From positions 1 through 61,278 of IMG/VR virus record IMGVR_UViG_3300036393_000024: 61,278 nt of DNA. One strand, given 5' to 3'. Of the stretch, positions 1 to 61,278 are shown in pieces. Positions within the stretch are counted from its first letter, which is position 1. Each line of letters opens with the position of its first letter. The translations under genes and the position numbers were made by a program. The DNA comes from a virus. The notes below the pieces were generated by a model, which was not told the origin of the DNA, did no database searches, and saw only the letters and a program-made list of their open reading frames with translations.

Positions 1-762
1 AACCAGAAGGGCGGGGTCGGCAAGACCACCGTCACGGTGAACCTGGCGGCCGTGGTGGCCGACACGATGGGCCGCGGCGCGGCCGACACCCCGGTGCTGG
101 GGGTGTCGACCGACCCGCAGGCCTCGATGCTGGAGTGGGCGCAGCGGGTCGGTGACGCACTGCCGTTCGACTTCGACCAGTGCGACGACCCGCGCGCGCT
201 GGCCCGGCTGCGGCAGATCACCAAGTACCAGCACATCTTCGTCGACACCCCGGGATCGCTGGAGCATCGCTCGGTCCTGGAGGAGGTGCTGCGCCAGGCC
301 GACGACGTGATCGTCCCGGTGGAGCCCGAGCCGCTGGCGTTCGCGCCGGCGGCCCGCACCATCACCTCGGTGATCGAGCCCTCCGGGGTGCCCTGGCGGG
401 TCCTGATCAACAACTGGGATCCGCGGGACGGCGACCTGGACCTGCGCGAGACCCGGGAGTACCTGGCGGCGAAGCAGTTCCCGACGTTCCAGACGGTGAT
501 CCGGCACTACAAGCTGCACGCCCGCGCGGCCGCCGACGGCGTCACCTGCGTGCAGTACGCCCGCAACCGGGTCGCGCTCGAGGCCCGCGGGGACTTCCTG
601 CGCCTGGCCCTGGAGGTGCTCGGCGCCGACGGGCGCCCGGCCCGGCACGCGAGCCCCGACGCTGCTCCAAGACTTGGAGCAGCTGGCAGCAACTTGGAGC
701 AACTGGCCACGGCCGCCACGGGAGCTGTTAACGGCGTTACCACCTCGGCGGGGCCGCGCTGA
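1..762 (+). CDS. parA: ParA-type partition ATPase, 5' truncated by the window edge
   Basis: 253 residues are visible and the start codon lies outside the window. A deviant Walker A (KGGVGKTT) occupies visible residues 3-10, an A' motif (STDPQ) lies near 36-40, and Walker B (HIFVDTPG) is at 78-85. This is the ParA/Soj fold, which hydrolyses ATP on DNA to segregate plasmid copies together with a ParB-parS complex. In this family only about 8-10 residues normally precede the P-loop, so little is missing. The C-terminal tail carries a short duplicated LEQL-type segment (about 665-710). The gene ends in TGATG, shared with parB, and holds a 15-bp parS-like site at 727-741, just before its stop. Confidence 0.93.
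   Translation, partial: NQKGGVGKTTVTVNLAAVVADTMGRGAADTPVLGVSTDPQASMLEWAQRVGDALPFDFDQCDDPRALARLRQITKYQHIFVDTPGSLEHRSVLEEVLRQADDVIVPVEPEPLAFAPAARTITSVIEPSGVPWRVLINNWDPRDGDLDLRETREYLAAKQFPTFQTVIRHYKLHARAAADGVTCVQYARNRVALEARGDFLRLALEVLGADGRPARHASPDAAPRLGAAGSNLEQLATAATGAVNGVTTSAGPR
727..741 (-). repeat. parS-like 15-bp site 1
   Basis: An exact copy of GGTAACGCCGTTAAC, read on the minus strand. It lies inside the last codons of parA and is one of six perfect copies in the window. Confidence 0.75.
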
Positions 763-1664
763 TGGGCAGACGAGTCAGCTACGCAGCGCTGGCCGCCGAC
801 GAGCCCACCGACCCGACACCCGCCACGTGGTCGACGGCCGCCCGACGGACGGTGCCGATCGCCGACCTCGTCGGCAACCCGCTGAACCCGCGCAAGCCCG
901 GCGACGACGACGCGCTCGAGGAGTTGGCCGAGACCATCCGCGCGCACGGCGTGCTGCAGGCCGCCGTGGTGTGCTCGGTGACGGCGTACCTGGAGAACTT
1001 CCCCGACCAGCGCGGCCGGGTCGAGCACGCCCGCTGGGTGGTGCTGATCGGCAACCGCCGGCTGGCCGCCGCCCTGCTGGCCGGCCAGACCGAACTCGAG
1101 GTGATCGAGAACGACGAGCTGGCCGCGTCGATGTACGAGGCGATCCTGATCGAGAACGGGCAGCGCCGCGACCTGCCGCCGGTTCTGGAGGCCGAGACCA
1201 TGGCCCGGGTGCTGGAGCAGACCGGCATCTCACAGCGGGAGCTGGCCCGCCGGATCGGCCGCTCGCACGTGTTCATCGGTCAGCGCCTCTCGCTGCTGCG
1301 GCTGATCCCGGAGCTGCGGCAGGCCTTCGAGCGCGGCCAGCTGACCATCGAGCGGGCCCGCGAGCTCGGCGAGCTCGACCCGTCCCTGCAGGAGGACATC
1401 GCCGCCGGCGGCCCGCCGTACCGCGAGCACCCGCCACGGCCGCTGCCCGGCCAGCCGAGGACGACGCCGGCGGCCCCGTTCGAGCAGCTGGCCAGCCGAC
1501 TCGCCGGCACGCTGGCGGCGCCGGTCACGGTGAAGCGGACAGGCGAGCGCAAGGGCCGCATCGTGGTCGAGTTCACCAGCCTCGACGAGCTGCAGCGCCT
1601 CGCCACCCAGATTGGCGGCCCGCTGGTAACGCCGTTAACGGCGGCCGAAGGTGGTGTCCGTTGA
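762..1664 (+). CDS. parB: ParB-type centromere-binding protein
   Basis: 300 residues. The N-terminal ParB/Srx-like domain (about 28-125) contains a GNRRLAAA segment in place of the classic GERR box. A helix-turn-helix follows at about 150-185 (GISQRELARRIGRS...). The C-terminal segment (KRTGERKGRIVVEF, then SLDELQRL) matches the ParB dimerisation domain. It should bind parS and stimulate ParA. The ATG overlaps the parA stop, so the two are translationally coupled. A parS-like site lies inside the gene near its 3' end (1625-1639), as expected for a locus that carries its own centromere. Confidence 0.92.
   Translation: MGRRVSYAALAADEPTDPTPATWSTAARRTVPIADLVGNPLNPRKPGDDDALEELAETIRAHGVLQAAVVCSVTAYLENFPDQRGRVEHARWVVLIGNRRLAAALLAGQTELEVIENDELAASMYEAILIENGQRRDLPPVLEAETMARVLEQTGISQRELARRIGRSHVFIGQRLSLLRLIPELRQAFERGQLTIERARELGELDPSLQEDIAAGGPPYREHPPRPLPGQPRTTPAAPFEQLASRLAGTLAAPVTVKRTGERKGRIVVEFTSLDELQRLATQIGGPLVTPLTAAEGGVR
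1625..1639 (+). repeat. parS-like 15-bp site 2
   Basis: Perfect GGTAACGCCGTTAAC within the last codons of parB; it encodes part of a VTPLTA peptide. Confidence 0.75.
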
Positions 1665-2434
1665 CCGACCAGGCCACCCGCGCGGTGGCGACCCGAGGCC
1701 AGGTGCTCGACGCCATCTACAGCTTCGTGGCCCGGCCGGGCGAGCCGTGGACCAGTGTGCTGTTGCGGGCCAGGCTCCTCGCGCTCGACCTCACCGGCCT
1801 GCACATCGCGATGGTTGCTATCGACCAGTTCCACGCCCCGGACGGGGAGCTCTTGCCGGACCGGGTGCCGATCGCCGCGATGCCCGACGGCCGGCCACGC
1901 CCCGGCATCGCCGCGGCGGTGTCCGAGGCCGGCTCTCTGCTGGGAAGCCGCTGGCACCAGGTTCTCTACCGCTACGGCTGGCTCGCCCAAACCTTGGTCG
2001 ACGCGATCGCCTCAGGTGACGCCCACGTGAACCCCTTCGAGGTCGCACGGGGCGAACCGACGGCACCCGACGGCACGATCGAGCCACCGCCCTGCCGACT
2101 GCCCGACGCGCTGTGGGACGACCCAGCCTGGGCCGGCGTCCGGACCGCGCTGGGCCGTCTGCACGCCGCCCAAGCCGCCGCAGCCGAGTACAACGAGCTG
2201 GTGTTCGTCGAGGATCCCGACACCGGTGAGACCGTGGAGTACCTGCCCGAGCACATGATCGGCGTCGCCGCCGAGCTGGAGGCCGCCGCCGACGACTGGC
2301 CCCACGGGGTCGCCGAGTACGCCGACGCGGTGGTTCACCTGCTGGCGACTCGCCCGGAGCTACTCCAAAGCGAGAGACCCGATTCCGCCGGCGAGGCGGT
2401 AACACCGTTAACAGCTCCGGCTGGGGAGAGGTGA
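1661..2434 (+). CDS. Hypothetical protein of the par operon
   Basis: 257 residues from a TTG start that overlaps the parB stop (TTGA), with an AAGGTGGT ribosome-binding sequence about 7 bases upstream. No family recognised. It is a soluble, acidic, Trp/Leu-rich protein with no membrane segment, and its C terminus again encodes VTPLT because a variant parS-like site sits there. Its place directly after parB suggests a co-expressed lysogeny function. A later GTG start is possible. Confidence 0.7.
   Translation: MTDQATRAVATRGQVLDAIYSFVARPGEPWTSVLLRARLLALDLTGLHIAMVAIDQFHAPDGELLPDRVPIAAMPDGRPRPGIAAAVSEAGSLLGSRWHQVLYRYGWLAQTLVDAIASGDAHVNPFEVARGEPTAPDGTIEPPPCRLPDALWDDPAWAGVRTALGRLHAAQAAAAEYNELVFVEDPDTGETVEYLPEHMIGVAAELEAAADDWPHGVAEYADAVVHLLATRPELLQSERPDSAGEAVTPLTAPAGER
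2398..2412 (+). repeat. parS-like site 3 (one mismatch)
   Basis: GGTAACACCGTTAAC, one change from the consensus, in the last codons of the 1661-2434 gene. Confidence 0.65.
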
Positions 2435-2880
2435 GCTCCGTGACTGAACAGCAGATCACCATCAACGTAAACCCGCACCAGCTCGACCGCGTGACCGACG
2501 AGTGGCTCGTCATGCTGTGGCATGTGGCGCAGGCCAACCCCGCCGACGGCTTCGAGAACGAGGAGCCAGGGGACCTCGTGATGAAGATCGGCTGGGAGAT
2601 CATCCGCCGCTGGCTCAACGCCGCGCCAACGGAGATGTACCACCACCAGCAGCGGCACTACTACTGGAAGCAGCTCAGCCGGTTCGCCAAGTGGAACGGC
2701 ACCGAGTGGGTTGCCCGCGACCCCGATCAGGAAACCACGTGCGGCTCATCCGCTGGTAACGCCGTTAACACCGCCGGGCAGACCGCGCGGCGGGAGATCC
2801 GCGAGTTCCTGGAAGTCAAGCAGGCCGAGCGGGCAGCGGTCCGGCCGCCGGAGCCGGGCCCCGTGGAGGCGTCCCGATGA
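2431..2880 (+). CDS. Hypothetical protein of the par operon
   Basis: 149 residues; GTG start overlapping the previous stop (GTGA), with GTG 2440 as an alternative that sits better after the GGAGAG sequence. Not recognised. The middle is rich in His, Tyr and Trp (YHHQQRHYYWKQL near 70-82). A perfect parS-like site at 2755-2769 lies within the last third and encodes GNAVN, after which a charged helix (RREIREFLEVKQAERA) ends the protein. Confidence 0.7.
   Translation: MSSVTEQQITINVNPHQLDRVTDEWLVMLWHVAQANPADGFENEEPGDLVMKIGWEIIRRWLNAAPTEMYHHQQRHYYWKQLSRFAKWNGTEWVARDPDQETTCGSSAGNAVNTAGQTARREIREFLEVKQAERAAVRPPEPGPVEASR
2755..2769 (+). repeat. parS-like 15-bp site 4
   Basis: Perfect GGTAACGCCGTTAAC, about 110 bases before the stop of the 2431-2880 gene. 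Confidence 0.75.
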
Positions 2881-3108
2881 GCGTCAGCCGACCGGATCGG
2901 CAGGATCATCGCCGAGAACGAGCTGGCCGCCCTGGACCCGGACGAGCGGGAAGCGGCCAAGAAGCTCGCCGTGTTCCGTCAGGACCTGGCGTGGCGCTAC
3001 GCCGACCGCCCGGCCTGGAAAGAGCTGTCGGCCGCCGAACAGGCATCGATAACCGTGGAGGCGCTGCACTGGCTACGCGCCGCCAGCGACGCCGGGATGC
3101 TCCGGTGA
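2877..3108 (+). pseudogene. Small helical protein gene with an apparent +1 frameshift near its start
   Basis: The start is ATG 2877, in an ATGA overlap with the upstream stop. After about four codons the reading frame with protein-like composition moves by one base. From about 2887 to the TGA at 3106-3108 that frame reads as an amphipathic helical protein (DRIGRIIAENELAALDPDE...) with strong GC3 bias, but it has no usable start codon. The ATG frame itself gives an Arg/Gly/Pro-rich shadow sequence. A one-base insertion, real or from assembly, is the simplest explanation. The intended product would be about 76 residues of unknown function. Confidence 0.5.
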
Positions 3109-3542
3109 TCGAGGAGCTGACCGTGGCCGACAACAGCGGTGACAACGACCGGTGGTTCCACCGCACTCTGACCCAGGCCGAGCTACTCGAGGAGCTCGCC
3201 GAGCGGTTCGGCCCGGACCGGTGGAGGTGGGCCTTCCGCTGCCCGGCGTGCGATGACGTCGCCACAGCCGCGGACTTCCGCGATGCCGGCGCCGACCCCG
3301 GCCGAGTCGGCCGAGAGTGCATCGGCCGGCACCTCGGCGCGCTGGGCGGCGGTCCGGACGGCGGCCGCGCAACGGCCTCCCGTGGGTGCGACTGGGCGGC
3401 CTACGGGTTACTCCGAGGCCCGTGGACGATCGTCATGCCCGACGGCAAGGAGCTGCCGTCGTTCGCCATCGCCGACGCTGGTAACGCCGTTAACGGCGGC
3501 GGCGAGGATGCCGCGACCGCAGCGAACGCGAGCACAACGTGA
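3105..3542 (+). CDS. VVA0879-like conserved actinobacterial protein
   Basis: 145 residues; GTG start in a GTGA overlap with the preceding frame. The core (about 40-125) has the run RWAFRCPACDDVATAADF, then GADPGRVGRECIGR, GGRATASRGCDWAAYGL and RGPWTIVMPDGKELPSF. This matches a widely conserved small protein of actinobacterial chromosomes and mobile elements (VVA0879 family). The paired Cys residues suggest metal binding. Function is unknown. The C terminus carries a perfect parS-like site encoding GNAVN. Confidence 0.8.
   Translation: MIEELTVADNSGDNDRWFHRTLTQAELLEELAERFGPDRWRWAFRCPACDDVATAADFRDAGADPGRVGRECIGRHLGALGGGPDGGRATASRGCDWAAYGLLRGPWTIVMPDGKELPSFAIADAGNAVNGGGEDAATAANASTT
3480..3494 (+). 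repeat. parS-like 15-bp site 5
   Basis: Perfect GGTAACGCCGTTAAC near the 3' end of the VVA0879-like gene. Confidence 0.75.
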
Positions 3543-3742
3543 GCACCGGCAGCAAGGTCCTGATCCTCCGGTTCACCGTTCCCGAGCACCTGGCGGATGC
3601 CGAGATCCATGACATCGGGGAGCGCATCGTCACCGGTCTGGTCACCGACGAGCCGGTCACCTTCGACCGCACCGAGGTGGTTGACGAACGCCCCGAGCCG
3701 GACTGGTGGGGTACCGGCTCGATCGACCCGGGCGGGCCGTGA
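3539..3742 (+). CDS. Small acidic hypothetical protein
   Basis: 67 residues; GTG start overlapping the upstream stop (GTGA). It begins with a beta-strand-like KVLILRFTVPE and is followed by an acidic, Asp/Glu-rich region. Not recognised. It is the last gene of the rightward par operon and faces the integrase; a parS-like site lies 11 bases after its stop. Confidence 0.65.
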   Translation: MSTGSKVLILRFTVPEHLADAEIHDIGERIVTGLVTDEPVTFDRTEVVDERPEPDWWGTGSIDPGGP

Positions 3743-3752
3743 GGACACCCGT

Positions 3753-3767
3753 GGAAACGCCGTTAAC
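3753..3767 (+). repeat. parS-like site 6 (one mismatch)
   Basis: GGAAACGCCGTTAAC, one change from the consensus, in the short gap between the par operon and the convergent integrase gene. This is one of two copies, with the 47283 site, that lie outside coding sequence. Confidence 0.65.
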
Positions 3768-3783
3768 AGCGGCAGCGGAACGC

Positions 3784-4644
3784 TCAGCCCACGCGCTCGG
3801 AGCTGCCCATGCACGCTGCTGGCCCGGGTACCGCGTCGACCGCCGCGGCGACCCGGCGCGGTGCGACCAACGTGTAGATGGCGGTGGTCGTGGGCGAGGA
3901 GTGGCCGAGGAGCTCCTGCACCAACCGCAGGTCGCCGCCGGTCTGCTCGAGCACCATGGTTGCGACCCGGTGGCGCAGGGAGTGCAGCGTGTCGGGGATG
4001 CCCAGCCCGTGCAAGTAGTCGTTGCACCGGCCGCTGACGTGGTGGGCGGTCACCGGGCCGTGGCCGCGTTCGCGTCGCCAGCACGGTCCGGAGGCGGGCA
4101 GCCGTGCGGCGATGATCTGCCACGCCCAGTCCGGGATCGGGACGTTCCGCTCGACGTCGCCCTTCCCCAGCAGCCGTACCCAGCGCCGGCCGGCCGGGTC
4201 GGCGAAGAAGTCGTCGACTTGCAGCGGGGCGATCTCGCAGGCCCGCAGTCCGGACCAGCCGGCGAGCAGCAGCCAGGGCAGCAGTCTGGCGGGGGCGTCG
4301 TGCAGCATCCGCATGACGTCTCGCTCGGCCATCGGCCGGGGCAGACCGCGCCGCCGGGGCGGTACCGGCAGCAGCGCGGCCGGGTTGTCCTGCCGGTGTC
4401 CGTGCGCCTGCAGCCACCGGTAGTAGGGCCGGGCGACGCTGGTATGCCAGGCCACCGCGTCGAGCGAGATCGTTGCGTGCAGGTGGAGCTGCCAGCGGGC
4501 CAGCTGCTCGTAGGTTGCATGTGCGGGGTCGGTGCCAAGCCACTCGGCCAGCCGGACCAGCACCGAGCGCCGGGCGACCAGCGTGCGCTCGGAACGTCCG
4601 CAGAGCCGCATCCACCGCAGATGCTGCTCGAGGTGGGATGCCAT
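3784..4644 (-). CDS. int: Tyrosine recombinase (phage integrase)
   Basis: 286 residues from ATG 4644. The N-terminal SAM-like core-binding domain occupies about 1-95 (HLRWMRLCGRSERTLVARR). The catalytic domain contains the first Arg in SGLRACEIAPL (about 133), a Lys in LLGKGDVERNVPI (about 160), HSLRHR (about 218), GHSS (about 246) and the nucleophilic Tyr in TTTAIYT (about 257). It should catalyse attP x attB recombination. The frame stays open upstream to 4932, but that stretch looks non-coding. The gene converges with the par operon. A likely excisionase is encoded far away at 53776-54030. Confidence 0.93.
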   Translation of the reverse strand: MASHLEQHLRWMRLCGRSERTLVARRSVLVRLAEWLGTDPAHATYEQLARWQLHLHATISLDAVAWHTSVARPYYRWLQAHGHRQDNPAALLPVPPRRRGLPRPMAERDVMRMLHDAPARLLPWLLLAGWSGLRACEIAPLQVDDFFADPAGRRWVRLLGKGDVERNVPIPDWAWQIIAARLPASGPCWRRERGHGPVTAHHVSGRCNDYLHGLGIPDTLHSLRHRVATMVLEQTGGDLRLVQELLGHSSPTTTAIYTLVAPRRVAAAVDAVPGPAACMGSSERVG

Positions 4645-5089
4645 GCCGAGGGGGTAGGCCGCTCCGGGGAGCTCGCCGGCGCCCGGGCCGGCGCGGCGAC
4701 CGGGGCGCCGGCGTGCTGGTGAGCGGGTACAGGTGCGCGGCACGCCGTCGCCGGTTCGCGTGGATCTGGTCGGCGAGTACGCCGCGTTTCGCGTGCTCAC
4801 ACCAGACCCTTCGCCCCCACCGGTTGCGCCGGGCCAGGAAGTGTAAGTCCAGTCAGTACCACCTGGGGGTAATCCACTGGCCTTTCTTGTTGCCGCCCCG
4901 ACTCGCCCCCGGAGTGCCCGCGCCGCATCCAACGCAGGGCCCGGGCCGGCTGCCGCCGAGCGGGCGATCTGTCGCGAAAGGCGTACGCGGCGACGGTCAT
5001 CGCTCTACCGTGATCGATGGGGTCCGGAATGGGCAGGGAGGATCGGGGGGATCCCTCGGGGAGGATTCGCGCGCGGGAGGAGCCGTCGG
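4645..5089. other. Non-coding region upstream of int; candidate attP or regulatory region
   Basis: 445 bases without a convincing gene, between the leftward integrase and a rightward regulator. The part around 4830-4885 is less GC-rich than its surroundings. It contains an imperfect palindrome TACCACCTGGGGGTA (4857-4871) flanked by CCAGT (4849-4853) and ACTGG (4876-4880). Position beside int makes attP or int promoter control plausible. No tRNA-like segment was seen. Confidence 0.4.
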
Positions 5090-6316
5090 GTGGCCGGTAA
5101 CGAGCGGCTGCGGGCCGCCCGGCTCGCGCGGCCGTCGCCACGCCGGCCCGGTGAGCCGCTGTCGCGGGCGGAGTTGGCGGAACTCGTGGCCGCCACGGTG
5201 CACCGCAGGACCGAGCGCACGGTGCCGCTGGATGCGCATTACATCGCGAAGCTCGAGCGCGCTGTGATCCGCCGGCCGGGTGCCGACTACCGCGCTGCGC
5301 TGGCCGAGGTCCTCAACACCGACGAGTCGGCGCTTGGCTTCGCTCCCCCGCCGCCCAGTCCGCCCGCCGGGGTGCACGGCGTGGACACCGACGGCGGGTT
5401 GCTGGCGCTGGCCGCGGCCGCCGAAGTCACGGAGGTCGGGGCCACCGCCGTCGAGGCCCTGGAGCGGGTGATCGAGCTACTCGCCCGCGCCTACGCGCGC
5501 ACCCCACCGGCCGAGCTGCTGGCCGAGGTACAGCGTCGGGTCGCCGAGACCAACGCCCTACTGGCCCGCCGCAGCACCCTCGCGCAGCGCCGCCGGCTGC
5601 TGGTGGCCGGCGGCTGGCTGGCGCTGCTGGCCGCGACCCTGCACGTCGACCTCGGCAACGCGCACCACTCCGCCACCGGTCGAGCCGTCGCGCTGTCCCT
5701 GGGCCGCGAGACCGGCCACCGCGAGTTGTCCGCGTGGGCCGTGGAGATCGAGGCCTGGGATGCGCTGGTCGGGCACGACTGGCCGGCCGCCGCACGACTG
5801 GCCGCCGAGGGCACCGACCTCGCGCCCAGGCGCAGCCCGGCCGGCGTGCAGCTGGCCGCCCAGCACGCCCGCGCCGCCGCCCGACTCGGCGACGCCCACG
5901 CCGTGCACACCCGGCTGGCCGAGGTCGAGCACATCATCGACGGCCAGACCGGCGGCCGCCCGGAGGACCACCACTTCCGGTTCGACGGCCGCAAGCTGGA
6001 GGGCTACACCGCCACCGCCCTGGCCTGGCTCAACGATCCCGCCGGCGAGACCGTGGCCCGCACGGTGGTCGACCGCTATCGCAACGGCCCGGCCCGCCGG
6101 CTGGCGACCGCCCGCATCGACCTCGGCCTCATCCTGGCCCGCGCCGGCCGCCCCGACGAGGCAGCCGAGCTCGGCCTTCTCGCCGCCGACTCGGGCCAGC
6201 TCGTATCGTCGAACCGCTGGCGGATCACCGAGCTCACCAGCGCGCTGGCCGACTATCGCGGCGTGCCCGAGGTCGACGAGCTGCGTCGGATCTCCAGCCA
6301 GCAGAAGGAAGGATGA
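5090..6316 (+). CDS. XRE-type HTH regulator with TPR-like C-terminal domain
   Basis: 408 residues from GTG 5090. The first about 90 residues resemble the HTH region of actinobacterial XRE/TPR regulators (RLRAARLARPSPRR..., then ALAEVLNTDESALGF). A long, Ala/Arg-rich helical domain (about 130-400) has TPR-like pairs such as AARLGDAHAVHTRL and ILARAGRPDEAAELG. Such proteins usually act as ligand- or peptide-responsive transcription factors of the host. It starts a rightward operon beside int and overlaps the next gene (ATGA). It could influence lysogeny or be host cargo. DNA binding is inferred. Confidence 0.75.
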   Translation: MAGNERLRAARLARPSPRRPGEPLSRAELAELVAATVHRRTERTVPLDAHYIAKLERAVIRRPGADYRAALAEVLNTDESALGFAPPPPSPPAGVHGVDTDGGLLALAAAAEVTEVGATAVEALERVIELLARAYARTPPAELLAEVQRRVAETNALLARRSTLAQRRRLLVAGGWLALLAATLHVDLGNAHHSATGRAVALSLGRETGHRELSAWAVEIEAWDALVGHDWPAAARLAAEGTDLAPRRSPAGVQLAAQHARAAARLGDAHAVHTRLAEVEHIIDGQTGGRPEDHHFRFDGRKLEGYTATALAWLNDPAGETVARTVVDRYRNGPARRLATARIDLGLILARAGRPDEAAELGLLAADSGQLVSSNRWRITELTSALADYRGVPEVDELRRISSQQKEG

Positions 6317-6531
6317 GCCGCATGTCCGTCCTGAGCACGGTCCTCGTGTCCGCCGGCGTCGCGTTCCTAGTGACCGGCGGCCCCGTGATCCTCGGCTGGC
6401 TGGTGCTGGAGGTCGTCGATGGCGTGACAGGCCTGTTCCGGCGCCCGGCGGTCCGGGCAGCCGACTTCAAGCAGCACGCAGAGCTGGTCACAGCCGGCAT
6501 GGTCGAGGGCATCCGGGGTCGCAGTGCCTGA
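6313..6531 (+). CDS. Small membrane protein
   Basis: 72 residues; ATG overlapping the regulator stop (ATGA), with ATG 6322 as an alternative. One hydrophobic segment (about 5-38, VLVSAGVAFLVTGGPVILGW) probably spans the membrane, followed by a polar tail. Function unknown. Co-translation with the XRE/TPR regulator suggests a linked role. Confidence 0.55.
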   Translation: MSRMSVLSTVLVSAGVAFLVTGGPVILGWLVLEVVDGVTGLFRRPAVRAADFKQHAELVTAGMVEGIRGRSA

Positions 6532-6630
6532 GCGCTTTGGCCGGTGGGTGGTCGACGGCTGGCGCGGGCTGTGGGGTGGCGTTCCGCCAGATCTTCGGTC
6601 CGCACCGCGCGCCGGAGGAGGCCGTGAGCG

Positions 6631-6894
6631 ATGAAGCGGCGGCTCCGCAAGGAGGACATCCCGGCCGAGATGCTGGCGCACCGCTGGGACCAGGCGGTCG
6701 CGGAGATCATCGCCGAGTACCGGGAGCGCGCCGAGGGTGCGCCGTTCGGGTGCGCATGGTTCTGGCGGTGGCGCGCCCGCGACGCGGAGCGGAGTGTGGG
6801 CCGCCGACGGCCGCCGTACCGCGAGATGCGTGACCGGCTGTGGGACACCCTCGTCGCCGAGGGCTTCATCACCGAGGACGGCAGGCTGATCTGA
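6631..6894 (+). CDS. Small basic hypothetical protein
   Basis: 87 residues from ATG 6631, preceded by GGAGGAG at 6614-6620. Basic and aromatic, with clustered Trp and Arg (WFWRWRARD, then RRRPPYREMRDRLWD) and an acidic end. The last third looks like a small helical fold. Not recognised; nucleic-acid binding is only a guess from charge. Confidence 0.6.
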   Translation: MKRRLRKEDIPAEMLAHRWDQAVAEIIAEYRERAEGAPFGCAWFWRWRARDAERSVGRRRPPYREMRDRLWDTLVAEGFITEDGRLI

Positions 6895-6935
6895 TGCCGA
6901 GGGCGCTTATGATCGCGGCGGAATGAGCTGAGGTA

Positions 6936-6968
6936 GGCCGCCCAGGCCGGGCAGGGCAACGGGCGGCC
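6936..6968 (+). terminator. Possible hairpin between genes
   Basis: GGCCGCCC (6936-6943) pairs exactly with GGGCGGCC (6961-6968) across a 17-base loop. There is no T tract, so this may be an mRNA structure rather than a terminator. Confidence 0.3.
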
Positions 6969-7037
6969 ACACCCGAACACCAAGCAGCGATCACCGTCCG
7001 GTGACCGGGACGCACGATACCCGGAGGGATCCCGGTC

Positions 7038-7868
7038 ATGGCCGAATGCCTGCTCGACACGCTGCCCGCCCGTACCGGTGGAACGATCTGCTGGCGTCAC
7101 CACGACGAGATCGCCCGGATGCTCGACCCGGCCTACCGGGGTGACCCGGGAGCCGAACGTCCCGCGAGCATCGTGGTCATGCTCGGCATGCTCAACCCGG
7201 CGCCGGGCTCGGGCACGACGGGTCGCCGGGTGCCCGGCTACCAGTCGTCGCCGTCGGCCGCGCTGCACAAGGTGGTGATGCTCGACGACCGGTCCCAGGT
7301 CGGCTCGCCCAGCACCTGGTATCTGCCGGGCCCGGACGGCCGGGACGACCCGACCCGGCCGGTGACCGAGGACGAGGAGGTTCCCCGGGCGGTGCGCAAG
7401 GCCCTGGTCGCCCTGGCGGAGTCGCTGGCCGAGCGGCTCGGCGTGCCGTACCTCGACGTCGACGCGGAGGACCTACACGGACCCCGACCGACGTCGGACC
7501 GCTACTTCACCTCGCTCACCGTCACCCGGGCCGTGACCTGGCTGCACACGAACGTCCTGCGGCTGACCGAGCAGCCCGATGCGGACTGGATCTATGACGA
7601 CCTCCTCGAGCTCAGCGACCAACTCCGCCCAGCGATCGGCGACCAACGCGAGCGCCCGACCGGCAAGTGCATGGAGCTGGTCAAGGACCGGGTACGCGGC
7701 TCCTACCGCGAGTGCGGCTGCCTGCTCTACATGCCACCGCCGACCCGGGACCCGGAGGATCAGACACCAAAGCAGGCGCAGCAGGCCGTCGTGGTGACGT
7801 GCCGGCGCTGCCGCCGCAACTACACCTGGCTGGACCTGATCCGGCTGCACGCGGCCGAGTCGGCATGA
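7038..7868 (+). CDS. Putative zinc-binding hypothetical protein
   Basis: 276 residues; ATG with GGAGGG upstream. The N-terminal half carries a CWRHHDE segment and a PGYQSSP region. The C-terminal part holds paired cysteines (YRECGCLLY and VTCRRCRRNYTWLDL) typical of a zinc ribbon. Similar cysteine-ended proteins are common in actinophages, but no function is known. It overlaps the next gene by four bases. Confidence 0.65.
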   Translation: MAECLLDTLPARTGGTICWRHHDEIARMLDPAYRGDPGAERPASIVVMLGMLNPAPGSGTTGRRVPGYQSSPSAALHKVVMLDDRSQVGSPSTWYLPGPDGRDDPTRPVTEDEEVPRAVRKALVALAESLAERLGVPYLDVDAEDLHGPRPTSDRYFTSLTVTRAVTWLHTNVLRLTEQPDADWIYDDLLELSDQLRPAIGDQRERPTGKCMELVKDRVRGSYRECGCLLYMPPPTRDPEDQTPKQAQQAVVVTCRRCRRNYTWLDLIRLHAAESA

Positions 7869-8083
7869 GCCGCCCGGGCCTCACCGTCCCGCAGGTCGCG
7901 ATGGCGTGCGGGGTCGACCAGATCACCGTTCGGTCGTGGATCCGGCGCCGGCGCGTGGTCCGCGATTGCCACGGCCACATCACCATCCCGTCCCTGCTGG
8001 CCTACCTCGACGAGCGCGGCGACCGCGGCCAACGGTGGGACGCCCGGCTCGCGCGACTCGCCCGATCTACCAGTCGGAGTTGA
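7865..8083 (+). CDS. Small helix-turn-helix DNA-binding protein
   Basis: 72 residues; ATG in an ATGA overlap. Residues about 5-45 form a MerR/excisionase-like HTH (LTVPQVAMACGVDQITVRSWIRRR) followed by a short wing (GHITIPSLLAYL). It could read a C/G-rich operator or help integrase. Coupling with the zinc-ribbon protein suggests both act on DNA. Confidence 0.7.
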   Translation: MSRPGLTVPQVAMACGVDQITVRSWIRRRRVVRDCHGHITIPSLLAYLDERGDRGQRWDARLARLARSTSRS

Positions 8084-8281
8084 CGCAGGTCAGAGGCACG
8101 TGCAACGATCCGCGCCAGCGGACGACGTGTGTCCACACCACGATCCCGCTGATCGACTCGCCTAGCAGGGGTGACGCCCTGGCCCGCAGGCAGCCCGGGC
8201 GCGCTGGCTGCCCTCAACGTCATCGCAGGCCAGCTGCGCCGCGCTCATCGAGTCAGAGTCTCACAGCACCGGGAGGTCCCG

Positions 8282-8683
8282 GTGCGCAAGACCGCGCTCA
8301 CCCGGCGGACCCCGCTGCGGCGCACCGCGATGGCCAGGCCCGCGCCGAAGCGGATCCCGCGCTCGGTCCGGGACATCGTGCTCGAGCGCGACCAGCGCCG
8401 CTGCGTCCGCTGCGGCCTGCACCTTGAGGGCCAGCGCTACTCGCTGCACCACCGCAAGCCACGGGGCCAGGGCGGCCCGGACACTCCGGCCAACCTGATC
8501 TCGCTGTGCGGGACGGGTACGACCGGCTGCCACGGCTGGGTGGAGCACAACCGCGAGCTCGCCCGCGGCCCGGAGTTGGGCTACCTGCTGCGCCGCAGCG
8601 CGGCGCCCGACCTGGTGCCCGTCCTGGTCCACGGCCTGGGCCTTGCCTACCCGATCGACGCCGGCTGGCTGGTGGCCGCGTGA
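8282..8683 (+). CDS. HNH endonuclease
   Basis: 133 residues from GTG 8282, preceded by GGGAGG. The N terminus is basic with repeated TRRTPLRRT, then VRDIVLERDQRRCVRCG, a LHHRKPRGQGG box (His-His near 57) and a second cysteine pair (SLCGTGTTGCHGWVEHN). This is the beta-beta-alpha-metal HNH fold with a structural zinc. It may nick DNA in replication or packaging. A second HNH gene sits next to the terminase. About 198 bases upstream (8084-8281) hold no clear gene. Confidence 0.82.
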   Translation: MRKTALTRRTPLRRTAMARPAPKRIPRSVRDIVLERDQRRCVRCGLHLEGQRYSLHHRKPRGQGGPDTPANLISLCGTGTTGCHGWVEHNRELARGPELGYLLRRSAAPDLVPVLVHGLGLAYPIDAGWLVAA

Positions 8684-8973
8684 GCATCAGGGCCCTCGAG
8701 CCGAGCGAGCGGGCGCTACGAGCCCGGATGGTGGCCCAGCACCGCGCCCGACACGGCGACTGGTGCGCCGGCTGGCGTGTCCCTGCCCATCCGGCTACCG
8801 AGCTGCTCGCCGAAGCGGTGGCGCCAGCGGCAGCCGGAGCGGTGGGCAGCTGGACGGTGCTGTGCCGACCTTGCATCTCGCGCAAGAACCGCGCGCCCTG
8901 GACGCCCCTGGAGGAACGCAATGAAGATCACCGCGAAGGTCCGCTGCAACTCCCGAGTGTCGGCCGGTGCTGA
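8680..8973 (+). CDS. Small Cys-containing hypothetical protein
   Basis: 97 residues; GTG overlapping the HNH stop (GTGA). It has a helical Arg/Glu-rich start, a DWCAGWRVPAHPA segment and a later CRPCISRKN, so it may bind one zinc between separated cysteines. Its last 53 bases overlap the next gene. Related small proteins often follow HNH genes in actinophages. No function known. Confidence 0.55.
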   Translation: MSIRALEPSERALRARMVAQHRARHGDWCAGWRVPAHPATELLAEAVAPAAAGAVGSWTVLCRPCISRKNRAPWTPLEERNEDHREGPLQLPSVGRC

Positions 8974-9142
8974 GCAGGACAACGTCGTGTTCGGCGCCGA
9001 CTACATGTCGGAGGATGGCAAGGAGATCAACGCTGAGTGGGCGCGGTACACCCCGGGCCTGTCGATCACGATGGGCGTTCGACCCGAGGTGCCGTTCGAG
9101 CCGGGCAAGGCCTACACGCTCACCTTCGACGACGGCGAATGA
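8921..9142 (+). CDS. Conserved small phage protein
   Basis: 73 residues; ATG 8921 after GGAGGAA. The pattern of a short beta-rich protein with INAEWARYTPGLSITM and an ending FEPGKAYTLTFDD is common in actinophages (an acidic 70-80 residue protein of unknown role). Its start lies inside the upstream gene. Confidence 0.72.
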   Translation: MKITAKVRCNSRVSAGAEQDNVVFGADYMSEDGKEINAEWARYTPGLSITMGVRPEVPFEPGKAYTLTFDDGE

Positions 9143-9351
9143 GCAGCCAGCTGGAGCAGGTCAACACCGCCGTCTCGGAGATCCTGGCCGAGGACGGCGG
9201 CATGGTCACCAAGTGGGTGCTGCTGGCCGAGAAGATCAACGCCGACGGTGAGACCGAGTTCTGGTCGATGACCTCGCCGGGCATCTCGCCCTGGGATCGC
9301 CTCGGGCTGGTGGAGTATCACGCCCGCACGATCCAGCCCGAGACACCCTGA
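9139..9351 (+). CDS. Small conserved phage protein
   Basis: 70 residues; ATG in an ATGA overlap. It contains MVTKWVLLAEKINADGE and a FWSMTSPGISPWDRLGL segment, a type found repeatedly in actinophage genomes with no assigned function. Soluble, acidic. Confidence 0.7.
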   Translation: MSSQLEQVNTAVSEILAEDGGMVTKWVLLAEKINADGETEFWSMTSPGISPWDRLGLVEYHARTIQPETP

Positions 9352-9776
9352 TGGTCAGCGACCCTGCCCGGGCGACGCCGGCGCCGGAACCGGAGCTGCC
9401 CCGCAGCCTGCGGATCGGGCACCTGCGCTACCGGGTCGTCGAGGACGACGGGCTCGTCCAGGAGCACTCCGTGCGCGAGATGGGCGACTACGCCGGCTTC
9501 TCCCACGCGCCCACTCAGACGATCGCACTGGCCACAAGGCGTGTGCGCGGCGGCGGCGGTGACCTGGGCCAGCAGTACCGGCGTGAGGTCCTGCTGCACG
9601 AGGTCCTCCACTGCTGCCTGCGGGTCACCGACTGCGATCCGGACCGCGATGCCAAGGCCGGCCTTGAGGACGTCGAGGAGCGGGCGGTGGCCGCGATCGC
9701 CGGCCCGCTGTTGGCCGTGCTGCAGGACCACCCGGACCTGGTCGCCTACCTGACCACGAGCCCCGAGCTGACCTGA
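9351..9776 (+). CDS. Zinc metalloprotease-like protein (HEVLH motif)
   Basis: 141 residues; ATG shares one base with the previous stop. The central motif LLHEVLHCCLR (about 79-89) is a zincin HExxH signature like that of ImmA/IrrE and SprT-like proteins. A Glu-rich helix after it (EDVEERAVAAIAG) supplies a likely third zinc ligand. In ICEs and phages ImmA-type proteins cleave the repressor to induce the element, which is one possible role. No adjacent repressor is seen, so a general phage zincin is equally possible. Confidence 0.72.
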   Translation: MVSDPARATPAPEPELPRSLRIGHLRYRVVEDDGLVQEHSVREMGDYAGFSHAPTQTIALATRRVRGGGGDLGQQYRREVLLHEVLHCCLRVTDCDPDRDAKAGLEDVEERAVAAIAGPLLAVLQDHPDLVAYLTTSPELT

Positions 9777-9817
9777 CCGAGGGCGCTTGCCTCCCTGTTC
9801 GCGAAGGGACCGCGCGG

Positions 9818-10066
9818 ATGCAGCGCTGGCGCTCCTGGCCCGTCGTGCCCGAGCTCGTCCCACCCGACCTGAGCTGGAAGTGCGAGCCGCACAGCCAGGA
9901 CTACCTGGTCGGCCTGGCGTTCGCCACCGACAAGCACGGCCACACGTTCCGCCGCTTCACCTTCCCCGACGGCTCCAGAGCCTTCAGCGGCCTGGAGTAC
10001 CACCACGAGACCACCCCGGCCACCGAGCGGCCGTCCCGGCGGTTCCTGGACATCCTGCGCGGCTGA
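9818..10066 (+). CDS. Small hypothetical protein
   Basis: 82 residues from ATG 9818 with a weak AAGGGA upstream. Beta-rich, with GHTFRRFTFPDGSRAFSGLEY. Not recognised. Confidence 0.55.
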   Translation: MQRWRSWPVVPELVPPDLSWKCEPHSQDYLVGLAFATDKHGHTFRRFTFPDGSRAFSGLEYHHETTPATERPSRRFLDILRG

Positions 10067-10084
10067 TCAAGGTCAGGAGTCTCC

Positions 10085-10231
10085 ATGCACCAGCTTCCCG
10101 AGTCGTCCATCCCCTACCGCCTACGCGTGGACCGGATCCTCGAGGTGCTGGAGCCGGCCGGCTGCACCCCTGCCGAGCTGTGGACCGACCTCGAGGTCGC
10201 CGAGAGCGTCCGCAACCTCGACCCTCGCTGA
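10085..10231 (+). CDS. Very small hypothetical protein
   Basis: 48 residues; ATG preceded at four bases by AGGAG. The product is a helical peptide with RVDRILEVLEPAGCTPAELW. Clear ribosome-binding site and good codon use support it. It ends just before the convergent hicB gene. Confidence 0.55.
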   Translation: MHQLPESSIPYRLRVDRILEVLEPAGCTPAELWTDLEVAESVRNLDPR

Positions 10232-10244
10232 TCAGCCCCGACCA

Positions 10245-10625
10245 CTACCGTCGGCCCTTGACCAGCTGCTCGGCCCGCTGATGGCTGAGCCCCATCATCT
10301 TCCCGATGTTCCGGTAGCTCCAGCCGGCAGCGTGAAGGCTCCGCGCGGCGGCCTGGTTGTCGGCCAGAGACTCGTCCCGCAACGTGTCCGCGCGGCTGGC
10401 CTTGTCGCGGGCGCTCTCGATGAGGTGTCGGGCCTCGCTCCCGGGATCCGCCTCAAGGTCGACTCGGACGTCGCTGGTCTCGACGTCGAGCGCAGCGGCG
10501 ATGACCCCGCGTGCCATCGCCTCGACCTCTCCCCAGCTGATCGCCTGGGTGAGCAGCTCGAGCTCGGGGACGCTGACCATCCACCACCCGTCTTCGCGGG
10601 TCACGGTCGCGCGGTAGGTCTTCAC
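10245..10625 (-). CDS. hicB: HicB-like antitoxin with HTH domain
   Basis: 126 residues from GTG 10625, which overlaps the hicA stop and has GGAAGG nine bases upstream. The N terminus is a HicB partial RNase H fold (YRATVTREDGWWMVSVPEL, then LDVETSDVRVDLE). A linker and a C-terminal HTH-like segment (LHAAGWSYRNIGKMMGLSHQ) follow. It should neutralise HicA and bind the palindromic operators upstream of hicA. Toxin-first order is normal for this family. Confidence 0.86.
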   Translation of the reverse strand: MKTYRATVTREDGWWMVSVPELELLTQAISWGEVEAMARGVIAAALDVETSDVRVDLEADPGSEARHLIESARDKASRADTLRDESLADNQAAARSLHAAGWSYRNIGKMMGLSHQRAEQLVKGRR

Positions 10626-10831
10626 TGCAGCCACCCTTCCGGCAGGCAGGCCAGCATCTTGATGGCCTTGCGGACAACTCCGGGGGACGTGACCGTGTGG
10701 CGCGGCAGCGGGAACTGGTGCCGTCCGCACGGGCAGCCCCAGACGGTGTGATCGCCCCGGTCGCGCAGGACGTGGCAGTCCTGCGCGCGCAGAGCGGTCT
10801 CGATGTCCCGGCGCTTCATCCCCTTGACCAT
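10622..10831 (-). CDS. hicA: HicA-like mRNA interferase toxin
   Basis: 69 residues from ATG 10831 (ATG 10819 is an alternative). It has a dsRBD-like fold with the active-site His in GDHTVWGC and a GRHQFPLPRHTVTSPG segment, then a HicA-typical ending VVRKAIKML. HicA cleaves mRNA and is silenced by HicB. The TAGACT hexamer at 10838-10843 (minus strand) lies so close to ATG 10831 that the mRNA may be leaderless. It faces away from a small rightward gene across the shared operators. Confidence 0.86.
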   Translation of the reverse strand: MVKGMKRRDIETALRAQDCHVLRDRGDHTVWGCPCGRHQFPLPRHTVTSPGVVRKAIKMLACLPEGWLQ

Positions 10832-10837
10832 GAGGAT

Positions 10838-10909
10838 AGTCTAGCGCGACTAGACTGTCACGTCTAGCATGATTTGACGCTGTACAAACTATGTCTAGCT
10901 GCACTAGAC
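10838..10909. promoter_or_regulatory. hicAB operator: two palindromes and divergent promoters
   Basis: Two inverted repeats with the same arms and five-base spacers: AGTCTAG-CGCGA-CTAGACT (10838-10856) and GTCTAG-CTGCA-CTAGAC (10893-10909). A half site GTCTAG lies near 10862. On the plus strand a TGTACA (10881-10886) and TAGACT (10905-10910) pair with 18-base spacing gives a candidate promoter, so the operators overlap the promoter elements. This is the expected layout for HicB autorepression. Confidence 0.7.
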
Positions 10910-10916
10910 TAGATGC

Positions 10917-11090
10917 ATGCCAACACACAGCCGCCGCCACTACACCACCGTCAACGGCACGATCAGCAGTCGAGCCCTCACCGAGAGGGACGCACACGCT
11001 TACGCCCGGCTGGAGCGTCAGCGACACCCCAAGGCGCTGGTCGAGGTAGTAAGAGGCGAACCGTCCGACGATCCGCCCCGACGTATCTGA
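10917..11090 (+). CDS. Possible small basic protein divergent from hicA
   Basis: 57 residues from ATG 10917, which lies about seven bases after a TAGACT -10-like box, so a leaderless mRNA is possible. The product is basic and helical (SRALTERDAHAYARLERQRHP). Good GC3 bias and the following strong terminator support it, but no family is recognised. An out-of-frame ATG at 10913 gives a Pro/Gln/Arg-rich sequence that looks like a shadow. Confidence 0.4.
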   Translation: MPTHSRRHYTTVNGTISSRALTERDAHAYARLERQRHPKALVEVVRGEPSDDPPRRI

Positions 11091-11111
11091 CAACCGCACA
11101 GCTCGCCCTGA

Positions 11112-11144
11112 ACGGGCCCGTACCGACTCTCGGTACGGGCCCGT
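11112..11144 (+). terminator. Strong hairpin terminator
   Basis: A perfect 14-bp stem, ACGGGCCCGTACCG (11112-11125) and its complement (11131-11144), with a five-base loop and then CGTCTT. It separates the hicAB/10917 region from the packaging genes. Confidence 0.75.
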
Positions 11145-11167
11145 CGTCTTGGCCCCGGGGGTACGCC

Positions 11168-11473
11168 ATGGGAGCGCTCGAGAAAGTCCCCGGAGTTCAG
11201 AACTGGATCGACCGGCTCCCGGCCGGAATGCGCGCCGCGTGGAACCGCTCGATCATCTACCGGGCGGCGGTGCACATGCACACCGAGCGCGGCATGCCGG
11301 TGGGCCAGGCCATCGCCTCGGCCATCAACTGGGCCCGGCACATCGTGGCGACCGGTGATGTGAAGCAGTGGCCGGGCCCGCAGCGTGTGCGCCCGTCCAG
11401 CGTGGCCGAGTGCGCGGCCGCGCTCGCGCTGTGGGAGTCGATGAAGGCAGCGGCTCGCGCGGACAACGGCTGA
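11168..11473 (+). CDS. Conserved pre-terminase phage protein
   Basis: 101 residues from ATG 11168. It follows the pattern VQNWIDRLPAGMRAAWNRSI, then HTERGMPVGQAIASAINWA and a C-terminal SSVAECAAALALWE. Proteins of this type sit upstream of HNH and terminase genes in many actinophages; the role is unknown but may relate to packaging or head assembly. The start is chosen because the coding-like composition begins here, right after the terminator. Confidence 0.72.
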   Translation: MGALEKVPGVQNWIDRLPAGMRAAWNRSIIYRAAVHMHTERGMPVGQAIASAINWARHIVATGDVKQWPGPQRVRPSSVAECAAALALWESMKAAARADNG

Positions 11474-11476
11474 GCG

Positions 11477-11788
11477 TTGGCCTGGTCGGACAGCCGCAAC
11501 CCTCGAGCGCAGCGGCTACCAGCTGACTGGCCAGCTCGACGAGCGCGTGTGCTCAAGCGCGACCAGCACACGTGCCAGATCAACGGGCCACGATGCGTCG
11601 GTCACGCGACCGAGGTCGACCACCGCCGCCAGGGCGACGACCACGAGGAGCACAACCTGCAGGCCGCGTGCCGACCGTGCCATGCGGACAAGACCGCGGG
11701 CGAGTCGGCTGCTGCTCGAGCTCGGGCAGCCAAGCGTCGCGCGCAGCTGAAGCGGAGACCGATCGAGAAGCATCCGGGCCTGCTCTAA
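11477..11788 (+). CDS. HNH endonuclease, packaging-associated
   Basis: 103 residues from TTG 11477. After a basic start, RARVLKRDQHTCQINGPRC supplies the first zinc cysteines, TEVDHRRQGDD the HNH histidine, HNLQAACRPCHADKT the second Cys pair and the last His. In HK97-like cos phages an HNH protein encoded beside terminase is needed for DNA cleavage at cos. Its place between the small conserved gene and terminase fits that role. Confidence 0.86.
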   Translation: MAWSDSRNPRAQRLPADWPARRARVLKRDQHTCQINGPRCVGHATEVDHRRQGDDHEEHNLQAACRPCHADKTAGESAAARARAAKRRAQLKRRPIEKHPGLL

Positions 11789-12000
11789 TCGATCAAGGAC
11801 ATCCATCGGCGCCGGCGCCGGCGCCCGCTCACTGCGAGTGACGGAGGGGTGGGGGGTACTCCCCTCACCCGGTTGGCCCAGACCGAAGCGTCATAGCGCC
11901 TGACGGCCGCTACGGGTTTGAGAGTCGCAACGGCTCTCGTGTTGGTCACGCAATGTGACCGTTCGGGTCGCGCAACGCGGCCGCCGCCAGGAGGTACCCC
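11789..12000. other. Intergenic region; candidate cos site
   Basis: 212 bases between HNH and terminase small subunit with no gene. It has a GC-alternating palindromic run (about 11806-11825), a G-rich segment that folds with CTCCCCTCACCC (about 11843-11871), and a small stem GAGAG...CTCTC near 11920-11938. In cos-type actinophages the cohesive-end site lies just before the terminase genes and often contains a G-rich tract. The exact cleavage point cannot be read. Confidence 0.45.
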
Positions 12001-12423
12001 ATGCCGGGCCCGATCCCTGAACGCTCCGACCGCCGGCGCCGCGCCAACAAACCGGCCGTCGCCGTCGATGCCGCCCCCGCCGCGACCCGGGTGTCCGTCC
12101 CGGCCGCGAGCAAGGAGTGGCATCCCGCCGCGACCCGCTGGTACCGGTCGCTGAAGAAGTCCGGCCAGTCCCGGTTCTACGAGCCGTCGGACTGGGCGCA
12201 GGCCTGGGTGTGGGCGGAGCTGCTCTCCCGCGCGCTGGAGCAGGAGGACCGGCCGCCGGCGATGCTGATCGCCACCTGGGCGGCCGGCGCGACGGAGCTG
12301 CTCACCACCGAGGGCGCTCGGCGCCGGCTGCGGCTCGAGCTGCAGCGCCCCGGCCAGGTCGACGAGGATGCCGAGGCAGCGGTGACGGCGCTCGATGAGT
12401 TCCGCGCCCGCTACTCCTCCTGA
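12001..12423 (+). CDS. terS: Terminase small subunit
   Basis: 140 residues; ATG after AGGAGG. Basic N terminus, then SKEWHPAATRWYRSLKKSGQSRFYEPSDWAQAWVWAELL, the typical actinophage TerS pattern of a short phage terminase small subunit with a helical core and acidic end (DEDAEAAVTALDEFRARY). It recognises cos or pac DNA and delivers it to TerL. It overlaps the terL start by 29 bases. Confidence 0.86.
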   Translation: MPGPIPERSDRRRRANKPAVAVDAAPAATRVSVPAASKEWHPAATRWYRSLKKSGQSRFYEPSDWAQAWVWAELLSRALEQEDRPPAMLIATWAAGATELLTTEGARRRLRLELQRPGQVDEDAEAAVTALDEFRARYSS

Positions 12424-14056
12424 TCTCGAGGCGCCGGCCGACCGACTCGTCACCCTGCACCCCGGTGTCCCGAAGCTGACGCTCGCCTGGGGTGCAGTGC
12501 AGTGGGCGATGGAGAACCTGCGCCAGCCCAACGGCCCGAACGCCGGCAAGCCGTGGCGCCCGATCGGCTCGCAGTTCCGGTTCCTGCTGTGGTGGTACGC
12601 CCTCGACGAGTCCGGCGAGTGGCTGTTCCACCACGGGGTGCGCCGGCTGGCCAAGGGAAGCGGCAAGAGCCCCTTCGCCGCGGTGCTGGCGCTGATGGAG
12701 TTCCTCGGGCCGGTCCGGCTGAAGGACTTCGACCCGAAGCGCGACGGCGGCTGCGTCGGCCGGCCGGTGGACATGCCGCTGGTGCAGATCGCGGCGACGG
12801 CCGAGTCGCAGACGGCGAACACGATGCGCATGGTGCGCGCGATGGCCCCGAAGGGCTCGAAGGTCGCGCTGCGCTACAACCTCGACGTCGGCAAGCAGAC
12901 CTACTACAAGTCCCCCGAGGGGACGCTGCAAGTCATCACCGCCTCGTCCACCGCCGCCGAGGGCGCCGAGGCATCGTTCATCGTCGCGGACGAGACCGAG
13001 CACTGGAAGCCCTCCAATGGCGGCCCGGATCTCGCCTCGACGCTGGAGGACAACCTCACCAAGTCCGGCAACCGGATGCTCGAGACCTGCAACGCCTGGA
13101 TGCCGGGCATGCAGAGCGTCGCCGAAGCGTCTTGGGACGGCTGGGTCGCCCAGGAGGAGGGCCGCACCCGGCCGGGGCGGCGGACGCTCTACGACGCCCG
13201 GATCGCGCCCCCCGACACCGACCTGACCGACGAGACGTCGCTGATGGCGGCGCTCGAGCACGTCTACGACGACTGCTACTGGCAGAACCTCAACCCGATC
13301 CGCGGCCGGATCTGGGACCCGAAGTCCAGCATCGACGCCAGCAAGCGCAAGTACATGAACTGGCCCACCGCCGCCGTCGACGCCTGGATGACCCAGCAGG
13401 AATGGGCGGCGCTGCGCGACCTCGACCGCGTGGTCGACCTCGGCGAGGACATCGTGATGTTCTTCGACGGCTCGAAGTCCCGGGATGCCACCGCGCTGGT
13501 CGGGTGTTGCGTGTCCGACGGGCACGTGTTCACCATCGGCGCGTGGGAACCCAAGCCCGACCACTCCGGTGACCCGGACAAGCGCTGGGAAGTCCCGGTC
13601 GCCGAGGTCGACGCGACCGTGGCCCGGGCGTTCCGGGAGTCCAACCCCCTGGCGTTCTTCGCAGACGTCAAGGAGTGGGAAGGCTTCGTCAAGGTCAACT
13701 GGCCGCAGCAGTACGCGGACCAGCTAGAGCTGCACGCGGTGCCCACCGGGAAGGAACCGCACCCGATCGCCTGGGACATGCGGACCCGGACCTACGACTT
13801 CACCATGGCCGTCGAGCTCACCGAGACCGAGATCCGGGAGCAGAAGTTCACCCACGACGGCTCCGCCGTCCTGGCCCGACACGTGACCAACGCGCGCCGG
13901 CGGCCGAACAACTGGGGCACCTCGATCGGCAAGGAGTCCCCCGACTCCCCGCTGAAGATCGACGCGGCGGTGGCGATGATCGGCGCCCGCATGGTGCGCC
14001 GGCTGCTGCTGTCCAGCGAGAACCGGAAGAAGAAGCGATCGGGCCGTTGGTGCTAA
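12395..14056 (+). CDS. terL: Terminase large subunit
   Basis: 553 residues. Walker A (RRLAKGSGKSP) is near residue 85-91, Walker B (FIVADETEHW) near 194, and the RNase H-like nuclease region begins with MFFDGSKSRDATALV (about 355) and continues to DAAVAMIGARMV near the end. It powers DNA translocation and cuts concatemers. ATG 12395 lies within terS and gives the expected family length of about 550. Confidence 0.95.
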   Translation: MSSAPATPPDLEAPADRLVTLHPGVPKLTLAWGAVQWAMENLRQPNGPNAGKPWRPIGSQFRFLLWWYALDESGEWLFHHGVRRLAKGSGKSPFAAVLALMEFLGPVRLKDFDPKRDGGCVGRPVDMPLVQIAATAESQTANTMRMVRAMAPKGSKVALRYNLDVGKQTYYKSPEGTLQVITASSTAAEGAEASFIVADETEHWKPSNGGPDLASTLEDNLTKSGNRMLETCNAWMPGMQSVAEASWDGWVAQEEGRTRPGRRTLYDARIAPPDTDLTDETSLMAALEHVYDDCYWQNLNPIRGRIWDPKSSIDASKRKYMNWPTAAVDAWMTQQEWAALRDLDRVVDLGEDIVMFFDGSKSRDATALVGCCVSDGHVFTIGAWEPKPDHSGDPDKRWEVPVAEVDATVARAFRESNPLAFFADVKEWEGFVKVNWPQQYADQLELHAVPTGKEPHPIAWDMRTRTYDFTMAVELTETEIREQKFTHDGSAVLARHVTNARRRPNNWGTSIGKESPDSPLKIDAAVAMIGARMVRRLLLSSENRKKKRSGRWC

Positions 14057-14081
14057 CCCTGGGAGGCGAGGTGGGCTGGTC

Positions 14082-15488
14082 GTGCTAGAGCTGCCGGAGC
14101 TCACCAAGCTGGTGCAGGACCAGTGGATGCCCGACTGGCGGCGCGAGCGGGAGCGCCTCGACCGGCTGGACCGCTGGTTCCGGTGGAGCCCGGAGGACGT
14201 CCGGCTCCCCCGCAAGGCCACCCCGGAGCTGCGCGCCCTGGTCGAGCTGTCCCGGGTGCCGTGGCTGGGCTTGGTGGTGACCTCCACCGCGCAGTGCCTG
14301 TTCGTCGACGGCTACCGCTCCGCGCTCGACCCGGTCGGTGAGGCCGACGAGGACCGGCAGCCGTCCGGGCCGTGGCGGATCTGGCAGGCCAACGGGCTGG
14401 CCAAGCGTCAGGCCGCGATCCACCGCGCGGCCCTGGCCTACGGCTACGCCTACGCCACCGTGCTGCCCGGCACCGACTTCCAGGGCGAGCCGATGCCGGT
14501 GATCCGTGGTGTGTCGCCCCGCAAGATGTGGGCGGTCTACGACGACCCGGCCGAGGACGATTGGCCCCGGTACGCGATGCGGGTGCTGTCGAGCACGGAG
14601 ACCACCACCAAGCTCAAGGTGCTCGACGACCAGCACGTCTACACCCTGACCGTACGCGGTGGACCCGGCAAGAACGGCGAGCCGTCGGTCAGCCTGGACC
14701 GCGACCCCGAGCTGCACGACGCCGGCGTGTGCCCCGTGGTGCGCTACTGCGCCGAGCTCGACCTTGACGGCCGCGCCTCGGGTGAGGTGGAGCCGCACAT
14801 CCCGCTGGCCTCCCGGATCAACAAGACCGCCTACGACCGGATGCTGGTCCAGCACTTCAACTCCTGGAAAATCCGCGTCTTCGCCGGTCTGGCCATCCCC
14901 GACCGCGAGGAAGAGCAGAACCGGGCGAAGCTGAAGCTGGCCCAGGACGACGTGGTCATGCTCGAGGACGCCGACGGCAAGGCCTGGACGCTGCCCGAGA
15001 CCGCCCTCGATGGGTTCATCAAGGCCAACGCCGCCGACATCGAGCACCTCGCGTCGGTGACCCAGACCCCGACCCACGAGCTGACCGGGCAGCTGGTCAA
15101 CCTCTCGGCCGACGCGCTGGCCGCCGCCCGGGCCTCGCAGACCCAGAAGGTCGAGGACTACAAGCTCGGCTTCGGCGGCTCCCACACCCAGGCCCTGCAG
15201 CTCGGGTCGCACTACGCCGGCGACGAGGACCACGCCAAGGACATCACCGGCCGCTGCACCTGGCAGGACACCTCGATCCGGTCCATGGCCCAGGCCGTCG
15301 ACGCCCTGGGCAAGGCCCGCCAGATGCTCGAGGTGCCCAAGGAGGCCCTGTGGGGCCGGATCCCCGGGGTGGAGAAGGCCGACGTCGAGGAGTGGCTGGA
15401 GCTGGCCAAGCGGGCCGACCCGCTCGCCCTCATGCAGGACGAGCTGGACCGCCAGTCCCGGCCGGCGCTCGACGTGCCGGCGGCCTGA
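14082..15488 (+). CDS. Portal protein (SPP1 gp6-like)
   Basis: 468 residues; GTG 14082. It has the usual SPP1-type portal elements: N-terminal WSPEDVRLPRKATPELRAL, a VVTSTAQCLFVDGYR strand, the IWQANGLAKRQAAIHRAALAYG helix, and later THELTGQLVNLSADALAAAR. It forms the dodecameric DNA channel and head-tail vertex. Follows terL by 25 bases. Confidence 0.93.
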   Translation: MLELPELTKLVQDQWMPDWRRERERLDRLDRWFRWSPEDVRLPRKATPELRALVELSRVPWLGLVVTSTAQCLFVDGYRSALDPVGEADEDRQPSGPWRIWQANGLAKRQAAIHRAALAYGYAYATVLPGTDFQGEPMPVIRGVSPRKMWAVYDDPAEDDWPRYAMRVLSSTETTTKLKVLDDQHVYTLTVRGGPGKNGEPSVSLDRDPELHDAGVCPVVRYCAELDLDGRASGEVEPHIPLASRINKTAYDRMLVQHFNSWKIRVFAGLAIPDREEEQNRAKLKLAQDDVVMLEDADGKAWTLPETALDGFIKANAADIEHLASVTQTPTHELTGQLVNLSADALAAARASQTQKVEDYKLGFGGSHTQALQLGSHYAGDEDHAKDITGRCTWQDTSIRSMAQAVDALGKARQMLEVPKEALWGRIPGVEKADVEEWLELAKRADPLALMQDELDRQSRPALDVPAA

Positions 15489-15492
15489 GCGC

Positions 15493-16392
15493 GTGGCGTC
15501 CACGCCGGAGGGCCGGGCGCTGACCGAACAGCACCGCCAATCCCAGATCGCGGTCCGGGCGGCGTTCCTGGCCGCGTTCCTGCCGCTGTGGCCGCTGCTG
15601 GCCTGGGCGGACCTCGACGGCGCCGGCGTCGCGTGGGTGCGCGCGGTGATGGAGCTGATCAGGTCGTTCCGGCAGGACTCGGCGAACCTCTCGGCCGGCT
15701 ACTACCGCCAGTTCCGGGAGGTCGAGGCGCCCCGAGCGCGGCTGGCCGCCCCTCTGGTGCGGTACCAGCGCGGCCCCCAGCTCGCCGGCCGGGTCCCGGA
15801 CGTGGTGGAGCCGTTTTTCCTCGACCCGCGCCCGGACGGCCTGGTCGTGCCGATCAGGAAGCGCCGCGCGGTGGATCCGGCGGTGGTCGACTGGTCGCGG
15901 GCGGACCGGGCGGCCGAGCGCTCGATGCTCGTCACCGGGCCGATCGAGTTGAAGCGTCGCGCCGGGCGGGGCGAGTCGGAGGACCGCGCCAAGGCCGAGG
16001 GCCTCAAGATCGCGTCCGCGGCCGGGTCCCGGCACGTGCTCAACGGCGGCCGCGAGACCTTCCTGAGCCTCGTGCAGGCCGATGAGCGGGTGTTGGGCTG
16101 GGCCCGGGTCACCGACTCCGACCCGTGCTCGTTCTGCGCGCTCCTGGCCTCCCGGGGCCCGGTGTACCGCTCCCCCGTCCGGGCCGGGTTCCGCGCCCAC
16201 GACGGGTGCGCCTGCACCGCTGAGGCGGTGTTCGCCTCCCGCGCCGCGTGGCCGGGCCGAGCGCGGGAGTTCCAGCGCCTCTACTACGCCTCCACTCGCG
16301 GCCAGTCCGGCAAGGACGCCATCCGGGCGTTCCGGCGGGCCCACGACGCCAAGCGGCGCGAAGCGGCCGGCCCGGACGCCCTCACCGCCTGA
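15493..16392 (+). CDS. MuF-like capsid maturation (head morphogenesis) protein
   Basis: 299 residues; GTG 15493, four bases after the portal gene. The C-terminal half holds the MuF-like pattern LGWARVTDSDPCSFCALLASRG, then FRAHDGCACTAEAVF, with Cys-x2-Cys and His-x3-Cys-x-Cys pairs that could bind zinc. MuF proteins are incorporated with the portal during head assembly. It ends in a basic helical tail. Confidence 0.85.
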   Translation: MASTPEGRALTEQHRQSQIAVRAAFLAAFLPLWPLLAWADLDGAGVAWVRAVMELIRSFRQDSANLSAGYYRQFREVEAPRARLAAPLVRYQRGPQLAGRVPDVVEPFFLDPRPDGLVVPIRKRRAVDPAVVDWSRADRAAERSMLVTGPIELKRRAGRGESEDRAKAEGLKIASAAGSRHVLNGGRETFLSLVQADERVLGWARVTDSDPCSFCALLASRGPVYRSPVRAGFRAHDGCACTAEAVFASRAAWPGRAREFQRLYYASTRGQSGKDAIRAFRRAHDAKRREAAGPDALTA

Positions 16393-16463
16393 TCCCAGGC
16401 GCCCAAGTTCACCCCCGACGCGCACGGCGTTCGGGGATCCCGCAACGGGGAGATGAAGCCGCA

Positions 16464-17111
16464 ATGGCCGAGCAGGACAAGAACGACCAGGACGACAAGA
16501 CCGACGACCTCGACGGAATCACCGACGACGACGCCAAGCGCCTGTTGGAGAAGCCGAAGAAGGACGCCACCGGCAAGGACGACGACGAGGACCCCGACGG
16601 TGCCGACCAGCTCGGCGACGCCGGCCGCCGGGCGCTGAACTCCATCAAGGAGTCCCGCCGCGCCGCCCGCGAGGAGCGCGACAACGCGAAGGCGGAGCTG
16701 GCGAAGGTCCAGGCCGAGCTGCGCAAGCACTCGGACAAGGACAAGAGCGAGTTGCAGCGCCTCATCGATGAGCGGGACTCGCTGAAGACGGAGCTGAGCA
16801 AGACCACCTCCGCGATGCGCCGCCGCGAGGCCGCCGAGGACCACGCCCCCGATCACGCCACGCCGGCGCAGATCCGGGCCGTGGCCAAGCGCCTGGCCGG
16901 TGACACCGACGAGGAGCTGGCCGCGGACGCCAAGGAGCTCTACGCGCTCATCGCGCCGGAGCCGCCGAAGTCGCCGGTGTCGGGCCGGCCCAAGGAACGA
17001 CTCCGGGACGAGCCGAAGGAGCGCCTCCGTGGTGGAGGCGATCCGGATGACTCCGACCCGGGGGAGATGAACCCGAAGAAGCTCGCCGGGCTGGTCCCGC
17101 GAGCTCGATAG
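16464..17111 (+). CDS. Scaffolding protein
   Basis: 215 residues; ATG 16464 with an upstream GGGGAG. It is extremely acidic at the start (Asp/Lys-rich, about 1-55), then a long coiled coil (about 60-130: ARRALNSIKESRRAAREERDNAK region) and a charged Arg/Asp tail. This composition, and its place just before the capsid gene, are typical of scaffolds that guide capsid assembly and are then removed. Confidence 0.86.
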   Translation: MAEQDKNDQDDKTDDLDGITDDDAKRLLEKPKKDATGKDDDEDPDGADQLGDAGRRALNSIKESRRAAREERDNAKAELAKVQAELRKHSDKDKSELQRLIDERDSLKTELSKTTSAMRRREAAEDHAPDHATPAQIRAVAKRLAGDTDEELAADAKELYALIAPEPPKSPVSGRPKERLRDEPKERLRGGGDPDDSDPGEMNPKKLAGLVPRAR

Positions 17112-17181
17112 ACACCGCACCGCCGCGCCACGGCCGGATCGCGGACAGCTTCCCCATTTCGAACCCCAAGGAGGTTCTGTC

Positions 17182-18411
17182 GTGGCGAACTCGTACATCA
17201 AGGCCCCGAAGATCGCGGCCATGGCGCTGGGCGTGCTGGAGCGCGAGATCGTGCTCCCGGCGCTGGTCTGGCGTGACGCCGGCGGCTCGTTCAAGGGCGC
17301 CCAGGGTGACACGATCACCATCCGCGTCCCGGCCCGCTCCACCGCCCGGGTCCGGCAGCTGCGCGCCAACCGCACCGCGGACTTCAACGGTGCCGGCATC
17401 ATCACCCTCGACGACCTGGCCGAGACCAGCGTCGATGTGACCCTGGACCAGGAGATCTACCACGGCACCCGGATCACCGACGAGGAGCTGACCCTCGACA
17501 TCACCGACTTCGGGACCCAGGTGCTGCTGCCGCAGGTCCGCGCGGTCGCCGAGGGCCTGGAGAACAAGCTGGCCGAGCTGATGGTCGGCGCGACCTACGC
17601 GACCACCGTCTCGATCCCCTCCAGCGGTGACGACGTGGTGTACGACGCGATGATCGACGCCCGGAAGGCGCTGAACATCGCCAACGTGCCGACCAACGAG
17701 CGGGTCGTGGTCATGGGGCCGTCGATGGAGGCCCGGTTCCTCAAGGACAACCACCTCAACCACGCCGACACCGCCGGGGACGCCAGCGCACTGCGTGACG
17801 CCACGATCGGCCGGATCGCCGGGTTCGGGCAGGTGGTGGTGTCCAACGCGCTGCCCGAGGACGTCGGGTTCGCGTTCCACCGCACCGCCTACGTGCTGTC
17901 CACCCAGGCGCCGGCGGTGCCCGACGGGGCGCCCTACGGCGCCTCCCAGTCCTACCAGGGGCTGGCCATGCGGTGGCTGCGCGACTACGACCCGGGCAAC
18001 CTGCAGGACCGCTCCATCCTGGGCACCTACGCCGGCGCGAACATCATCGCCGACGGCCCGAAGGGCGCGGAGGTCCAGACGGCCACCATCACCGGCTCGC
18101 CGACCGGCGGCAGCTTCACCCTCACCTACGCCGGCCAGACCACCGCGGCGATCGCCTACAACGCCTCCGCGGCGACCGTGCGCGACCGGCTGCGGGCGCT
18201 GAACAACCTGGACAACGACGACGTCACCGTCACCGGCAGCGCCGGCGGGCCCTACACCATCACCATCGCCGGGAAGGGCAACGTCGGGCAGATCACCGCG
18301 ACCGCGTCGCTGACCGGCGGCAGCTCGCCGGGGGTCACGATGGCCACCTCCACCGAGGGCGGGCTGGGCGACCCCAGCTTCGTCCGGGCCGTGAAGCTCG
18401 TCCTGAGCTGA
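17182..18411 (+). CDS. Major capsid protein with C-terminal Ig-like domain
   Basis: 409 residues; GTG/ATG region with AGGAGG upstream. Residues 1-295 match a P22-coat-like HK97 fold (SYIKAPKIAAMALGVLERE, ITIRVPARSTARVRQL, VDVTLDQEIYHGTRI, NERVVVMGPSMEARFL, YGASQSYQGLAMRW). Residues about 298-390 form a separate beta-rich domain with TITGSPTGGSFTLTYAGQTT and LTGGSSPGV, followed by the last capsid strand. The same domain ends the major tail protein, with a 42-bp identical DNA stretch. It probably decorates the capsid surface. Confidence 0.93.
   Translation: MANSYIKAPKIAAMALGVLEREIVLPALVWRDAGGSFKGAQGDTITIRVPARSTARVRQLRANRTADFNGAGIITLDDLAETSVDVTLDQEIYHGTRITDEELTLDITDFGTQVLLPQVRAVAEGLENKLAELMVGATYATTVSIPSSGDDVVYDAMIDARKALNIANVPTNERVVVMGPSMEARFLKDNHLNHADTAGDASALRDATIGRIAGFGQVVVSNALPEDVGFAFHRTAYVLSTQAPAVPDGAPYGASQSYQGLAMRWLRDYDPGNLQDRSILGTYAGANIIADGPKGAEVQTATITGSPTGGSFTLTYAGQTTAAIAYNASAATVRDRLRALNNLDNDDVTVTGSAGGPYTITIAGKGNVGQITATASLTGGSSPGVTMATSTEGGLGDPSFVRAVKLVLS
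18124..18165 (+). repeat. 42-bp exact repeat, copy 1 (in the capsid gene)
   Basis: The 42 bases that encode TYAGQTTAAIAYNA are identical to 20640-20681 in the major tail protein gene. Confidence 0.9.
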
Positions 18412-18887
18412 TGGCCGGCCTTCCCTCCCTGGCCTCCTCGGAGGACCTCGAAGCGCTGCTCATGCGCGAGTTCGACGACCTCGAGGCGGCCCGGGTGGAG
18501 AAGGTGCTCAGCATCGCCTCGGACCTCGTCCGGGACGAGTCAGGCAAGTCCTGGCTCGACCCGGACGACCCGAGCAAGCTGGTGGATCCGCTGCCGGGGA
18601 TCGTCCGGATCATCACGCTGCGCTGCGCGGAGCGGGCCGTCCGCAACCCCGAGGGCTACTCCTCGGAATCCGCGGGCGACTACTCGTACCAGCGCGGCGG
18701 CTCCTCCGGTGAGGGTGGTCTGTTCCTCACCGAACGCGAGATCGCCCGCCTGCGCCGCGTCGGCGGCCGGACCGGGCTGGTGACCCAGCCGGTCACCCGG
18801 GGCGACTGCTTCGACCGGACGGAGTGGGTCAGCGACCAGTACGGCTACAAGCCGATCCCCATCGGGGTCCTGCCGGACTGGTTCTGA
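18411..18887 (+). CDS. Head-to-tail connector (adaptor)
   Basis: 158 residues; ATG overlaps the capsid stop (TGATG). Helical: LASSEDLEALLMREFDDLEAARVEKVLSIASDLVR-type start, then ITLRCAERAVRNPEGYSSES. This is the gp6/gp15-like adaptor class that docks below the portal. Gene order (capsid, adaptor, stopper) supports the call. Confidence 0.85.
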   Translation: MAGLPSLASSEDLEALLMREFDDLEAARVEKVLSIASDLVRDESGKSWLDPDDPSKLVDPLPGIVRIITLRCAERAVRNPEGYSSESAGDYSYQRGGSSGEGGLFLTEREIARLRRVGGRTGLVTQPVTRGDCFDRTEWVSDQYGYKPIPIGVLPDWF

Positions 18888-19237
18888 TGGGCCTGCTCGA
18901 CAACGGCCCGCACACCGTGCAGGTCTACCTCGAGGAGACCACCACCGACGCCCGGGGCAACCCGGTGCGCCAGCCGAAGGCCTCGGGCCCGGTGACGGTG
19001 GCGGGCTGCTGGATGCAGCCCGTCGAGTCCGGCCGCGACGGCGGCTCCGCCCGCGACCTCGACCAAGGCCAGCGGGTGTCGGTCACCTACCGGCTGATCG
19101 CCCGCAACGCCCCGGTGGGGTTCTGGGCGGCCGTGGTGTGGCAGGGCCGCCGGTTCGCCCCGGTCGGCGGCCCGCAGGTGCGGGACTTCTCGACCGTGAC
19201 CGGGCATGTCAGCGTCGTGCTGCGGGAGGAACGCTGA
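18887..19237 (+). CDS. Head-to-tail stopper
   Basis: 116 residues; ATG overlapping the previous stop. A small beta-rich protein (HTVQVYLEETTTDARGNP, VTVAGCWMQPVES, GFWAAVVWQGRRFAPVGG) typical of the stopper position in siphophage connectors; it closes the channel after packaging. Confidence 0.82.
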   Translation: MGLLDNGPHTVQVYLEETTTDARGNPVRQPKASGPVTVAGCWMQPVESGRDGGSARDLDQGQRVSVTYRLIARNAPVGFWAAVVWQGRRFAPVGGPQVRDFSTVTGHVSVVLREER

Positions 19238-19533
19238 TGGCCTCGGTGCACATCGACACGGACTGCAACGAGGTCGTCGCGCACCTCCCGGGTGTGCGGG
19301 CTGAGCTGGCCGCCACCGCCGAGGGCGGTAAGGCCCGGGCAGAGGCCATCCTGGCCGGCCATCACCGGACCGGGCAGACGGAGATCACCGTCACCGCCGG
19401 CGACAAGCTCGACTACTTCGTCAACCTCGTCGACAACTCGGCGAAGCCGGCCGCCGCGGCCATCGAGTACGGCCACACCACCAAGGGTGGCCGCGCGGTG
19501 CGGGGTGTCCACGCCATCTCCGGGGCGTTCTGA
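19237..19533 (+). CDS. Head-tail connector / tail completion protein
   Basis: 98 residues; TGATG overlap. Begins VHIDTDCNEVVAHLPGV, then a helix EGGKARAEAILAGH and a beta part ending in AIEYGHTTKGGRAVRG. The pattern (helix, then YG...G-R...G) resembles HK97 gp10/DUF5403-type connector proteins. Position agrees. Confidence 0.78.
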   Translation: MASVHIDTDCNEVVAHLPGVRAELAATAEGGKARAEAILAGHHRTGQTEITVTAGDKLDYFVNLVDNSAKPAAAAIEYGHTTKGGRAVRGVHAISGAF

Positions 19534-19961
19534 TGTCCCGGCTGCTGCCGGACGTCGCGGCGGCGCCGTTCGTCGACGGCCTGGCCGTGCAGCTGCACCT
19601 GCTGCGCACCGGCCTCGGCGACGCGGTCAACGTGTTCACCCGGATCCCGGACGGGCTCCGGGAGCTGGTGCCGGCGGTCGTGATCGAGCGCACCGCCGGC
19701 GGGTCGACCCACCCGGAGTTCGCCTCGAGCTTCGGGATGACCTACCAGGTGTGGCACACCAGCGACGACCTCGCCTATGAGCTGTCCCGACAGGTGGCCA
19801 CGGTGATCTGGACCGCCCAGCGGCGCCAGACCGCCACCCCGGCCGGGCACATCGCCGGATGGTCGGAGATCTCCGGCTTCCACCCGGTGCCCGACGAGGG
19901 CCTCCCGGAGTTCGGCCGGTACGTGGCCGTGCTCGACCTACTGATCCGCAATCCCTCCTAG
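19533..19961 (+). CDS. Tail terminator protein
   Basis: 142 residues; TGATG overlap. LPDVAAAPFVDGLAVQLHLL, then VPAVVIERTAGGSTHPEF and MTYQVWHTSDDLAYELSRQVATVIW. Mixed alpha/beta protein at the terminator position before the major tail protein; it caps the tail tube and joins it to the head. Confidence 0.82.
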   Translation: MSRLLPDVAAAPFVDGLAVQLHLLRTGLGDAVNVFTRIPDGLRELVPAVVIERTAGGSTHPEFASSFGMTYQVWHTSDDLAYELSRQVATVIWTAQRRQTATPAGHIAGWSEISGFHPVPDEGLPEFGRYVAVLDLLIRNPS

Positions 19962-20036
19962 CTCCCCTGTCCGCATCCGTCCACCGCTGGTGGTCGGGCG
20001 CTCACGCACGTCTTCGTCCCCCAAGGAGATACAGCA

Positions 20037-20903
20037 ATGGCACTGAACGACGATCAGCTGTTCCTGCCGGGAACGGGCTTCGTGTACGTCGCCGCGGCCG
20101 GCACTGCCGCCCCGGCGGACATGGCCGACCCGGAGGCCTCCGGCTACGTGAACATCGGCCACACGGACATCGACGACAACATCTCGATCACCCGGGACGG
20201 CGGGGACTCGGAGACGTTGGGGACCTGGCAGAACCCCGTCGCCCGCGAGCGCCGCGACCCGGTGACGTTCGCGGTCAAGATGAAGCTGCTGCAGTTCTCC
20301 AACGAAACGCTGGAGCTGTACTTCGGCGGCGGCGACAAGTCGGTGGCCGGCAAGTTCGGCGTGCCGATCACCGCGGTCCCGCAGGAGCGGGCGCTGTTCA
20401 TCAGGATCGTGGACGGCGACCGCGAGGCTCCGCTGTGGATCGAGAAGACCTCGATCGGGTCCGATGACGACGTCGAGGCCGACACCGAGAAGTTCATGGG
20501 CTTCCCGGTGCGGGCCACCGTGCTGGGCGTGACCGGGCACAACCTGATGGAGTTCTTCGGCGATCACCTGGGCGTCCAGGGCAACGAGGTCCAGACCGTC
20601 ACCATCACCGGCACCCCCACCGGCGGCACCTTCACGTTGACCTACGCCGGCCAGACCACCGCGGCGATCGCCTACAACGCCGCCGCGGCGGCGGTCAAGG
20701 CAGCGCTGGTGGCCCTGTCGAACATCGGCTCGGCCGACGTCGCCGTGACCGGTGGCCCCGGGCCCGGCACGCCGTGGGTGGTCACTTTCCAGGGCAACCT
20801 CGCCGACACCGACGTGGCGCAGATGACCGCCAACTCGGCGGGCCTCACCGGCGGCACTTCGCCGGCGGTGGCGGTCACCACCACGACCCCCGGCGGCAAC
20901 TAG
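20037..20903 (+). CDS. Major tail protein with C-terminal Ig-like domain
   Basis: 288 residues; ATG after AAGGAGA. Residues 1-180 are the tube protein (FLPGTGFVYVAAAGTAAP, GHTDIDDNISITRDGG, ARERRDPVTFAVKMKLLQF, FGVPITAVPQERALF). Residues about 185-288 form the same beta domain as in the capsid protein (TITGTPTGGTFTLTYAGQTT..., LTGGTSPAV). Such add-on domains project from the tail surface and are not needed for tube assembly. Confidence 0.9.
   Translation: MALNDDQLFLPGTGFVYVAAAGTAAPADMADPEASGYVNIGHTDIDDNISITRDGGDSETLGTWQNPVARERRDPVTFAVKMKLLQFSNETLELYFGGGDKSVAGKFGVPITAVPQERALFIRIVDGDREAPLWIEKTSIGSDDDVEADTEKFMGFPVRATVLGVTGHNLMEFFGDHLGVQGNEVQTVTITGTPTGGTFTLTYAGQTTAAIAYNAAAAAVKAALVALSNIGSADVAVTGGPGPGTPWVVTFQGNLADTDVAQMTANSAGLTGGTSPAVAVTTTTPGGN
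20640..20681 (+). repeat. 42-bp exact repeat, copy 2 (in the major tail gene)
   Basis: Identical to 18124-18165 in the capsid gene. The flanking sequence diverges at synonymous positions. Confidence 0.9.
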
Positions 20904-20906
20904 GAC

Positions 20907-20945
20907 GGTTGGCCGGCGCGCGAGTGGGCTCCGCGCCGGCCAACC
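20907..20945 (+). terminator. Perfect 14-bp hairpin after the major tail gene
   Basis: GGTTGGCCGGCGCG (20907-20920) pairs exactly with 20932-20945 across an 11-base loop. It has no T run. In this position it may attenuate transcription so that capsid and tube proteins are made in excess of the downstream tail proteins, or stabilise the mRNA end. Confidence 0.65.
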
Positions 20946-20993
20946 ACCTCCGCTCGAGCCCACGGCGAGCCCACACGCTAGGAGAGCCCACCC

Positions 20994-21467
20994 ATGTCCG
21001 TCCCCACCGAGTTCCAGGTCCCCCCCGGCACCGCTGATGAGGCGAAGGCGCAGCCCACGCTCGTCGACGCCATCGCCGAGGACGCCAAGGCCGCCGACGA
21101 GCCGCCGGACTACCCCGAGGGTGCCCCGGAGTTCTATGCGCTCATGCGGGTGCCCTACCGGCAGCGCGCGGAGGCGATCCGCAAGTACGGCGAGGTGCAG
21201 GCCTACCTGAAGGCGCATCCCGGCGTCGGGCAGGACCGCGACGAGGACGACTCCGACAACTCGGAGTCGAGCGAGACCGACTGGGTAGCGACCGCGGACA
21301 AGTTCGAGCTCGTCGGGCTGCTCGACGAGTTCCTGCTGACGGTCGCGGTCGACCGGGGCGCCTACGAAGCGTGGCCGGAGCGCACCGACGTCGGTGTGTT
21401 CATGCAGACCTGGTCCGCGTGGCAGGGGCGAACCCAGCCGGGGGAAGCCTCCAGCTCGTCAAGCTGA
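20994..21467 (+). CDS. Tail assembly chaperone, upstream reading frame
   Basis: 157 residues; ATG after AGGAGAG. It is helical and acidic, with APEFYALMRVPYRQRAEAIRKYG, a Asp/Ser-rich linker and FELVGLLDEFLLTVAVDRGAYEAW. It ends in a serine run read in the zero frame. In siphophages this product chaperones the tape measure; part of the ribosomes shift frame at 21440-21446 to make a longer fusion. Confidence 0.86.
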   Translation: MSVPTEFQVPPGTADEAKAQPTLVDAIAEDAKAADEPPDYPEGAPEFYALMRVPYRQRAEAIRKYGEVQAYLKAHPGVGQDRDEDDSDNSESSETDWVATADKFELVGLLDEFLLTVAVDRGAYEAWPERTDVGVFMQTWSAWQGRTQPGEASSSSS

Positions 21468-21835
21468 TCGAAGACGGGCACGGCGAGGCGATCCTGTCGG
21501 ACCTGTCGCAGTACCACGGCCGCGATCTGCGCGACCTGTGGCGCGACAACCGCGACCTGACACCCCGATACGTGCTCTGGCTTGTCGGGCACCTCCCGGA
21601 GGACTCCGCGTTCATCGCGTCCATGCGCGGTGGCCAGCAGCATCGAGTGTGGACGCTGCAGAACCATCTCCTGGCGTCGGTGGCCAACCTGCTGTTCGCG
21701 GCCAACCGCCAGCGTGCCGGCCTGAAGACCCACAGCATGCCGGTGAAGCCGCCCACCCCGAAGACCGCGAAGCGCCAGCGGCGGGTCATCCCGATCGGCC
21801 GGTTGCCCGGCGTCCGGAGGATCGCGGGCCGCTAG
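20994..21835 (+). CDS. Tail assembly chaperone, frameshifted fusion (-1)
   Basis: A -1 shift at GGGGGAA (21440-21446) joins the first frame to the overlapping one ending at 21835, giving about 280 residues. The second part reads SLQLVKLIEDGHGEAILSDL, then YHGRDLRDLWRDNRDLTPRYVL and a very basic tail. It has no good start of its own. Position just before the tape measure and the -1 geometry match the conserved G/GT-like arrangement. Confidence 0.8.
21440..21446 (+). other. Predicted -1 ribosomal slippery site GGGGGAA
   Basis: Five G then AA, at the zero-frame codons CCG GGG GAA. Slipping back one base changes the reading to GGA AGC CTC..., the frame of the second chaperone part. GGGGGAA-type heptamers are used in this gene pair in other actinophages. 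Confidence 0.72.
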
Positions 21836-22219
21836 CTAGCGGATCCTGGTCCAGGGCTGGCAACCCTGAGTCATGAACGCTCCGTCAGTCGGCGCGATGG
21901 TCACGACCTTCTGGCCGGCGCCCGACTGGTAGGCCAGGACCGCGTCCGGAGTGCCGGAGGTGTCCCGGAGCCGACTGACCCTGCAGCCGACAATCGAGTT
22001 CGTGGACGGTCCTCGTGAGCGGTAGGTGCCCGGCGTGATGTCGGTGGGCACCAGGTAGATCCCTTCGCCACTGAGGTAGCCGGCCGGCAGAGCCGGCTCG
22101 GCTGGTGCGGTCGTTACGGCTGCCGGCGCGGCCGCGCTGGATGAATCTCCCGGTGCGGGACAGATGCCACAAGCGGTGAGCCCGGTGAGCAGGACGCCGG
22201 CAACAGCAACTCGAAGCAT
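21836..22219 (-). CDS. Secreted lipoprotein (moron)
   Basis: 127 residues; ATG 22219 with GAGGAAAC upstream. A hydrophobic signal ends in a lipobox LTAC (Cys 17), then a Ser/Ala/Pro linker (about 18-45). The mature domain reads GEGIYLVPTDITPGTYRSRG, then CRVSRL and FMTQGCQPW, with two cysteines that could bridge. This matches small actinobacterial exported lipoproteins. It is on the opposite strand inside the tail operon, so it is probably expressed in the lysogen. Superinfection exclusion at the cell surface is a reasonable inference. Confidence 0.82.
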   Translation of the reverse strand: MLRVAVAGVLLTGLTACGICPAPGDSSSAAAPAAVTTAPAEPALPAGYLSGEGIYLVPTDITPGTYRSRGPSTNSIVGCRVSRLRDTSGTPDAVLAYQSGAGQKVVTIAPTDGAFMTQGCQPWTRIR

Positions 22220-22311
22220 GATCGTTTCCTCATGGTCGGTAACCGGTCATCGCCGGTCGGGACACCCCCGTTACGCCATTCGCCGACTTCAGAGCGCGGG
22301 GAGGTGTTCTC

Positions 22312-25300
22312 GTGCCCGGTGACAAGACGGTCGGCTCGGTCAGCGTCCGGGTCTTGCCGGACACCTCCCGCTTCAAGCGCGAGCTGGAGGCCGAGCTCGC
22401 CAAGATCGGCGACGTCACCGTCAAGGTCGACCTGGACCTGGATCGGCGCACGTTCGACGCGCAGCTGGAGAAGCTGCGGGCCACCGACATCACGATCAAG
22501 GCCGACGTCGACGTGGACCAGGACCAGGTCGGTAAGGCGCTCGCCGGCAAGAAGGTCACGGTCCCGACCGAGGCCGACGTCGACCAGTTCATCAAGGACA
22601 TCGAGAAGCACGTCCGCGACTCGGCGGGCGTGAAGATCCCCCCGATCAAGATCCCCCCGGTGAAGGACCCGATCAAGGTCCCAGTGGAGATCGACTTCGA
22701 CAAGCTGTCGGCCGATGCCCGCATCAAGGAGGCGCTGGCCAAGAAGGCCGGCCTGAGGGTAGTCAAGGTCAACGCGGACATCGCCGAAGCCCAGGCGAAG
22801 CTCGCGGTGCTCGACGGAGAGTTCAGGCGACTCAACGCGCGGCCGCGCTCGGTGACGGTGGCCGCCGATGTCGCCTCGGCCGCCGCCAAGATCGCGGACC
22901 TGAAGCTGAGGCTGGCCACCCTCCGGGATGCCAGGGTCAAGATCGACGCCGACGCATCCTCGGCGCTTCGTGCGGCCGCCGAAGCGAGCGCGGCCCTAGC
23001 GGCGATCCCCAACCGGAAGAAGATCAAGCTCGAGGTCGACGGCGACCCGTTCAAGCGGATGCTCCGAGGAATCGCCTCGGACGTCGGCAGCGCCGTCGGG
23101 GGCGCGTTCTCCAGCGCCGGCCAGGCCGTCAGCGGCCTGGGCAGGTCACTGGGCGACGTCGCTTCCACCGCCGGGCCGCTGGTCCTGACCGTGGCCAAGA
23201 TCGGTGTCGCCGGATTCGCGGTCGCCGAGGCCGGCGCGGCGATCACCGTTGCCTGGGGTGCGGCGTCCACGGCGATCGCCGCCGTGCCGGCCGCCATCGG
23301 GCTGGTCGCCGCCCCGCTGGCCGCCGCCGCGCTCGGCATGGACGGCATCAAGCGGGCCGCCAAGACGATCGCGCCCCAGTTCAACAAGCTCAAGAGCGCG
23401 GTCTCGAACGCCTTCGAGAAGGGCCTCACCCCGGTCTTGAAGACCATCGGCAACGAGCTGTTCCCCAAGCTCGCCGTCGGGCTGTCCGGGACCGCTACCG
23501 CCCTGTCGAAGCTGGCCACCGGGCTCGGCGACTTCGTCACGCGCGGCGCCGGCCTGGGCCTGCTCTCGACCGCGATCGGCAACATCAACGCCGCCATCGG
23601 CCGGGTCAACCTGGTCCCGCTGGTCGAGGGGTTCCTCCGGCTGACCGGCAACAACGCCGCGCTGCAGGCACTAGTCACCACGATCAACGGCGTCGGAACG
23701 GCCCTGAACTCGATCAGCCTGAACGCCGACCTCGACGGCGCGTTCCAGGCCCTCGGAGAGACCCTGCGGTCGCTCACCGCCGGGTTCGCCGGCCTGGTCA
23801 ACAACGGCATCACCGTGTTCAAGAACGCCGCCCCGGGCGTGAAGAAGGCGCTCGACGGTATCAGCGACTTCTTCGGCAAGTTCGACTACGAGCGCCTCGG
23901 CAAGGCCGCCGGTAACGCCATCGGCGGCATCGGCGACGCGCTGAAGAAGATCCCTCAGGGCACGGTCGACGGGATCACCAGCGCATTCGAGCGACTGGGT
24001 ACGACGCTGAGCGGCCCCGAGATCCAGAACGGCCTCGCGGCCCTGGCCCGGCTGATCCCGCCGGCGGTAGACGCGATCAACAGCCTGGCCAAGGCTCTGG
24101 CGGCGAGGGCGGTCGAGGTCGACAACTTCGCCGACTTCCTCAACGACCCGGTCGACTTCTTCAGCGCCACCGGCAAGCACGCGGCCAAGGAGAAGGCCCA
24201 GTTCAAGAACTACATGGACGGCCTCGCCCAGGGCATCGCCGACGGCCGCCCCGGGGTGGTGGCCGAGGCCGAGAAGCTCGGCCCTGAGCTGAGCGCCAAG
24301 GTCCAGGTGGCCGCTCAGAACATCCAGTCGAACCGTATCCCGGCCGCCTTCAAGGAGGGGATCACCCCGCTGGGCGGCATCGTTCGCGGTGCCTTCGGCG
24401 AGGTCCCCGCCGTCACCAGCAACGAGCTGGGCAAGATCCCCGGCATCACCCGCTCGGCCGTCGGCAAGACGGTCGGCCTGTTCGGTACCGGTCTGGGCCA
24501 GCTCTCCCCGCAGCTGCAGGCCGAGCTCGGCATCCTGCCCGGCCAGGCTCAGACCAGCCTCGCCCCGCTGGCCCCGGCCGCCGGCCAGTCCGTCGCGGCC
24601 ATGACCGCCGCCGTCGACGCGTCCATCCCGGGCCTCGGGACCGCGTTCGCCACCGGGTTCACCAACCTCGGCCCGCTGGTCGACACCGCATTCCAGGCCC
24701 TGACCACCACCAACATCGCCACCGGTCTGCAGGGCATGGCCACGGCCATCACCACCGGGTTCCCCGCTCTGATCGGCACCGCTTTCACCACCGGGTTCGT
24801 CGCCGCGGTGTTCCCGGCGGTCGACCAGGCCTTCGCCGGCCTCGGCGTGTCGGTGACGATGGGCATGGTCAACCTCGGCACGGCCATCACCGCCGCGATC
24901 CCCGTTCTGGGCACCGCCTTCACCGCCGGGTTCGTCGCCGCCGTCTACCCGGCTGTCGACCAGGCCTTCGCCGGCCTCGGGGTCACGGTGACGATGGGCA
25001 TGGTCAACCTCGGGCTCGCGGTGACCGCCGGGATGACCTCGATCTCCACCGCTTTCACCACCGGATTCGTCGGCATCCAGGCCTCGATCACGACCGCGCT
25101 GACCGGGATCGCGGCCTCGATCGTCGGCACAATGACCGGGGTGACCACGGCGGTCACCGCCGGCATGAGCCAGGCCAACGCCGCGATCCAGGCCGGCACA
25201 TCGCAGATGTCCGCGACGCTGGCCGCCGCCGGCCAGGGGCTGGTCACGAACATCAGGTCCACGATGGACCAGTTCGTCGCCGCCGTGCGGACCGGCGGCC

Positions 25301-25857
25301 AGCAGGCCGTGGACGCGCTCAAGCAGGTCGGCGAGCGGATGAAGACGGCCATCCCGGCCAACATCCTGGAGCCGGTGGGTCGGCAGATCAGCGCCGGTCT
25401 CGCCAAGGGCATCGCCGCCGGCGGCTCGGCGGTCACCGCCGCCGCTGTGAAGGTCGTTCAGGACGCGGCGGCCGCCGCGAACTCCGCCGCGCAGATCAAC
25501 TCCCCGTCCCGGGTATGGATGCTGATCGGCCGGTTCCTGACCAAGGGCCTCGCGCTGGGGATCACCTCCGAGACCGACGTGGTGGTGCGTGCGGTCGAAG
25601 CCATGATGGGCACCGCCGCCGCGTCGGTCCCCCAGCTGAGCGCCGCGCTGGACGAGGCGCTGTCGGCGAACGACTTCACCGCCGGCCTGCATCAGAAGGT
25701 GGCCGTGTCCGGGGGGCCGGACGTCGCGGGCACGGTGGCGTCGGCCGGGGACATCTACAACTTCACCACGGTCCCGGATGCGACCGCGCGCCAGCTCGCC
25801 GACGAGGTGTCGTTCCGCCGGCGCACCGCGAGGCGAGGTGTCCATGCCGGTCGCTGA
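22312..25857 (+). CDS. Tape measure protein
   Basis: 1181 residues; GTG 22312. It opens with TVGSVSVRVLPDTSRFKRELEAEL, typical of actinophage tape measures, then long coiled coils (about 30-240), a hydrophobic stretch (about 290-345, AAIGLVAAPLAAAALG), and an Ala/Thr/Gly-rich C-terminal half with repeats. It sets tail length and can cross the host membrane during injection. By the usual 1.5 A per residue rule the tail would be roughly 175 nm. Confidence 0.95.
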   Translation: MPGDKTVGSVSVRVLPDTSRFKRELEAELAKIGDVTVKVDLDLDRRTFDAQLEKLRATDITIKADVDVDQDQVGKALAGKKVTVPTEADVDQFIKDIEKHVRDSAGVKIPPIKIPPVKDPIKVPVEIDFDKLSADARIKEALAKKAGLRVVKVNADIAEAQAKLAVLDGEFRRLNARPRSVTVAADVASAAAKIADLKLRLATLRDARVKIDADASSALRAAAEASAALAAIPNRKKIKLEVDGDPFKRMLRGIASDVGSAVGGAFSSAGQAVSGLGRSLGDVASTAGPLVLTVAKIGVAGFAVAEAGAAITVAWGAASTAIAAVPAAIGLVAAPLAAAALGMDGIKRAAKTIAPQFNKLKSAVSNAFEKGLTPVLKTIGNELFPKLAVGLSGTATALSKLATGLGDFVTRGAGLGLLSTAIGNINAAIGRVNLVPLVEGFLRLTGNNAALQALVTTINGVGTALNSISLNADLDGAFQALGETLRSLTAGFAGLVNNGITVFKNAAPGVKKALDGISDFFGKFDYERLGKAAGNAIGGIGDALKKIPQGTVDGITSAFERLGTTLSGPEIQNGLAALARLIPPAVDAINSLAKALAARAVEVDNFADFLNDPVDFFSATGKHAAKEKAQFKNYMDGLAQGIADGRPGVVAEAEKLGPELSAKVQVAAQNIQSNRIPAAFKEGITPLGGIVRGAFGEVPAVTSNELGKIPGITRSAVGKTVGLFGTGLGQLSPQLQAELGILPGQAQTSLAPLAPAAGQSVAAMTAAVDASIPGLGTAFATGFTNLGPLVDTAFQALTTTNIATGLQGMATAITTGFPALIGTAFTTGFVAAVFPAVDQAFAGLGVSVTMGMVNLGTAITAAIPVLGTAFTAGFVAAVYPAVDQAFAGLGVTVTMGMVNLGLAVTAGMTSISTAFTTGFVGIQASITTALTGIAASIVGTMTGVTTAVTAGMSQANAAIQAGTSQMSATLAAAGQGLVTNIRSTMDQFVAAVRTGGQQAVDALKQVGERMKTAIPANILEPVGRQISAGLAKGIAAGGSAVTAAAVKVVQDAAAAANSAAQINSPSRVWMLIGRFLTKGLALGITSETDVVVRAVEAMMGTAAASVPQLSAALDEALSANDFTAGLHQKVAVSGGPDVAGTVASAGDIYNFTTVPDATARQLADEVSFRRRTARRGVHAGR
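24778..25047 (+). repeat. Tandem 135-bp repeat in the tape measure gene
   Basis: Two successive 45-codon units encode FTTGFVAAVFPAVDQAFAGL and FTAGFVAAVYPAVDQAFAGL, each followed by VTMGMVNLG. They are similar at DNA level with scattered changes. Such units alter tail length by duplication or loss. Confidence 0.8.
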
Positions 25858-26752
25858 GCTCACCCGCGAGCTGTCTTACGAGCTGCTCTCCGGCTCGGAC
25901 TCGTTCGTGTTCGGCGAGGGCACCGGGTTCATCGTCGAGGACCTGGAGTTCACCCCCGGCGAGCTGCGCCGCACTCGCACCCCGGAGCCGCGCGGTGACG
26001 GGGACCGGCATGGCCGGGACACCTTCGGCGGCAATCTGCTGACCTTCAAGCTGGTCGTCGACCAGTCCCCGTACCCGTTCGACGTGCCCGGCCCGCTGCT
26101 CGGGCAGGACCAGTTCTCCTCGGCCTGGCGGGCCAACAGCGTGCGCTCGCAACCGGGCGGGGTGTCGGTGCTGCGGATGCGCCGGGGCGGGCGGGTCCGG
26201 CGGGCGTACGGCCGTCCTGGGCGGTGGAAACCGGACCCTGAGCGTGACCGCTACGGCTGGGTGGGGATCACCGCTGAGTTCGAGTGCCGCGACGACCTGT
26301 TCTACTCCGACGCCGAGCGCATCAACTCGGTGTCGATCGTCCCCCCGGACGCCGGCGGCTACATGTTCCCGTTCACCTGGCCCTGGGGGTCGGTGGGCGT
26401 GTCCTACGCCCCCGGCGTGATCACCGTAGGCGGCAACGAGCCGGCCTGGATGTGCTTCCTGATCCGAGGCCCGATCACCCGCCCGACCATCGACGTGGTC
26501 GGCGAGTGGGCTGCGACCCTGGACCTTTCCCTGGCCGCCGGCGAGTGGGTGTCCGTCGACTCCCGGCCGTGGTCGCGCGCCGTGCGCAACTCCGGCGGCG
26601 CCTACATCTCCGGCTCGCTCACCCCGGGCAGCCCGGCGCTGAGCGAGCTCCGGCTCAAGCCAGGGCGCCACGAGGTGGTCCTGCGGGGCACCGATGGGAC
26701 GGGGACGGCGTCGATGAGTACCGCCTGGCGCGACAGCTGGTCCTCGTACTGA
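25844..26752 (+). CDS. Minor tail protein (distal tail-like)
   Basis: 302 residues; ATG 25844 inside the tape measure end. Contains FGEGTGFIVEDLEFTPGELR, SPYPFDVPGPLLGQDQF, and two beta-rich parts near DRYGWVGITAEFECRDDLFY and LKPGRHEVVLRG. First gene after the tape measure, so it is probably the distal tail protein or a baseplate hub component. Confidence 0.8.
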   Translation: MPVAELTRELSYELLSGSDSFVFGEGTGFIVEDLEFTPGELRRTRTPEPRGDGDRHGRDTFGGNLLTFKLVVDQSPYPFDVPGPLLGQDQFSSAWRANSVRSQPGGVSVLRMRRGGRVRRAYGRPGRWKPDPERDRYGWVGITAEFECRDDLFYSDAERINSVSIVPPDAGGYMFPFTWPWGSVGVSYAPGVITVGGNEPAWMCFLIRGPITRPTIDVVGEWAATLDLSLAAGEWVSVDSRPWSRAVRNSGGAYISGSLTPGSPALSELRLKPGRHEVVLRGTDGTGTASMSTAWRDSWSSY

Positions 26753-26961
26753 TGGACGTCGATTTCGCCGCCCTGGAGCGCGAGCACTGCGAACCGTGCG
26801 AGGGCTGCGGCACGTCGCTCATGAAGCGAGGCTCCTGGCTCTCCTGGCTCAACCACGAAGGCCCTGGGCAGCCGGAGACCTGGGCAGTGCCGGACGGCGA
26901 CTCCATGAAGTTCGTGGAGCACACGCACCAGCGGTGCGCTCAAGCTCGTAAGGAGACCTGA
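26752..26961 (+). CDS. Small Cys-rich protein in the tail operon
   Basis: 69 residues; TGATG overlap. It has HCEPCEGCGTSLMKRGSWL and a C-terminal HTHQRCAQ, giving a likely zinc-binding set of Cys and His. Not recognised. Overlaps with both neighbours show co-translation with tail proteins. Confidence 0.6.
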   Translation: MDVDFAALEREHCEPCEGCGTSLMKRGSWLSWLNHEGPGQPETWAVPDGDSMKFVEHTHQRCAQARKET

Positions 26962-27962
26962 TGCCCGAGGCTGGCCAGTACGTCCCCTGGGGGATCGGCG
27001 GCGGGGCCGTGCAGTCCGCCCGGCTGGGTCGGCTGCTGGCCTTCCACGCCATCAACGGGCTGGAGGGCGTCACCGCGTCCACCGACCTGGCGGTGCAGTC
27101 CCTCGTCGTCGCCGGCACGTCGATCCGGGTGTCTCCCGGCTCGTGTGGGGTCATCGCGCGGCACTTGAGCGCCTACCAGGAGGCGTATCTGGACTCGCTC
27201 CAGACTGAGGTCGTGAAGGCGATCAACCCGACCGACGGCTCCGGCGGGCGCTCGGACCTGGTGATCTACCGGGTGGAGAACCCGCACATCTCCGGCGAGC
27301 CGTGGTCCATGCCTGAGGACGTCGCCAACGGCCCGTACGGGTTCGTGCGGGTCATCGAGAACGTGCCGAACACGACGGTCGCGGTGACCCCGGTGAACGC
27401 CGGATGGTCGGCGATCCCGCTGGCCCGGATCGACCTGCCCGCCAACACCGGCACCATCACCCAGGCGATGGTCAAGGATCTCCGCAAGGTGATCGGCACC
27501 GGAGGCAACGCGGGCGGCCAGACCCCGGGCACCACCGTGCCTGGCGGCGGGGACGGCGACGTGCTGTCGACGCAGACCGCCTACTTCCCGTGGCCGGGGA
27601 CCGCGACCCAGATGGTCGACGTGCCGGCCGCCGCCACGGTGTTCGACCTGGACTGCACGATCGCCAACGTCCAGGTGCTCGACGGCGACAAGGACGGCTA
27701 CGTCCGGGCGGTGTTCAACAGTTTCCCGCTGCCGGAGAAGGGCTTCACGATCGCCTGGCCGGGCGCCACCACCAACGGGACGATCGTCCTGCATTACAAC
27801 GACATCCCGGTCCCGGCCGAGTTCCGCGGCAAGAAGGTCCCGATCCGTCTGGAGGCGCGCTCGTTGACCGCGCTCGGGGCGGGGAAGCTCGTCGCCAAGA
27901 CGACGACCTCGATCACGTTCAAGTTCGAGTTCCAGCAGGCCGCGGACCTGCCGGCGGCCTAG
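26961..27962 (+). CDS. Minor tail protein
   Basis: 333 residues; overlaps the previous stop by one base. N-terminal domain with GVTASTDLAVQSLVVAGTSI and CGVIARHLSAYQEAY, then RSDLVIYRVENPH; C-terminal beta domain after a Gly/Thr linker (about 185-200) with VFDLDCTIANVQVLDGDKDG. The N-terminal part matches a common actinophage baseplate protein type. Confidence 0.8.
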   Translation: MPEAGQYVPWGIGGGAVQSARLGRLLAFHAINGLEGVTASTDLAVQSLVVAGTSIRVSPGSCGVIARHLSAYQEAYLDSLQTEVVKAINPTDGSGGRSDLVIYRVENPHISGEPWSMPEDVANGPYGFVRVIENVPNTTVAVTPVNAGWSAIPLARIDLPANTGTITQAMVKDLRKVIGTGGNAGGQTPGTTVPGGGDGDVLSTQTAYFPWPGTATQMVDVPAAATVFDLDCTIANVQVLDGDKDGYVRAVFNSFPLPEKGFTIAWPGATTNGTIVLHYNDIPVPAEFRGKKVPIRLEARSLTALGAGKLVAKTTTSITFKFEFQQAADLPAA

Positions 27963-28228
27963 ATCGACGTGCGAGCCGCCTTGGACCGCACGTGTTCGCA
28001 GCTCTCACACGGACAGGATCGGAAGTCGTGGTCCTCGGAGTCGCCCAGTGAGTGCCCCGCCGGGCGCATCTCGGTTCCGTGGACCGGGCACGGCCGTCGC
28101 AATGGCATCCGCAGGCCGGTGAAGTCGGTGTAGCACTCGCACACTCCCTCGACCGGCGGCCGGTCCGTGCGCTCGGTGTACGCGCCCAGCCGAGCGCTCA
28201 CGTGCTGCTCGATCTCCACCTCATTCAT
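27959..28228 (-). CDS. Cys-rich hypothetical protein (moron)
   Basis: 89 residues from ATG 28228 (ATG 28261 is possible but crowds the next gene). It carries VCECYTDF, PCPVHGTEM and CPCESCEHV, so up to two zinc sites. On the opposite strand in the tail operon; its stop overlaps the end of the upstream tail gene. Small actinobacterial proteins of this look are cargo of unknown role. Confidence 0.6.
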   Translation of the reverse strand: MNEVEIEQHVSARLGAYTERTDRPPVEGVCECYTDFTGLRMPLRRPCPVHGTEMRPAGHSLGDSEDHDFRSCPCESCEHVRSKAARTSI

Positions 28229-28263
28229 CTCGCCATTCTCGCAGCTCGGAGGTCTCTTCACCC

Positions 28264-28629
28264 ATGGCCGCTACCACCTACGGGATGCTCGCGCGTGACG
28301 CGGTTGCGGCCGCTCTCGGCGCCGGCGCCGGCGCGAACTGGATCTCGCTGCACAACGGAGATCCGGGCGCGACCGGGGCCAACGAGGTCACCTCGATCCC
28401 GCGCAAGCAGACCACCTTCGCCGCACCGGTCGACGGCGAGGCTCTGGGCTCCATGGTGGCCATGGACGTGGGCCCGAACACCGACTTCACCCACTACGGG
28501 CGCTGGACGGCGAGCACGGGCGGCACGTTCCACTCCGGCACGGTTCTGCCGGGCTCTGGTGAGCACTACAGCGCGGCCGGCCAGTACTTCGTGACGCCGA
28601 AGACCGCCCAGGGCGCGACCGCGGCCTGA
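28264..28629 (+). CDS. Minor tail protein (small beta-rich)
   Basis: 121 residues; ATG with CGGAGG upstream. ANWISLHNGDPGATGANEVTS is the signature of a small phage tail-fibre-type protein common in actinophages, followed by FTHYGRWTASTGGTFHSG and a beta-rich end. It probably forms part of the tail tip. Confidence 0.78.
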   Translation: MAATTYGMLARDAVAAALGAGAGANWISLHNGDPGATGANEVTSIPRKQTTFAAPVDGEALGSMVAMDVGPNTDFTHYGRWTASTGGTFHSGTVLPGSGEHYSAAGQYFVTPKTAQGATAA

Positions 28630-28632
28630 CCC

Positions 28633-31600
28633 GTGGCCGTCAAGCTCTACCTCACCTCGGCCGCCGCTGGGTTCACCCCGGCGACGATCCGGGGTGCCTG
28701 GTCGGATGCCGCGCTGACCGGCGCGTCGGCGCTGTCGCGGACGAAGGCGGGCGCGGCCGCGACAGCGAACCGATCGGAGACCTCCACCATCTCGACGTAC
28801 TCGGTGCTGCTGCGCCGGTTCGTCTCTACGCCGATCAACAACCCGGCCACGCTGGACGGCATCGCCTCGATGGTGCTCGGCGTCGCCGAGTCCGACCCGC
28901 AGGCGAACATGGTCACCCGCCTGCACCTGTACGTGACCGTCGGCTCGACCGACGTGGTGCGGGGCTCCTTGACCCCGTCGCAGCTGGTCGGTTCGGCCGA
29001 GTGGCCGTTCCCGGTCTTCGGCTCGTCGGTGTCGGTCGGCCAGGGGCTCACCATTCCGTCGCTCAACCCGGTGGACGCCCAGGTCGGCGACCGGGTAGTG
29101 CTCGAGGTCGGGTTCCGGGCGGTCAACACCGCCGTCAACCCGTACCTCGGTCAGATCAACTACGGGGCCACCGGGGCGGACCTGTCCGACGGCTCGACGG
29201 CGGTGGACAAGCAGCCAGGCTGGATCGAGTTCGCCGGCGCCGGGTTCACCTCGGCGTTCGGACCCACGACGCGCTCAGCCGGTGTCGTCACCCAGAACGG
29301 CTCACCGACCCAGAGCGCGACCGGGATGAAGGTCCGGGGCGCGACGGTCACCCAGAACGGCTCACCGACCCAAGGCGTGGCACTGGCGGGCAAGGGCGCG
29401 GAGGTCACCCAGGAGGGCTCACCCGAGGCCTCCGCGACCGTGTCGCGGACCAGTGACGCCGGGGTGGTGACCGCTGAGGCGTACCCGACTATGGAGGTGG
29501 AGGTCTCCCGGACCTCGGACGCCGGCGTGGTCACCCAGAACGGCTCGCCGACGATGACCGCGTACGCCCACGTCGAGGGCGACATCGACGCGCCCGCCAG
29601 TGGGCCGGACCTGATCCCGATCAACTCTCGGCCGCGCCAGTCCCACGCCCTGCGATTCATCGCCCAGGACATCCGCCCCGGTCGCTGGCTGGACTGGGAC
29701 CTGCCGCTGGTCGACCCCGAGATCACCTGGACCCTGTCCGGGCCCACCGTGATCCGGGCGAGGCTGAAGCCGGAGTACCGCCCGCTGGCCGAGCTGGGCA
29801 TCGACGGGTGGGCGACCTGGATCCACGTCGAGGACGACGGCGAGATCATCGCCTCCGGCATCCTGCAACCGAACGGTCCGGACGACGACAGCTACATCGT
29901 CGAAGCGATCGGCGTCTCGGGCTACGCACAGAAGATGCCCTACCTCGGTGAGGACTCGTTCATCGAGGTCGACACCTGCGTGGTGCTGCGCAAGATCTGG
30001 GACCACCTGCAGTCCTACCCGGACGCCAAGCTGGGTGTGCAGATCACCGGCTCGACCTCCTGCGGCACTCTGCTGGGCTCCCCGGCCCAGGCGGCGGTCG
30101 ACCCGGCCACTGGTGAGGTTCAGACCAGCACGAGCTCGACCGGCGGGACCGACACCGGCGGCGGCTCGGGCGTGCGGCCGGCGTGGGGTGTCCCTGCCGG
30201 GATGAAGGGTCTGATCGACCAGGACCCGTCCGACCACCAGGTCCCCTGGAAGATCCCGAGCGGCGCCGACCACGTCGACATCTACTTCTACGCGCCCGCT
30301 TCCAACGGGGTGACCTCCGAGTGGCTGGGCTACATCAAGAAGGGCGCGGCGCTGTGGAACCAGTCGCCGCCGCTGAACTGCATCGTGACCCAGTCGGCCG
30401 TGCCGGCCGGCAAGAACAAGGTCACCATGAAGATCAACGATGGTGGCGGGGACGACGGCAACTTCGACGCCGTCGAGAAGGGCGGCTACACCACCGGCGG
30501 CGAGATCCAGATCCTCAAGACGCTCAAGGGCGGCTCCGGCGGCGGCGAGCGGCAGAACGTCACCACGCACGAGATGGGCCACGCGGTCGGGCTGGCCCAC
30601 CGCAAGCAGTCGCGCGTGCTGATGAACGGCGACACCTACTCCGACGTGTTCATCCCGGACGCCACCGACCGCAAGAACCTGCTCTACATGTACGGCAAGC
30701 AGCTGCCCGGCGGCCACACCAACGGCGGTAGCCCGACCTCCTCGAGCAGCACGACGAGCACCTCGGCCACGGTGACCTCGACGACCACCGACCCCACGAC
30801 CGGCGTGCAGACCGTCACCTACTCCGACGGCTCGACGAAGACCCTGACCCCGAAGGTCGACGAGGCCAAGCCCTACGTGCTGGCCTGGTACGACGACCGG
30901 GACTGCGGGCAGGAGTTCGACAACCTGGCCAAGGCCGCCGGCGTCGACTACGTCGAGCGGGTCGGCTGGGACCCGACCAGGACGTTCGTCAACCACGCCA
31001 TCGAGCTGAACTACCCCCGGGCCGGCCGCAAGCGCCTGGACCTGCGCTGCGCGCTGGACGAGAACCTGCTCGACACCTTCCCACTCCCGGAGACCACCGC
31101 CCAGTTCGCCTCGCAGATCCTCGTGCGCGGCGCGGGCAAGGGCCGGGCGGCCATCCGCGGCTACGCCGGCTCCCCGGACCCGAAGCGCGTGCGCCGGGTG
31201 GCCACCGTGTCCGACCAGACCATCTCCGACACCGCCACCGCGAACTCCACCGCCGAAGAGGAGCGACTGCGGCGCCTCGCCGCGGTCAGCATCGGCGAGA
31301 TCACCCTGGACGCCGACCACCCGGACATGCCGCTGGGCTCCTACTCCGCCGGCGACGACGTCCTGATCACCGCGACCCTGGACTACGTCGGCCGGGTCGA
31401 GCTGTGGCACCGGATCATCGAGTACACCTGGCACCCGGACGCCGGCCAGGTCGTCGCCCAGGTGCGCCGCTCCGAGCAGTTCGCCTACGGCCGCCGACCC
31501 ACCGCGCGCGCCTCGGGCTACGCCGGCGCGGTCGCCCCGGACAAGTTCGTCATGGCGTTCGGCTCCAGCCTCGACGGCGGCGACTCGGCCGTCTTCAAGA

Positions 31601-33213
31601 CGATCGCCGAACAGACCCCCGACTACCTGGCCCTGCTCGGAGACCTCTGGCACGACGACGGCGGCTCCGGCCACCTGGAGCACTGGCAGAAGGCTCTGAA
31701 CGCCCCCAACCTCGGCGCGCTCGTCCAGAAGCTCCCGAACCCAGTCCTGCTCGGCCTGTCCGCGCACGAGGGCTTCGCCCCGAACGCCACCGCCGGGCCG
31801 GCGTTCGACCGCGCCAACATCGACTACCGCCGGCTGTACCCGGGCCTGAAGCTGCTGGCCGAGAAGGGCATCTACCGGCGCATCGACCGGGGCCGGGTGC
31901 GGATCATCCAGCTGGACTGCCGGACGTTCAAGTCCCCGAACGACGCCCCGGACGACCCGCTCAAGACGATGCTCGGGCTGCAGCAGAAGGCGTGGTTCAA
32001 GGCCATGCTCGGGAGTCCCTGCTACCCGGTCATCATCGTCATCGGCGACATGCCGTGGAACTCCCCGAAGGTCGATCGCGCGGACTCCTGGGCCGGCTAC
32101 ACCACCGAGCGCACCGAGCTGGCCGCCGCCTACCAGGCCTCACCCGCCAAGATCATCGTTCAGCTCGAGGGCGGCGCCCACTCGCTGGCGAAGGCGACGA
32201 ACGCCGGCGGCATCGACCGGGTCTGGCGCGCCGCCCCGTTCCGGGGCAACACCGACGTCCCGGGCAAGGGCGACGGGTACGCCGAGAACTTCCCGTCGAT
32301 CGCGGCCGCCGGCCCGGTCGCCGAGCAGTTCGGGCTGGTCACCGTCACCGACACCAGCCAGAAGATCACCGTCGAGTTCAAGGGCTACTCCGGCGGCCAG
32401 GTCAAGATGACCGACAGCATCGCCATCGACGCCCCCTCCGGCACGCCGATCGCCACCGCGCCCGCCACCGGCGGAACCGGCTCGACCGGTGGCACCGCGG
32501 CCACGGCGGGCAACCCGTCCCAGCTGCTCAAGATCGGCAAGCAGACCGGCTGGAGCAAGTTCAACCTCGGTGTCGGCTACTCGGGCAGCTCGCACAAGGA
32601 CTCGGACCTGACTGCGATCCAGAACGGCCTGGTCATCCCCGGCTACTTCGAGATGACCGCCGACAAGCAGCGGGTCAAGATGTCCAGCCACCTCGACGGC
32701 GGCCGCACCAGCTCCAACACGAAGTACCCGCGTACCGAGTTCCGCGAGCTCGGCCTCGACGGCAGCTCGAAGGCCTCGTGGAACGCGGGCTCCGGCACGC
32801 ACCGGCTGTTCTGCCGGGGCCGGGTCACCCGGATGCCCCCGAACAAGCCGCAGCTGTGCCTGGCCCAGACCCACGACGCCGACGACGACACCGGGATGAT
32901 CTACGTCAACTCGAAGACGCAGGTCATCGTCAAGCACCGGGGCGAGAACATCGGCACGCTGACCAACGACTTCAAGTTCGGGGTCGACTACGACTACGGC
33001 TTCGAGCTGGTCAACGGCCAGATGAAGTACTTCTGGGGCAACTTCACCACCCCCCGGTTCACCCGCTCAGTCTCCGGGTCGGGCTGGTACTTCAAGGCCG
33101 GCGCCTACGGCCAGTCGAACAGCTCGACCGACAAGACCAGCGACGGACCCTTCATCGTCGAGATGAGCCGGTGCATGGCCTGGCACTCCGGCTACCCGAA
33201 CCCGGTGGGCTAG
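28633..33213 (+). CDS. Giant minor tail protein with metzincin, PhoD-like and PL7 lyase domains
   Basis: 1526 residues; GTG 28633. Order: beta-rich N terminus (1-215); VTQNGSPT repeats (217-307); a Gp37-like (ReqiPepy6 type) tail domain starting at about 325 (PRQSHALRFIAQDIRPGRW). A metzincin domain (about 505-700, HEMGHAVGLAH at 646-656) interrupts that tail domain, which resumes near 750 (VLAWYDDRDCGQEFDNLAKA) and runs to about 955. Then a PhoD-like phosphoesterase (about 970-1270: ALLGDLWHDDG, GLSAHEGFAPN, QLEGGAHSLA) with several usual metal ligands changed; last, a PL7 alginate-lyase-like domain (about 1295-1526: RTEFREL, AQTHD, YFKAGAYGQ). The whole should digest surface proteins and uronate polysaccharide during adsorption. 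Confidence 0.9.
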   Translation: MAVKLYLTSAAAGFTPATIRGAWSDAALTGASALSRTKAGAAATANRSETSTISTYSVLLRRFVSTPINNPATLDGIASMVLGVAESDPQANMVTRLHLYVTVGSTDVVRGSLTPSQLVGSAEWPFPVFGSSVSVGQGLTIPSLNPVDAQVGDRVVLEVGFRAVNTAVNPYLGQINYGATGADLSDGSTAVDKQPGWIEFAGAGFTSAFGPTTRSAGVVTQNGSPTQSATGMKVRGATVTQNGSPTQGVALAGKGAEVTQEGSPEASATVSRTSDAGVVTAEAYPTMEVEVSRTSDAGVVTQNGSPTMTAYAHVEGDIDAPASGPDLIPINSRPRQSHALRFIAQDIRPGRWLDWDLPLVDPEITWTLSGPTVIRARLKPEYRPLAELGIDGWATWIHVEDDGEIIASGILQPNGPDDDSYIVEAIGVSGYAQKMPYLGEDSFIEVDTCVVLRKIWDHLQSYPDAKLGVQITGSTSCGTLLGSPAQAAVDPATGEVQTSTSSTGGTDTGGGSGVRPAWGVPAGMKGLIDQDPSDHQVPWKIPSGADHVDIYFYAPASNGVTSEWLGYIKKGAALWNQSPPLNCIVTQSAVPAGKNKVTMKINDGGGDDGNFDAVEKGGYTTGGEIQILKTLKGGSGGGERQNVTTHEMGHAVGLAHRKQSRVLMNGDTYSDVFIPDATDRKNLLYMYGKQLPGGHTNGGSPTSSSSTTSTSATVTSTTTDPTTGVQTVTYSDGSTKTLTPKVDEAKPYVLAWYDDRDCGQEFDNLAKAAGVDYVERVGWDPTRTFVNHAIELNYPRAGRKRLDLRCALDENLLDTFPLPETTAQFASQILVRGAGKGRAAIRGYAGSPDPKRVRRVATVSDQTISDTATANSTAEEERLRRLAAVSIGEITLDADHPDMPLGSYSAGDDVLITATLDYVGRVELWHRIIEYTWHPDAGQVVAQVRRSEQFAYGRRPTARASGYAGAVAPDKFVMAFGSSLDGGDSAVFKTIAEQTPDYLALLGDLWHDDGGSGHLEHWQKALNAPNLGALVQKLPNPVLLGLSAHEGFAPNATAGPAFDRANIDYRRLYPGLKLLAEKGIYRRIDRGRVRIIQLDCRTFKSPNDAPDDPLKTMLGLQQKAWFKAMLGSPCYPVIIVIGDMPWNSPKVDRADSWAGYTTERTELAAAYQASPAKIIVQLEGGAHSLAKATNAGGIDRVWRAAPFRGNTDVPGKGDGYAENFPSIAAAGPVAEQFGLVTVTDTSQKITVEFKGYSGGQVKMTDSIAIDAPSGTPIATAPATGGTGSTGGTAATAGNPSQLLKIGKQTGWSKFNLGVGYSGSSHKDSDLTAIQNGLVIPGYFEMTADKQRVKMSSHLDGGRTSSNTKYPRTEFRELGLDGSSKASWNAGSGTHRLFCRGRVTRMPPNKPQLCLAQTHDADDDTGMIYVNSKTQVIVKHRGENIGTLTNDFKFGVDYDYGFELVNGQMKYFWGNFTTPRFTRSVSGSGWYFKAGAYGQSNSSTDKTSDGPFIVEMSRCMAWHSGYPNPVG
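29287..29555 (+). repeat. VTQNGSPT-type repeats in the giant tail gene
   Basis: Four units with GTCACCCAG(A/G)A(C/G)GGCTC at about 29287, 29347, 29402 and 29528, separated by spacers of which two share RTSDAGVV. Likely a flexible or beta-solenoid stalk between the tail hub and enzyme domains. Confidence 0.8.
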
Positions 33214-33683
33214 GAAGCTGTGCGCTCGCGCTCCGCCTGCACTGGGTCGACGCCCTCGATCACCAGCGCGGCGACCTGGGCGGCCCGCTCCCGCGCGGCC
33301 TTCTCCGCTTGCTCCTTCGAGAGTCCGTAGGCGGCGACGTGCCAGCCCGCCAGTTCTCCGTTGGTCCAGTGGAGTGTGGATGCTTCCGAGATCGGGTGCA
33401 TCGGGCCGTTGTTGTCCCCGAGGTAAACCTCTGAGCTTGTCCAGGACTTGCCGATAGATCCGTCGTACTTGACCTGTACCGCAGCCCGCCAATTGTCGGC
33501 TCGGCGCAGCGACCGGTCGCCGGAGGGGTACAGCGGGAACTCCTCCACGAACCAGTGATCGCCCCCCGTGTTGAGGCGCTCGACCACCGCCACGGCGTCG
33601 GCCTTGTCCAGGAACAGGCCGTGAACGACGTAGTCCGAGTACGCGCCCGAGCTGACCGCGTAGATCGTCCGTCGTTCACTCAT
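33210..33683 (-). CDS. Hypothetical protein (moron in tail operon)
   Basis: 157 residues; ATG 33683. It begins TIYAVSSGAYSDYVVHGLFL and DKADAVAVVERLN, a pattern of a small protein family seen in phages and bacteria with unknown role, followed by WFVEEFPLYPSGD and a helical, basic end. It is leftward between two rightward tail genes and overlaps the end of the giant tail gene by four bases. Lysogenic expression is likely. Confidence 0.65.
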   Translation of the reverse strand: MSERRTIYAVSSGAYSDYVVHGLFLDKADAVAVVERLNTGGDHWFVEEFPLYPSGDRSLRRADNWRAAVQVKYDGSIGKSWTSSEVYLGDNNGPMHPISEASTLHWTNGELAGWHVAAYGLSKEQAEKAARERAAQVAALVIEGVDPVQAERERTAS

Positions 33684-33715
33684 CCACCCATCGTCCCACG
33701 GAGGTGCCCTCGCTG

Positions 33716-35398
33716 ATGCCTTCGATGACCTCGGGTGACCGCCGTGCGCTCGACGACCTCGCGCGGGACTTCGCGGAGATGCAGCGCGAGATCGAGCTGC
33801 TGAAGGCCGGACAGAACGCCAGCACGCTGGGCAACTCCTCGGTCGACGACGGCGCCCTGGTCTTCACCGACGGCAACGGCACCCCGGTGCTCCGGCTGGG
33901 CAAGCAGGACGACGGGACCTACGTCGGCGGGGTCGCCATCGGCGCGCAGGACCCGCCCGAGGTGCCGGCGGCGCCGACGGTGACCCCGGGCCTGGGCGGG
34001 ACGCTGAAGATCGCCTCCCACGGGTCGGTCGAGCCGCCCTGGCCGGCGAACTTCTCCCACCTCAACGTGTGGGTCCAGGCCGCGGACGCCGAGGTCGAGC
34101 CGGACGCACCGGTGGGCACGATCATCGGGACCGGCGACAGCTTGTTCATCACCACGAAGCTGGACACGACCCCCTACCGGTGCTGGCTCACCTCGGTGAA
34201 CATCTCCGGCGCGGAGTCCGACCCGTCCGAGGCCGTCACTGCCACCCCGGCCCTGGTCGTCGGCCAGGACATCCTCGACGGGGCGATCGCCGAGCTGCAG
34301 CTGGCCGACGAGGCGGTGTCGGCGGCGAAGATCGCGGTGGCGGCGATCGCCAACTACCACTTCGGTGACAAGGTCGTGGACCTGCGCGCGCTCGGCGACG
34401 AGTCCGTGGGCTCGGACCAGCTGGTCGCGGCCGCCATCCTCGCCCGGCACATCGGCGCGCAGCAGGTCACCGCCGCCGCCATCGTGGCCGAGGCCATCCA
34501 GGCCGGGCACATCGCCGCCGAGGCGATCCAGGCCGGCCACCTGGCGGCGGACTCGATCACCTCGCGGGCGATCCTGGCTCTGGCCATCACCGCCGACAAG
34601 ATGGCCGCCAACTCGGTCACCGCCGGCGCGATCGCGGCCGGCTCGATCACCGCCGACAAGATCCGAGCTGGTGAGGTGCTCGCCGACGTTTCTCTGGCCA
34701 CCGGCACCTCGGGGCGCCGGGTGGTGGTCAGCGGCCCGGCGAACGAGATCCAGTTCTACCCGGCCCTCAACGAGGCCGCGAAGGCCCGGATCTTCTCCTA
34801 CGTCCCGATCGCCTACCCCGATGACGTGGTCCTGGAGATGCGGGCGATCTCGTCGGCGGCCACGGCCGTCACGCCGCGCATGTTCCTGTCCCCGGACGCG
34901 GCCACCATCGCGCTCACCGACTCGGCCGACGACACGGTGGCCCGGGGCGGGTTCGCGCGCCTCGAGGAGGGCGCGGCCACGTTCGGTCTGCGCACCGGGT
35001 CGGCCCAGCCGTACGGGCTCGGGGTGTACGACGGTGGGCTGCTGAGCCTGCGCGGGTACTTCCAGCACAGCCTGCGGCCGAACTCGAACGACGCCCTGCT
35101 GCTGTTCGCGGTCACGCTGAACAACCTGTCGACGACGAAGTACATCATGCGGCTGGTGGTGACCTACCCGGTCACGATGGACACCCTGGTCGCGCCCGTC
35201 CTGTCGTGCGGGGCGGCCAACGCGGTCACCACCAACTACACGGTCCGGTCGGAGTCGGTGTCGACCTCCGGGATGACCATCCGGATCGGCACCACAACCT
35301 CGACCGCGCTCAAGCCGCAGGAGTCTCTGGCGATCTACTGCTGGGGGTTCCGCGTGCCCGCCAGCATCCCCCTGGCCGTCGTAGGGACGGACCTGTGA
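33716..35398 (+). CDS. Minor tail protein with helical repeats
   Basis: 560 residues from ATG 33716; GGAGG lies 11 bases upstream and would be too close to the earlier GTG 33704. Coiled-coil start (DLARDFAEMQREIELLKAG), beta domain, then the AIQAGHIAAEAIQAGHLAAD / SITADKI repeats (about 235-325) that form a typical actinophage tail-tip stalk, and a C-terminal beta domain. Confidence 0.84.
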   Translation: MPSMTSGDRRALDDLARDFAEMQREIELLKAGQNASTLGNSSVDDGALVFTDGNGTPVLRLGKQDDGTYVGGVAIGAQDPPEVPAAPTVTPGLGGTLKIASHGSVEPPWPANFSHLNVWVQAADAEVEPDAPVGTIIGTGDSLFITTKLDTTPYRCWLTSVNISGAESDPSEAVTATPALVVGQDILDGAIAELQLADEAVSAAKIAVAAIANYHFGDKVVDLRALGDESVGSDQLVAAAILARHIGAQQVTAAAIVAEAIQAGHIAAEAIQAGHLAADSITSRAILALAITADKMAANSVTAGAIAAGSITADKIRAGEVLADVSLATGTSGRRVVVSGPANEIQFYPALNEAAKARIFSYVPIAYPDDVVLEMRAISSAATAVTPRMFLSPDAATIALTDSADDTVARGGFARLEEGAATFGLRTGSAQPYGLGVYDGGLLSLRGYFQHSLRPNSNDALLLFAVTLNNLSTTKYIMRLVVTYPVTMDTLVAPVLSCGAANAVTTNYTVRSESVSTSGMTIRIGTTTSTALKPQESLAIYCWGFRVPASIPLAVVGTDL

Positions 35399-36099
35399 AC
35401 ATCACCGTGCACCACGTCGAGCTGTCCACGATCGCCGGCCAGGCCATGTACGTGGCCACGTGCGAGGTCGAGCAGCCCGGCGCCGAGATCGAGGGCCTCG
35501 AGGTCCAGCTCATCCCGCACGACACCTTCGAGGCCAAGGCCGGCGAGTACGCCATCGACACCAGCTCGAAGACCGGCTGGCAGGACCTGCTGGACCTGGT
35601 GTTCTACGGCGAGCGGCTCCCCGAGACCGCGCAGGACCAGCTCGCCGACCCCGACCACCTGCTCAACGCCCCCACCGTCGCGCACGCCCGCAAGACCCGC
35701 CTGGGCCGGATCAAGGCAATGCGCGGGAAGGGCACGCTGACCGGCGCGACGGGCGAGACCGCCGACCGGGTGCTGCTCTCGGACGCAGGCGGGGTGGTCA
35801 ACTCGGGCAAGGAGGATCCGCTGGAGTTCATCCGCCGGACCGCGCCGATGTCGCGCGAGCACCTACGGGTGCGCGCGGAGTTCACCCGCCGCCAGCGCAA
35901 CCGGCTGCGCGCCGCCCGGGCGGGCCGCAACACCCGCGACCTGCTGCCCGAGGACGTCCTCGCGGCCGGCGACCAGGCCCGGGCGGACATGACACTCGCG
36001 GACCTGCACGAGGGCCGGGAGTCCGCCGCCGAACTCGCCGCCCGGCTGCTGGGACCGCCGGCGACCGAGCCCAACCAGCCACCCGCGACGGCACTCTAG
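35395..36099 (+). CDS. Tail operon hypothetical protein
   Basis: 234 residues; GTG in a GTGA overlap. Begins with beta strands (NITVHHVELSTIAGQAMYVA), then helices with a highly basic segment (EFTRRQRNRLRAARAGRN). Not recognised; position suggests a baseplate or assembly factor. Confidence 0.68.
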   Translation: MNITVHHVELSTIAGQAMYVATCEVEQPGAEIEGLEVQLIPHDTFEAKAGEYAIDTSSKTGWQDLLDLVFYGERLPETAQDQLADPDHLLNAPTVAHARKTRLGRIKAMRGKGTLTGATGETADRVLLSDAGGVVNSGKEDPLEFIRRTAPMSREHLRVRAEFTRRQRNRLRAARAGRNTRDLLPEDVLAAGDQARADMTLADLHEGRESAAELAARLLGPPATEPNQPPATAL

Positions 36100-36108
36100 G
36101 AGGTTGGG

Positions 36109-36432
36109 GTGGGCATCGAGTTCGGCAGCAAGCCCTACCGGATCAAGGTCAACCTGGCCCAGGACGCGCGGTTCTACCAGGCGATCCGCTCTCCCGCCGG
36201 CCAGCCCGCGTGGCCCTCGGACGTCGACGTCGAGCTGCGGTTCACCTTCAGCACGGCCGACCCGGTCACCTGGCAGGCCCTCGTCGACGTGGACGACGAC
36301 CACCTGCTGGTCTTCGAGCGCAACCCCGCCCAGGTGGCTGAGGTGCGCGGCCAGCTCGCCGAGCTCGTGTCCTGCCGCTGGTTCTCCGGCGACGACTACC
36401 TCGGCAAAGCGCAGGTCGTCGATGTCACCTGA
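36109..36432 (+). CDS. Minor tail protein (LtfC-like beta-sandwich)
   Basis: 107 residues; GTG with AGGAGG upstream. Short beta-rich protein with GSKPYRIKVNLAQDARFYQ, VDVELRFTF and FERNPAQVAEVRG. The pattern fits the LtfC/Gp6-type small beta-sandwich found near actinophage tail fibres. Overlaps the next gene by 11 bases. Confidence 0.65.
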   Translation: MGIEFGSKPYRIKVNLAQDARFYQAIRSPAGQPAWPSDVDVELRFTFSTADPVTWQALVDVDDDHLLVFERNPAQVAEVRGQLAELVSCRWFSGDDYLGKAQVVDVT

Positions 36433-36940
36433 GCTGATCGAGCTCGGCCACGGCGTGCCCGACGAGATCGAGCTGGTCGTCTCCCGCCCCGAGATCGTCC
36501 TCGGCGCACCGGAGACCGAGCTGGTCATGGTGCCGGTTCGCGGCCAGCGCGGGCCGACCGGCCCGGCGGGCGACCAGCCCGGCTCGCTGGTCTTCGAGCG
36601 CCAGGTCGGCGACGACAGCCCGGTCTCCGGCCACCGGGTGGTCCGGCCCAACCCCGACGGCTCGATCTCCTACGCCAGCAACGACGACCCGGCCGACCTC
36701 GGTGCGCCGCTGTGGCTGACCCTGCAGGCCGGCACCGAGGTCTCGGTGTGCGCGCTCGGCGCGGTCGACGAGCCGTCGTGGTCCTGGACGGTCGGGCCGC
36801 TCTACCTCGGCGTCAACGGCGTCCTGACCCAGACCCCGCCCACAGCCGCCGGTGGGGCGCTGTTCCTGGTGGTCGTCGGCTACGCGACCGGCCCGAACTC
36901 GGCATTCATCGACCCCGGCCCCCCGATCAGCCTCATCTAG
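36422..36940 (+). CDS. Minor tail protein with short collagen-like segment
   Basis: 172 residues; ATG 36422. Starts with beta strands (DEIELVVSRPEIVLGAPETE), a short G-x-y patch (GQRGPTGPAGDQPG) and a C-terminal domain ending GALFLVVVGYATGPNS. Tail fibre component by position and composition. Confidence 0.75.
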   Translation: MSPELIELGHGVPDEIELVVSRPEIVLGAPETELVMVPVRGQRGPTGPAGDQPGSLVFERQVGDDSPVSGHRVVRPNPDGSISYASNDDPADLGAPLWLTLQAGTEVSVCALGAVDEPSWSWTVGPLYLGVNGVLTQTPPTAAGGALFLVVVGYATGPNSAFIDPGPPISLI

Positions 36941-36951
36941 GAGGAGCGCAC

Positions 36952-37827
36952 GTGCCTTCCCTGCTCAAGCCCTGCACGACGTGGGAGACCAAGTCGGACC
37001 AGCACTACGACAGCGGCGCCAACCAGGTGCTCGACGTCTACATCCCCCAGGGGAACGGCACCACCACCAACCCGCTGATCGTCACCGTCCACGGCGGCGG
37101 CTGGGAATCGGGAACCGAGAACTTCGACAACACCACCGGCGTGCTCGCGTCCACGTTCGTCCGTCGCGGGTTCGCGGTGGCCTCGGTGCGCTACCGGCTC
37201 TCCGGCGAGGCGCCCTGGCCCGCCCAGATCCGCGACGTGCTCGCCGCTATTCGGGAGCTGCGGGCGCGGGGCACGTCATGGCGGCTGTGGCCGGACAAGA
37301 TCGGATTGTGGGGTTTCTCCGCGGGCGCGCACCTCACGCTGCAGGCCGCCGTCGCCGCCGACGACCCCGCCTACATCAGCTCGACCCGGCCCGGGGTGTC
37401 CAGCCGGGCCCAGGCGGTGCTGGCCGACTACCCGCCCACAGACCTGATCAAGTGGGTCACCACGCCCGGGTTCGAGCCGCTGCAGGCCGCCAACTCCATC
37501 GTCGGGCGGCTGTTCGGCGGTCAGGCCCCGCTGTCCATCCCCGACACGGTCAACCGGGCCTCACCGGCCTGGACCGGCCGGCCGATCCCGTCGGACGCCC
37601 CGCCGATCTGGCTGCGCCACGGGGACAAGGACGAGCTCGTCCCCTACAGCCAGTCCTGCGTGATGTACGACGCCTGCGCCGACGCGGGCCTGGGTGACCG
37701 GATCAAGTACACCCTGAAGGCCGGCGCGAAGCACGCCGACCCGGCCTTCTACAGCGACCTGGTGGTGCTCAAGTCGATCGGGGACTGGTTCGACAGCTAC
37801 TTGCGCACCCCGGACCTCCGGCACTAG
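36952..37827 (+). CDS. Alpha/beta hydrolase (esterase) in the tail operon
   Basis: 291 residues; GTG with AGGAGGAG upstream. Oxyanion box HGGGWESG (about 47), nucleophile elbow GFSAGAH (Ser about 122), Asp in HGDKDELVP (about 224), and His in AKHADPAF (about 261). This is the HSL/BD-FAE-type lipase-esterase fold, which includes polysaccharide deacetylases. It sits between fibre genes and has no signal peptide. It may deacetylate the host surface polymer and so help the PL7 lyase act. Confidence 0.88.
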   Translation: MPSLLKPCTTWETKSDQHYDSGANQVLDVYIPQGNGTTTNPLIVTVHGGGWESGTENFDNTTGVLASTFVRRGFAVASVRYRLSGEAPWPAQIRDVLAAIRELRARGTSWRLWPDKIGLWGFSAGAHLTLQAAVAADDPAYISSTRPGVSSRAQAVLADYPPTDLIKWVTTPGFEPLQAANSIVGRLFGGQAPLSIPDTVNRASPAWTGRPIPSDAPPIWLRHGDKDELVPYSQSCVMYDACADAGLGDRIKYTLKAGAKHADPAFYSDLVVLKSIGDWFDSYLRTPDLRH

Positions 37828-37855
37828 TCGACCCGCTCTCACCTAGGAGACCCTC

Positions 37856-38359
37856 GTGGCCAAGTACCTCACCAACAGCTCCGGCACGATCGCCGAGGCG
37901 TCCACCGTCGCCTCGTCGGCCGGCGCCGGCGACTCCGGGAAGATCCCCGGGCTGAACGGGTCCGGTGTCCTGGACAACTCGTTCCTGCCCCCCGGTATCG
38001 GCGCCGACACCGCCGCCATCACCGCGAGTGAGGCGCTCTCCGCCGGTGATCTGGTCAACATCCACAACTCCAGCGGCCCGAAGGTGCGCAAGGCCGACGC
38101 GTCCACCTCCGGGAAGGAGGCTCACGGCTTCGTCCTCGCCGCGGTGTCCAACGGTGCGTCGGCGACGGTGTACTTCGAGGGCACCAACAACCAGGTCTCC
38201 AGCCTCACCGCCGGGGTGCTGTATCTGTCCGACACCACCCCGGGAGGTACCACCTCCACCGCCCCGTCGGGCTCGGGCAAGGTGGTGCAGCGGGTCGGGT
38301 TCGCCACCGCCACGACCGCGCTGAACTTCGACGCCGGCCCCGCTATCGTCCTGGTCTGA
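37856..38359 (+). CDS. Tail fibre / decoration-like protein
   Basis: 167 residues; GTG after TAGGAG. ASSAGAGDSGKIPGLNGSGVLD, then LPPGIGADTAAITASEALSAGD and LVNIHNSSGPKVRKADAS. This belongs to a type common in phage tail fibres (a DUF2190-like decorator fold). It follows the esterase by 28 bases. Confidence 0.75.
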   Translation: MAKYLTNSSGTIAEASTVASSAGAGDSGKIPGLNGSGVLDNSFLPPGIGADTAAITASEALSAGDLVNIHNSSGPKVRKADASTSGKEAHGFVLAAVSNGASATVYFEGTNNQVSSLTAGVLYLSDTTPGGTTSTAPSGSGKVVQRVGFATATTALNFDAGPAIVLV

Positions 38360-38362
38360 TCA

Positions 38363-39010
38363 GTGGCCGCTCGCAGGCCCCTGGTCAACGTCGCGGGGCA
38401 GATCCAGGAGCTGCCGAGCGGTGACACGCTGCCGTTCGACGCCGCCTTCGGCCGCAACCTGGCGATCGGAGATCAAGGCTACGAGCTGGGCGTCTACGGG
38501 GACAAGCTGTCCAGCTTCCCCCGAGTGTTGGCGGACACCAACACCGCGTTCGCGTCCGGCTCTCGGGCCTGGACCGTGCTCCTCGGTCGGCTGGCCAAGG
38601 GCGAGAGCATCACCGGGTTCCGGCTGCGGGTCCTCACCGCGATGGTGGGCTCCACCTCGCCCCTGGCCAACCTGTTCTACGCCACCAGCTTGTCCTCCAC
38701 CGCCTGGACTCCGGCGTCCGGCTCGAACGTGGCGGTCACGCTCACCTCGACCGGCCAGGTGAACACCGCGCTGGCGCTCACCGCCTCCGACGATGTGTGG
38801 ATCCGCCTCGTGATCGTCCTCACCGGTACCGCACCCAGCACCTACCCGGCGTGGCTCACGAAGGGGAAGCTGGCCGGCATCGCGGACACCACCTCCGGTG
38901 GGCATCCGATCGGCGGGTTCTCCAACTCCACCAGCGCGCCGGGCGCCACCCACGACCCGTCCACCGGCTACACCGCCTCCACCACGCTCCCCTGGGTAAC
39001 CCTGTACTGA
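38363..39010 (+). CDS. Tail fibre protein
   Basis: 215 residues; GTG 38363, three bases after the previous stop. N-terminal LVNVAGQIQELPSGDTLPFDA is a typical fibre C-terminal linker type, then a beta-rich domain (GYELGVYGDKLSSFPRVL..., TAWTPASGSNVAVTLTST). Probable receptor-contact fibre. Confidence 0.72.
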   Translation: MAARRPLVNVAGQIQELPSGDTLPFDAAFGRNLAIGDQGYELGVYGDKLSSFPRVLADTNTAFASGSRAWTVLLGRLAKGESITGFRLRVLTAMVGSTSPLANLFYATSLSSTAWTPASGSNVAVTLTSTGQVNTALALTASDDVWIRLVIVLTGTAPSTYPAWLTKGKLAGIADTTSGGHPIGGFSNSTSAPGATHDPSTGYTASTTLPWVTLY

Positions 39011-39097
39011 TGCTCCAAGGTGCTCGTTCCGGCCGTTCGTTCTCCTGACAGCACGCAGCACTGACCGCCCCCGGGCCCGAGCACGACAGGAGGACCG

Positions 39098-39160
39098 GTG
39101 GCATCAGCGTCCACTGGGATGAACGAAGCGGGGTTCCCGCGCGGCGGCGATGAGTCCTGA
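39098..39160 (+). CDS. Possible 20-residue leader peptide
   Basis: GTG 39098 follows a strong GGAGG at 39090-39094 and ends in TGA overlapping the start region of the 39150 gene. The peptide is MASASTGMNEAGFPRGGDES. It could couple translation to the first lysis-region gene, which lacks its own clear ribosome-binding site. Confidence 0.35.
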   Translation: MASASTGMNEAGFPRGGDES

Positions 39161-39464
39161 ACTCATCGCGTCGATCTTCACCGGGCTCACCGGTCTGGTC
39201 GTCGGGTTGGGCGCCTACACCGCCAACCGCTCCCGCTCGATCGCGGCCGACCACCGAGAGCTCCGCCGCCAGGTCCGGAAGCTGCAGAAACAGCTCGTCG
39301 CGACCCTGGGCCACGTATTCGAGCTGGAGATACGGATGGCCTCGTCTGGGCTGCCAGTTCCGGAACGGCCGAAGATCCTGGAGGACCTCGACGATGACGA
39401 CGCCACAGCAGCCGCGACGGCCAAGCGATCGATTGCTGGCGATGGCGGCGGACGCGACGGATGA
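39150..39464 (+). CDS. Small membrane/coiled-coil protein of the lysis region
   Basis: 104 residues; ATG 39150. One N-terminal membrane segment (IASIFTGLTGLVVGLGAYTA), then a basic coiled coil (DHRELRRQVRKLQKQL) and an acidic tail. The layout resembles accessory lysis proteins such as Rz-like or holin-associated membrane proteins. Its end overlaps the next gene. Confidence 0.65.
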   Translation: MSPELIASIFTGLTGLVVGLGAYTANRSRSIAADHRELRRQVRKLQKQLVATLGHVFELEIRMASSGLPVPERPKILEDLDDDDATAAATAKRSIAGDGGGRDG

Positions 39465-40233
39465 GCCCGCGTCGCAGCGTCCGCCGCCGCGGTTCCTGCC
39501 GGCCGTGCTCGTCGCACTCGGACTGCTCACGGCGGCCGCCGCGATGCTGCTGAGCAACGAGGCCGGGAAGAGCGACGAACGCGCCACCGCCGCCCGCGCC
39601 GAGTCGGTGTCGCTGGCCGAGCAGGTCGCCGGCGAGTGCGGGCAGGGTCGGCTGACGGGTCCGGTATGTGAGCGGGCCACGCGGGTCATCACGACCCCGG
39701 TCCCGGGACCGCCAGGCTCCCCCGGCGAACCGGGCATGCCCGGTGGTCGAGGCCCGGCCGGACCGGCGGGCCCCGCCGGTGTCGCCGGCGCGCCGGGTGC
39801 TGCGGGCGCGGCGGGTCAGGTCGGCGCGGCCGGTGTCGCGGGACCGACCGGGGTCGCCGGTCCGGCGGGCGCGCCCGGGCCGGTCGGTGAGGCTGGGCAG
39901 CCCGGCCAGGACGGGCAGCCTCCATCCGGCTGGACGGTCACCCGCGCCGACGGCACCACCGAGCGGTGCACTCGGGACACCGACGCCAACACCTACTCCT
40001 GCGGATCCGACGGGCCTCCGCCGCCGGTGCCGGCGTTGCCCAGCCCGGCCCCGGTGTTGGCGCTCACCTCGCAGCAGGCGGCGACGCCCGCGCGGCAGTC
40101 CACGGCCCAGCCCAAGCAAGCGAAGAACGGGAACACGAAGCAGCGGCGGAAGGCGGCTCCGAAGGCTGACAAGCCGCAGCTGCCCAAGCCGCCGAACCTC
40201 AAGCTACCCAAGCTGGCTCTGCCGAAGCTGTGA
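39394..40233 (+). CDS. Membrane-anchored collagen-like protein
   Basis: 279 residues; ATG 39394 with GGAGG nine bases upstream, in another frame within the preceding gene. One membrane segment (about 34-54), a short helical part, then about 20 G-x-y triplets (about 107-172) rich in Pro and Ala, a Cys pair (TTERCTRD, YSCGSD), a Pro/Ala linker and a very basic, KLPK-repeat tail. The collagen stalk would trimerise outside the membrane. Possible role in lysis or surface change. Confidence 0.7.
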   Translation: MTTPQQPRRPSDRLLAMAADATDEPASQRPPPRFLPAVLVALGLLTAAAAMLLSNEAGKSDERATAARAESVSLAEQVAGECGQGRLTGPVCERATRVITTPVPGPPGSPGEPGMPGGRGPAGPAGPAGVAGAPGAAGAAGQVGAAGVAGPTGVAGPAGAPGPVGEAGQPGQDGQPPSGWTVTRADGTTERCTRDTDANTYSCGSDGPPPPVPALPSPAPVLALTSQQAATPARQSTAQPKQAKNGNTKQRRKAAPKADKPQLPKPPNLKLPKLALPKL

Positions 40234-40537
40234 ACCCGGGGGGCGCGTCGCCCGCTGCTACTTAGTTTCCGAGTTTCATCCCGAGATCGGAGTTCGCCGA
40301 GCTCGGCCGCCCTCGTCGTCTGATCCGCTGGCCCGTGACGATGTGGCGGCGATCGCCGTAGGTGGATGCCTCGAACCGGCCCCACCGGCCGAGGAGCCGA
40401 CCGACCCGGGCACCAGCCACGAGAGCGCCCGCCAGCTGTAGATCCGCTCCCCACCGGCCGGCCCCGGCATGAGCCCCTGGCTCACAGCTGGGGCCGGCCA
40501 CCCCCCCTCGACAACTCGATAGCGCTCGGAGGTCCTC
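40234..40537. other. 304-bp non-coding stretch before the endolysin
   Basis: No convincing gene. The only structured element is the strong hairpin at 40456-40499. A short frame ending in TAG at 40441 lacks a good start. Confidence 0.5.
40456..40499 (+). terminator. Hairpin upstream of the endolysin
   Basis: GGCCGGCCCC (40456-40465) pairs exactly with 40490-40499, and inside it GAGCC (40471-40475) pairs with GGCTC (40479-40483). C-rich rather than T-rich after the stem. It may end the tail operon or attenuate lysis gene expression. Confidence 0.6.
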
Positions 40538-41338
40538 ATGGCCACGTCCCAGAACGGCTTCCTCGCCAACAACCGGGCCCTGGTGGCCTCCCAGCGCATC
40601 CCGGGTACGCAGGTGAACATCAGCGTGCGGACCGACGCTCCGGGCCTGCTGCTGCTCGAGGTGGCCGCCGCGTTCGACCGGCTGGTCGAGGACGTGGACA
40701 ACGCCCGGGGCGCCCTGGACGACTGGGGTTACGCCGAACGCCCGATCCGTGGCGGCGGCCAGCTGTCCAACCACGCCAGCGGCACCGCCATCGACCTCAA
40801 CGCCACCCGGCACCCGCTGGGCACCTCGCCCTCGGCCAATTTCAGCGCCGCCCAGGTCGTCCAGATCCGCAGGATCGTCGCGGTCACCGGTGGCGTCGTG
40901 CGGTGGGGCGGGGACTACACGGGCCGCAAGGACCCGATGCACTTCGAGATCAACGACGGCCGGACGGTCGCCCAGTGCCGCGTCGCCCTGGACGCCATGC
41001 GCCGCTTCAACGGTTCCCCCAGCCCCCAGGAGGTCGACGTGCCGTTTCCCACCCTCAAGCTCGGCGACGGCGTGCCGGACAGGCTCGACACCGGCCCTGC
41101 CGACCCCGGCCGCCAGCACTGGTTCGTCGACAGCGTGCAGACCCTGCTCAACAGGCGGGGGCTGAAGGACGACACCGGCAAGCCCCTGCCCCCGCTGCTG
41201 GTCGACGGCCAGTTCGGCACCGCCACCGAGGCCCGGGTGAAGGTGCTGCAGAGGCGATCCGGCGTCCCGCAGACCGGTCGCGTCGATGCCGTGACCTGGT
41301 ACTGGCTGGCCGGCAACGACGCACCCGACTTCGCGTGA
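40538..41338 (+). CDS. lysA: Endolysin: M15 (VanY-like) peptidase with peptidoglycan-binding domain
   Basis: 266 residues; ATG with GGAGG upstream. The zinc peptidase part has SNHASGTAIDLN (about 78-89, His and Asp ligands) and DPMHFEI (about 132, His ligand) with RWGGDY before it, as in D-Ala-D-Ala carboxypeptidase/L-Ala-D-Glu endopeptidases. A C-terminal PG_binding_1 domain (about 195-255) contains VQTLLNRRGL, VDGQFGTATEARVKVLQRR and GRVDAVTW. No signal peptide, so release needs the holin. Confidence 0.92.
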   Translation: MATSQNGFLANNRALVASQRIPGTQVNISVRTDAPGLLLLEVAAAFDRLVEDVDNARGALDDWGYAERPIRGGGQLSNHASGTAIDLNATRHPLGTSPSANFSAAQVVQIRRIVAVTGGVVRWGGDYTGRKDPMHFEINDGRTVAQCRVALDAMRRFNGSPSPQEVDVPFPTLKLGDGVPDRLDTGPADPGRQHWFVDSVQTLLNRRGLKDDTGKPLPPLLVDGQFGTATEARVKVLQRRSGVPQTGRVDAVTWYWLAGNDAPDFA

Positions 41339-41479
41339 GCGCTGCCGTCGGCATCGCGTTCGACTCTCGTGCTGTGTGAGCAGCGCTGATGCCTAACCAC
41401 GGCTGATTCTCGGCCAGTTCTCCGTCCCGCCGCCCGGGTTCTCCGCGCGGCCATCTCGTCATGCCCGAAGGAGCTCGAG

Positions 41480-42196
41480 ATGACCCTGACCCCTGCCCAG
41501 AAGGCAGCCATCGTGGCCGCCCTGACCCTCGTTCTGGGAATCTTCGGCCTGACGGTCGTGCCGTCGAATCCGCCGAGCTCCACGCCGGCGCCGGGCAGCA
41601 GTAAGTACGCCGCCTGCGTCGCGCCGTCCGGCATGACCGCGCTGATCGACCAGGACAAGAGCGACAGCCAGAAGCCGTGGCGGATCCCGCCCGGCTCCGA
41701 CCACGCCGAGGTGTGGTTCAACGCCGCCCCGCTGGACGCGAAGGCGGTCCAGGCCGGCTGGACCCAGAGCGTCTACCTCGACTACCTGCGCAACGGCCGA
41801 GACGTGTGGAACCAGAGCCCGTGCCTGGACGTGCACGTGGTGCAGCTGGAGGGCAACTACCGGGGCCTCGACCAGTGCCCGGCCGGGAAGAACTGCGTGC
41901 CGATCGTCATCGGTGACGGAGGCGGCGACGACGGCAACTTCAACGCCCGAGAGTCGGACGGGTTCACCATCGGCGGCGACATCCAGGTGCTCCGCAAGCT
42001 GTCGGCGAACACCGACTCGAAGGGCTGCAACGAGCGCAAGAACGTCGTGGCGCACGAGATGGGGCACGCCGTCGGCCTGGTCCACCGCCGCGGCCGGGTG
42101 CTGATGAACGGCGACACCTACGGCGACATCTGCACCGCCGACCCGGACGAGTACCGCAACCTGCTCTTCGACTACGGCCGCCAGATCCGGCGCTGA
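41480..42196 (+). CDS. Membrane-anchored metzincin-type metalloprotease
   Basis: 238 residues; ATG with GAAGGAG. An N-terminal hydrophobic segment (about 8-27) looks like an anchor or signal. The catalytic domain (about 45-238) has HEMGHAVGLVH (192-202), the full zinc-binding HExxHxxGxxH, and a following VLMNGDTYGD that provides the metzincin Met-turn-like Met. It is a paralogue of the domain inserted in the giant tail protein (shared GLIDQD/ALIDQD, GGGDDGNF, HEMGHAVGL, VLMNGDTY). In the lysis block it may digest cell-wall proteins at release. Confidence 0.87.
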   Translation: MTLTPAQKAAIVAALTLVLGIFGLTVVPSNPPSSTPAPGSSKYAACVAPSGMTALIDQDKSDSQKPWRIPPGSDHAEVWFNAAPLDAKAVQAGWTQSVYLDYLRNGRDVWNQSPCLDVHVVQLEGNYRGLDQCPAGKNCVPIVIGDGGGDDGNFNARESDGFTIGGDIQVLRKLSANTDSKGCNERKNVVAHEMGHAVGLVHRRGRVLMNGDTYGDICTADPDEYRNLLFDYGRQIRR

Positions 42197-42210
42197 CCAG
42201 GAGGTATCCC

Positions 42211-42582
42211 ATGATCTTCGGACGTGAGCCGGCGCTGTTCTACACGCTGGTCGCCAACATCATCACCCTGGCCTCCGGCCTGGGCCTGAACCTGTCGGTC
42301 GAGCAGCAGGGCGTGCTGAACGCCATGGTCGTGCTCCTGAGCGGCTGCGTGCTGGCGTGGAAGGTCGCGACCGAGCAGGGCATCGCGCTGCTCGGCGGGG
42401 TCGCCAAGGGTCTGATCGCGCTGGCCCTGGCCTTCGGCGCGCACCTGTCCCCCGAGCTGCAGAGCTCGGCCCTTCTCGTGGTCAACCTGGCCATCGCGTT
42501 CATCGTGCGCAGCCAGGTCACCGCCCCGACCCCGCCGCGGCTCCCGGCGGGCCGTGACGAGGCCGCGGAAGTCACGCCGTGA
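42211..42582 (+). CDS. Holin
   Basis: 123 residues; ATG with AGGAGG. Three to four hydrophobic segments (about 8-30, 35-53, 62-80, 86-103) with a short charged C-terminal tail. The size, topology and place beside the endolysin are those of an actinophage holin, which opens the membrane and triggers lysis. Confidence 0.85.
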   Translation: MIFGREPALFYTLVANIITLASGLGLNLSVEQQGVLNAMVVLLSGCVLAWKVATEQGIALLGGVAKGLIALALAFGAHLSPELQSSALLVVNLAIAFIVRSQVTAPTPPRLPAGRDEAAEVTP

Positions 42583-42607
42583 TCCTGCTCGAGCAGGAGA
42601 GCCCGCG

Positions 42608-43525
42608 ATGCCCGTGACCCAGCCGGGCGCTGTGCTCGACCTGCGGGCGTGGAAGCTCACCCTGCCGATCGAGGGCCGCAAGAACGGGAAGGGCACCGGG
42701 AAGCCCCGGGAGATCCTGCCCTCCGAGCTGGTCGCACTCAGCGCCGACGATCTCACCGGCCTCGCCCCGTACATCCGGGCGGTCACCGTCCCGGCGGCCG
42801 GTGTGGAGTTCCGGGCACCGGTGGTCGGGTTCACCACGCCCGGATCGGAGAACAAGCGCTCCGAGCTGCGCGAGATGAACGCGAAGGACCCCACCAAGCT
42901 GGCCAGCTGGTCATCGACCGACGGTGTCGGGCATACCTGCTGGCTGGACGTCACCCCGACCCGGCTCCCGACCGGCAACGCCGGCGTCGGGCTGGTCCCG
43001 CAGCAGATCCACGACGTCGACGACGACGTCGCGGTCTGGCGGATCGAGGCGTCCGGGCTGTGGCTGGCCATCGGCGACCACCGCGAGAACTGGAGGCTCA
43101 TCGACCCCGGCTACAGGGTCGGGACCCGGCTGCGGCTCGCGCTGGTCGCGGTCGCCGGCGAGATCCGCGCCTACCGCGACGGGCAGCTGGCCCACCGGTT
43201 CCCGGCGAAGGTGTCCGGCTGCTACTTCAAGGCCGGCGCCTACACCCAGGCCAACGCTGGCGCCTACCCGATGTCGGCGGCCAACTACGGGGCCGCGGTC
43301 ATCCACGACCTGCGCGTCGTCCACGGCCCTGTGCAGGCCGTCCCGGGCCCACCCGCGCCGGCCCCGGCCCCGGGCGGCGCCGCACCGGTCACCACTCCCG
43401 CGGCGCCGAGCTCCCCGGTCGTCGGCAAGCCGGTCGTGTTCGTCGCCACGCCGACCGCCGACGGCGGATGGACGCTACGCCCGGTCCCGCCCGAGCTGCT
43501 GAAGGTCGACCCGGCCACCATCTAG
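42608..43525 (+). CDS. Polysaccharide lyase family 7 (alginate lyase-like), stand-alone
   Basis: 305 residues; ATG 42608 with AGGAG. A jelly-roll lyase with the three PL7 signatures: KRSELRE (about 83-89), QIH (about 133) and YFKAGAYTQ (about 205). It begins DLRAWKLTLPIEGR. After residue 240 a Pro/Ala linker leads to a short C-terminal segment (VVFVATPTADGGWTL). It cleaves uronate-containing polysaccharides by beta-elimination. No signal peptide, so it is probably released at lysis. Related to the C-terminal domain of the giant tail protein. Confidence 0.87.
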   Translation: MPVTQPGAVLDLRAWKLTLPIEGRKNGKGTGKPREILPSELVALSADDLTGLAPYIRAVTVPAAGVEFRAPVVGFTTPGSENKRSELREMNAKDPTKLASWSSTDGVGHTCWLDVTPTRLPTGNAGVGLVPQQIHDVDDDVAVWRIEASGLWLAIGDHRENWRLIDPGYRVGTRLRLALVAVAGEIRAYRDGQLAHRFPAKVSGCYFKAGAYTQANAGAYPMSAANYGAAVIHDLRVVHGPVQAVPGPPAPAPAPGGAAPVTTPAAPSSPVVGKPVVFVATPTADGGWTLRPVPPELLKVDPATI

Positions 43526-43846
43526 ACCAGCCGCTCCCCTGCTCGATCCTGGTGCCCACTCCGCCCACTTCCCCGGGGCGGCGCGGGCACCACTTCATCG
43601 TGAGCCTTGCCCGGCCGGCGGGGCGTCCCCGAAGCGCCCAGTCGCCGCCGAGCACGCCAGGCCCCCACCCGAACCCTCTTCCTGGGTCGGGCGGGGGCTC
43701 CTTCGTGCGTTCTAGTGGCATCGCCCGGGGACATCGACGCCAGCGCCGGCCAGCCACCAGGAGCGGAGACTACGACTGGCTCCATCCGGGTGACGTTGAC
43801 CGAAAACACCCCACCCCGGTGCGGTGGCCCGGAAAGCTGTGGAGCC
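43526..43846. other. 321-bp gap holding a terminator and probably the promoter of the peptide/methyltransferase pair
   Basis: No gene is supported. The terminator is at 43661-43698. A TTGACC box at 43796-43801 is a possible -35, without a clear -10. Confidence 0.45.
43661..43698 (+). terminator. Late-operon terminator
   Basis: An imperfect 15-bp stem: GCCCCCACCCGAACC (43661-43675) with GGGTCGGGCGGGGGC (43684-43698), two mismatches, followed by TCCTTCGTGCGTTCT. It ends the lysis operon and isolates the next two genes. Confidence 0.72.
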
Positions 43847-43963
43847 ATGGGTAACCACGACAAGCCCGACACTGACCCCAGCCAGGACGGCCAGGCGCCC
43901 GGGATCCCGCCGGAGGCCGACCCGGGCAAGCACGCCAAGGACGACGACGACGAGAAGAAGTGA
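43847..43963 (+). CDS. 38-residue Asp-rich peptide, candidate substrate of the methyltransferase
   Basis: ATG 43847, with GGAAAG about ten bases upstream. The peptide has nine Asp in 38 residues, a DG pair at 14-15, several Pro-Asp/Asp-Pro contacts, and ends DDDDEKK. It lacks Cys. Its stop overlaps the methyltransferase start (GTGA), so both are made together. The frame is open upstream to 43607, but that part reads like non-coding sequence. A precursor of an aspartimide-type RiPP is inferred from context, not proven. It could instead be a small regulatory or accessory protein. Confidence 0.5.
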   Translation: MGNHDKPDTDPSQDGQAPGIPPEADPGKHAKDDDDEKK

Positions 43964-45006
43964 TCGACTGGGCCGAGGTGATGGACCGGGTCCCTCGGGA
44001 GCGGTTCATCCCCCAGGTGATCTGGCGTCATGAGCGCGGTCGCGGCGGCAACGACCACCTTCCGGTCGACCGGGCCACCGACCCTGATGCCTGGGCCGCC
44101 ATGGTCGCTGCCGACGAGCCGGTGGTGACCCAGGTCGACAACGGCCGTCCGGCGCCCGATGGGACCGGCCGCGAGGTCACCTCCTCCAGTTCCGACCGCC
44201 GGGTCGTGCTGAACATGCTCCAGCTTCTCGACGCGCAGCCAGGCGAGCGGGTGTTGGAGATCGGCGCCGGCACTGGATGGAACGCCGCCCTGCTGGCCGG
44301 GGGCGGGGCCCAGGTGGTCAGCCTCGAGGTCGACGAGCAGTTGGCCGAGACGGCGCTCGACAACCTGGTGCTGGCCGGCTACACCGAGGTGACGGTCGTC
44401 GGTGGAGACGGCCTACTGGGCTGGTCGGTCGCGGCACCCTACGACCGGCTGATCGCCACCGTCGGGGTGGAGACCGTGCCGGCCGCCTGGGTGGAGCAGA
44501 CCCGCCTCGGCGGCCGGCTGGTGGTGCCGCTGACCAACCAGTGGCAGCCGCCCGGCACCGTGGTGCTGGAACGGACCCCGAGCGGCGCGATCGGCCGGAT
44601 CGCCGCCCGATCGGCGTTCATGTCCGTGCGCTCCCAGCACCGCAACCGGCTCGCCGGGAGCAGTTACACGGCGCCGGCGGAGGTGCGGGGACGCTGCGAT
44701 GTGCACCCGCACGCCCTGGCCGGCGACCCGGACGCAGCGACGGCGATCGGCCAGCGGGTCATGGAGATCAGTTGGTCGTGGGCCAAGTCGAACGGCTGCG
44801 GGGTGCTGCACCTGTTCGGCGGCGACGGCATCTCCTGGGCGTGGTTGGACGACGAGGGCGACACCGAACAGGCGGGCCCCCGACGGCTGCTGGACGAGGT
44901 CCTGGCCGCGTACGGCTGGTGGGTGGAGCAGAGCAAGCCCGCCCGGGAGGACTGGGTCGTGACCGTGGACCTGGACGGCCGGCAGCGGATCGAGCTACGC
45001 AGCTGA
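43960..45006 (+). CDS. PIMT-like (protein L-isoaspartate) methyltransferase, ERFIP type
   Basis: 348 residues; GTG in a GTGA overlap with the peptide gene. N terminus RVPRERFIPQVIW, then VTSSSSDRRVVLNMLQLL and SAM motif I VLEIGAGTGWNAALL (about 97-111), followed by a PIMT core with GGDGLLGW and YDRLIATVGVETVP. About 120 extra C-terminal residues follow, as in actinobacterial methyltransferases associated with RiPP clusters. PIMT homologues methylate Asp side chains, and in lanthipeptide, lasso, graspetide and imiditide pathways this gives aspartimide. The coupled Asp-rich peptide suggests such a role. It is bounded by a terminator and by convergent genes. Confidence 0.85.
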   Translation: MIDWAEVMDRVPRERFIPQVIWRHERGRGGNDHLPVDRATDPDAWAAMVAADEPVVTQVDNGRPAPDGTGREVTSSSSDRRVVLNMLQLLDAQPGERVLEIGAGTGWNAALLAGGGAQVVSLEVDEQLAETALDNLVLAGYTEVTVVGGDGLLGWSVAAPYDRLIATVGVETVPAAWVEQTRLGGRLVVPLTNQWQPPGTVVLERTPSGAIGRIAARSAFMSVRSQHRNRLAGSSYTAPAEVRGRCDVHPHALAGDPDAATAIGQRVMEISWSWAKSNGCGVLHLFGGDGISWAWLDDEGDTEQAGPRRLLDEVLAAYGWWVEQSKPAREDWVVTVDLDGRQRIELRS

Positions 45007-45024
45007 AGGGGATCGCCCCGGGCT

Positions 45025-45276
45025 CTACGGCCACTCCCGGTGGCCGTAGGCGGCGCAGCGGCCATCGGCGTCGAGCCTTGCCCGGCACTCCCGCCAGCCG
45101 CCGCTCATCCACATCCGGGCCCGACAGCGGCGCTGTGGCTCCGGCGGCAGCCCGGTCAGGACGCGCCGCAGCACCAGCTCGGACAAGCTGAGCCCGGCCT
45201 CGGCCGCTTCGCCGACGAGGCGCTGGTAGACCTCCGGCGGGACGCGGGCGGCCACGACCCGCTGGTGCTGGCTCAT
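45025..45276 (-). CDS. Small RHH-like protein with Cys tail
   Basis: 83 residues; ATG 45276 overlaps the previous stop (ATGA). Residues about 5-42 (RVVAARVPPEVYQRLVGEAAEAGLSLSELVLR) fit an Arc/MetJ ribbon-helix-helix. A basic C-terminal part has three Cys. It is the last gene of the leftward operon and converges with the methyltransferase gene 18 bases away. Confidence 0.7.
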   Translation of the reverse strand: MSQHQRVVAARVPPEVYQRLVGEAAEAGLSLSELVLRRVLTGLPPEPQRRCRARMWMSGGWRECRARLDADGRCAAYGHREWP

Positions 45277-45557
45277 CGGCGCCGTCCTCGGACGGCGGTG
45301 GCCGGGTCGCGGGCCCACAGGTGCGCCTTGGGGCAGCTGAGCCGGTGGTGCAAGTGCAGCCGCCGGCCGCCGGCGCGGGCGCCGAGCTGCTGTCGTGGCC
45401 CAAGCACGCCGGCGGTCGGCCGGCCGTCTGGGCCGGGCTGGCCGAGCAGGATGTTCCCGTTCGGGTCGGGGTCGGCGTCGACCGGCATCGCCTTCCCGGC
45501 CGCGGTGGTGCACCAGACGATCGCCGCCCGGCAGTGGTTACAGACCTCGCGGTTCAT
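45273..45557 (-). CDS. Zinc-ribbon-like hypothetical protein
   Basis: 94 residues; ATG overlapping the upstream stop. It has EVCNHCRAAIVWCTTAAGK with a CxxC pair and a third Cys, then PVDADPDPNGNILLG and LSCPKAHLWA. This order (CxxC, then K-x-MPVDxxP, then H/C) is a common actinobacterial phage zinc protein with unknown role. Confidence 0.7.
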   Translation of the reverse strand: MNREVCNHCRAAIVWCTTAAGKAMPVDADPDPNGNILLGQPGPDGRPTAGVLGPRQQLGARAGGRRLHLHHRLSCPKAHLWARDPATAVRGRRR

Positions 45558-45889
45558 CCGTCGCCGCCGGCGGCCGGCCGAACGCGTAGGTAAGCCCAGC
45601 CCTCGACGTCGGCGAGCTGGGTCTCAGCGACGTAGCCGTGCCGCATGGCGATCAGGTCGGCCTGCTCGCGGTTCGCGGCCCGGATGGTCATGGGCTCGTC
45701 GAGCAGCAGCACATCGCCGAGCGCCTGCCTCAAGCTGGCGGCGGCCAGCAGCTCATCGAGCTGGCCCATTTCGTAGCCGGCGCAGTACGCCTCGTCGTCG
45801 TAGGGTCCGCCCTTCGAGTGGACGGCCACGAACGGCATCACCAGCCCGTACTCGACGTCGGGCGCCTGCTCCTGCTCTTCGTCATCCAC
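45554..45889 (-). CDS. Conserved actinophage hypothetical protein
   Basis: 111 residues; ATG. Contains VMPFVAVHSKGGPYDDEAY and CAGYEMGQLDELLAAA. The sequence type recurs in actinophages and ICEs. No function assigned. Overlaps its neighbours. Confidence 0.65.
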   Translation of the reverse strand: MDDEEQEQAPDVEYGLVMPFVAVHSKGGPYDDEAYCAGYEMGQLDELLAAASLRQALGDVLLLDEPMTIRAANREQADLIAMRHGYVAETQLADVEGWAYLRVRPAAGGDG

Positions 45890-46340
45890 TGACCTGCTCC
45901 TCCGTGGGGCCTGTTGAGTCGGACGCCGGCGCCACGTAGCCGTGCCGGTAACGCGGTAGCGGCTCCCGACCAGGTACGAACGCGCAGCTGGTGTGGGGAT
46001 CCAACTCGTTGCCGGCGGCGTCGTAGTAGACGGGCGGGTCGAGCTCGACCCCGTCCTCGTCGCGCTCGACCCGCTCGACGCTGGCGGCCCGGAGCTCCTG
46101 CTCGCTCATCTCACCCGGGTAGCACCACTCGCCGGCCAGGACCTGGTAGCCGCTGGCGCGCTCGACGTGGCGGAACTCCTCGTCGAGCTCCTCCAAACAG
46201 GCCACCATGCGGCGCTGCCACTGCAGCGGCATCGACTGCATCAGAACCCGGGGCAGCACCAGGTACGAGCTGTAGCTCAGCTCGAACCAGCTGTGCACCG
46301 GCCCGCTGGTCCGCTCCCAGGACCGGTCCAAGGCGCTCAC
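45882..46340 (-). CDS. Hypothetical protein
   Basis: 152 residues from GTG 46340 (GTGA overlap). Begins WERTSGPVHSWFELSYSSYLVLPRVLMQSMP, then RRMVACLEELDEEF and YPGEMSEQELRAASVERVERD, and ends with a Pro/Thr region. This pattern (short helical phage protein with WFELSYSxYLVLPR) is seen in actinophages. No role known. Confidence 0.65.
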   Translation of the reverse strand: MSALDRSWERTSGPVHSWFELSYSSYLVLPRVLMQSMPLQWQRRMVACLEELDEEFRHVERASGYQVLAGEWCYPGEMSEQELRAASVERVERDEDGVELDPPVYYDAAGNELDPHTSCAFVPGREPLPRYRHGYVAPASDSTGPTEEQVSG

Positions 46341-46558
46341 CCCACACCTACACCGGGTGGATCCACCGGCAGGTGAACCACGATCAGCCATGCGCCCACC
46401 ACTCCGGCACCGACGAACCATGCGACCGCGGGCCACCACCACCAGCCCGGCACACCCGCGCGGGTCTGCACGTCGCGGTGCAGCAGCCACGTGAGCGGAG
46501 CCGTGCACGCGAGCATCCACACCGCGATGGCGCCCAGGAGCGTGATCACCGGTATCAC
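46337..46558 (-). CDS. Small membrane protein, two segments
   Basis: 73 residues; ATG. Two hydrophobic stretches (about 2-24 and 41-61) separated by a charged loop HRDVQTRAG. Overlaps both neighbours (GTGA and ATGA). Possibly pairs with the next, also hydrophobic, protein. Confidence 0.6.
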   Translation of the reverse strand: MIPVITLLGAIAVWMLACTAPLTWLLHRDVQTRAGVPGWWWWPAVAWFVGAGVVGAWLIVVHLPVDPPGVGVG

Positions 46559-46992
46559 CGCTCACAGCCGGCGAGGATCAGCGCGACGACGGTGAGCGCC
46601 AGGTGGTGCAGCGCCTGGTCGGCGAGGTACGGGCCGTGCAGCGGCAGCACCCCGGTGCTGATCGGGCGAGGGGCGGACTCGAACCCCTTCGCTACCACGA
46701 CGCGCACCTGCGGTCTGGCGAAGTTCGTCGAGCCGGTGTGCTCGAGCAGCCGCGCGACGGGCCAGCGGCGGTCCAGGAACGCGTGCGAAGCGGCCGAGAA
46801 TGCTATTCCGGCCGCCGTCGCCCGCCAGCTCGGCCGGACCCCGAGCGAGCGCAGGACGGCGATCGCGGCAGCCTGGGTGGCGTGGTAGCCGACTAGGTGC
46901 CCGGCCATCGCGCGCCAGCTGGTCGCCTTCCCGGCAGCCTGGTGATCGGTCTGGACGACGTGGTCGCCGAGGTCGTGCGCGGCCCACAGCAT
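46555..46992 (-). CDS. DUF3307-like membrane protein
   Basis: 145 residues from ATG 46992; the frame continues upstream but has no start. Several moderately hydrophobic helices with AAHDLGDHVVQTDHQAAGK (about 4-22) and GHLVGYHATQAAAI, then SHAFLDRRWPV. His/Asp pattern resembles DUF3307 family proteins. Function unknown. Confidence 0.6.
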   Translation of the reverse strand: MLWAAHDLGDHVVQTDHQAAGKATSWRAMAGHLVGYHATQAAAIAVLRSLGVRPSWRATAAGIAFSAASHAFLDRRWPVARLLEHTGSTNFARPQVRVVVAKGFESAPRPISTGVLPLHGPYLADQALHHLALTVVALILAGCER

Positions 46993-47033
46993 CGCCAGGG
47001 CGGCGCCGAACCGCCCGGCCCGGCCGCCGCCGG

Positions 47034-47258
47034 CTACGCGGGGACGCGTGGTGCCGGGACGGTGGCCCGCCGGATCCGGGCGGGGTGCGCCGGCGGCCCG
47101 GTCAGCGGCCGCCCGCTGAACCTGTTCACGCAGGTCATGCCCGCCACGGCCGGGCAGTCCGTGCAGTCCACGGTCTCGGCGAGCTCGCGCTCGGCCAGCC
47201 ACTCCAGCCGGTACCAGTCGGCGAGCTGCGCGCGGGTCAGCCGTCCCCGAACCATCAT
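47034..47258 (-). CDS. Small zinc-binding hypothetical protein
   Basis: 74 residues from ATG 47258, chosen because AGGAGGAGGCGAGG sits just before it; a GTG at 47276 lies within that Shine-Dalgarno region. Contains LADWYRLEWLAERELA and DCTDCPAVAGMTCVN, then HPARIRRA, a CxxC...C...H set common in actinophage zinc proteins. The perfect palindrome at 47283-47299 lies directly upstream. Confidence 0.65.
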   Translation of the reverse strand: MMVRGRLTRAQLADWYRLEWLAERELAETVDCTDCPAVAGMTCVNRFSGRPLTGPPAHPARIRRATVPAPRVPA

Positions 47259-47282
47259 CCTCGCCTCCTCCTGCACGACTCG

Positions 47283-47299
47283 CTGTAACGGCGTTACAG
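47283..47299. promoter_or_regulatory. Palindromic operator, symmetric relative of the parS-like motif (site 7)
   Basis: CTGTAACGGCGTTACAG is a perfect 17-bp palindrome. Its core GTAACGGCGTTAC shares the GTAACGSCGTTA heart of the parS-like sites. It lies 24 bases upstream of ATG 47258, in an operator position rather than at a gene end. Confidence 0.7.
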
Positions 47300-47393
47300 A
47301 GCAAGTGTGACACGTGGACCTGGCGGGGTGGTAGAGCGTTGTTCCTGGTCAGCGCTTCGAAGCGGCGGTGGGGAGTACTGGTCCCGTGGTTGA

Positions 47394-48449
47394 TCATGAC
47401 ACCATCCGTTCCGGATCGGCTTCGGCTGTGGCCCCCGAGCGATCCTCGACGGCGCATCGGCCCCCATCGGCGGGCCTCGCAGGAGCCGGCCGGTCGCTAC
47501 CGCCGGCAGCGGGCATCGGTGGGTCTGGCGCCCGGTGCCGGCCGCCGCGTTGGGGTGAGGGCCGAGAGCCGCTCGTGGGCCACCGGGTGGGGCGCGCGGC
47601 CTTCGCGTCTTCGAGGATCTCGCGGATCTCCCGCTTCGCCTCGAGCGCGACCTGGCTGGGCGCCGTCGGCTGGTTGGCCAGCCACGCAGTCAGTTCCCGT
47701 TGGGCCGCCAGGTGCTCCTGCCGCACCTGGTACTCGCGCTCGGCCGCTGCGGCGCGCTCGGCGTCCTCGCGCTCTTGGCGGACCCGTGCGCATCCACGGC
47801 AGGGCTCGGGATCCCGGCAGCCCGGCTGGCCGCAGAGCGACCCGGCGCCGGCTGGTGATGGCTCGAATGGCGGTGGAGGGGCGGTGCTCGGGGGGCGCGC
47901 GCGTCTGGGGGTTACGTCGGTAGTCCCCCCAGGAGTAGTTACGGGAACTACGGGTTGGTCGCCATCCAGGTGTCTACCGGATCGGGCCGTTTTGTCTACC
48001 GGATCGGCTATCCGGTCGCCATCAGCTGCGATCGGGTCGCCACCTGGTTGGCGAGTGGATGGCTCTTCGGTCGGCCCCGAGTTGTCTAGTGGATCCGATC
48101 GGGTAGCCACCTGGGTGTCGCCTGGATCGTCGGTGGCGGGTGAATCGGCTGGCCAGCGGGCGAGGTCGACCATCCGGTAGACGGTGCGCACTCCGGGGCG
48201 ACTCCGGCCGCCGCCGCGTTGCACGACATGCACCAGGCCGCGATCGCGCAGCTCGGTGAGGGCCCGGGTGGCGGTGCGTTCGGAGGACAGTAGGGCGTCG
48301 GCGACCCGGTCCAGGGGGGCGCGACCGATCCGATTGTCTCGGCAGCCCTCGGCCACGACGGCGAGCGCGGTGATCGCGTTGCGGGTCACGCCGGCGGCGC
48401 CGAGCCGGCGGGCGTGGTCGTACACCTCACCCACCAGCCGGCCGGACAA
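47394..48449 (-). CDS. Winged-helix protein, candidate replication initiator
   Basis: 351 residues; TTG 48449 (GTG 48434 or 48425 are alternatives). The N-terminal about 100 residues are a winged helix (ITALAVVAEGCRDNRIG..., VADALLSSERTATRALTELRDRGLVHVVQR). A long Pro/Asp/Thr-rich linker (about 105-190) is encoded by iteron-like DNA repeats. Next come paired Cys (LCGQPGCRDPEPCRGC), a coiled coil (about 225-285) and a basic Pro-rich tail. The layout (DNA-binding domain, then iterons inside the gene) recalls lambda O. No polymerase or helicase was recognised nearby, so host replication proteins would be recruited. Confidence 0.6.
   Translation of the reverse strand: MSGRLVGEVYDHARRLGAAGVTRNAITALAVVAEGCRDNRIGRAPLDRVADALLSSERTATRALTELRDRGLVHVVQRGGGRSRPGVRTVYRMVDLARWPADSPATDDPGDTQVATRSDPLDNSGPTEEPSTRQPGGDPIAADGDRIADPVDKTARSGRHLDGDQPVVPVTTPGGTTDVTPRRARPPSTAPPPPFEPSPAGAGSLCGQPGCRDPEPCRGCARVRQEREDAERAAAAEREYQVRQEHLAAQRELTAWLANQPTAPSQVALEAKREIREILEDAKAARPTRWPTSGSRPSPQRGGRHRAPDPPMPAAGGSDRPAPARPADGGRCAVEDRSGATAEADPERMVS
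47957..48114. repeat. Iteron-like repeats; candidate replication origin
   Basis: TGTCTACCGGATCGG occurs at 47971-47985 and 47993-48007, exactly 22 bases apart, with a variant TGTCTAGTGGATCCG at 48083-48097. A second unit TCGGGTCGCCACCTGG (48032-48047) recurs with one change at 48099-48114, and a partial copy lies near 47957-47970. The copies fall in different reading frames, so selection is on DNA, not protein. Confidence 0.6.
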
Positions 48450-48831
48450 TGCGCAGCCTCCGTTCGTCCTGGGCGGCGGGAGGCTCGGTGTCGCGTTCGA
48501 GGGTGTGCAGAGTCCAGTGCACGGCCTCGCTGTGGGTGAAGCCCTCCTCGAGGGCCTGCCGGTAGGTGTCCTTGTCCGCGACCCAGCGGAGCCGGTCGGC
48601 CAGGTTGAGGCGGTCGTCGATGCAGGCGGCGCCCAGCATCATCGCGATGCCGGCCATCCCGCGCAGCCGACCACTACCGCCGGCGGCGTCGGTCGCGGCC
48701 CGCCAGGCGTCGTTGAGCATGACGGCGTCGTCGGCGCGGATCGCGGCGACCCACTGCTCCACCGGCCCGATGAGGTCGGCGAGGAACTCGTCGTGGGCGA
48801 GGATGGCCAGCGGGCCCGGCACGGCGCTCAT
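48427..48831 (-). CDS. Hypothetical protein of the early operon
   Basis: 134 residues from ATG 48831. Helical: PLAILAHDEFLADLIGPVEQWVAAIRADD, GGSGRLRGMAGIAMMLGAACIDDRLNLADRLRWV. Ends overlapping the winged-helix gene start. Small actinophage proteins of this kind are unassigned. Confidence 0.65.
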   Translation of the reverse strand: MSAVPGPLAILAHDEFLADLIGPVEQWVAAIRADDAVMLNDAWRAATDAAGGSGRLRGMAGIAMMLGAACIDDRLNLADRLRWVADKDTYRQALEEGFTHSEAVHWTLHTLERDTEPPAAQDERRLRIVRPAGG

Positions 48832-48844
48832 CGCGCCACCCGAA

Positions 48845-49849
48845 TCATGTTCGCTCGCCTTCGGGTGTGGTGTGGCGGTACTGGTGGCGGACGCGGTCGC
48901 GGGTGAGGTCGGCGGCGAGGTTCGCCGCGGCCTGGGCCGGCCACGTGCCATTCTCGGCGGCCGCAGCGGACACCTTCACCGCGCCACCGGAGAAGCGGCC
49001 GTGGTTGGCGGACTCGGTGGGGATGCCCGGGCGGGCCGACCAGTCCGCGGTCCAGGACAGCTCGCGCCGCTTGGACTGTGGGCGGCCGTGTGACTGCCGC
49101 TGCAGCTGGAAGGTGACCTGGTGGTCGTCGCCATGGGGCATCCGCACGGTCGCCACGACCGGGTCACCGACGTCGTCGTATGAGTAGCGGGCCTCGCCGA
49201 GCAGGATGTCCCGGGGGTCGATCCGGACCGAGCCGTACATCCAGCGGGGGTCGCTGCGGCGGTGCTCGTTGCGGCGGGCCCACACCTGCCAGCGGAAGCG
49301 GCCGTCGTGGGCCGAGACGCCGATGACGCGGGAGTCGTAGCCGGTCGGGTTGAGGCGGCGCTGGAGCCATGTCCCGTATCGCTCGGTGTGCAGATAGAGC
49401 GCCCCGAGCTTGTGCAGGTGCACGTGCCCGGCCAGGGTGTGCTCGCTGCCCCGGTTCCCGATCTTCACCTCGACCGACAGGCCACCGTGGCCGCCGAGTG
49501 CGACGAGCTCGGCACCGAGCACTCCGCGCTGGAAGTCGTCGGCGGACGGCGGGACAACCGGCAACGGTGCGGTGTATGGCTGGCCGATCTCCAGGTCGGA
49601 GTCGATGGGCTGCGCGAGCCGGACACCGCAGCGGTCGCAGCACGCCCATCGCGACCGGCGCGGGTTCGCCCGGGTGCCGGGCCCGGACATGTCGACGCCA
49701 TCGACCACGACCCGGTGCCCGAGCAGCCGGCACAGCGGGATCAGGCGAGGGGCATACAGCCAGAAGCCCCGGTGGACCCGGGCCCGGGTGGAATCGCGTT
49801 CCCGGTAGTCGGTGGAGTGCCAGCGCACCTTCGAGCTAAGCAGCGTCAT
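48845..49849 (-). CDS. Large hypothetical protein with zinc-ribbon segment
   Basis: 334 residues; ATG 49849. Contains WACCDRCGVRLAQP (Cys pairs near 70), then a beta-rich part with SVEVKIGNRGSEHTLAGHVHLHKLGALYLHTERYG and a C-terminal helical basic end. It resembles large hypothetical proteins in actinobacterial phages. Function unknown. Starts inside the end of the next gene upstream. Confidence 0.65.
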   Translation of the reverse strand: MTLLSSKVRWHSTDYRERDSTRARVHRGFWLYAPRLIPLCRLLGHRVVVDGVDMSGPGTRANPRRSRWACCDRCGVRLAQPIDSDLEIGQPYTAPLPVVPPSADDFQRGVLGAELVALGGHGGLSVEVKIGNRGSEHTLAGHVHLHKLGALYLHTERYGTWLQRRLNPTGYDSRVIGVSAHDGRFRWQVWARRNEHRRSDPRWMYGSVRIDPRDILLGEARYSYDDVGDPVVATVRMPHGDDHQVTFQLQRQSHGRPQSKRRELSWTADWSARPGIPTESANHGRFSGGAVKVSAAAAENGTWPAQAAANLAADLTRDRVRHQYRHTTPEGERT

Positions 49850-50243
49850 GTGGGCTCCGTCTCCGTGGGGCTCGTCGGGGCGGGAGAGGCGCCGCCGGCG
49901 GGGTGGTCAGGCCGAGCTGGCCGGGGTCGGTGATGCCGCGCAGGGCCCGGGCGACGCGCTCGAGGGCGTAGAGACCCCAGGCGATACCGGCGGTGAACCA
50001 CGGGCACGCTCGTTCGGCGTCGGCCAGCTGGACCAGCCGTACGCGCTGATGGTGCAGGTCGGTGGCGAGCCGGTCGGGCTCGAACGGCTTGGCGAGCGCC
50101 TCGTCGAGGTGGCCCAGGGCCTCGAGGCCGCGCCGCAGACCGTGCCGGAACCGGTCGTTCGGGTCGGTGCTCAGCTCGGTGAGGGTGGCGCGGTGGTGGG
50201 TGAGGACCCGCACCGCGGTGGCGATGGGCGCGGGGCTGGTCAC
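49836..50243 (-). CDS. Helical hypothetical protein
   Basis: 135 residues; ATG in an ATGA overlap. Contains several predicted helices (RVLTHHRATLTELS, GLRRGLEALGHLDEAL, WGLYALERVARALRG) and a basic Pro-rich tail. Not recognised. Confidence 0.6.
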   Translation of the reverse strand: MTSPAPIATAVRVLTHHRATLTELSTDPNDRFRHGLRRGLEALGHLDEALAKPFEPDRLATDLHHQRVRLVQLADAERACPWFTAGIAWGLYALERVARALRGITDPGQLGLTTPPAAPLPPRRAPRRRSPHDAA

Positions 50244-50698
50244 GGCTGGCGGGCTCCCCGCTTCCAGTCGCGCACGGTGTCGCGGTCCAGGTGCAGGCTC
50301 ACCGCGACCTGGGCGACGGTGCGGCCGGCGTCGAACATGGCGTACGCGGCGCGCCGGAGCTCGTCCCGGCCGGCGTCAGCGAGAGCGTCCGCGGCGACGA
50401 CCGCTTCGGCGATCATCGGGTCGACCGCTCCCGCCGCCCGCGCGGGGACGGCAGAAAGTTGGGGGGCAACCGGGTCGCCGGCACTACTACCCCACCGACA
50501 GCCCGCCCGCCCGACGCTGTTGACGACCGGCCGCGGCTGCGCCGGCGAGGTGTCGGGGCTGTGCGGGCCAGTGAGCGCCGTGACGACCAGCTCGGCGAGC
50601 AGCTGGCCGAGCTGGTCAGGTCCGGGGACGCCGTGGTAGCCGTGGGCGGTGGCGGTGATGGTGGCGCCGTCGTCGTCGACGCCGACGGTCAGCTTCAT
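50240..50698 (-). CDS. Protein with C-terminal helix-turn-helix
   Basis: 152 residues from ATG 50698, with GGAGGAGG upstream. Acidic N-terminal part (KLTVGVDDDGATITATAHGY), a Pro-rich centre and a homeodomain-like HTH at the end (AYAMFDAGRTVAQVAVSLHLDRDTVRDWKRG, last about 40 residues) like that of resolvases. Possible DNA-binding regulator. Overlaps its neighbours (ATGA). Confidence 0.68.
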   Translation of the reverse strand: MKLTVGVDDDGATITATAHGYHGVPGPDQLGQLLAELVVTALTGPHSPDTSPAQPRPVVNSVGRAGCRWGSSAGDPVAPQLSAVPARAAGAVDPMIAEAVVAADALADAGRDELRRAAYAMFDAGRTVAQVAVSLHLDRDTVRDWKRGARQP

Positions 50699-51588
50699 GG
50701 CGGGCCGTCCTCCTCCTCGTCGTGCAGGTCGTCGTCCTCGTCGCCCTGGTCGCGATCCAGATGGTCGAGGTCGGACATGGCCAGCTGCTCCCACGGCTCT
50801 CCGGCCGACTCGCCGGCGGGTTCGCCGCCGGCGTGGCGGTGGTGCCACCAGCGTTCGTCGGAGAGATCCGGCGCGAGGAGCTCGGCGTCGGGGTGGTCCT
50901 CGTCGCCCAGGACGCGTTCGATCGGGCGCCAGGGCAGCAGCAGGCCCCGGTAGGTGTCGCCGATCTGGATCAGCAGCGGGCGGTGCTGGTGGCGACGGTA
51001 GAGCCGGATCAGCTCGCCGCGCCGAACCGCGACCCGGGTGAACGGGACCAGCGAGGACGGGATCAGGTCGGTGCGCGGTGTCGGCGGCCGCAGCGACAGC
51101 TCGGCCAGCCGGCCGACGCCGAGGACGACGTCCGGGCAGGGTGGGGTGTCCAGGACGTCGTAGAGGGTGCGGGCCGGATAGTCGAACGGGTCGAGCTCGC
51201 CGAAGGACAGGCTGACGCCCTCATCGATGAGATTCGGGTCCTCCCGGATGGTGACCTCCCCGTCCGAGCGGGCGATCTCCACGGCGTGGATGTTCAGCGG
51301 GTCCCGACCCCGGGCGGCCTTGAACACGGTGATCACCGACTTCACGTCGCGCAGCGACCACAAGGTGGGCTGGGTGAGCTGCCCGGAGCAGGGGGCATAG
51401 GTGTGCCCGGCGACGCGCCGATCGGTCGAAGCCCCGGCCAGCAGCTCCATGATCCCGGGCTCGCCGCCGTGGTGGCCGCGTCCGGTGTGCAGCAGCACCG
51501 ACCCGGTCAGCCCGGCGTCCGGGGTGCGGTCGGCGGTGTGGGCCAGGTCGGTCAGCACCCCGAGCAGCGCGCTGGTCAGTATGCGCAC
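50695..51588 (-). CDS. Hypothetical protein, weakly sliding-clamp-like
   Basis: 297 residues from GTG 51588. Repeated alpha/beta units (TSALLGVLTDLAHTADR; DVKSVITVFKAARGRD; DGEVTIREDPNLIDEG; FDYPARTLYDVL) faintly recall DnaN domain order, and an acidic tail with many Asp/Glu ends the protein. I cannot assign it with confidence. A replication accessory is one possibility. Start chosen at the 13-base overlap with the upstream gene. Confidence 0.55.
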   Translation of the reverse strand: MRILTSALLGVLTDLAHTADRTPDAGLTGSVLLHTGRGHHGGEPGIMELLAGASTDRRVAGHTYAPCSGQLTQPTLWSLRDVKSVITVFKAARGRDPLNIHAVEIARSDGEVTIREDPNLIDEGVSLSFGELDPFDYPARTLYDVLDTPPCPDVVLGVGRLAELSLRPPTPRTDLIPSSLVPFTRVAVRRGELIRLYRRHQHRPLLIQIGDTYRGLLLPWRPIERVLGDEDHPDAELLAPDLSDERWWHHRHAGGEPAGESAGEPWEQLAMSDLDHLDRDQGDEDDDLHDEEEDGPP

Positions 51589-52169
51589 AGCGACTGCCCA
51601 CCCGGCCAGTGGTCGCGCAGCCCGGCCACGACGGCCCGGGCCCGGGCCCGCTCCAGCCCTAGGCTGCCGGAGGTCAGGACCCCGAACAAGGTGGTGTCGA
51701 GCTCGACACCGGCGATGGAGGACAGCACCCCGCCGGCGTGCCGGCGCAGGGTGGGGGTGTCCATCTGGCCCTTGCTGATCGGGGTGTGTGTCTCGATGAA
51801 CGGCCGCACCGGCGGGACCGCGTCCTCCCCGTCGAACGCGACCCCGGCCATCAGCCGCAGCCCGCGCAGCACCTCCACCTGAGGCGACCGGTGCCAGCGC
51901 AGCCCCGCGAGGACCTCCGCGGCCGCCGGCAGCGGCAGGTCCAGGCTCAGCAGCAGCCGCATGACGGCGGTGTCGTGCTCGGCGGCGGTCGCGATCGCGA
52001 CGCACGTCGCCGCGTACTCCAGCGCGGCCGCCCGGTCGAGGTGCCAGACGTGGTCACCGCCCAGGGTGACCACGGTCGCGTACTGGCCGGTGGGCATCAG
52101 GTCGGTGCGCACCCACAGAGAGTCCGGGTCGACGTCCGGAGCGGGCTGAGGTCGGTGGGGAGGGCTCAC
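51576..52169 (-). CDS. Hypothetical protein
   Basis: 197 residues; GTG with AAGGAG upstream. Helical, with ALEYAATCVAIATAAEHDTAVMRLLLSLDLPL and a C-terminal ELDTTLFGVLTSGSLGLERAR. Appears in tandem with the 50695-51588 gene, and both may act together. Not recognised. Confidence 0.6.
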   Translation of the reverse strand: MSPPHRPQPAPDVDPDSLWVRTDLMPTGQYATVVTLGGDHVWHLDRAAALEYAATCVAIATAAEHDTAVMRLLLSLDLPLPAAAEVLAGLRWHRSPQVEVLRGLRLMAGVAFDGEDAVPPVRPFIETHTPISKGQMDTPTLRRHAGGVLSSIAGVELDTTLFGVLTSGSLGLERARARAVVAGLRDHWPGGQSLCAY

Positions 52170-52217
52170 GGGGAAACTCCTTGGTGCAGGTGGGGAGCGG
52201 GGGTGCCGGGGTTGACG

Positions 52218-52781
52218 TCAGCCGGTGGGCCAGCCGTGCAGCTCGGGCTGCGGCGCGCGGGCATCGGTGACCGGGGCGAACCACCGCCGCCACCCGCCTG
52301 GTCGCTCGGGTGGGATAGCGAGCACCGGCGGCGTCCACGCCGGCCCGCCGGCCGCCACGAGCTCGTCGACGTCCGGATCCGGTGCGGGGGTGTCCTGGAC
52401 GGGTGCCCACTCGCGGGCCTCAGCGGACGCCACCGCCACGAGCTCGGCCGGGTCGACGTGGCAGGAGTCGTCGGCGGGGTCGTCCCGGAACACGTCGTAG
52501 CGGGTGTAGCCGACAACGTCGACCGGCTCGTCGAGCAGGGTGCCCGTCACCGTGATCCGCACCTGCCCGGCGCCAGGCATGGGCTGGGCGAGCACGATCC
52601 ACCCGGGCTCGAGCAGCTGCGCCCAGTCCAGCAGCGCCTCGACGTCGCGCAGCGGGTAGGAGCCGGGGTGCAGCAGCCACCGGTCAGCACGGCGCGCGGG
52701 CGGGCCCAGCAGCGGCCGCAGCTGGTGCTCGGTGCGCAGCTGCTCGAGCCGGTCCGGGAACCCCTGGGCCGGCGCGGTCAC
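52218..52781 (-). CDS. Hypothetical protein
   Basis: 187 residues; GTG overlapping the upstream stop (GTGA). It contains VEALLDWAQLLEPGWIVLAQPM, VRITVTGTLLDEPVDVVG and a Trp-rich GGWRRWFAPVT near the end. Not recognised. Confidence 0.6.
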   Translation of the reverse strand: MTAPAQGFPDRLEQLRTEHQLRPLLGPPARRADRWLLHPGSYPLRDVEALLDWAQLLEPGWIVLAQPMPGAGQVRITVTGTLLDEPVDVVGYTRYDVFRDDPADDSCHVDPAELVAVASAEAREWAPVQDTPAPDPDVDELVAAGGPAWTPPVLAIPPERPGGWRRWFAPVTDARAPQPELHGWPTG

Positions 52782-53017
52782 GGCCGCACCGCCAGTGCCG
52801 GCACGATCGCGGCCGCGCAGACCAGCATCACCACGGTGGCCACGGCCGCGACCATGGTCGCGGCGCGTGACAGCTTCCCCCGGATCCGGATGCGTGCTCG
52901 CGTGCGGGCGGGCCCGAGCGCGGGCCCGCTCCAGATCGGCGCGCCCACCACGCGTCCTGCTGTGTGCCGTCCCACTAGCCCAGCCCCCATCCGGTGCTCT
53001 ACAGTCCGTGATGTCAC
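52778..53017 (-). CDS. Small membrane protein
   Basis: 79 residues from GTG 53017 (ATG 52990 is an alternative). Basic N terminus and a C-terminal hydrophobic segment (about 53-74, MVAAVATVVMLVCAAAI). A GTCAC-N8-GTGAC inverted repeat (53013-53030) covers the start. Function unknown. Confidence 0.5.
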   Translation of the reverse strand: MTSRTVEHRMGAGLVGRHTAGRVVGAPIWSGPALGPARTRARIRIRGKLSRAATMVAAVATVVMLVCAAAIVPALAVRP

Positions 53018-53083
53018 CTGTTCGAGTGACGCGAGTCGTGCATAGATCAGCGCGCGCCGATGTACTTCGCCGCGCGGTAGGTC

Positions 53084-53102
53084 ACGCGGGTCGGGCCCGC
53101 GT
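53084..53102 (-). terminator. Possible hairpin in the early operon
   Basis: ACGCGGG (53084-53090) pairs with CCCGCGT (53096-53102) across five bases, in the 157-bp gap after the 53175 gene. This is the longest gap in the leftward operon. Confidence 0.35.
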
Positions 53103-53174
53103 CGTCATTTCTGGGTATGAGCTGCTCGGCGCGGCCGCGCTGTCGCGTGCGCCGGCCGCTCTACGGGACGCCGC

Positions 53175-53420
53175 TCACCACTCACCTCCGGCGGCCCGCA
53201 GATCCCCGGAGTCGGCGGCGCAGCGGGTGCCGTACGTGCCGTCGACCTCGACCTCCCAGTCGAAGCTGCCGCCGCGTGGCGGCCACTCCCCCACGATCAC
53301 CCCGGCGTGCCCGGCCCACGGGTGCCCGCCGCCGATGTGCACCCGCGCCCCGGGACGCAGCCGCGCCGGCCCGCGCGGCGGCGGCCACCGCCCACGCGAC
53401 GCACCCGTCGACGCGGTCAT
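53175..53420 (-). CDS. Small beta-barrel-like (KOW/SH3-like) protein
   Basis: 81 residues; ATG 53420. After a basic start, GARVHIGGGHPWAGHAGVIVGEWPP and FDWEVEVDGTYG follow the pattern of small phage KOW/SH3-type proteins. Ends at the start of the 157-bp gap. Confidence 0.62.
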   Translation of the reverse strand: MTASTGASRGRWPPPRGPARLRPGARVHIGGGHPWAGHAGVIVGEWPPRGGSFDWEVEVDGTYGTRCAADSGDLRAAGGEW

Positions 53421-53779
53421 GGGCGGAACTCGATCCCCGCGCCGGCACCCGGCGCGGTGTCAGGGCACCAGGCCACGGTGCGACCGTGGTGGTCCTCGGC
53501 CTGGTCGACGCACGGCCCGGCCGCCACCCCGGTGGTGCGCCACCACCCGACGCGGTGGCGCCGCAGCGGCTCCTCGGTGGCCAGCTGCGCCCAACGCTGC
53601 TCGGCCAGCCCCCGGGCCAGCTCGAGTTGGTGGGTGCGCCGGACCAGCACGGTGGTCAGCTGCCACGCCGGGTAGAAGAGGATGTCCGCGCGCGGCGGCT
53701 TCACCATCACCACGGTGCGCCCGTCCGAGCACTGGATCCGTTCCCGCCGGCGGCGCGGGGCCGCCGCGAGCACGGTCAC
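53417..53779 (-). CDS. Hypothetical protein
   Basis: 120 residues; GTG/ATG overlap (four bases) on both sides. Contains CSDGRTVVMVKPPRADILFY, then a helical RRTHQLELARGLAEQRWAQLA. Not recognised. Confidence 0.6.
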   Translation of the reverse strand: MTVLAAAPRRRRERIQCSDGRTVVMVKPPRADILFYPAWQLTTVLVRRTHQLELARGLAEQRWAQLATEEPLRRHRVGWWRTTGVAAGPCVDQAEDHHGRTVAWCPDTAPGAGAGIEFRP

Positions 53780-54030
53780 TGCTCAGCTCCGGGCAGCAGC
53801 GCCAGGACGGCCGCCCTCGGGACCCGCAGGTTGCGCTTGCCCACCCGCGCGGCCGGCAGCTCCCCGTCGTGGATCATGCGGTAGACGGTCATCTTCGACA
53901 CCTGCAGCCACAGCGCCACTTCCCACACCCGCAGCAGGTCCTTCGGGCCGACGCCGGCGGGCATGGGCGCGCCCACCTGCTGCTCCCGGGCCTGGCCCAC
54001 CGGCCCGGGCGGCCGTCCTGCCCCGTTCAC
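53776..54030 (-). CDS. Excisionase-like MerR/BldC-type HTH protein
   Basis: 84 residues from GTG 54030 (GTGA overlap). The core is LLRVWEVALWLQVSKMTVYRMIHDGELPAARVGKRNLRVPRAAV, the standard excisionase/BldC winged HTH. It is the best candidate for the recombination directionality factor that works with the integrase at 3784-4644, or an early regulator. Confidence 0.8.
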   Translation of the reverse strand: MNGAGRPPGPVGQAREQQVGAPMPAGVGPKDLLRVWEVALWLQVSKMTVYRMIHDGELPAARVGKRNLRVPRAAVLALLPGAEQ

Positions 54031-54506
54031 GACACACCGCCAGCGGTCAGCGCGCGCTGGTCGTTGGCTACGTAGGCCTGGTAGAGCGTGGTGCCGGCGG
54101 CGTCGACGTGCAGGTGGGGCAGCATCAGCTGGTCCAGGGTGGCCATGTGCGCGGCCACCATCGCCAGCTGCGACTCCAGCCAGTCCTGCGCGGTCCGCCA
54201 CGCCACCCTCGCTGCGTGCTCGCGGTCGCGGTGGTTGGGGCGCAGCGGCCGGCCGTGCCGGCGCCGGTAGACCTGCTCGGTCTCGCGGCTGTTGAGCAGC
54301 TTGTACACCGCGTCGACGTCGACGGGCAGCGTGAACGCCCGGTCCCCGCCGGCGGTGGGCAGGCTGAACGCCAGGCCGACGGGGTTGCGGTCCGCGCCGT
54401 ACTTGACGACGACCGCGCTCGCGCCGTACTCGCCCAGCATGGCCTGCATCTCCGCCACCGTCTTGATCACCGGCACAGAGGTCGTGTAGTTGAGCACGAC
54501 CGGCAT
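54027..54506 (-). CDS. Conserved hypothetical protein of actinobacterial mobile elements
   Basis: 159 residues from ATG 54506. It starts VVLNYTTSVPVIKTVAEMQAML and GASAVVVKYGADRNPVGLAFSL, then FTLPVDVDAVYKLL, and ends with RVAWRTAQDWLESQLAMVAAHMATLDQLMLP. This conserved type occurs in phages and integrative elements. Function unknown. Confidence 0.75.
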   Translation of the reverse strand: MPVVLNYTTSVPVIKTVAEMQAMLGEYGASAVVVKYGADRNPVGLAFSLPTAGGDRAFTLPVDVDAVYKLLNSRETEQVYRRRHGRPLRPNHRDREHAARVAWRTAQDWLESQLAMVAAHMATLDQLMLPHLHVDAAGTTLYQAYVANDQRALTAGGVS

Positions 54507-54778
54507 CAGCGGATCCCCTCGAGGAACTCCCGCACCTGCCGCGAGTTCTCCAGCTGCCCGGCGACCTGCATCATCGCGGCCAGCAGGATCGCCCCGTGGT
54601 CGCGGGTGTCGGGGTGCTTGCGAAGGTCCGACTGGATCGACGCGATCGCCGTGACGACACCGCGCGGGCCGACGTCGAGCTCGGCCAGCGCCCGCTCCCG
54701 GCACCACTCCAGGTGCTCGGCCCGGCTCCGGCCGGCCCGCCCGTCGTACACGGCACCGTCGAGGTTTTCGGTGGTCAC
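54506..54778 (-). CDS. Conserved small actinophage protein
   Basis: 90 residues; ATG. Pattern RAEHLEWCRERALAELD, then VTAIASIQSDLRKHPDTRDH and REFLEGI, a well-known actinophage protein type of unassigned role. Overlaps the next gene by one base (TGATG). Confidence 0.78.
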   Translation of the reverse strand: MTTENLDGAVYDGRAGRSRAEHLEWCRERALAELDVGPRGVVTAIASIQSDLRKHPDTRDHGAILLAAMMQVAGQLENSRQVREFLEGIR

Positions 54779-55251
54779 CGTTGCTCTCCTCTCGCCGTCT
54801 CCGGCTGGTCATCAGGCGGGCCCGCCACCCCGGCGGCGGGCCAGTACACGGTGCGGACGCCGGCGACTGCCCGGGCGGCGGCCAGGTCGAGCTCGCGCAG
54901 CGTCGCCTGGCCTTCCGCGCTGTCCAGCCAGGCGCCGGCCTCCTCGCGGGTGCCGTCGAACTCGCCAGCCCCCACGGCCGCCAGCACCGCGTCGACGCGG
55001 TCGCGGGTGGCCGCGTCGTCGCCAGGCACCGCGCAGAACGCCCAGCTCGTCAGGTCCCGTGCCAACCTCAGGGTGTTCAGGCCGTCGTCGAGGTCCGGCG
55101 GGCAGCGGTAGTCGTCGTAGTACCGGGCTCGGGCCCGCCGGGCCAGCTGGCCAGCACCGAGCTCGTCGAGGACCCGGCCCAGGTACAGCGCGGTGTCCTC
55201 GCCTGGCCGGCGAGGCTCCCACCACGGGCCCGGGCCCGAGTGCTCGAACAT
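54775..55251 (-). CDS. Hypothetical protein
   Basis: 158 residues from ATG 55251 (TGATG overlap with the upstream gene). Helical, with LYLGRVLDELGAGQLARRARARYYDD and LRLARDLTSWAF. Not recognised. Confidence 0.65.
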   Translation of the reverse strand: MFEHSGPGPWWEPRRPGEDTALYLGRVLDELGAGQLARRARARYYDDYRCPPDLDDGLNTLRLARDLTSWAFCAVPGDDAATRDRVDAVLAAVGAGEFDGTREEAGAWLDSAEGQATLRELDLAAARAVAGVRTVYWPAAGVAGPPDDQPETARGEQR

Positions 55252-55472
55252 CAGACGGTCACCTGCTCGCACTGCACGATCGACACCTCGGCGTGCGCAC
55301 CCATCTCGGCGTAGGTTCGGACCCACGCATCGGCCTCGATCGCTGCGCCGGCCCCGTCCAGCGGGCCGTAGGCGCGCAGCGCCGGGTCGCCGTCCGGGTC
55401 ACGCACCAACACCACGTACCGGTCGACGCTGATGGTGAGCATCACCTCGGCGAGGGCCTGAGGGCTGATCAC
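55251..55472 (-). CDS. Small hypothetical protein
   Basis: 73 residues; ATG with four-base overlap. Beta/alpha: EVMLTISVDRYVVLVRDPDGDP, then AAIEADAWVRTYAEM and AEVSIVQCEQVTV. Not recognised. Confidence 0.62.
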   Translation of the reverse strand: MISPQALAEVMLTISVDRYVVLVRDPDGDPALRAYGPLDGAGAAIEADAWVRTYAEMGAHAEVSIVQCEQVTV

Positions 55473-55879
55473 GAGAAGTCACCGCCGTAGAAGCTGAACC
55501 CGTCGGCGTCGAGCCATTCGCCGCGCGGCCCGACCCGATCGATTCGGCGTGGCGGGACGTCCTCCGGGTGGCCGACGCACCAGTCGTACTGCCGGCGCCG
55601 GGAGACCGGGTCGGTCGCCTCGACGCGCGCGATGAAGTCCTCGGGGACCTGGCGGTGGCCGTACTCGTCCCAGACCTCGCCGCCGTCCCGGATCAGGTCC
55701 TTCCAGCCGGCCCAGGAGGCAACGATCAGTGCCGGAGGTGCGTACAGCTTGGCCACGTTGTCCCACTCGGCCTCGGCGAAGTGGCCCTGGAAGGAGATCA
55801 GGCTCTTGCAGATGTGCAGCTCGTCGTAGCGGCCGCAGTCCGAGCAGATGTTGTGCCGCCAGTAGTAGTTCGTGCCCAT
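55469..55879 (-). CDS. Conserved MGTNYY-type phage/plasmid protein
   Basis: 136 residues from ATG 55879 (TAATG overlap). It begins MGTNYYWRHNICSDCGRYDELHI, then SLISFQGHF, AGWKDLIRDGG and VWDEYGHRQVPEDFIARVE. This family is common in phages and mobile elements; a CxxC and His suggest zinc binding. No role is established. Confidence 0.78.
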   Translation of the reverse strand: MGTNYYWRHNICSDCGRYDELHICKSLISFQGHFAEAEWDNVAKLYAPPALIVASWAGWKDLIRDGGEVWDEYGHRQVPEDFIARVEATDPVSRRRQYDWCVGHPEDVPPRRIDRVGPRGEWLDADGFSFYGGDFS

Positions 55880-57279
55880 TAGCTGGTCGCTCCCCGGGTG
55901 GCCGCCTCCGGGTCGGTGACGCACCGTTCGATGTCGGAGAGCTCGTAGCCCCACGCGGCCAGCTGGCCGAGGTAGAACCGGTCCACGCCCCGGTGCCCAC
56001 CGGTTGGCGATCGCCAGCAGTGCACGTCGGTGGTGTTCTCCCACGCGGCCAGCAGGGTCGCGGCCGCGAGCACCAGGGCCCGCTTCGAGCTGGCGCCCGG
56101 GCTCAGGAAGCCCTGCAGCTGCTCGTCGATCCGGGTCGTGGGCCCGGCTTCGTCGGGCTCAAGGAGATGCCGCAGCAGCTCGTGGTGGTTCTCGATGGCA
56201 CGGCGCAGGCAGTCGTCGCGGCGCAGCAGCGCGGCCGCGATGAACTGCTCGGCGCCGGCGGGCGGCCGGGTGCGGCGGGCGAACTCAGCCAGCCAGCGCC
56301 GCCGCACCTGCTCGGCCGCCCGCCATGCCCGGTTGCCGGCGATCACGTCGGCGCGGTCCTGGCGGGCCGCTTCCGCGTCGAGGGTGCCCGACGCCCCACC
56401 CGCGTGCACCCGGCGCTGGGTGCACACGTACTCGGCCCGCCACGTCCACTCAGTGCGGCCGTGGACGTAGCTGTTGCCCTGGCTGAGGTACGCGGCGTGC
56501 CCGGGGCAGTCCCGGTGCTTGGCCGGCGTGATCCCGAGGGACTGCAGCGTGCTGGTGCTCGACCAGTCCACCCGCTCGAGCGCGGTGACTCCGGCGGCGG
56601 CGAGCTCAGCGGCGACCCGGGCCCGCGCGGCGGCCGACAGGCGGTCGTCGCGGGCCCGCTGCACCGCGTGGTCGAACAGGCCCCGGCCGGCGGCTGCAGT
56701 CAGCTCCTCGACGACGTCGGGCTCGTCATCGAACTCGGCGATCGCGGCGGCCTGCGCCAGGTTCAGATCAGGGTGGGTGACGGTCACCGCGCGGGCGGTG
56801 GCGCTGGCCGCGACCGCCAGAGCCGCGTCGACGTCGCCGCGGCGCAGCGCAGAGCGTCGCACGATCTCGCCTGCGGGGATCCCGATCAGCGCCAGCTGTT
56901 GCACCGCGATGGCCCGGTCGGCGGTGGTGTTCGGGGCCCGGTGCGCGTTCTCCACCAGCTGGTCGAACAGCCGGCTCTCGTCCTCCGGCGGCACGGTGAG
57001 CATCACCGGCACCCACGGCAGCCCTTCGGCGGCGGCGAAGTAGGCGCGCCGCTGCCCCATGTGCACCTGAACCCGCCCGTCGTGCAGGTAGGCGACGATG
57101 GGCTGCAGCACCCCCCGGGCGCGGATCGAGGCGGACATCTCCGGATCCGGGGTGACGTCGACGCGCACGTTGCGGCCCAGCACCAGCTCCCCGGGCGGCA
57201 TCCGGTACACCCGGGTGCCCAGCTCGGGCTCCCCGGCCAGCAGCTCGGCGGTCGTGATCACCCGCTCCTCGGTGTTCAC
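55879..57279 (-). CDS. Large ParB-domain protein
   Basis: 466 residues from GTG 57279 (GTGA overlap). ParB/Srx-like N-terminal domain (about 35-120: PELGTRVYRMPPGELVLGRNVRVDV, ASIRARGVLQPIVAYL, VHMGQRRAYFAA), a HTH-like helical middle (about 130-190) and a long C-terminal region with Cys/His (HRDCPGHAAYLSQGNSYV). Such proteins occur in actinobacterial plasmids and ICEs. It differs from the small ParB of the par operon and could bind DNA, act as a CTP switch or regulate. A parS-like site lies just upstream. Confidence 0.8.
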   Translation of the reverse strand: MNTEERVITTAELLAGEPELGTRVYRMPPGELVLGRNVRVDVTPDPEMSASIRARGVLQPIVAYLHDGRVQVHMGQRRAYFAAAEGLPWVPVMLTVPPEDESRLFDQLVENAHRAPNTTADRAIAVQQLALIGIPAGEIVRRSALRRGDVDAALAVAASATARAVTVTHPDLNLAQAAAIAEFDDEPDVVEELTAAAGRGLFDHAVQRARDDRLSAAARARVAAELAAAGVTALERVDWSSTSTLQSLGITPAKHRDCPGHAAYLSQGNSYVHGRTEWTWRAEYVCTQRRVHAGGASGTLDAEAARQDRADVIAGNRAWRAAEQVRRRWLAEFARRTRPPAGAEQFIAAALLRRDDCLRRAIENHHELLRHLLEPDEAGPTTRIDEQLQGFLSPGASSKRALVLAAATLLAAWENTTDVHCWRSPTGGHRGVDRFYLGQLAAWGYELSDIERCVTDPEAATRGATS

Positions 57280-57785
57280 CTCGACGTCCCTCCGCGCCCG
57301 CCGCTCGCCGGCCGCCTGTCCCGCCACAGCCCGCTGGTAACGCCGTTAACACCGGGGGCGGACGGGATCCGGCTGACCCCGGTCACCGCCTCCGACACCA
57401 CCTCGATGCCCATGAGCCGCTCCGCCACGTCCCGGTCCGAGATGAGGGCCTCCGGGACACAGCCGTGCTCGCAGCGCAGGCTCTGCGTCACCCCGAACAC
57501 CCGGCAGATCAGCGGCCGCACTTCGTAGACCCGGCAGGTGTTCAGCCCGGACAGCGCTGGGCACCGCACCCGCTCACCGGCGGCCACCCGGCCCCGGAGC
57601 GCCATCTGCTCGCCCCGGTCGGGCAGCTCCACCCCGCGCGCCCGCAGCCGTTCCCGCTCGAGCTCGGAGGCGTCGATGACGGTGCAGGAGTCGTGGCAGA
57701 GGCCTCGGCACACGATCCCGGGCACCGAGTCGTACAGCTCGTCGAGCTGCTCGAGCGCCTCGGTGCGGGTGGGCCGGGCCTTCAC
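57276..57785 (-). CDS. YkgJ-type cysteine cluster protein
   Basis: 169 residues; GTG 57785. The N-terminal VCRGLCHDSCTVI and later RCPALSGLNTCRVYEVRPLICRVFG, with LRCEHGC, match the YkgJ family's Fe-S/zinc cysteine pattern (CP-L-x-C-VY--RP--CR-F). Its C-terminal segment carries a perfect parS-like site (57336-57350, encoding GVNGVT). Function in phages unknown. Confidence 0.82.
   Translation of the reverse strand: MKARPTRTEALEQLDELYDSVPGIVCRGLCHDSCTVIDASELERERLRARGVELPDRGEQMALRGRVAAGERVRCPALSGLNTCRVYEVRPLICRVFGVTQSLRCEHGCVPEALISDRDVAERLMGIEVVSEAVTGVSRIPSAPGVNGVTSGLWRDRRPASGGRGGTSR
57336..57350 (+). repeat. parS-like 15-bp site 8
   Basis: Perfect GGTAACGCCGTTAAC in plus orientation, in the 3' part of the YkgJ-type gene and just upstream of the large ParB-domain gene. 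Confidence 0.75.
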
Positions 57786-58474
57786 CGGACATCACCGCCG
57801 GTGGCCACCGCCGGGGGCGGGAGCAGTCGCAGCGCCCGCTGGTGCTCGCGGTCGAGCTGGTCGAGCGCCGGCTTGCCCTGCCGGGCGGCTTCCTGCTGCA
57901 GCAGCGGCAGTCCGCTGTCGATCGAGGCGAGCACCTCGTCACGGGTGGCCGGCCGGCCGTGGGCCCACCAGGTGATCTGGGTGGGCTCGCCGACGTTGAA
58001 CAGCGCACCGCCCGGGGCGGCGAACGGCTTCCACGTCTTGGCGGACCACACCACCGCGACTCCGGGATTGCGGGGGATCATCTTCCCGGCGGGGTCCCGG
58101 ATGCCGCCCTCGATCAGGTCCAGGCCGCGCTCGCGGCGGACCATGTTCGGGGTCGACAGGAACGGGCACGCCCGGGCCGAGTAGAGCGCGCAGTCGAGGT
58201 GGCTGGGCGGCTCGGCGGAGACGCGGTTCACCGCGCACATCGGCCCGATCACGAACGCGGCGTGCTGGCCGCGCGGCTGCCCGCACACCCAGCACCACGC
58301 GAACCGGTAGGCGTCCGGGATTCCATCGCGGCGGATGACCCGGAAGTCCGGGACGCCGGCGGCGTCGATGTGCACGAACCACGGGATGGGCCGGCCGTGC
58401 TTGTCGGTGGGTAGCCGGCGCATCCGCTCCGGCAGCGTTAAGTCCCGCACCGGAGCCTGCACCTCGCCGCTCAC
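57782..58474 (-). CDS. Conserved Cys-rich protein of actinobacterial mobile elements
   Basis: 230 residues; ATG. Contains WFVHIDAAGVPDFRVIRR, FAWCWVCGQPRGQHAAFVIGPMCAVNR, SAEPPSHLDCALYSARACPFL and PNMVRRERG. The strongly conserved C/H pattern recurs in phages and integrative elements of actinobacteria, with no established function; likely zinc-binding. Confidence 0.78.
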   Translation of the reverse strand: MSGEVQAPVRDLTLPERMRRLPTDKHGRPIPWFVHIDAAGVPDFRVIRRDGIPDAYRFAWCWVCGQPRGQHAAFVIGPMCAVNRVSAEPPSHLDCALYSARACPFLSTPNMVRRERGLDLIEGGIRDPAGKMIPRNPGVAVVWSAKTWKPFAAPGGALFNVGEPTQITWWAHGRPATRDEVLASIDSGLPLLQQEAARQGKPALDQLDREHQRALRLLPPPAVATGGDVR

Positions 58475-59100
58475 GTGTCCTCACCGTCTTCGTCCTTGCC
58501 GACGGCCTCGAACTCGGACGGGGAGATCCGCAGCGCCGCGTGCTCTCCATGGCCCGTGATCCAGCACTGGATGCGCTTGTCCGGGCCGGGGTCGGCGCGA
58601 TCGTCCGGGCCGTGCGTGGCGAACACCATCTGCGCGCCGTCGTGGTAGTCCGGGCAGTCGGTGCGGTAGTAGCGGGTCGACCAGCGCGACTGGTTCCGAT
58701 CACGCCCAGGCTGTGCGCCGCCGGCGGCCTGGTCCCCGGCGTCGGCGGCCGGCACCTCGTCGTAGGTGGCGGCGAAGATGTCCGGCTTGCAGGGGTACCG
58801 CTCGCCCTGCACCCCGGTGATGATCCAGTCGCCGGGGCAGACGACGTGCCCGCCCTCGAGCGTGTCGATCCAGCCGTGGTCGTGCATCAGGTGCTCGCAC
58901 GTCGGTCGCCGAAACCGTTCCGGGGTCTCGCAGTGGCGAAGCCGTCCCATCAGGATGGCGCTGTCGCCCGCGCTGACCTCGCCGGTGGCCGGATCCACCG
59001 GAGGGTGCCGGTAGAGGCCAACTACCCCGCGCTCGGAGTAATCGCCGTGCTTCCACCACTGCTCCGCCTCGATCTCGACGGGCTTCTTGCGGAACTTCAC
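58471..59100 (-). CDS. Conserved phage protein (PGDWIITGV type)
   Basis: 209 residues from GTG 59100 with GGGGAGG upstream. Starts KFRKKPVEIEAEQWW, then DTLEGGHVVCPGDWIITGVQGERYPCKP and DIFAATYDEV, a very common phage protein of unassigned function. A C-terminal extension (about 140-209) has further CPDYHDG and acidic residues. Confidence 0.8.
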   Translation of the reverse strand: MKFRKKPVEIEAEQWWKHGDYSERGVVGLYRHPPVDPATGEVSAGDSAILMGRLRHCETPERFRRPTCEHLMHDHGWIDTLEGGHVVCPGDWIITGVQGERYPCKPDIFAATYDEVPAADAGDQAAGGAQPGRDRNQSRWSTRYYRTDCPDYHDGAQMVFATHGPDDRADPGPDKRIQCWITGHGEHAALRISPSEFEAVGKDEDGEDT

Positions 59101-59546
59101 GAGCCCTCCCCTCGGCCCGGGCGCCCGACCGGCGCGGCGGGTTCGATGCTCAGTCCGGCGGCGGCCAGCGAGTTCCGGAGCGCGCTGAGCTGGTCGCCGA
59201 TCTCCATGACGTCGTGGAACTGGTTGCAGGCGCCGCAATAGCGGTTCGCCACGTCCTCGGGGTGGTAGCTGCGCCGCGTGCAGCGGGGGCACACGATCGA
59301 CAGGCGGTCTTCGCCGGCTGGCGCCACCGCTGGTGTTAACGGCGTTACCAGCTCGCTGCGGCCCGGCCAGTGCCGGTCGACGTCGGCGGCGGTCAGCCCA
59401 GCGCCCAGCACGGTGTCTGCCCGGGCAGCCAGGAACGCGGCAGCCTCCCGGGCCTGCTCCTCGCTGACCGGCTCCTCGCCGGCCCGGGGCACGCCCAGGA
59501 GCCATTGCAGCAGCGTGTTCACCGTGTTCCCCTCGCGGATGTTCAC
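59097..59546 (-). CDS. Zinc-ribbon protein carrying a parS-like site
   Basis: 149 residues; ATG. C-terminal IVCPRCTRRSYHPEDVANRYCGACNQFHD is a typical actinobacterial zinc ribbon. The N-terminal half is helical (EEQAREAAAFLAARADTVL), and the join between the halves encodes LVTPLTP because a perfect parS-like site lies there. Confidence 0.77.
   Translation of the reverse strand: MNIREGNTVNTLLQWLLGVPRAGEEPVSEEQAREAAAFLAARADTVLGAGLTAADVDRHWPGRSELVTPLTPAVAPAGEDRLSIVCPRCTRRSYHPEDVANRYCGACNQFHDVMEIGDQLSALRNSLAAAGLSIEPAAPVGRPGRGEGS
59335..59349 (-). repeat. parS-like 15-bp site 9
   Basis: Perfect GGTAACGCCGTTAAC on the minus strand, in the middle of the 59097-59546 gene between its two domains. 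Confidence 0.75.
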
Positions 59547-59806
59547 CCGCCGCTCCCATCGGCCGGTGGCGGTGTCCAGCCGAGTCCGACCAGCGCACGG
59601 TGTGTCGACTCCGGGATCTCGACCACGGCCTCTCCCTCGATATCGGTCTCCAGCAGGAGGAGGTCGACGAGCAGCTGGTCGACTTCGTCGGGGTCGGTTC
59701 GGTACTCGAGGCGATACACCGAGTCGGCGATGTCGAGTCCGTCGATGAGCAGCTGCCGGTCATGTCGGCCCGGTCCGGATCGGATCTGGACCTTGCGCAC
59801 CATCAC
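59543..59806 (-). CDS. Small hypothetical protein
   Basis: 87 residues; ATG in ATGA overlaps. VQIRSGPGRHDRQLLIDGLDIADSVYRLEYR is a beta-rich start; an acidic, Leu-rich helix follows (DEVDQLLVDLLLLETD). Not recognised. Confidence 0.6.
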   Translation of the reverse strand: MMVRKVQIRSGPGRHDRQLLIDGLDIADSVYRLEYRTDPDEVDQLLVDLLLLETDIEGEAVVEIPESTHRALVGLGWTPPPADGSGG

Positions 59807-60029
59807 TGGTCTCCCTCGGCGGCCGCCGCGTTCGAACGGGCCGCCGCGACGGTCGGAGTCGGGGCTGACCGCATCGCCTCGAGCGCTCGAGTGGGCTCAT
59901 CACGAACATGGCCGGGCTGCCGCAGCGCCAGCACAGTCCGATAGCCCCCTCGTGCGGGGCCCCGGTCGTGCCGCCGGCGGCGGAGTGCGCGTCCTGGTGC
60001 CTCCCACAGTGCGGGCAGACCGTGTGCAA
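59803..60029 (-). pseudogene. Zinc-ribbon gene with an apparent -1 frameshift
   Basis: TTG 60029 opens HTVCPHCGRHQDAHSAAGG, then IGLCWRCGSPAMFVMSPLER, a clear actinophage zinc ribbon. After about 59885 the protein-like frame shifts by one base: the other frame reads AMRSAPTPTVAAARSNAAAA and ends in TGA 59803-59805 with the usual ATGA overlap to the next gene, while the original frame becomes an Arg-rich shadow to 59760. A one-base indel, real or from assembly, is likely. Confidence 0.5.
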
Positions 60030-60065
60030 GAACGTGACGTCTGTCCCGGGGGGCGGGTCCGGTCT

Positions 60066-60464
60066 TCATCGCGGCGACACCTCGCCCCGCCGACGCCGGT
60101 GGGCGCTCAGGATCTGCTGCAGCACGGACGGCGCGCCTTCACCGAGCTGTGGCAGATCGCTGCCCGGCGGATCCGGGTGCAGCGGGACTACGCGGCCGCC
60201 CGGAACTCTGTCCGGACCGGAGTCGTCCGGGATCGAAGCGGGCCAAGGCCCGGGGCCGGTGCAGGGGACCGCAGTCAGGCCCGGCTCGGGGAGCTCCTGG
60301 ACCACGACCGGTGGCGGTTCCAGCGCTGCACCCAGGTCGGTGAACGCGTCGACCAGAGCGATCGTGGCGTGTCCCAGAGCCACGACGGCCCGGACCAGAC
60401 CCGGGTCGCCGCCGCCCAGCTGCTCCAGCAGCTCCTCCGCCCGCTCGCGGTGCCACCGGCTCAC
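60066..60464 (-). CDS. Hypothetical protein
   Basis: 132 residues; GTG/ATG overlap of four bases with the cro-like gene. Helical start (RERAEELLEQLGGGDPGLVRAVVALGHAT), a Pro/Asp-rich middle, and helical end (PSVLQQILSAHRRRRG). Not recognised. Confidence 0.6.
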   Translation of the reverse strand: MSRWHRERAEELLEQLGGGDPGLVRAVVALGHATIALVDAFTDLGAALEPPPVVVQELPEPGLTAVPCTGPGPWPASIPDDSGPDRVPGGRVVPLHPDPPGSDLPQLGEGAPSVLQQILSAHRRRRGEVSPR

Positions 60465-60781
60465 GCTGCACCTCGGCTAGCAGCCGGGTGGCCCTCCTCG
60501 TCGGCGGACTCCGCCTCGCGCGGGTGTGGGTGCGAGCGGTCGGCCACGTGCTGTTGAGGCACGAAGAAGAGGCGGGCTACGGGGACTTGCAGGTACTCGG
60601 CGACCCGGGCGATCTCATCCACCCGGAAGGCCACCTGACCCAGCAGCCGCCGGGACAGCGCTGCCGTGGTCATACTCAGGACTGGCGCGAGCTCGGCCTG
60701 AGCTCGGCCCTGCTCGGCAAGCACGGCGCGGACCTGACGGCCCACGCTCTGTGCTGTACTAACGGTGCCGTTGGTGCTCAT
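60461..60781 (-). CDS. Cro-like XRE regulator
   Basis: 106 residues from ATG 60781 (GTG 60790 possible). XRE HTH (about 13-65: VGRQVRAVLAEQGRAQAELAPVLSMTTAALSRRLLGQ, then VDEIARVAEYLQVPVARLF). First gene of the leftward operon and divergent from the 60904 repressor, as cro is from cI. Confidence 0.8.
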   Translation of the reverse strand: MSTNGTVSTAQSVGRQVRAVLAEQGRAQAELAPVLSMTTAALSRRLLGQVAFRVDEIARVAEYLQVPVARLFFVPQQHVADRSHPHPREAESADEEGHPAASRGAA

Positions 60782-60903
60782 GTGCGGCACTGTAGCGCTG
60801 AGCGTGCCGTTTCTGTCAAGCTGACAGTGTTGCGTTCAGCGTGTCGTGGTATCCCAGAATCGCCAGTTGCTGCGGTGAGCGTGATTGCCTTACTCTGATT
60901 GGC
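60782..60903. promoter_or_regulatory. Divergent lysis-lysogeny promoter region
   Basis: Leftward promoter: TTGACA at 60819-60814 (minus strand) and TACAGT at 60794-60789, spacer 19. Rightward promoter: TTGCTG at 60867-60872 and TACTCT at 60891-60896, spacer 18, only seven bases from ATG 60904, so the repressor mRNA is probably leaderless. The palindrome CTGTCA-AGC-TGACAG (60813-60827) overlaps the leftward -35 box and is the obvious operator. Confidence 0.68.
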
Positions 60904-61278
60904 ATGACCTCGACCCACGGCGCCGCCATTCGCTCGGTGCCAACCGCAGCGGACCCCACGGCGGCCGAGGCCAGCGCCCAGTTCTTCCGGGACCAGGTGG
61001 CCGAAGAGGTCCGAGCGCTGATGGCGCGCCGGCGCATTCGCGGCCGGGCCGCCGCCAAGACGCTCGGGGTCTCACACACGTACGTGCATCGCCGTCTCAA
61101 CGGCGAGACCCCGTTCGACACCATGGACCTGGCGAGGTTCGCCGAGCTTCTGGACGTGCCTCTAGAGCAGCTGCTGCGAGGCCCAGTAGCTGCTTTCGAC
61201 GCGGCACCGGCTGCCACGTTGAGTGCGCAGCCGGTTACCGCTGGTGACGGAGAGGCTTACGGGATCAACCGAAAGTGA
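60904..61278 (+). CDS. XRE-type immunity repressor
   Basis: 124 residues; ATG 60904 directly after the -10 box. XRE HTH at about 37-88 (EEVRALMARRRIRGRAAAKTLGVSHTYVHRRLNGE, then LARFAELLDVPLEQLL), followed by a short Ala-rich tail. Divergence from a cro-like gene across a palindromic operator suggests the maintenance repressor. If the ends of the window are close in the real molecule, it would be co-transcribed with parAB. Confidence 0.8.
   Translation: MTSTHGAAIRSVPTAADPTAAEASAQFFRDQVAEEVRALMARRRIRGRAAAKTLGVSHTYVHRRLNGETPFDTMDLARFAELLDVPLEQLLRGPVAAFDAAPAATLSAQPVTAGDGEAYGINRK

Follow-up and report, generated by a model that had tools for sequence, protein, structure and literature searches.

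The window, by which we mean the whole stretch of 61,278 bases analysed here, is an IMG/VR virus record with a GC content of ∼71%, and its translations open with genes for ParA and ParB. The best matches of its terminase are Corynebacterium and Mycobacterium phages (50-56%). Judged by sequence, the kin of this virus look actinobacterial, and the high-GC genome appears actinophage-like. Megablast of 25 kb of the window gave no match. The features considered here are a long tail protein with several enzyme-like domains, an esterase gene in the tail region and, from position 39150, a lysis block that comprises, in this order, genes for a small membrane protein, a collagen-like membrane protein, an endolysin, a free metzincin, a holin and a PL7 lyase (Table 1). 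The esterase may represent a further polymer-trimming enzyme. Collagen-like proteins such as the one encoded here are labelled tail fibre or collagen-like minor tail proteins in phrogs.

Table 1. Features of the tail region and the lysis block, with positions in the window
Feature	Position	Strand	Evidence
Tail hub protein, 1526 aa	28633..33213	+	phrog_1885 minor tail protein, residues 337-953, E 2e-61
Tail-borne metzincin, ~residues 519-696, loop between hub halves	30187..30720	+	HEMGHAVGLAH and VLMNG Met-turn
PhoD-like metallophosphatase domain, residues 966-1266	31528..32430	+	PF09423, 40.3 bits, cut-off 27
Tail-borne PL7, residues 1308-1501	32554..33135	+	PF08787 1.3e-20; nearest solved structures 5zqi/1uai
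BD-FAE type esterase, tail region	36952..37827	+	PF20434 9.8e-43; phrog_3341 esterase; start from SD sequence
Collagen-like protein, one N-terminal membrane helix at residue 35	39394..40233	+	PF01391 3.4e-13
Endolysin, M15_4 peptidase and PG_binding_1	40538..41338	+	phrog_1512
Free metzincin, 238 aa; membrane helix at the N-terminus, followed by the catalytic domain	41480..42196	+	HEMGHAVGLVH, VLMN
Holin	42211..42582	+	phrog_9752 2.7e-21
Free PL7 lyase, 305 aa, Pro-rich C-terminal tail	42608..43525	+	PF08787 9.9e-22; 1uai 1.5e-35

A metzincin and a PL7 lyase are each encoded twice, in the hub protein of the virion and again in the lysis block, as is evident from the motifs, from PF08787 and from the phrog families. 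The first-pass annotation had noticed this double occurrence, and all motifs it named are present exactly, both in the tail ORF (HEMGHAVGLAH at base 30568, VLMNGDTY at 30616 and YFKAG at 33088, with the PL7 motifs RTEFREL, AQTHD and YFKAGAYGQ near the C-terminus of the 1526-aa protein) and in the free genes (HEMGHAVGLVH at 42053 and VLMNGDTY at 42098; KRSELRE, QIH and YFKAGAYTQ, with YFKAG at 43223). The separate lysis block it described is likewise real, its endolysin and holin being found by Pfam and phrog. In all four enzyme domains, two metzincins and two PL7s, the motifs look intact. Among 50,697 phage records, tblastn found no match to the free metzincin, the free PL7, the tail PL7 or the tail metzincin, and scans of IMG/VR with single sequences yielded no confirmed relative.

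The tail and free PL7 domains score 74.6 and 78.3 bits with PF08787 (cut-off 29.7) and are 31% identical over 147 aa (E 1e-12). Both keep the motifs RxExRE, QxH and YFKAGxYxQ, which we take to be catalytic, as RTEFRE/QTH/YFKAGAYGQ in the tail copy and RSELRE/QIH/YFKAGAYTQ in the free copy. For the phylogeny, 35 PL7 domains were found, of which a 95-aa fragment (L073) was dropped to leave 34, and the addition of G045 and G059 brought the number to 36. In the 34-row tree the tail copy lies in a 12-row set (support 100/99) with the free copy outside, and forcing the window pair to be sister made the tree 75.9 lnL worse (p-AU 0.0007). In the 36-row tree the tail copy belongs to a set of 13 rows (100/99) and the free copy to one of 5 rows (95/95), and the AU test rejects a sister pair (p-AU 0.0003). 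The 5-row set comprises, besides the free copy, two PL7s of a Streptomyces plasmid, that of the bacterial contig L005 and the free PL7 of phage G001. The 13-row set, made up of phages, holds the tail-fused PL7s of the window, of G001, G006 and L039 (all phrog_1887) and of L047 (phrog_11699); it is not purely tail-fused, as smaller ORFs and a copy located after a holin in G011 also fall inside. On these trees the window PL7s come from different lineages and not from one copied gene. The first-pass annotation had seen the same tools at entry and exit, and had named the placement of the fused and free copies in unrelated lineages as its own refutation. With regard to the classes of enzyme its view holds, and the metzincins are at best weakly sister; for PL7 a common origin by copying has to be given up, the two copies lying in different supported sets. 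Since the PL7 lineages differ, the pairing would result from selection to attack a single substrate in two places rather than from recent duplication.

For the PL7 comparison, 41 stretches were retrieved from IMG/VR by motif. The PL7 profile was above its cut-off in 31 of 42 records, with two copies in four of them (the window and three further phages, likewise uncultivated, G001, G006 and G011), and in 2 of 41 records that had been chosen by their hub and not by PL7; as the records were drawn by motif or relatedness, and the PL7 sample is biased, no frequency can be read from these counts. In G001 one PL7 is part of a phrog_1887 tail protein and the other directly follows endolysin and holin, so that the arrangement of PL7 at tail and lysis sites recurs outside the window. 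The G001 pair is likewise not sister (AU p 0.0014). In G011 a holin and an endolysin (phrog_291) precede one PL7, and a 293-aa ORF located among genes that look structural constitutes the other; a sister relation was not rejected here (p 0.17), and this pair may be sister. G006 carries both copies in the tail region. Fusions of PL7 to a phrog_1885 hub are also present in L032 and L108/G059, and in G045, a close relative of the window and one of the two PL7 carriers among the records chosen by their hub, PL7 lies beyond genes for a GH25-like endolysin and collagen-like proteins. The PL7 of G003 was considered as a third lysis copy and was not counted, since none of the adjoining genes tested matched a phrog endolysin or holin; its tree label 'G003_lysis' is provisional.

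The metzincins of tail and lysis block are 49% identical, with 92 residues in common over 189 aa (E 1e-45), and both show HExxHxxGxxH with a Met-turn (HEMGHAVGLAH...VLMN in the tail, HEMGHAVGLVH...VLMN in the free copy). A structure model of the free enzyme, weak in itself (mean pLDDT 56), aligns with MMP-13 (VIA Z 8.2, rmsd 3.6, 131 aligned residues; Foldseek probability 1.00, E 2.8e-4), which suggests an MMP-like metzincin fold. Membership in the peptidase M10 matrixin family (PF00413) was rejected, the scores of 18.8 (tail) and 17.1 (free) being below the cut-off of 24 bits; Astacin reached 21.2 against 22.5, and the metzincins stay below the cut-off of every single Pfam peptidase family. 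The metzincin is the rarer of the two enzymes: matches were obtained in 3 of 34 records, of which two are the window and the L005 genome and the third is a weak, motif-only case, and in a separate test in 1 of 41, again by motif only. Among the records tested, no other virus carries a metzincin pair. A scan of IMG/VR with an alignment of three metzincins gave one relative, a metzincin in a tape-measure protein, and a scan of a genome collection also gave one, on contig L005. This last protein is the closest relative of the window metzincins (46-52%). The contig belongs to a MAG titled Planctomycetota and encodes ParA, a TraG/VirD4-type coupling protein and DUF4913, from which we infer that a conjugative element of actinobacteria was binned into this MAG. 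On L005 three adjacent genes encode a PL7, 44% identical to the free PL7 of the window, a protein without Pfam match and the metzincin, the PL7 and the metzincin being about 1.5 kb apart.

The first-pass annotation had pointed to an identical 24-bp stretch encoding VLMNGDTY in the two window metzincins. The identity is real; given the common peptide and the codon bias of the genome it has P = 0.064, and since codon bias accounts for such matches it does not point to a recent copying event. Of the 95 identical residues in the full alignment, 72 use the same codon (66.5 expected, p 0.098), and recent duplication or gene conversion was rejected, the synonymous codons being as expected without recent copying. 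In the tree, which rests on only three close sequences, the window pair groups together (89/88), with either alternative 1.1 lnL worse (p 0.24). Residues common to two of the three only are 27 for free and tail, 24 for tail and bacterial and 23 for free and bacterial, so that the three appear to form nearly a star, with the window copies about as distant from each other as from the L005 protein. The window metzincins would thus be at best weakly sister, and are probably old relatives with an uncertain branching order.

Within the lysis block, the metzincin, holin and PL7 genes each have a plain SD site. The free metzincin bears a hydrophobic helix at its N-terminus (KD 2.57 at residue 9), which fits the earlier description of the lysis enzymes as free or membrane-anchored. 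The gene next to it, the one gene checked for a TIMP-like partner, is the phrog_9752 holin. For the free PL7, ATG 42608, with AGGAG upstream, is a more probable start codon than GTG 42554, and inspection of the sequence revealed neither a membrane helix nor a signal peptide in this protein. The free PL7 and metzincin could alternatively be cargo of a lysogen (morons), secreted or released and helping the host to feed on alginate or other uronans and unrelated to lysis. Their nearest relatives indeed share a bacterial contig that also has conjugation genes, the free PL7 groups with cellular PL7s, and ParA and ParB at the start of the window would allow for a plasmid-like lysogen. However, a PL7 without signal peptide, encoded immediately behind the holin in the late operon and served by an SD site of its own, argues against a feeding enzyme. 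The phrog_9752 holin family was detected in 3 of 30 records (the window, G001 and G011), and in all three PL7 is the next gene downstream. We therefore regard the cargo reading as unlikely.

The tail protein consists of an N-terminal region, two hub halves around the metzincin, a degenerate PhoD-like domain and the C-terminal PL7. The match to phrog_1885 is broken in two by the metzincin, and in the structure model (29 rows) the hub has pLDDT values mostly above 90, with linkers of low confidence flanking the metzincin insert. The best PDB matches of the hub model are 3cdd (5.8e-9), 1wru (3.0e-7) and VgrG/PVC hubs, and the insert matches MMP-13; according to this model, the tail protein is a baseplate hub of the gp27/gp44 type, belonging to the Mu gp44/VgrG fold class. 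With the whole tail protein as query, tblastn matched 236 phage records, and the best 40 of the 236 align with the hub part, residues 327-956, or less. At the site of the metzincin, phage LilyPad gp25 has a short linker and SpecialK gp19 an alanine-rich stretch. We compared this loop in 40 IMG/VR relatives with both hub halves in one frame, leaving out the split locus L131. It measures 262 aa in the window against 1-156 aa in the relatives (at most 42 aa in 30 of the 40 and 74-156 aa in the other 10), and the metzincin motif is found in none of the 40 hubs, only in that of the window. The nearest hub relatives, L091 and L092 (best segments 55% and 52% identical), show a loop length of 88 and 74 aa, no hub metzincin and no C-terminal enzymes, which is why both tail enzymes appear to be recent additions in the lineage of the window. 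A position where other phages place coiled coils or disordered linkers now holds a metzincin.

Compared to phage G001, the PhoD-like domain has changed three motifs that we take to belong to its metal site (FGAC to FGSS, SDHD to SAHE and NGDTH to EGGAH), and it is probably catalytically dead. Catalysis can thus be lost in this tail protein, and the PL7 and metzincin domains might also bind a uronan or protein receptor more than they cut it, as the PhoD-like domain seems to do. Since the tail metzincin retains its zinc motif, the Glu and the Met-turn, and the tail PL7 all three of its motifs, we consider a predominantly binding role of these domains quite improbable. Least probable, and already refuted for PL7 by the rejected sister pair (p 0.0003), is that each enzyme was copied within the genome between lysis block and tail gene and then diverged. 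For the metzincins the 92 of 189 shared residues and their weak grouping (89/88) are offset by nearly star-like residue sharing and by synonymous codons as expected without recent copying. The binding and duplication readings bear on separate aspects of the claim, and the likelihoods given here need not sum to one.

We propose, with moderate confidence, a parallel recruitment of metzincin and PL7 for penetration at entry and for breakdown of envelope and matrix at exit. This is the best explanation of the anatomy, fold, motifs, lineages and recurrence described above, and it predicts export, catalysis, substrate and timing as follows. At entry, the hub copies of each virion, about three to judge by hub trimers, would present the metzincin in an exposed loop and PL7 at the C-terminus, and these enzymes would cut proteins and a uronic-acid polymer that bar the tail tip. 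At exit, the free metzincin would be exported, held by its N-terminal helix, and would weaken or strip envelope proteins. The cytoplasmic PL7 would be let out together with the endolysin through the holin lesion and would degrade a polymer of the same type, opening the envelope and allowing the progeny to disperse. A further reading, possible and put forward here with considerable doubt, is that metzincin and PL7 form a portable matrix-breaching kit of actinobacterial mobile elements, of which the phage would have two independently assembled sets, on the hub and in the lysis block, and L005 the same pair beside its transfer genes.

Phage tails with depolymerase domains, lyases among them, and soluble depolymerases set free at lysis have been on record since the 1950s, with Pseudomonas and Azotobacter phages named as carriers of alginate lyases (PMC5380687). 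In comparison with these depolymerases, the bound and free forms of the window are separate genes from different PL7 lineages, and they stand beside a parallel metzincin pair. In Listeria prophages, a metzincin gene pair is often located downstream of holin-lysin, and it raises sensitivity to phage lysis (PMC8235301). This Mtz-Tim system resembles the window in having a phage-associated secreted metzincin linked to lysis (PMC8235301). It differs by a TIMP-like gene directly downstream of the metzincin, where the window has the holin, and a tail-borne copy, which the window has, is not described in the passages of PMC8235301 consulted. The best PDB matches of the PL7s, 1uai (a polyguluronate lyase) and 5zqi (AlgAT5), with values of 1.5e-35 for the free and 4.6e-27 for the tail copy, are single enzymes, whereas the PL7s of the window are phage encoded and one is fused to a hub. 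Tail-associated lysins and gp27-gp44-VgrG hubs, including the tail-associated lysin of phage NF5, have the same hub fold with enzyme domains attached; in the window these enzymes are a metzincin in a loop and a uronate lyase at the end of the hub protein, and not peptidoglycan hydrolases. Our literature search, for which subscription journals were mostly outside reach, turned up no publication that describes PL7 in the lysis block of an actinophage or a metzincin within the hub of a phage. Each of the two enzyme classes is known already, as are depolymerases in virion-bound and soluble form and metzincins linked to lysis; the matched enzyme pairs at both sites, the separate PL7 origins in two phages and the hub-loop metzincin are new.

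Virion-bound and soluble depolymerases are usually regarded as forms of one enzyme. The window and at least one further phage fill the two positions with unrelated lineages of one enzyme class, and a host polymer that needs cutting both ways is a testable prediction. If the kit reading is true, phages and conjugative elements would breach a layer of protein and uronate, perhaps a teichuronic-acid-like wall polymer, and the co-encoded collagen-like membrane protein would be a possible substrate or trigger of the metzincin. The uncultivated actinophages sampled here would be worth mining for uronan lyases and MMP-like proteases.

The tape-measure protein is a second virion site for metzincins: a matrixin/metzincin domain lies close to the C-terminus in three phage proteins of the TMP_3 type (L095, L097 and L137, stretches from the database scan). 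In all three a peptidoglycan hydrolase adjoins the metzincin, namely M23 in two and SLT in the third, and the Pfam cut-off for matrixin was exceeded in the L095 and L097 proteins.

Coordinates of the features discussed
Sequence	Position	Feature	Remark
L095	353-4102	tape-measure protein (TMP_3), matrixin/metzincin domain	phage
L097	3-4088	tape-measure protein (TMP_3), matrixin/metzincin domain	phage
L137	5366-11194	tape-measure protein (TMP_3), matrixin/metzincin domain	phage
L002 (G001)	9932-12082	after-holin PL7 protein	716 aa
L058 (G006)	9150-11807	beta-helix and GDSL-esterase protein	adjoins second PL7
L005	7075-10510 and 12218-19652	PL7, unassigned gene, metzincin in a row	T4SS conjugation genes adjoining
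window	1-1664	ParA-like and ParB-like ORFs	start of record; assigned from the translated sequence
window	31528-32430	PhoD-like domain	
window	33210-33683	small ORF between two forward tail genes	- strand; coding-like codon use
window	39394-40233	collagen-like protein	membrane helix
window	43960-45006	PCMT-like isoaspartyl methyltransferase	directly after lysis block; PF01135, 7.1e-29

In the uncultivated phage G001, the after-holin protein continues beyond PL7 with a weak beta-helix match and then a C-terminal stretch, the end of which is similar to the tail of the window PL7. The PL7-metzincin pair of L005, nearest to the free enzymes of the window, lies on a contig from a MAG titled Planctomycetota, and this stretch is probably a mis-binned actinobacterial element.

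Compared with G001, three metal-site motifs have been lost from the PhoD-like domain in the tail protein of the window, and the domain looks catalytically dead. The collagen-like protein is encoded two genes upstream of the MMP-like metzincin and is possibly a substrate of this protease. Due to the partition-like ORFs at the start of the record, the window phage may be a plasmid-like lysogen.

What the first reader, a model, noticed from the sequence alone, without database searches (positions are those of the whole stretch)
43847..45006. Phage-borne peptide/PIMT pair resembling a minimal aspartimide RiPP (imiditide-like) locus
Seen: a 38-codon Asp-rich gene (nine Asp, one DG pair, DDDDEKK end) overlaps by four bases the start of a PIMT-like methyltransferase with an ERFIP motif and SAM motif I. 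The pair is cut off from the lysis operon by a terminator and ends at convergent genes. Known: PIMT homologues convert Asp to aspartimide in several RiPP classes, and imiditides need only a short precursor and the methyltransferase. Inference: the prophage could make a modified peptide, perhaps for competition, signalling or host physiology. I know of no described phage example.
Basis: partly seen in the sequence, partly recalled or inferred. Interest (0 to 1): 0.85.

Follow-up and report, generated by a model that had tools for sequence, protein, structure and literature searches.

The report
Phage-borne imiditide-type peptide and methyltransferase
A temperate virus of an actinomycete bacterium carries a two-gene set, a 38-residue aspartate-rich peptide and the enzyme predicted to modify one of its aspartates, that belongs by sequence to a known bacterial class (imiditides, or type I pamtides); what such peptides do is unknown, and their presence in laboratory-cultured phages gives a simple way to find out.

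Summary
The 38-codon gene (43847-43963) and the GTG-started methyltransferase (43960-45006) overlap by four bases and lie inside a temperate siphovirus, after endolysin, holin and an alginate-lyase-like gene. The peptide is a real gene: its closest relatives in Pseudonocardia acaciae encode clearly homologous peptides (Smith-Waterman 121 against a shuffled mean of 34) directly upstream of 49-54% identical methyltransferases. Across 67 non-redundant loci the methyltransferase is normally preceded by a short hydrophilic Gly/Pro/Asp/Lys-rich peptide. [quoted passage not shown] Every sequence feature of imiditides/type I pamtides that I could test is met, except a Gly-to-Ser change in the WXXXGXP motif. 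Predicted chemistry: methylation of Asp14 (Asp14-Gly15), then aspartimide, then isoAsp/Asp; not shown. The class was described in 2023, so this is a new member of a known kind. The main texts of the papers I read do not mention phages, yet cultured Streptomyces Austintatiousvirus phages (for example Alderaan) carry the same arrangement, annotated only as methyltransferase plus hypothetical protein. The biological role is open.

The parts
43847..43963 (+). precursor peptide gene, 38 aa (imiditide / type I pamtide precursor)
43886..43891 (+). codons of Asp14-Gly15, the predicted modification site
   Evidence: aligned with the DG of P. acaciae homologues L011 and L012; location confirmed by pattern search; inferred, not shown
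43960..45006 (+). PIMT-family peptide L-aspartyl O-methyltransferase (PAMT), 348 aa
44257..44277 (+). SAM-binding motif I (EIGAGTG, residues 100-106)
44920..44940 (+). WVEQSKP (residues 321-327), counterpart of the WXXXGXP motif of RiPP-associated PIMTs, Ser for Gly
   Evidence: motif from PMC13001092
43660..43699 (+). GC-rich hairpin between the lysis region and the pair, possible terminator
   Evidence: z -4.05; not called by the T-run scan
42211..42582 (+). holin (phrog_9752), context
40538..41338 (+). endolysin (Peptidase_M15_4 + PG_binding_1), context
42554..43525 (+). alginate-lyase-2-like protein, last gene before the pair, context

Best explanation
The pair is an imiditide (type I pamtide) locus carried as an accessory module by a temperate actinophage. 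The 38-aa peptide is the substrate. The translationally coupled PIMT-family enzyme uses SAM to methylate one Asp side chain, most likely Asp14 of Asp14-Gly15; the neighbouring backbone nitrogen then attacks the ester to give an aspartimide, which hydrolyses to isoAsp and Asp. Shown here: gene reality, homology of both genes to co-occurring chromosomal pairs, absence of repair-type features, intact SAM motif and C-terminal domain, phage context. Inferred: the chemistry, the site, and that the phage gains from it. My best guess for the role is lysogenic conversion, a peptide acting for or on the lysogen's host or its competitors, with low confidence (about 0.35).
For: Peptide homology to P. acaciae precursors, 0 of 2000 shuffles. 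Peptide upstream of the methyltransferase in nearly all relatives; DG in 53 of 67 non-redundant loci against 38.1 +/- 3.4 in shuffles. Enzyme tree: 100* clade with stand-alone peptide-linked enzymes of Pseudonocardia, repair PCMTs separated at 99*, TgmC-type graspetide enzymes separate. Best curated models are RiPP methyltransferases (TIGR04188, 231 bits, residues 4-342), repair PIMT 107 bits against a cut-off of 188. AlphaFold model (pLDDT 94.8) has the C-terminal domain; best PDB match over the full length is T. maritima PIMT 1DL5, as described for this enzyme clade (PMC10787088). No graspetide ATP-grasp enzyme in the record. Class definition: two genes, ~45-aa Gly/Pro/Asp-rich precursor, conserved Asp near Gly/Pro (PMC10787088; PMC13001092). 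Peptide and enzyme net charge anti-correlate over 59 loci (rho -0.46, p 3e-4, no correction for kinship), in line with the reported electrostatic recognition.
Against: No chemistry is shown. Ser replaces Gly in WXXXGXP. The peptide is unusually acidic (net -6), while imiditides are described as strongly positively charged (PMC13001092). Ribosome-binding site and promoter are weak. DG enrichment beyond composition is moderate because the peptides are rich in D and G. Thirteen records with related portal proteins, many of them partial, gave no match to the enzyme, so it is not needed for the phage life cycle.
Confidence: 0.82

Rival explanations
1. A phage-borne repair PIMT that restores isoAsp-damaged proteins, with an unrelated short ORF in front.
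For: The catalytic domain is PIMT/PCMT, and other viral contigs do carry short PCMT-like genes (L217-L246).
Against: Scores far below the repair equivalog cut-offs, C-terminal domain present, outside the repair PCMTs at 99*, peptide conserved with it.
Confidence: 0.04
2. The methyltransferase is a secondary enzyme of a graspetide, lanthipeptide or lasso pathway whose other genes lie elsewhere in the host.
For: Best named model is the ATP-grasp-system methyltransferase TIGR04188, though below its cut-off; many other viral contigs have an ATP-grasp-like end upstream of the enzyme.
Against: No graspetide ATP-grasp in the record; TgmC-type enzymes form a separate clade; the peptide lacks Cys and has little Ser/Thr; its homologues sit alone with the enzyme.
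Confidence: 0.06
3. The pair is a real imiditide locus but a conflict module: the modified peptide acts against other phages (superinfection) or against rival bacteria on behalf of the prophage.
For: Phage lineages carry such pairs at several places of the tree; host genomes hold many copies (15 and 18 matches); several Streptomyces copies travel with an XRE regulator. Precedents: up to 3% of prophages carry gene clusters, mostly for bacteriocins (PMC7616364); anti-phage lanthipeptides of Streptomyces (PMC12360287).
Against: No immunity gene, transporter or protease recognised beside the pair; no defence-model match apart from a domain-level hit to mad2; purely circumstantial.
Confidence: 0.25
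4. The pair is neutral cargo picked up from a host chromosome by imprecise excision and now drifting.
For: Accessory: not found in records with related portal proteins; some chromosomal copies have decayed or frameshifted precursors.
Against: Both genes intact with full coding signal, motif and overlapping start; window enzyme about 50% diverged from its nearest relatives yet intact; the four Austintatiousvirus members read all keep the pair.
Confidence: 0.15

Closest known systems
Imiditides / type I pamtides (NmaA-NmaM of Nonomuraea maritima; SpaA-SpaM of Streptomyces sparsogenes)
   Same: Two adjacent genes; short Asp/Gly/Pro-rich linear precursor; PIMT homologue with extra C-terminal domain; one conserved Asp near Gly/Pro; no other RiPP enzyme
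   Different: Phage-borne; acidic DDDDEKK tail; WXXXSXP instead of WXXXGXP; chemistry not shown. NmaM and SpaM sequences were not at hand, so no direct alignment to them
Peptide-PAMT pairs of Pseudonocardia acaciae (L011, L012, L112)
   Same: Homologous peptide (DGQAP in L011 and L012, DPGKH in all three) and 46-54% identical enzyme
   Different: On host genome contigs; L112 has Asn-Gly at the Asp-Gly site
Methyltransferase and hypothetical protein of Streptomyces phages Austintatious, Alderaan, Bioscum, Ididsumtinwong, PapayaSalad
   Same: Short DG-containing peptide directly upstream of a 36-41% identical enzyme, next to the lysis genes of a temperate phage
   Different: Peptide of another subfamily (SGKHGGGSGSG..SDGSGP); separate place in the tree, so probably an independent acquisition
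TgmC graspetide methyltransferases and FxLD lanthipeptide methyltransferases
   Same: PIMT-family enzymes with C-terminal extension, associated with Asp modification in a RiPP
   Different: Act beside a cyclising enzyme, which is missing here

Membership tests
[quoted passage not shown]
   348 aa; AlphaFold2 model shows E242 H257 E270 E280 E293 E301 H310; best PDB match 1DL5 over the full length; definition from PMC10787088
Imiditide / type I pamtide | Enzyme groups with RiPP PAMTs, apart from repair PCMT | tested here: met
   Tree of 78 proteins; only three repair references were used
Imiditide / type I pamtide | WXXXGXP motif near the C-terminus | tested here: inconclusive
   W321 and P327 present and invariant over 43 sequences, Gly replaced by Ser325
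Imiditide / type I pamtide | Adjacent short precursor (~45 aa) rich in Gly, Pro and Asp, without zinc ribbon | tested here: met
   38 aa, 9 Asp, 6 Pro, 4 Gly, no Cys
Imiditide / type I pamtide | At least one conserved Asp next to conserved Gly/Pro | tested here: met
   Asp14-Gly15 conserved in the nearest homologues L011 and L012 (DGQAP); Asn-Gly in L112
Imiditide / type I pamtide | No primary RiPP enzyme (ATP-grasp, lanthionine synthesis, lasso) in the locus | tested here: met
   No graspetide ATP-grasp match in the record; lanthipeptide dehydratase search empty but its control was also empty; neighbours are phage genes or unknown; lasso enzymes were not searched for
Imiditide / type I pamtide | Enzyme converts a single Asp of the linear peptide to methyl ester, aspartimide or isoAsp | not testable with these tools
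   needs co-expression and mass spectrometry
Type II pamtide / cysimiditide | Two CXXCXGXG motifs in the precursor | tested here: not met
   no Cys in the peptide
Repair PIMT (PCMT) | Score above the curated repair models | tested here: not met
   106.8 bits against 188 (NF001453), 85.9 against 159 (TIGR00080)
Graspetide methyltransferase TgmC (TIGR04188) | Score above cut-off, with an ATP-grasp partner | tested here: not met
   230.6 against 380 bits; no partner
FxLD lanthipeptide methyltransferase (TIGR04364) | Score above cut-off | tested here: not met
   119.8 against 320 bits

The most novel reading that the evidence does not exclude
Unrelated temperate phages of Actinomycetota have repeatedly taken up imiditide pairs (and zinc-ribbon type II pairs) from their hosts and use the aspartimide or isoAsp peptide in phage-host or phage-phage conflict or lysogenic conversion, which would give this RiPP class its first biological role.
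Probability: 0.3. Interest if true: 0.8.

Novelty: new member of a known kind. Interest (0 to 1): 0.5.

Why it matters
A 2026 review names the missing biological function of aspartimide RiPPs as the bigger challenge ahead (PMC13001092). Phage-borne pairs turn that into a simple experiment, because similar pairs sit in cultured phages of S. venezuelae (Austintatiousvirus, including Alderaan), where one can remove two small genes and compare lysis, lysogeny, superinfection and competition. It also adds a RiPP class to those carried by phages: a survey of actinobacterial prophages with antiSMASH reported small putative clusters in 13 of 2,112, among them class I lanthipeptides and type III PKS (PMC10023795), so the two-gene imiditide layout is easily missed.

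Tried and rejected
Single-protein search of viral contigs found only an unrelated methyltransferase (L006); the alignment search found the relatives. Direct search of phage records with the 38-aa peptide found nothing, as expected for a short biased peptide. A first automatic choice of upstream peptides was wrong because of a frame-filter error and was replaced; in the final set a few picks are still wrong (for example L019, L026, L115), and by eye the right frame of L019 and L026 also holds DG. Searching for NmaM by its DEDGD loop found no exact copy in the loci held; the window's own DDEGD falls in the C-terminal region, but equivalence is not established. Taking all IMG/VR hits as phage genes was rejected: L094/L179, L096/L186 and several ATP-grasp-linked ones lie near predicted provirus edges and may be host DNA; I rely on cultured Austintatiousvirus and on L095, L098, L099 and L100, where terminase, tail, endolysin or integrase genes lie in the same contig.

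Full report
What is there. The record is a 61,278-base virus contig. It carries terminase, portal, scaffold, major head, major tail and tape-measure genes, an endolysin, a holin and an integrase, and a ParB-like protein, so it is a temperate siphovirus. The pair follows endolysin (40538-41338), a metalloprotease-like gene, holin (42211-42582) and an alginate-lyase-like gene (42554-43525), behind a strong hairpin at 43660-43699, and meets convergent genes at 45025. It is inside the phage, not at its edge.

The peptide is a gene, not a chance ORF. Its codon-position GC is 0.74/0.39/0.95, like neighbouring phage genes. The closest chromosomal relatives of the enzyme, in Pseudonocardia acaciae, have directly upstream MGKHDPPKPPVDPSKDGQAPNIPKEPDPGKHGKK (L012) and MGEHDKPDPQPNPENDGQAPPGPIPADPDPGKHGKK (L011). 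Local alignment scores to the window peptide are 121 and 100 against shuffled means of 34 and 37, with 0 of 2000 shuffles as high. The conserved parts are the MG.HD start, the DGQAP core and the DPGKH.K end; the window peptide adds DDDDEKK.

The pairing is general. In 80 genome loci, viral contigs and the plasmids looked at the enzyme is normally preceded within about 100 bases by a short hydrophilic ORF, mostly with a ribosome-binding site. In 67 loci non-redundant at 70% enzyme identity, the automatically chosen peptides have a median length of 40 aa and are 18.7% Gly, 15.1% Pro and 11.9% Asp, close to the published 17.3, 16.8 and 10.2% for type I pamtides (PMC10787088). DG occurs in 53 of 67, against 38.1 +/- 3.4 in shuffles (maximum 50 of 2000). 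Where DG is absent the site often reads D followed by S, T or H, as in the Streptosporangium paralogues; His after the modified Asp is known from NmaA (PMC13001092). Two members have Asn-Gly at the site (L112, L082), which can itself form a succinimide (established peptide chemistry); I note this as suggestive only.

The enzyme is RiPP-type. NCBIfam gives TIGR04188 (231 bits, residues 4-342) first and repair PIMT well below its cut-off. In the tree the window lies in a 100* group with the P. acaciae enzymes and one from another genome of the same group; the three repair PCMT references are separated at 99* and the three TgmC-type graspetide enzymes form their own clade. The alignment of 43 members keeps EIGxGTGWNAALL, the SSxS segment and W321/P327. 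The structure model (pLDDT 94.8) has the C-terminal domain order reported for PAMTs, and its best solved match over the full length is T. maritima PIMT 1DL5, the one solved member of this clade named in the literature (PMC10787088). No graspetide ATP-grasp was found in the record.

How it most likely works. By analogy with NmaM and SpaM, which act on linear peptides (PMC13001092; PMC10787088), the enzyme methylates Asp14; the ester closes to an aspartimide and hydrolyses to isoAsp and Asp. The four-base overlap suggests translational coupling. Peptide and enzyme net charges anti-correlate over 59 loci (rho -0.46, no correction for kinship), which fits the reported electrostatic recognition; the window pair, both acidic, departs from that trend. 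Chemistry and site are inference.

Phage distribution. Five cultured Streptomyces phages (Austintatiousvirus) carry the enzyme, and the four whose loci I read carry the peptide-enzyme pair beside their lysis genes. Viral contigs L095, L098 and L099 carry type I pairs, and L100 and probably L097 type II precursors, among phage genes. These enzymes fall in different parts of the tree, next to chromosomal ones, which suggests several acquisitions; counts must be read with care because some IMG/VR proviruses may include host flanks. Thirteen records with related portal proteins gave no match to the enzyme, several of them too short to reach the region, so the pair looks accessory. Host genomes can hold many family members (15 matches in P. 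acaciae, 18 in a Streptosporangium), while relatives close to the window's are rare in Pseudonocardia (3 of 62 genomes at E <= 1e-45).

What is known. The class was described in 2023 as imiditides and as pamtides (1414 type I, 125 type II). The main texts of PMC10787088 and PMC13001092 contain no mention of phages; their supplements were not read, and the 2023 imiditide paper (J. Am. Chem. Soc.) was not in the library. Phage-borne bacteriocin clusters are known in general (PMC7616364). So this is a new member of a known kind in a setting I found no report of.

Verdict. Observation confirmed; interpretation supported as to class, open as to function. Interest 0.5: not a new kind, but it makes the unsolved function of the class testable in laboratory phages.

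Noticed in passing
window 28633-33213 and 42554-43525: A large tail-region protein has PhoD-like and alginate-lyase-2 domains, and a second stand-alone alginate-lyase-2 protein sits in the lysis region: two polysaccharide-lyase-like domains in one phage.
   Followed up: no
window 39394-40233: Collagen-like triple-helix protein (PF01391) just before the endolysin.
   Followed up: no
window 41480-42196: Metalloprotease-like protein with HEMGHAVGL motif and only weak family matches, between endolysin and holin.
   Followed up: no
window 17182-18411 and 20037-20903: Major head and major tail proteins share a C-terminal region matching the same PHROGs (10909, 2839), perhaps a common Ig-like decoration.
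   Followed up: no
L112 (P. acaciae) and L082 (Actinomadura rudentiformis): Precursors with Asn-Gly in place of Asp-Gly at the predicted modification site.
   Followed up: no
L094/L063, L095/L083, L096/L085: A regulator gene (XRE-type, phrog_5823 in L094 and L096), in two cases with a small gene, stays with the peptide-enzyme pair between Streptomyces viral contigs and chromosomal loci.
   Followed up: partly
L022, L029, L041, L074, L109: Methyltransferase kept while the precursor gene is truncated, decayed or frameshifted.
   Followed up: partly
L097, L100: Viral contigs with type II (zinc-ribbon) pamtide precursors or fragments beside tail or endolysin genes; L100 also has an XRE-like and a DUF397-like gene upstream.
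   Followed up: partly
L192-L194, L198, L203, L204, L206-L209, L211-L214, L216: Viral contigs where the ORF upstream of the PIMT-like enzyme looks like the end of an ATP-grasp protein, i.e. possible graspetide clusters in phages or provirus flanks.
   Followed up: no
L217-L246: Metagenomic viral contigs with short PCMT-like genes matching only the catalytic domain, the likely repair type.
   Followed up: no
window 43960-45006: The PADLOC model mad2 (MADS defence) matches the catalytic domain (68 bits), so that defence protein probably holds a PIMT-like domain.
   Followed up: no
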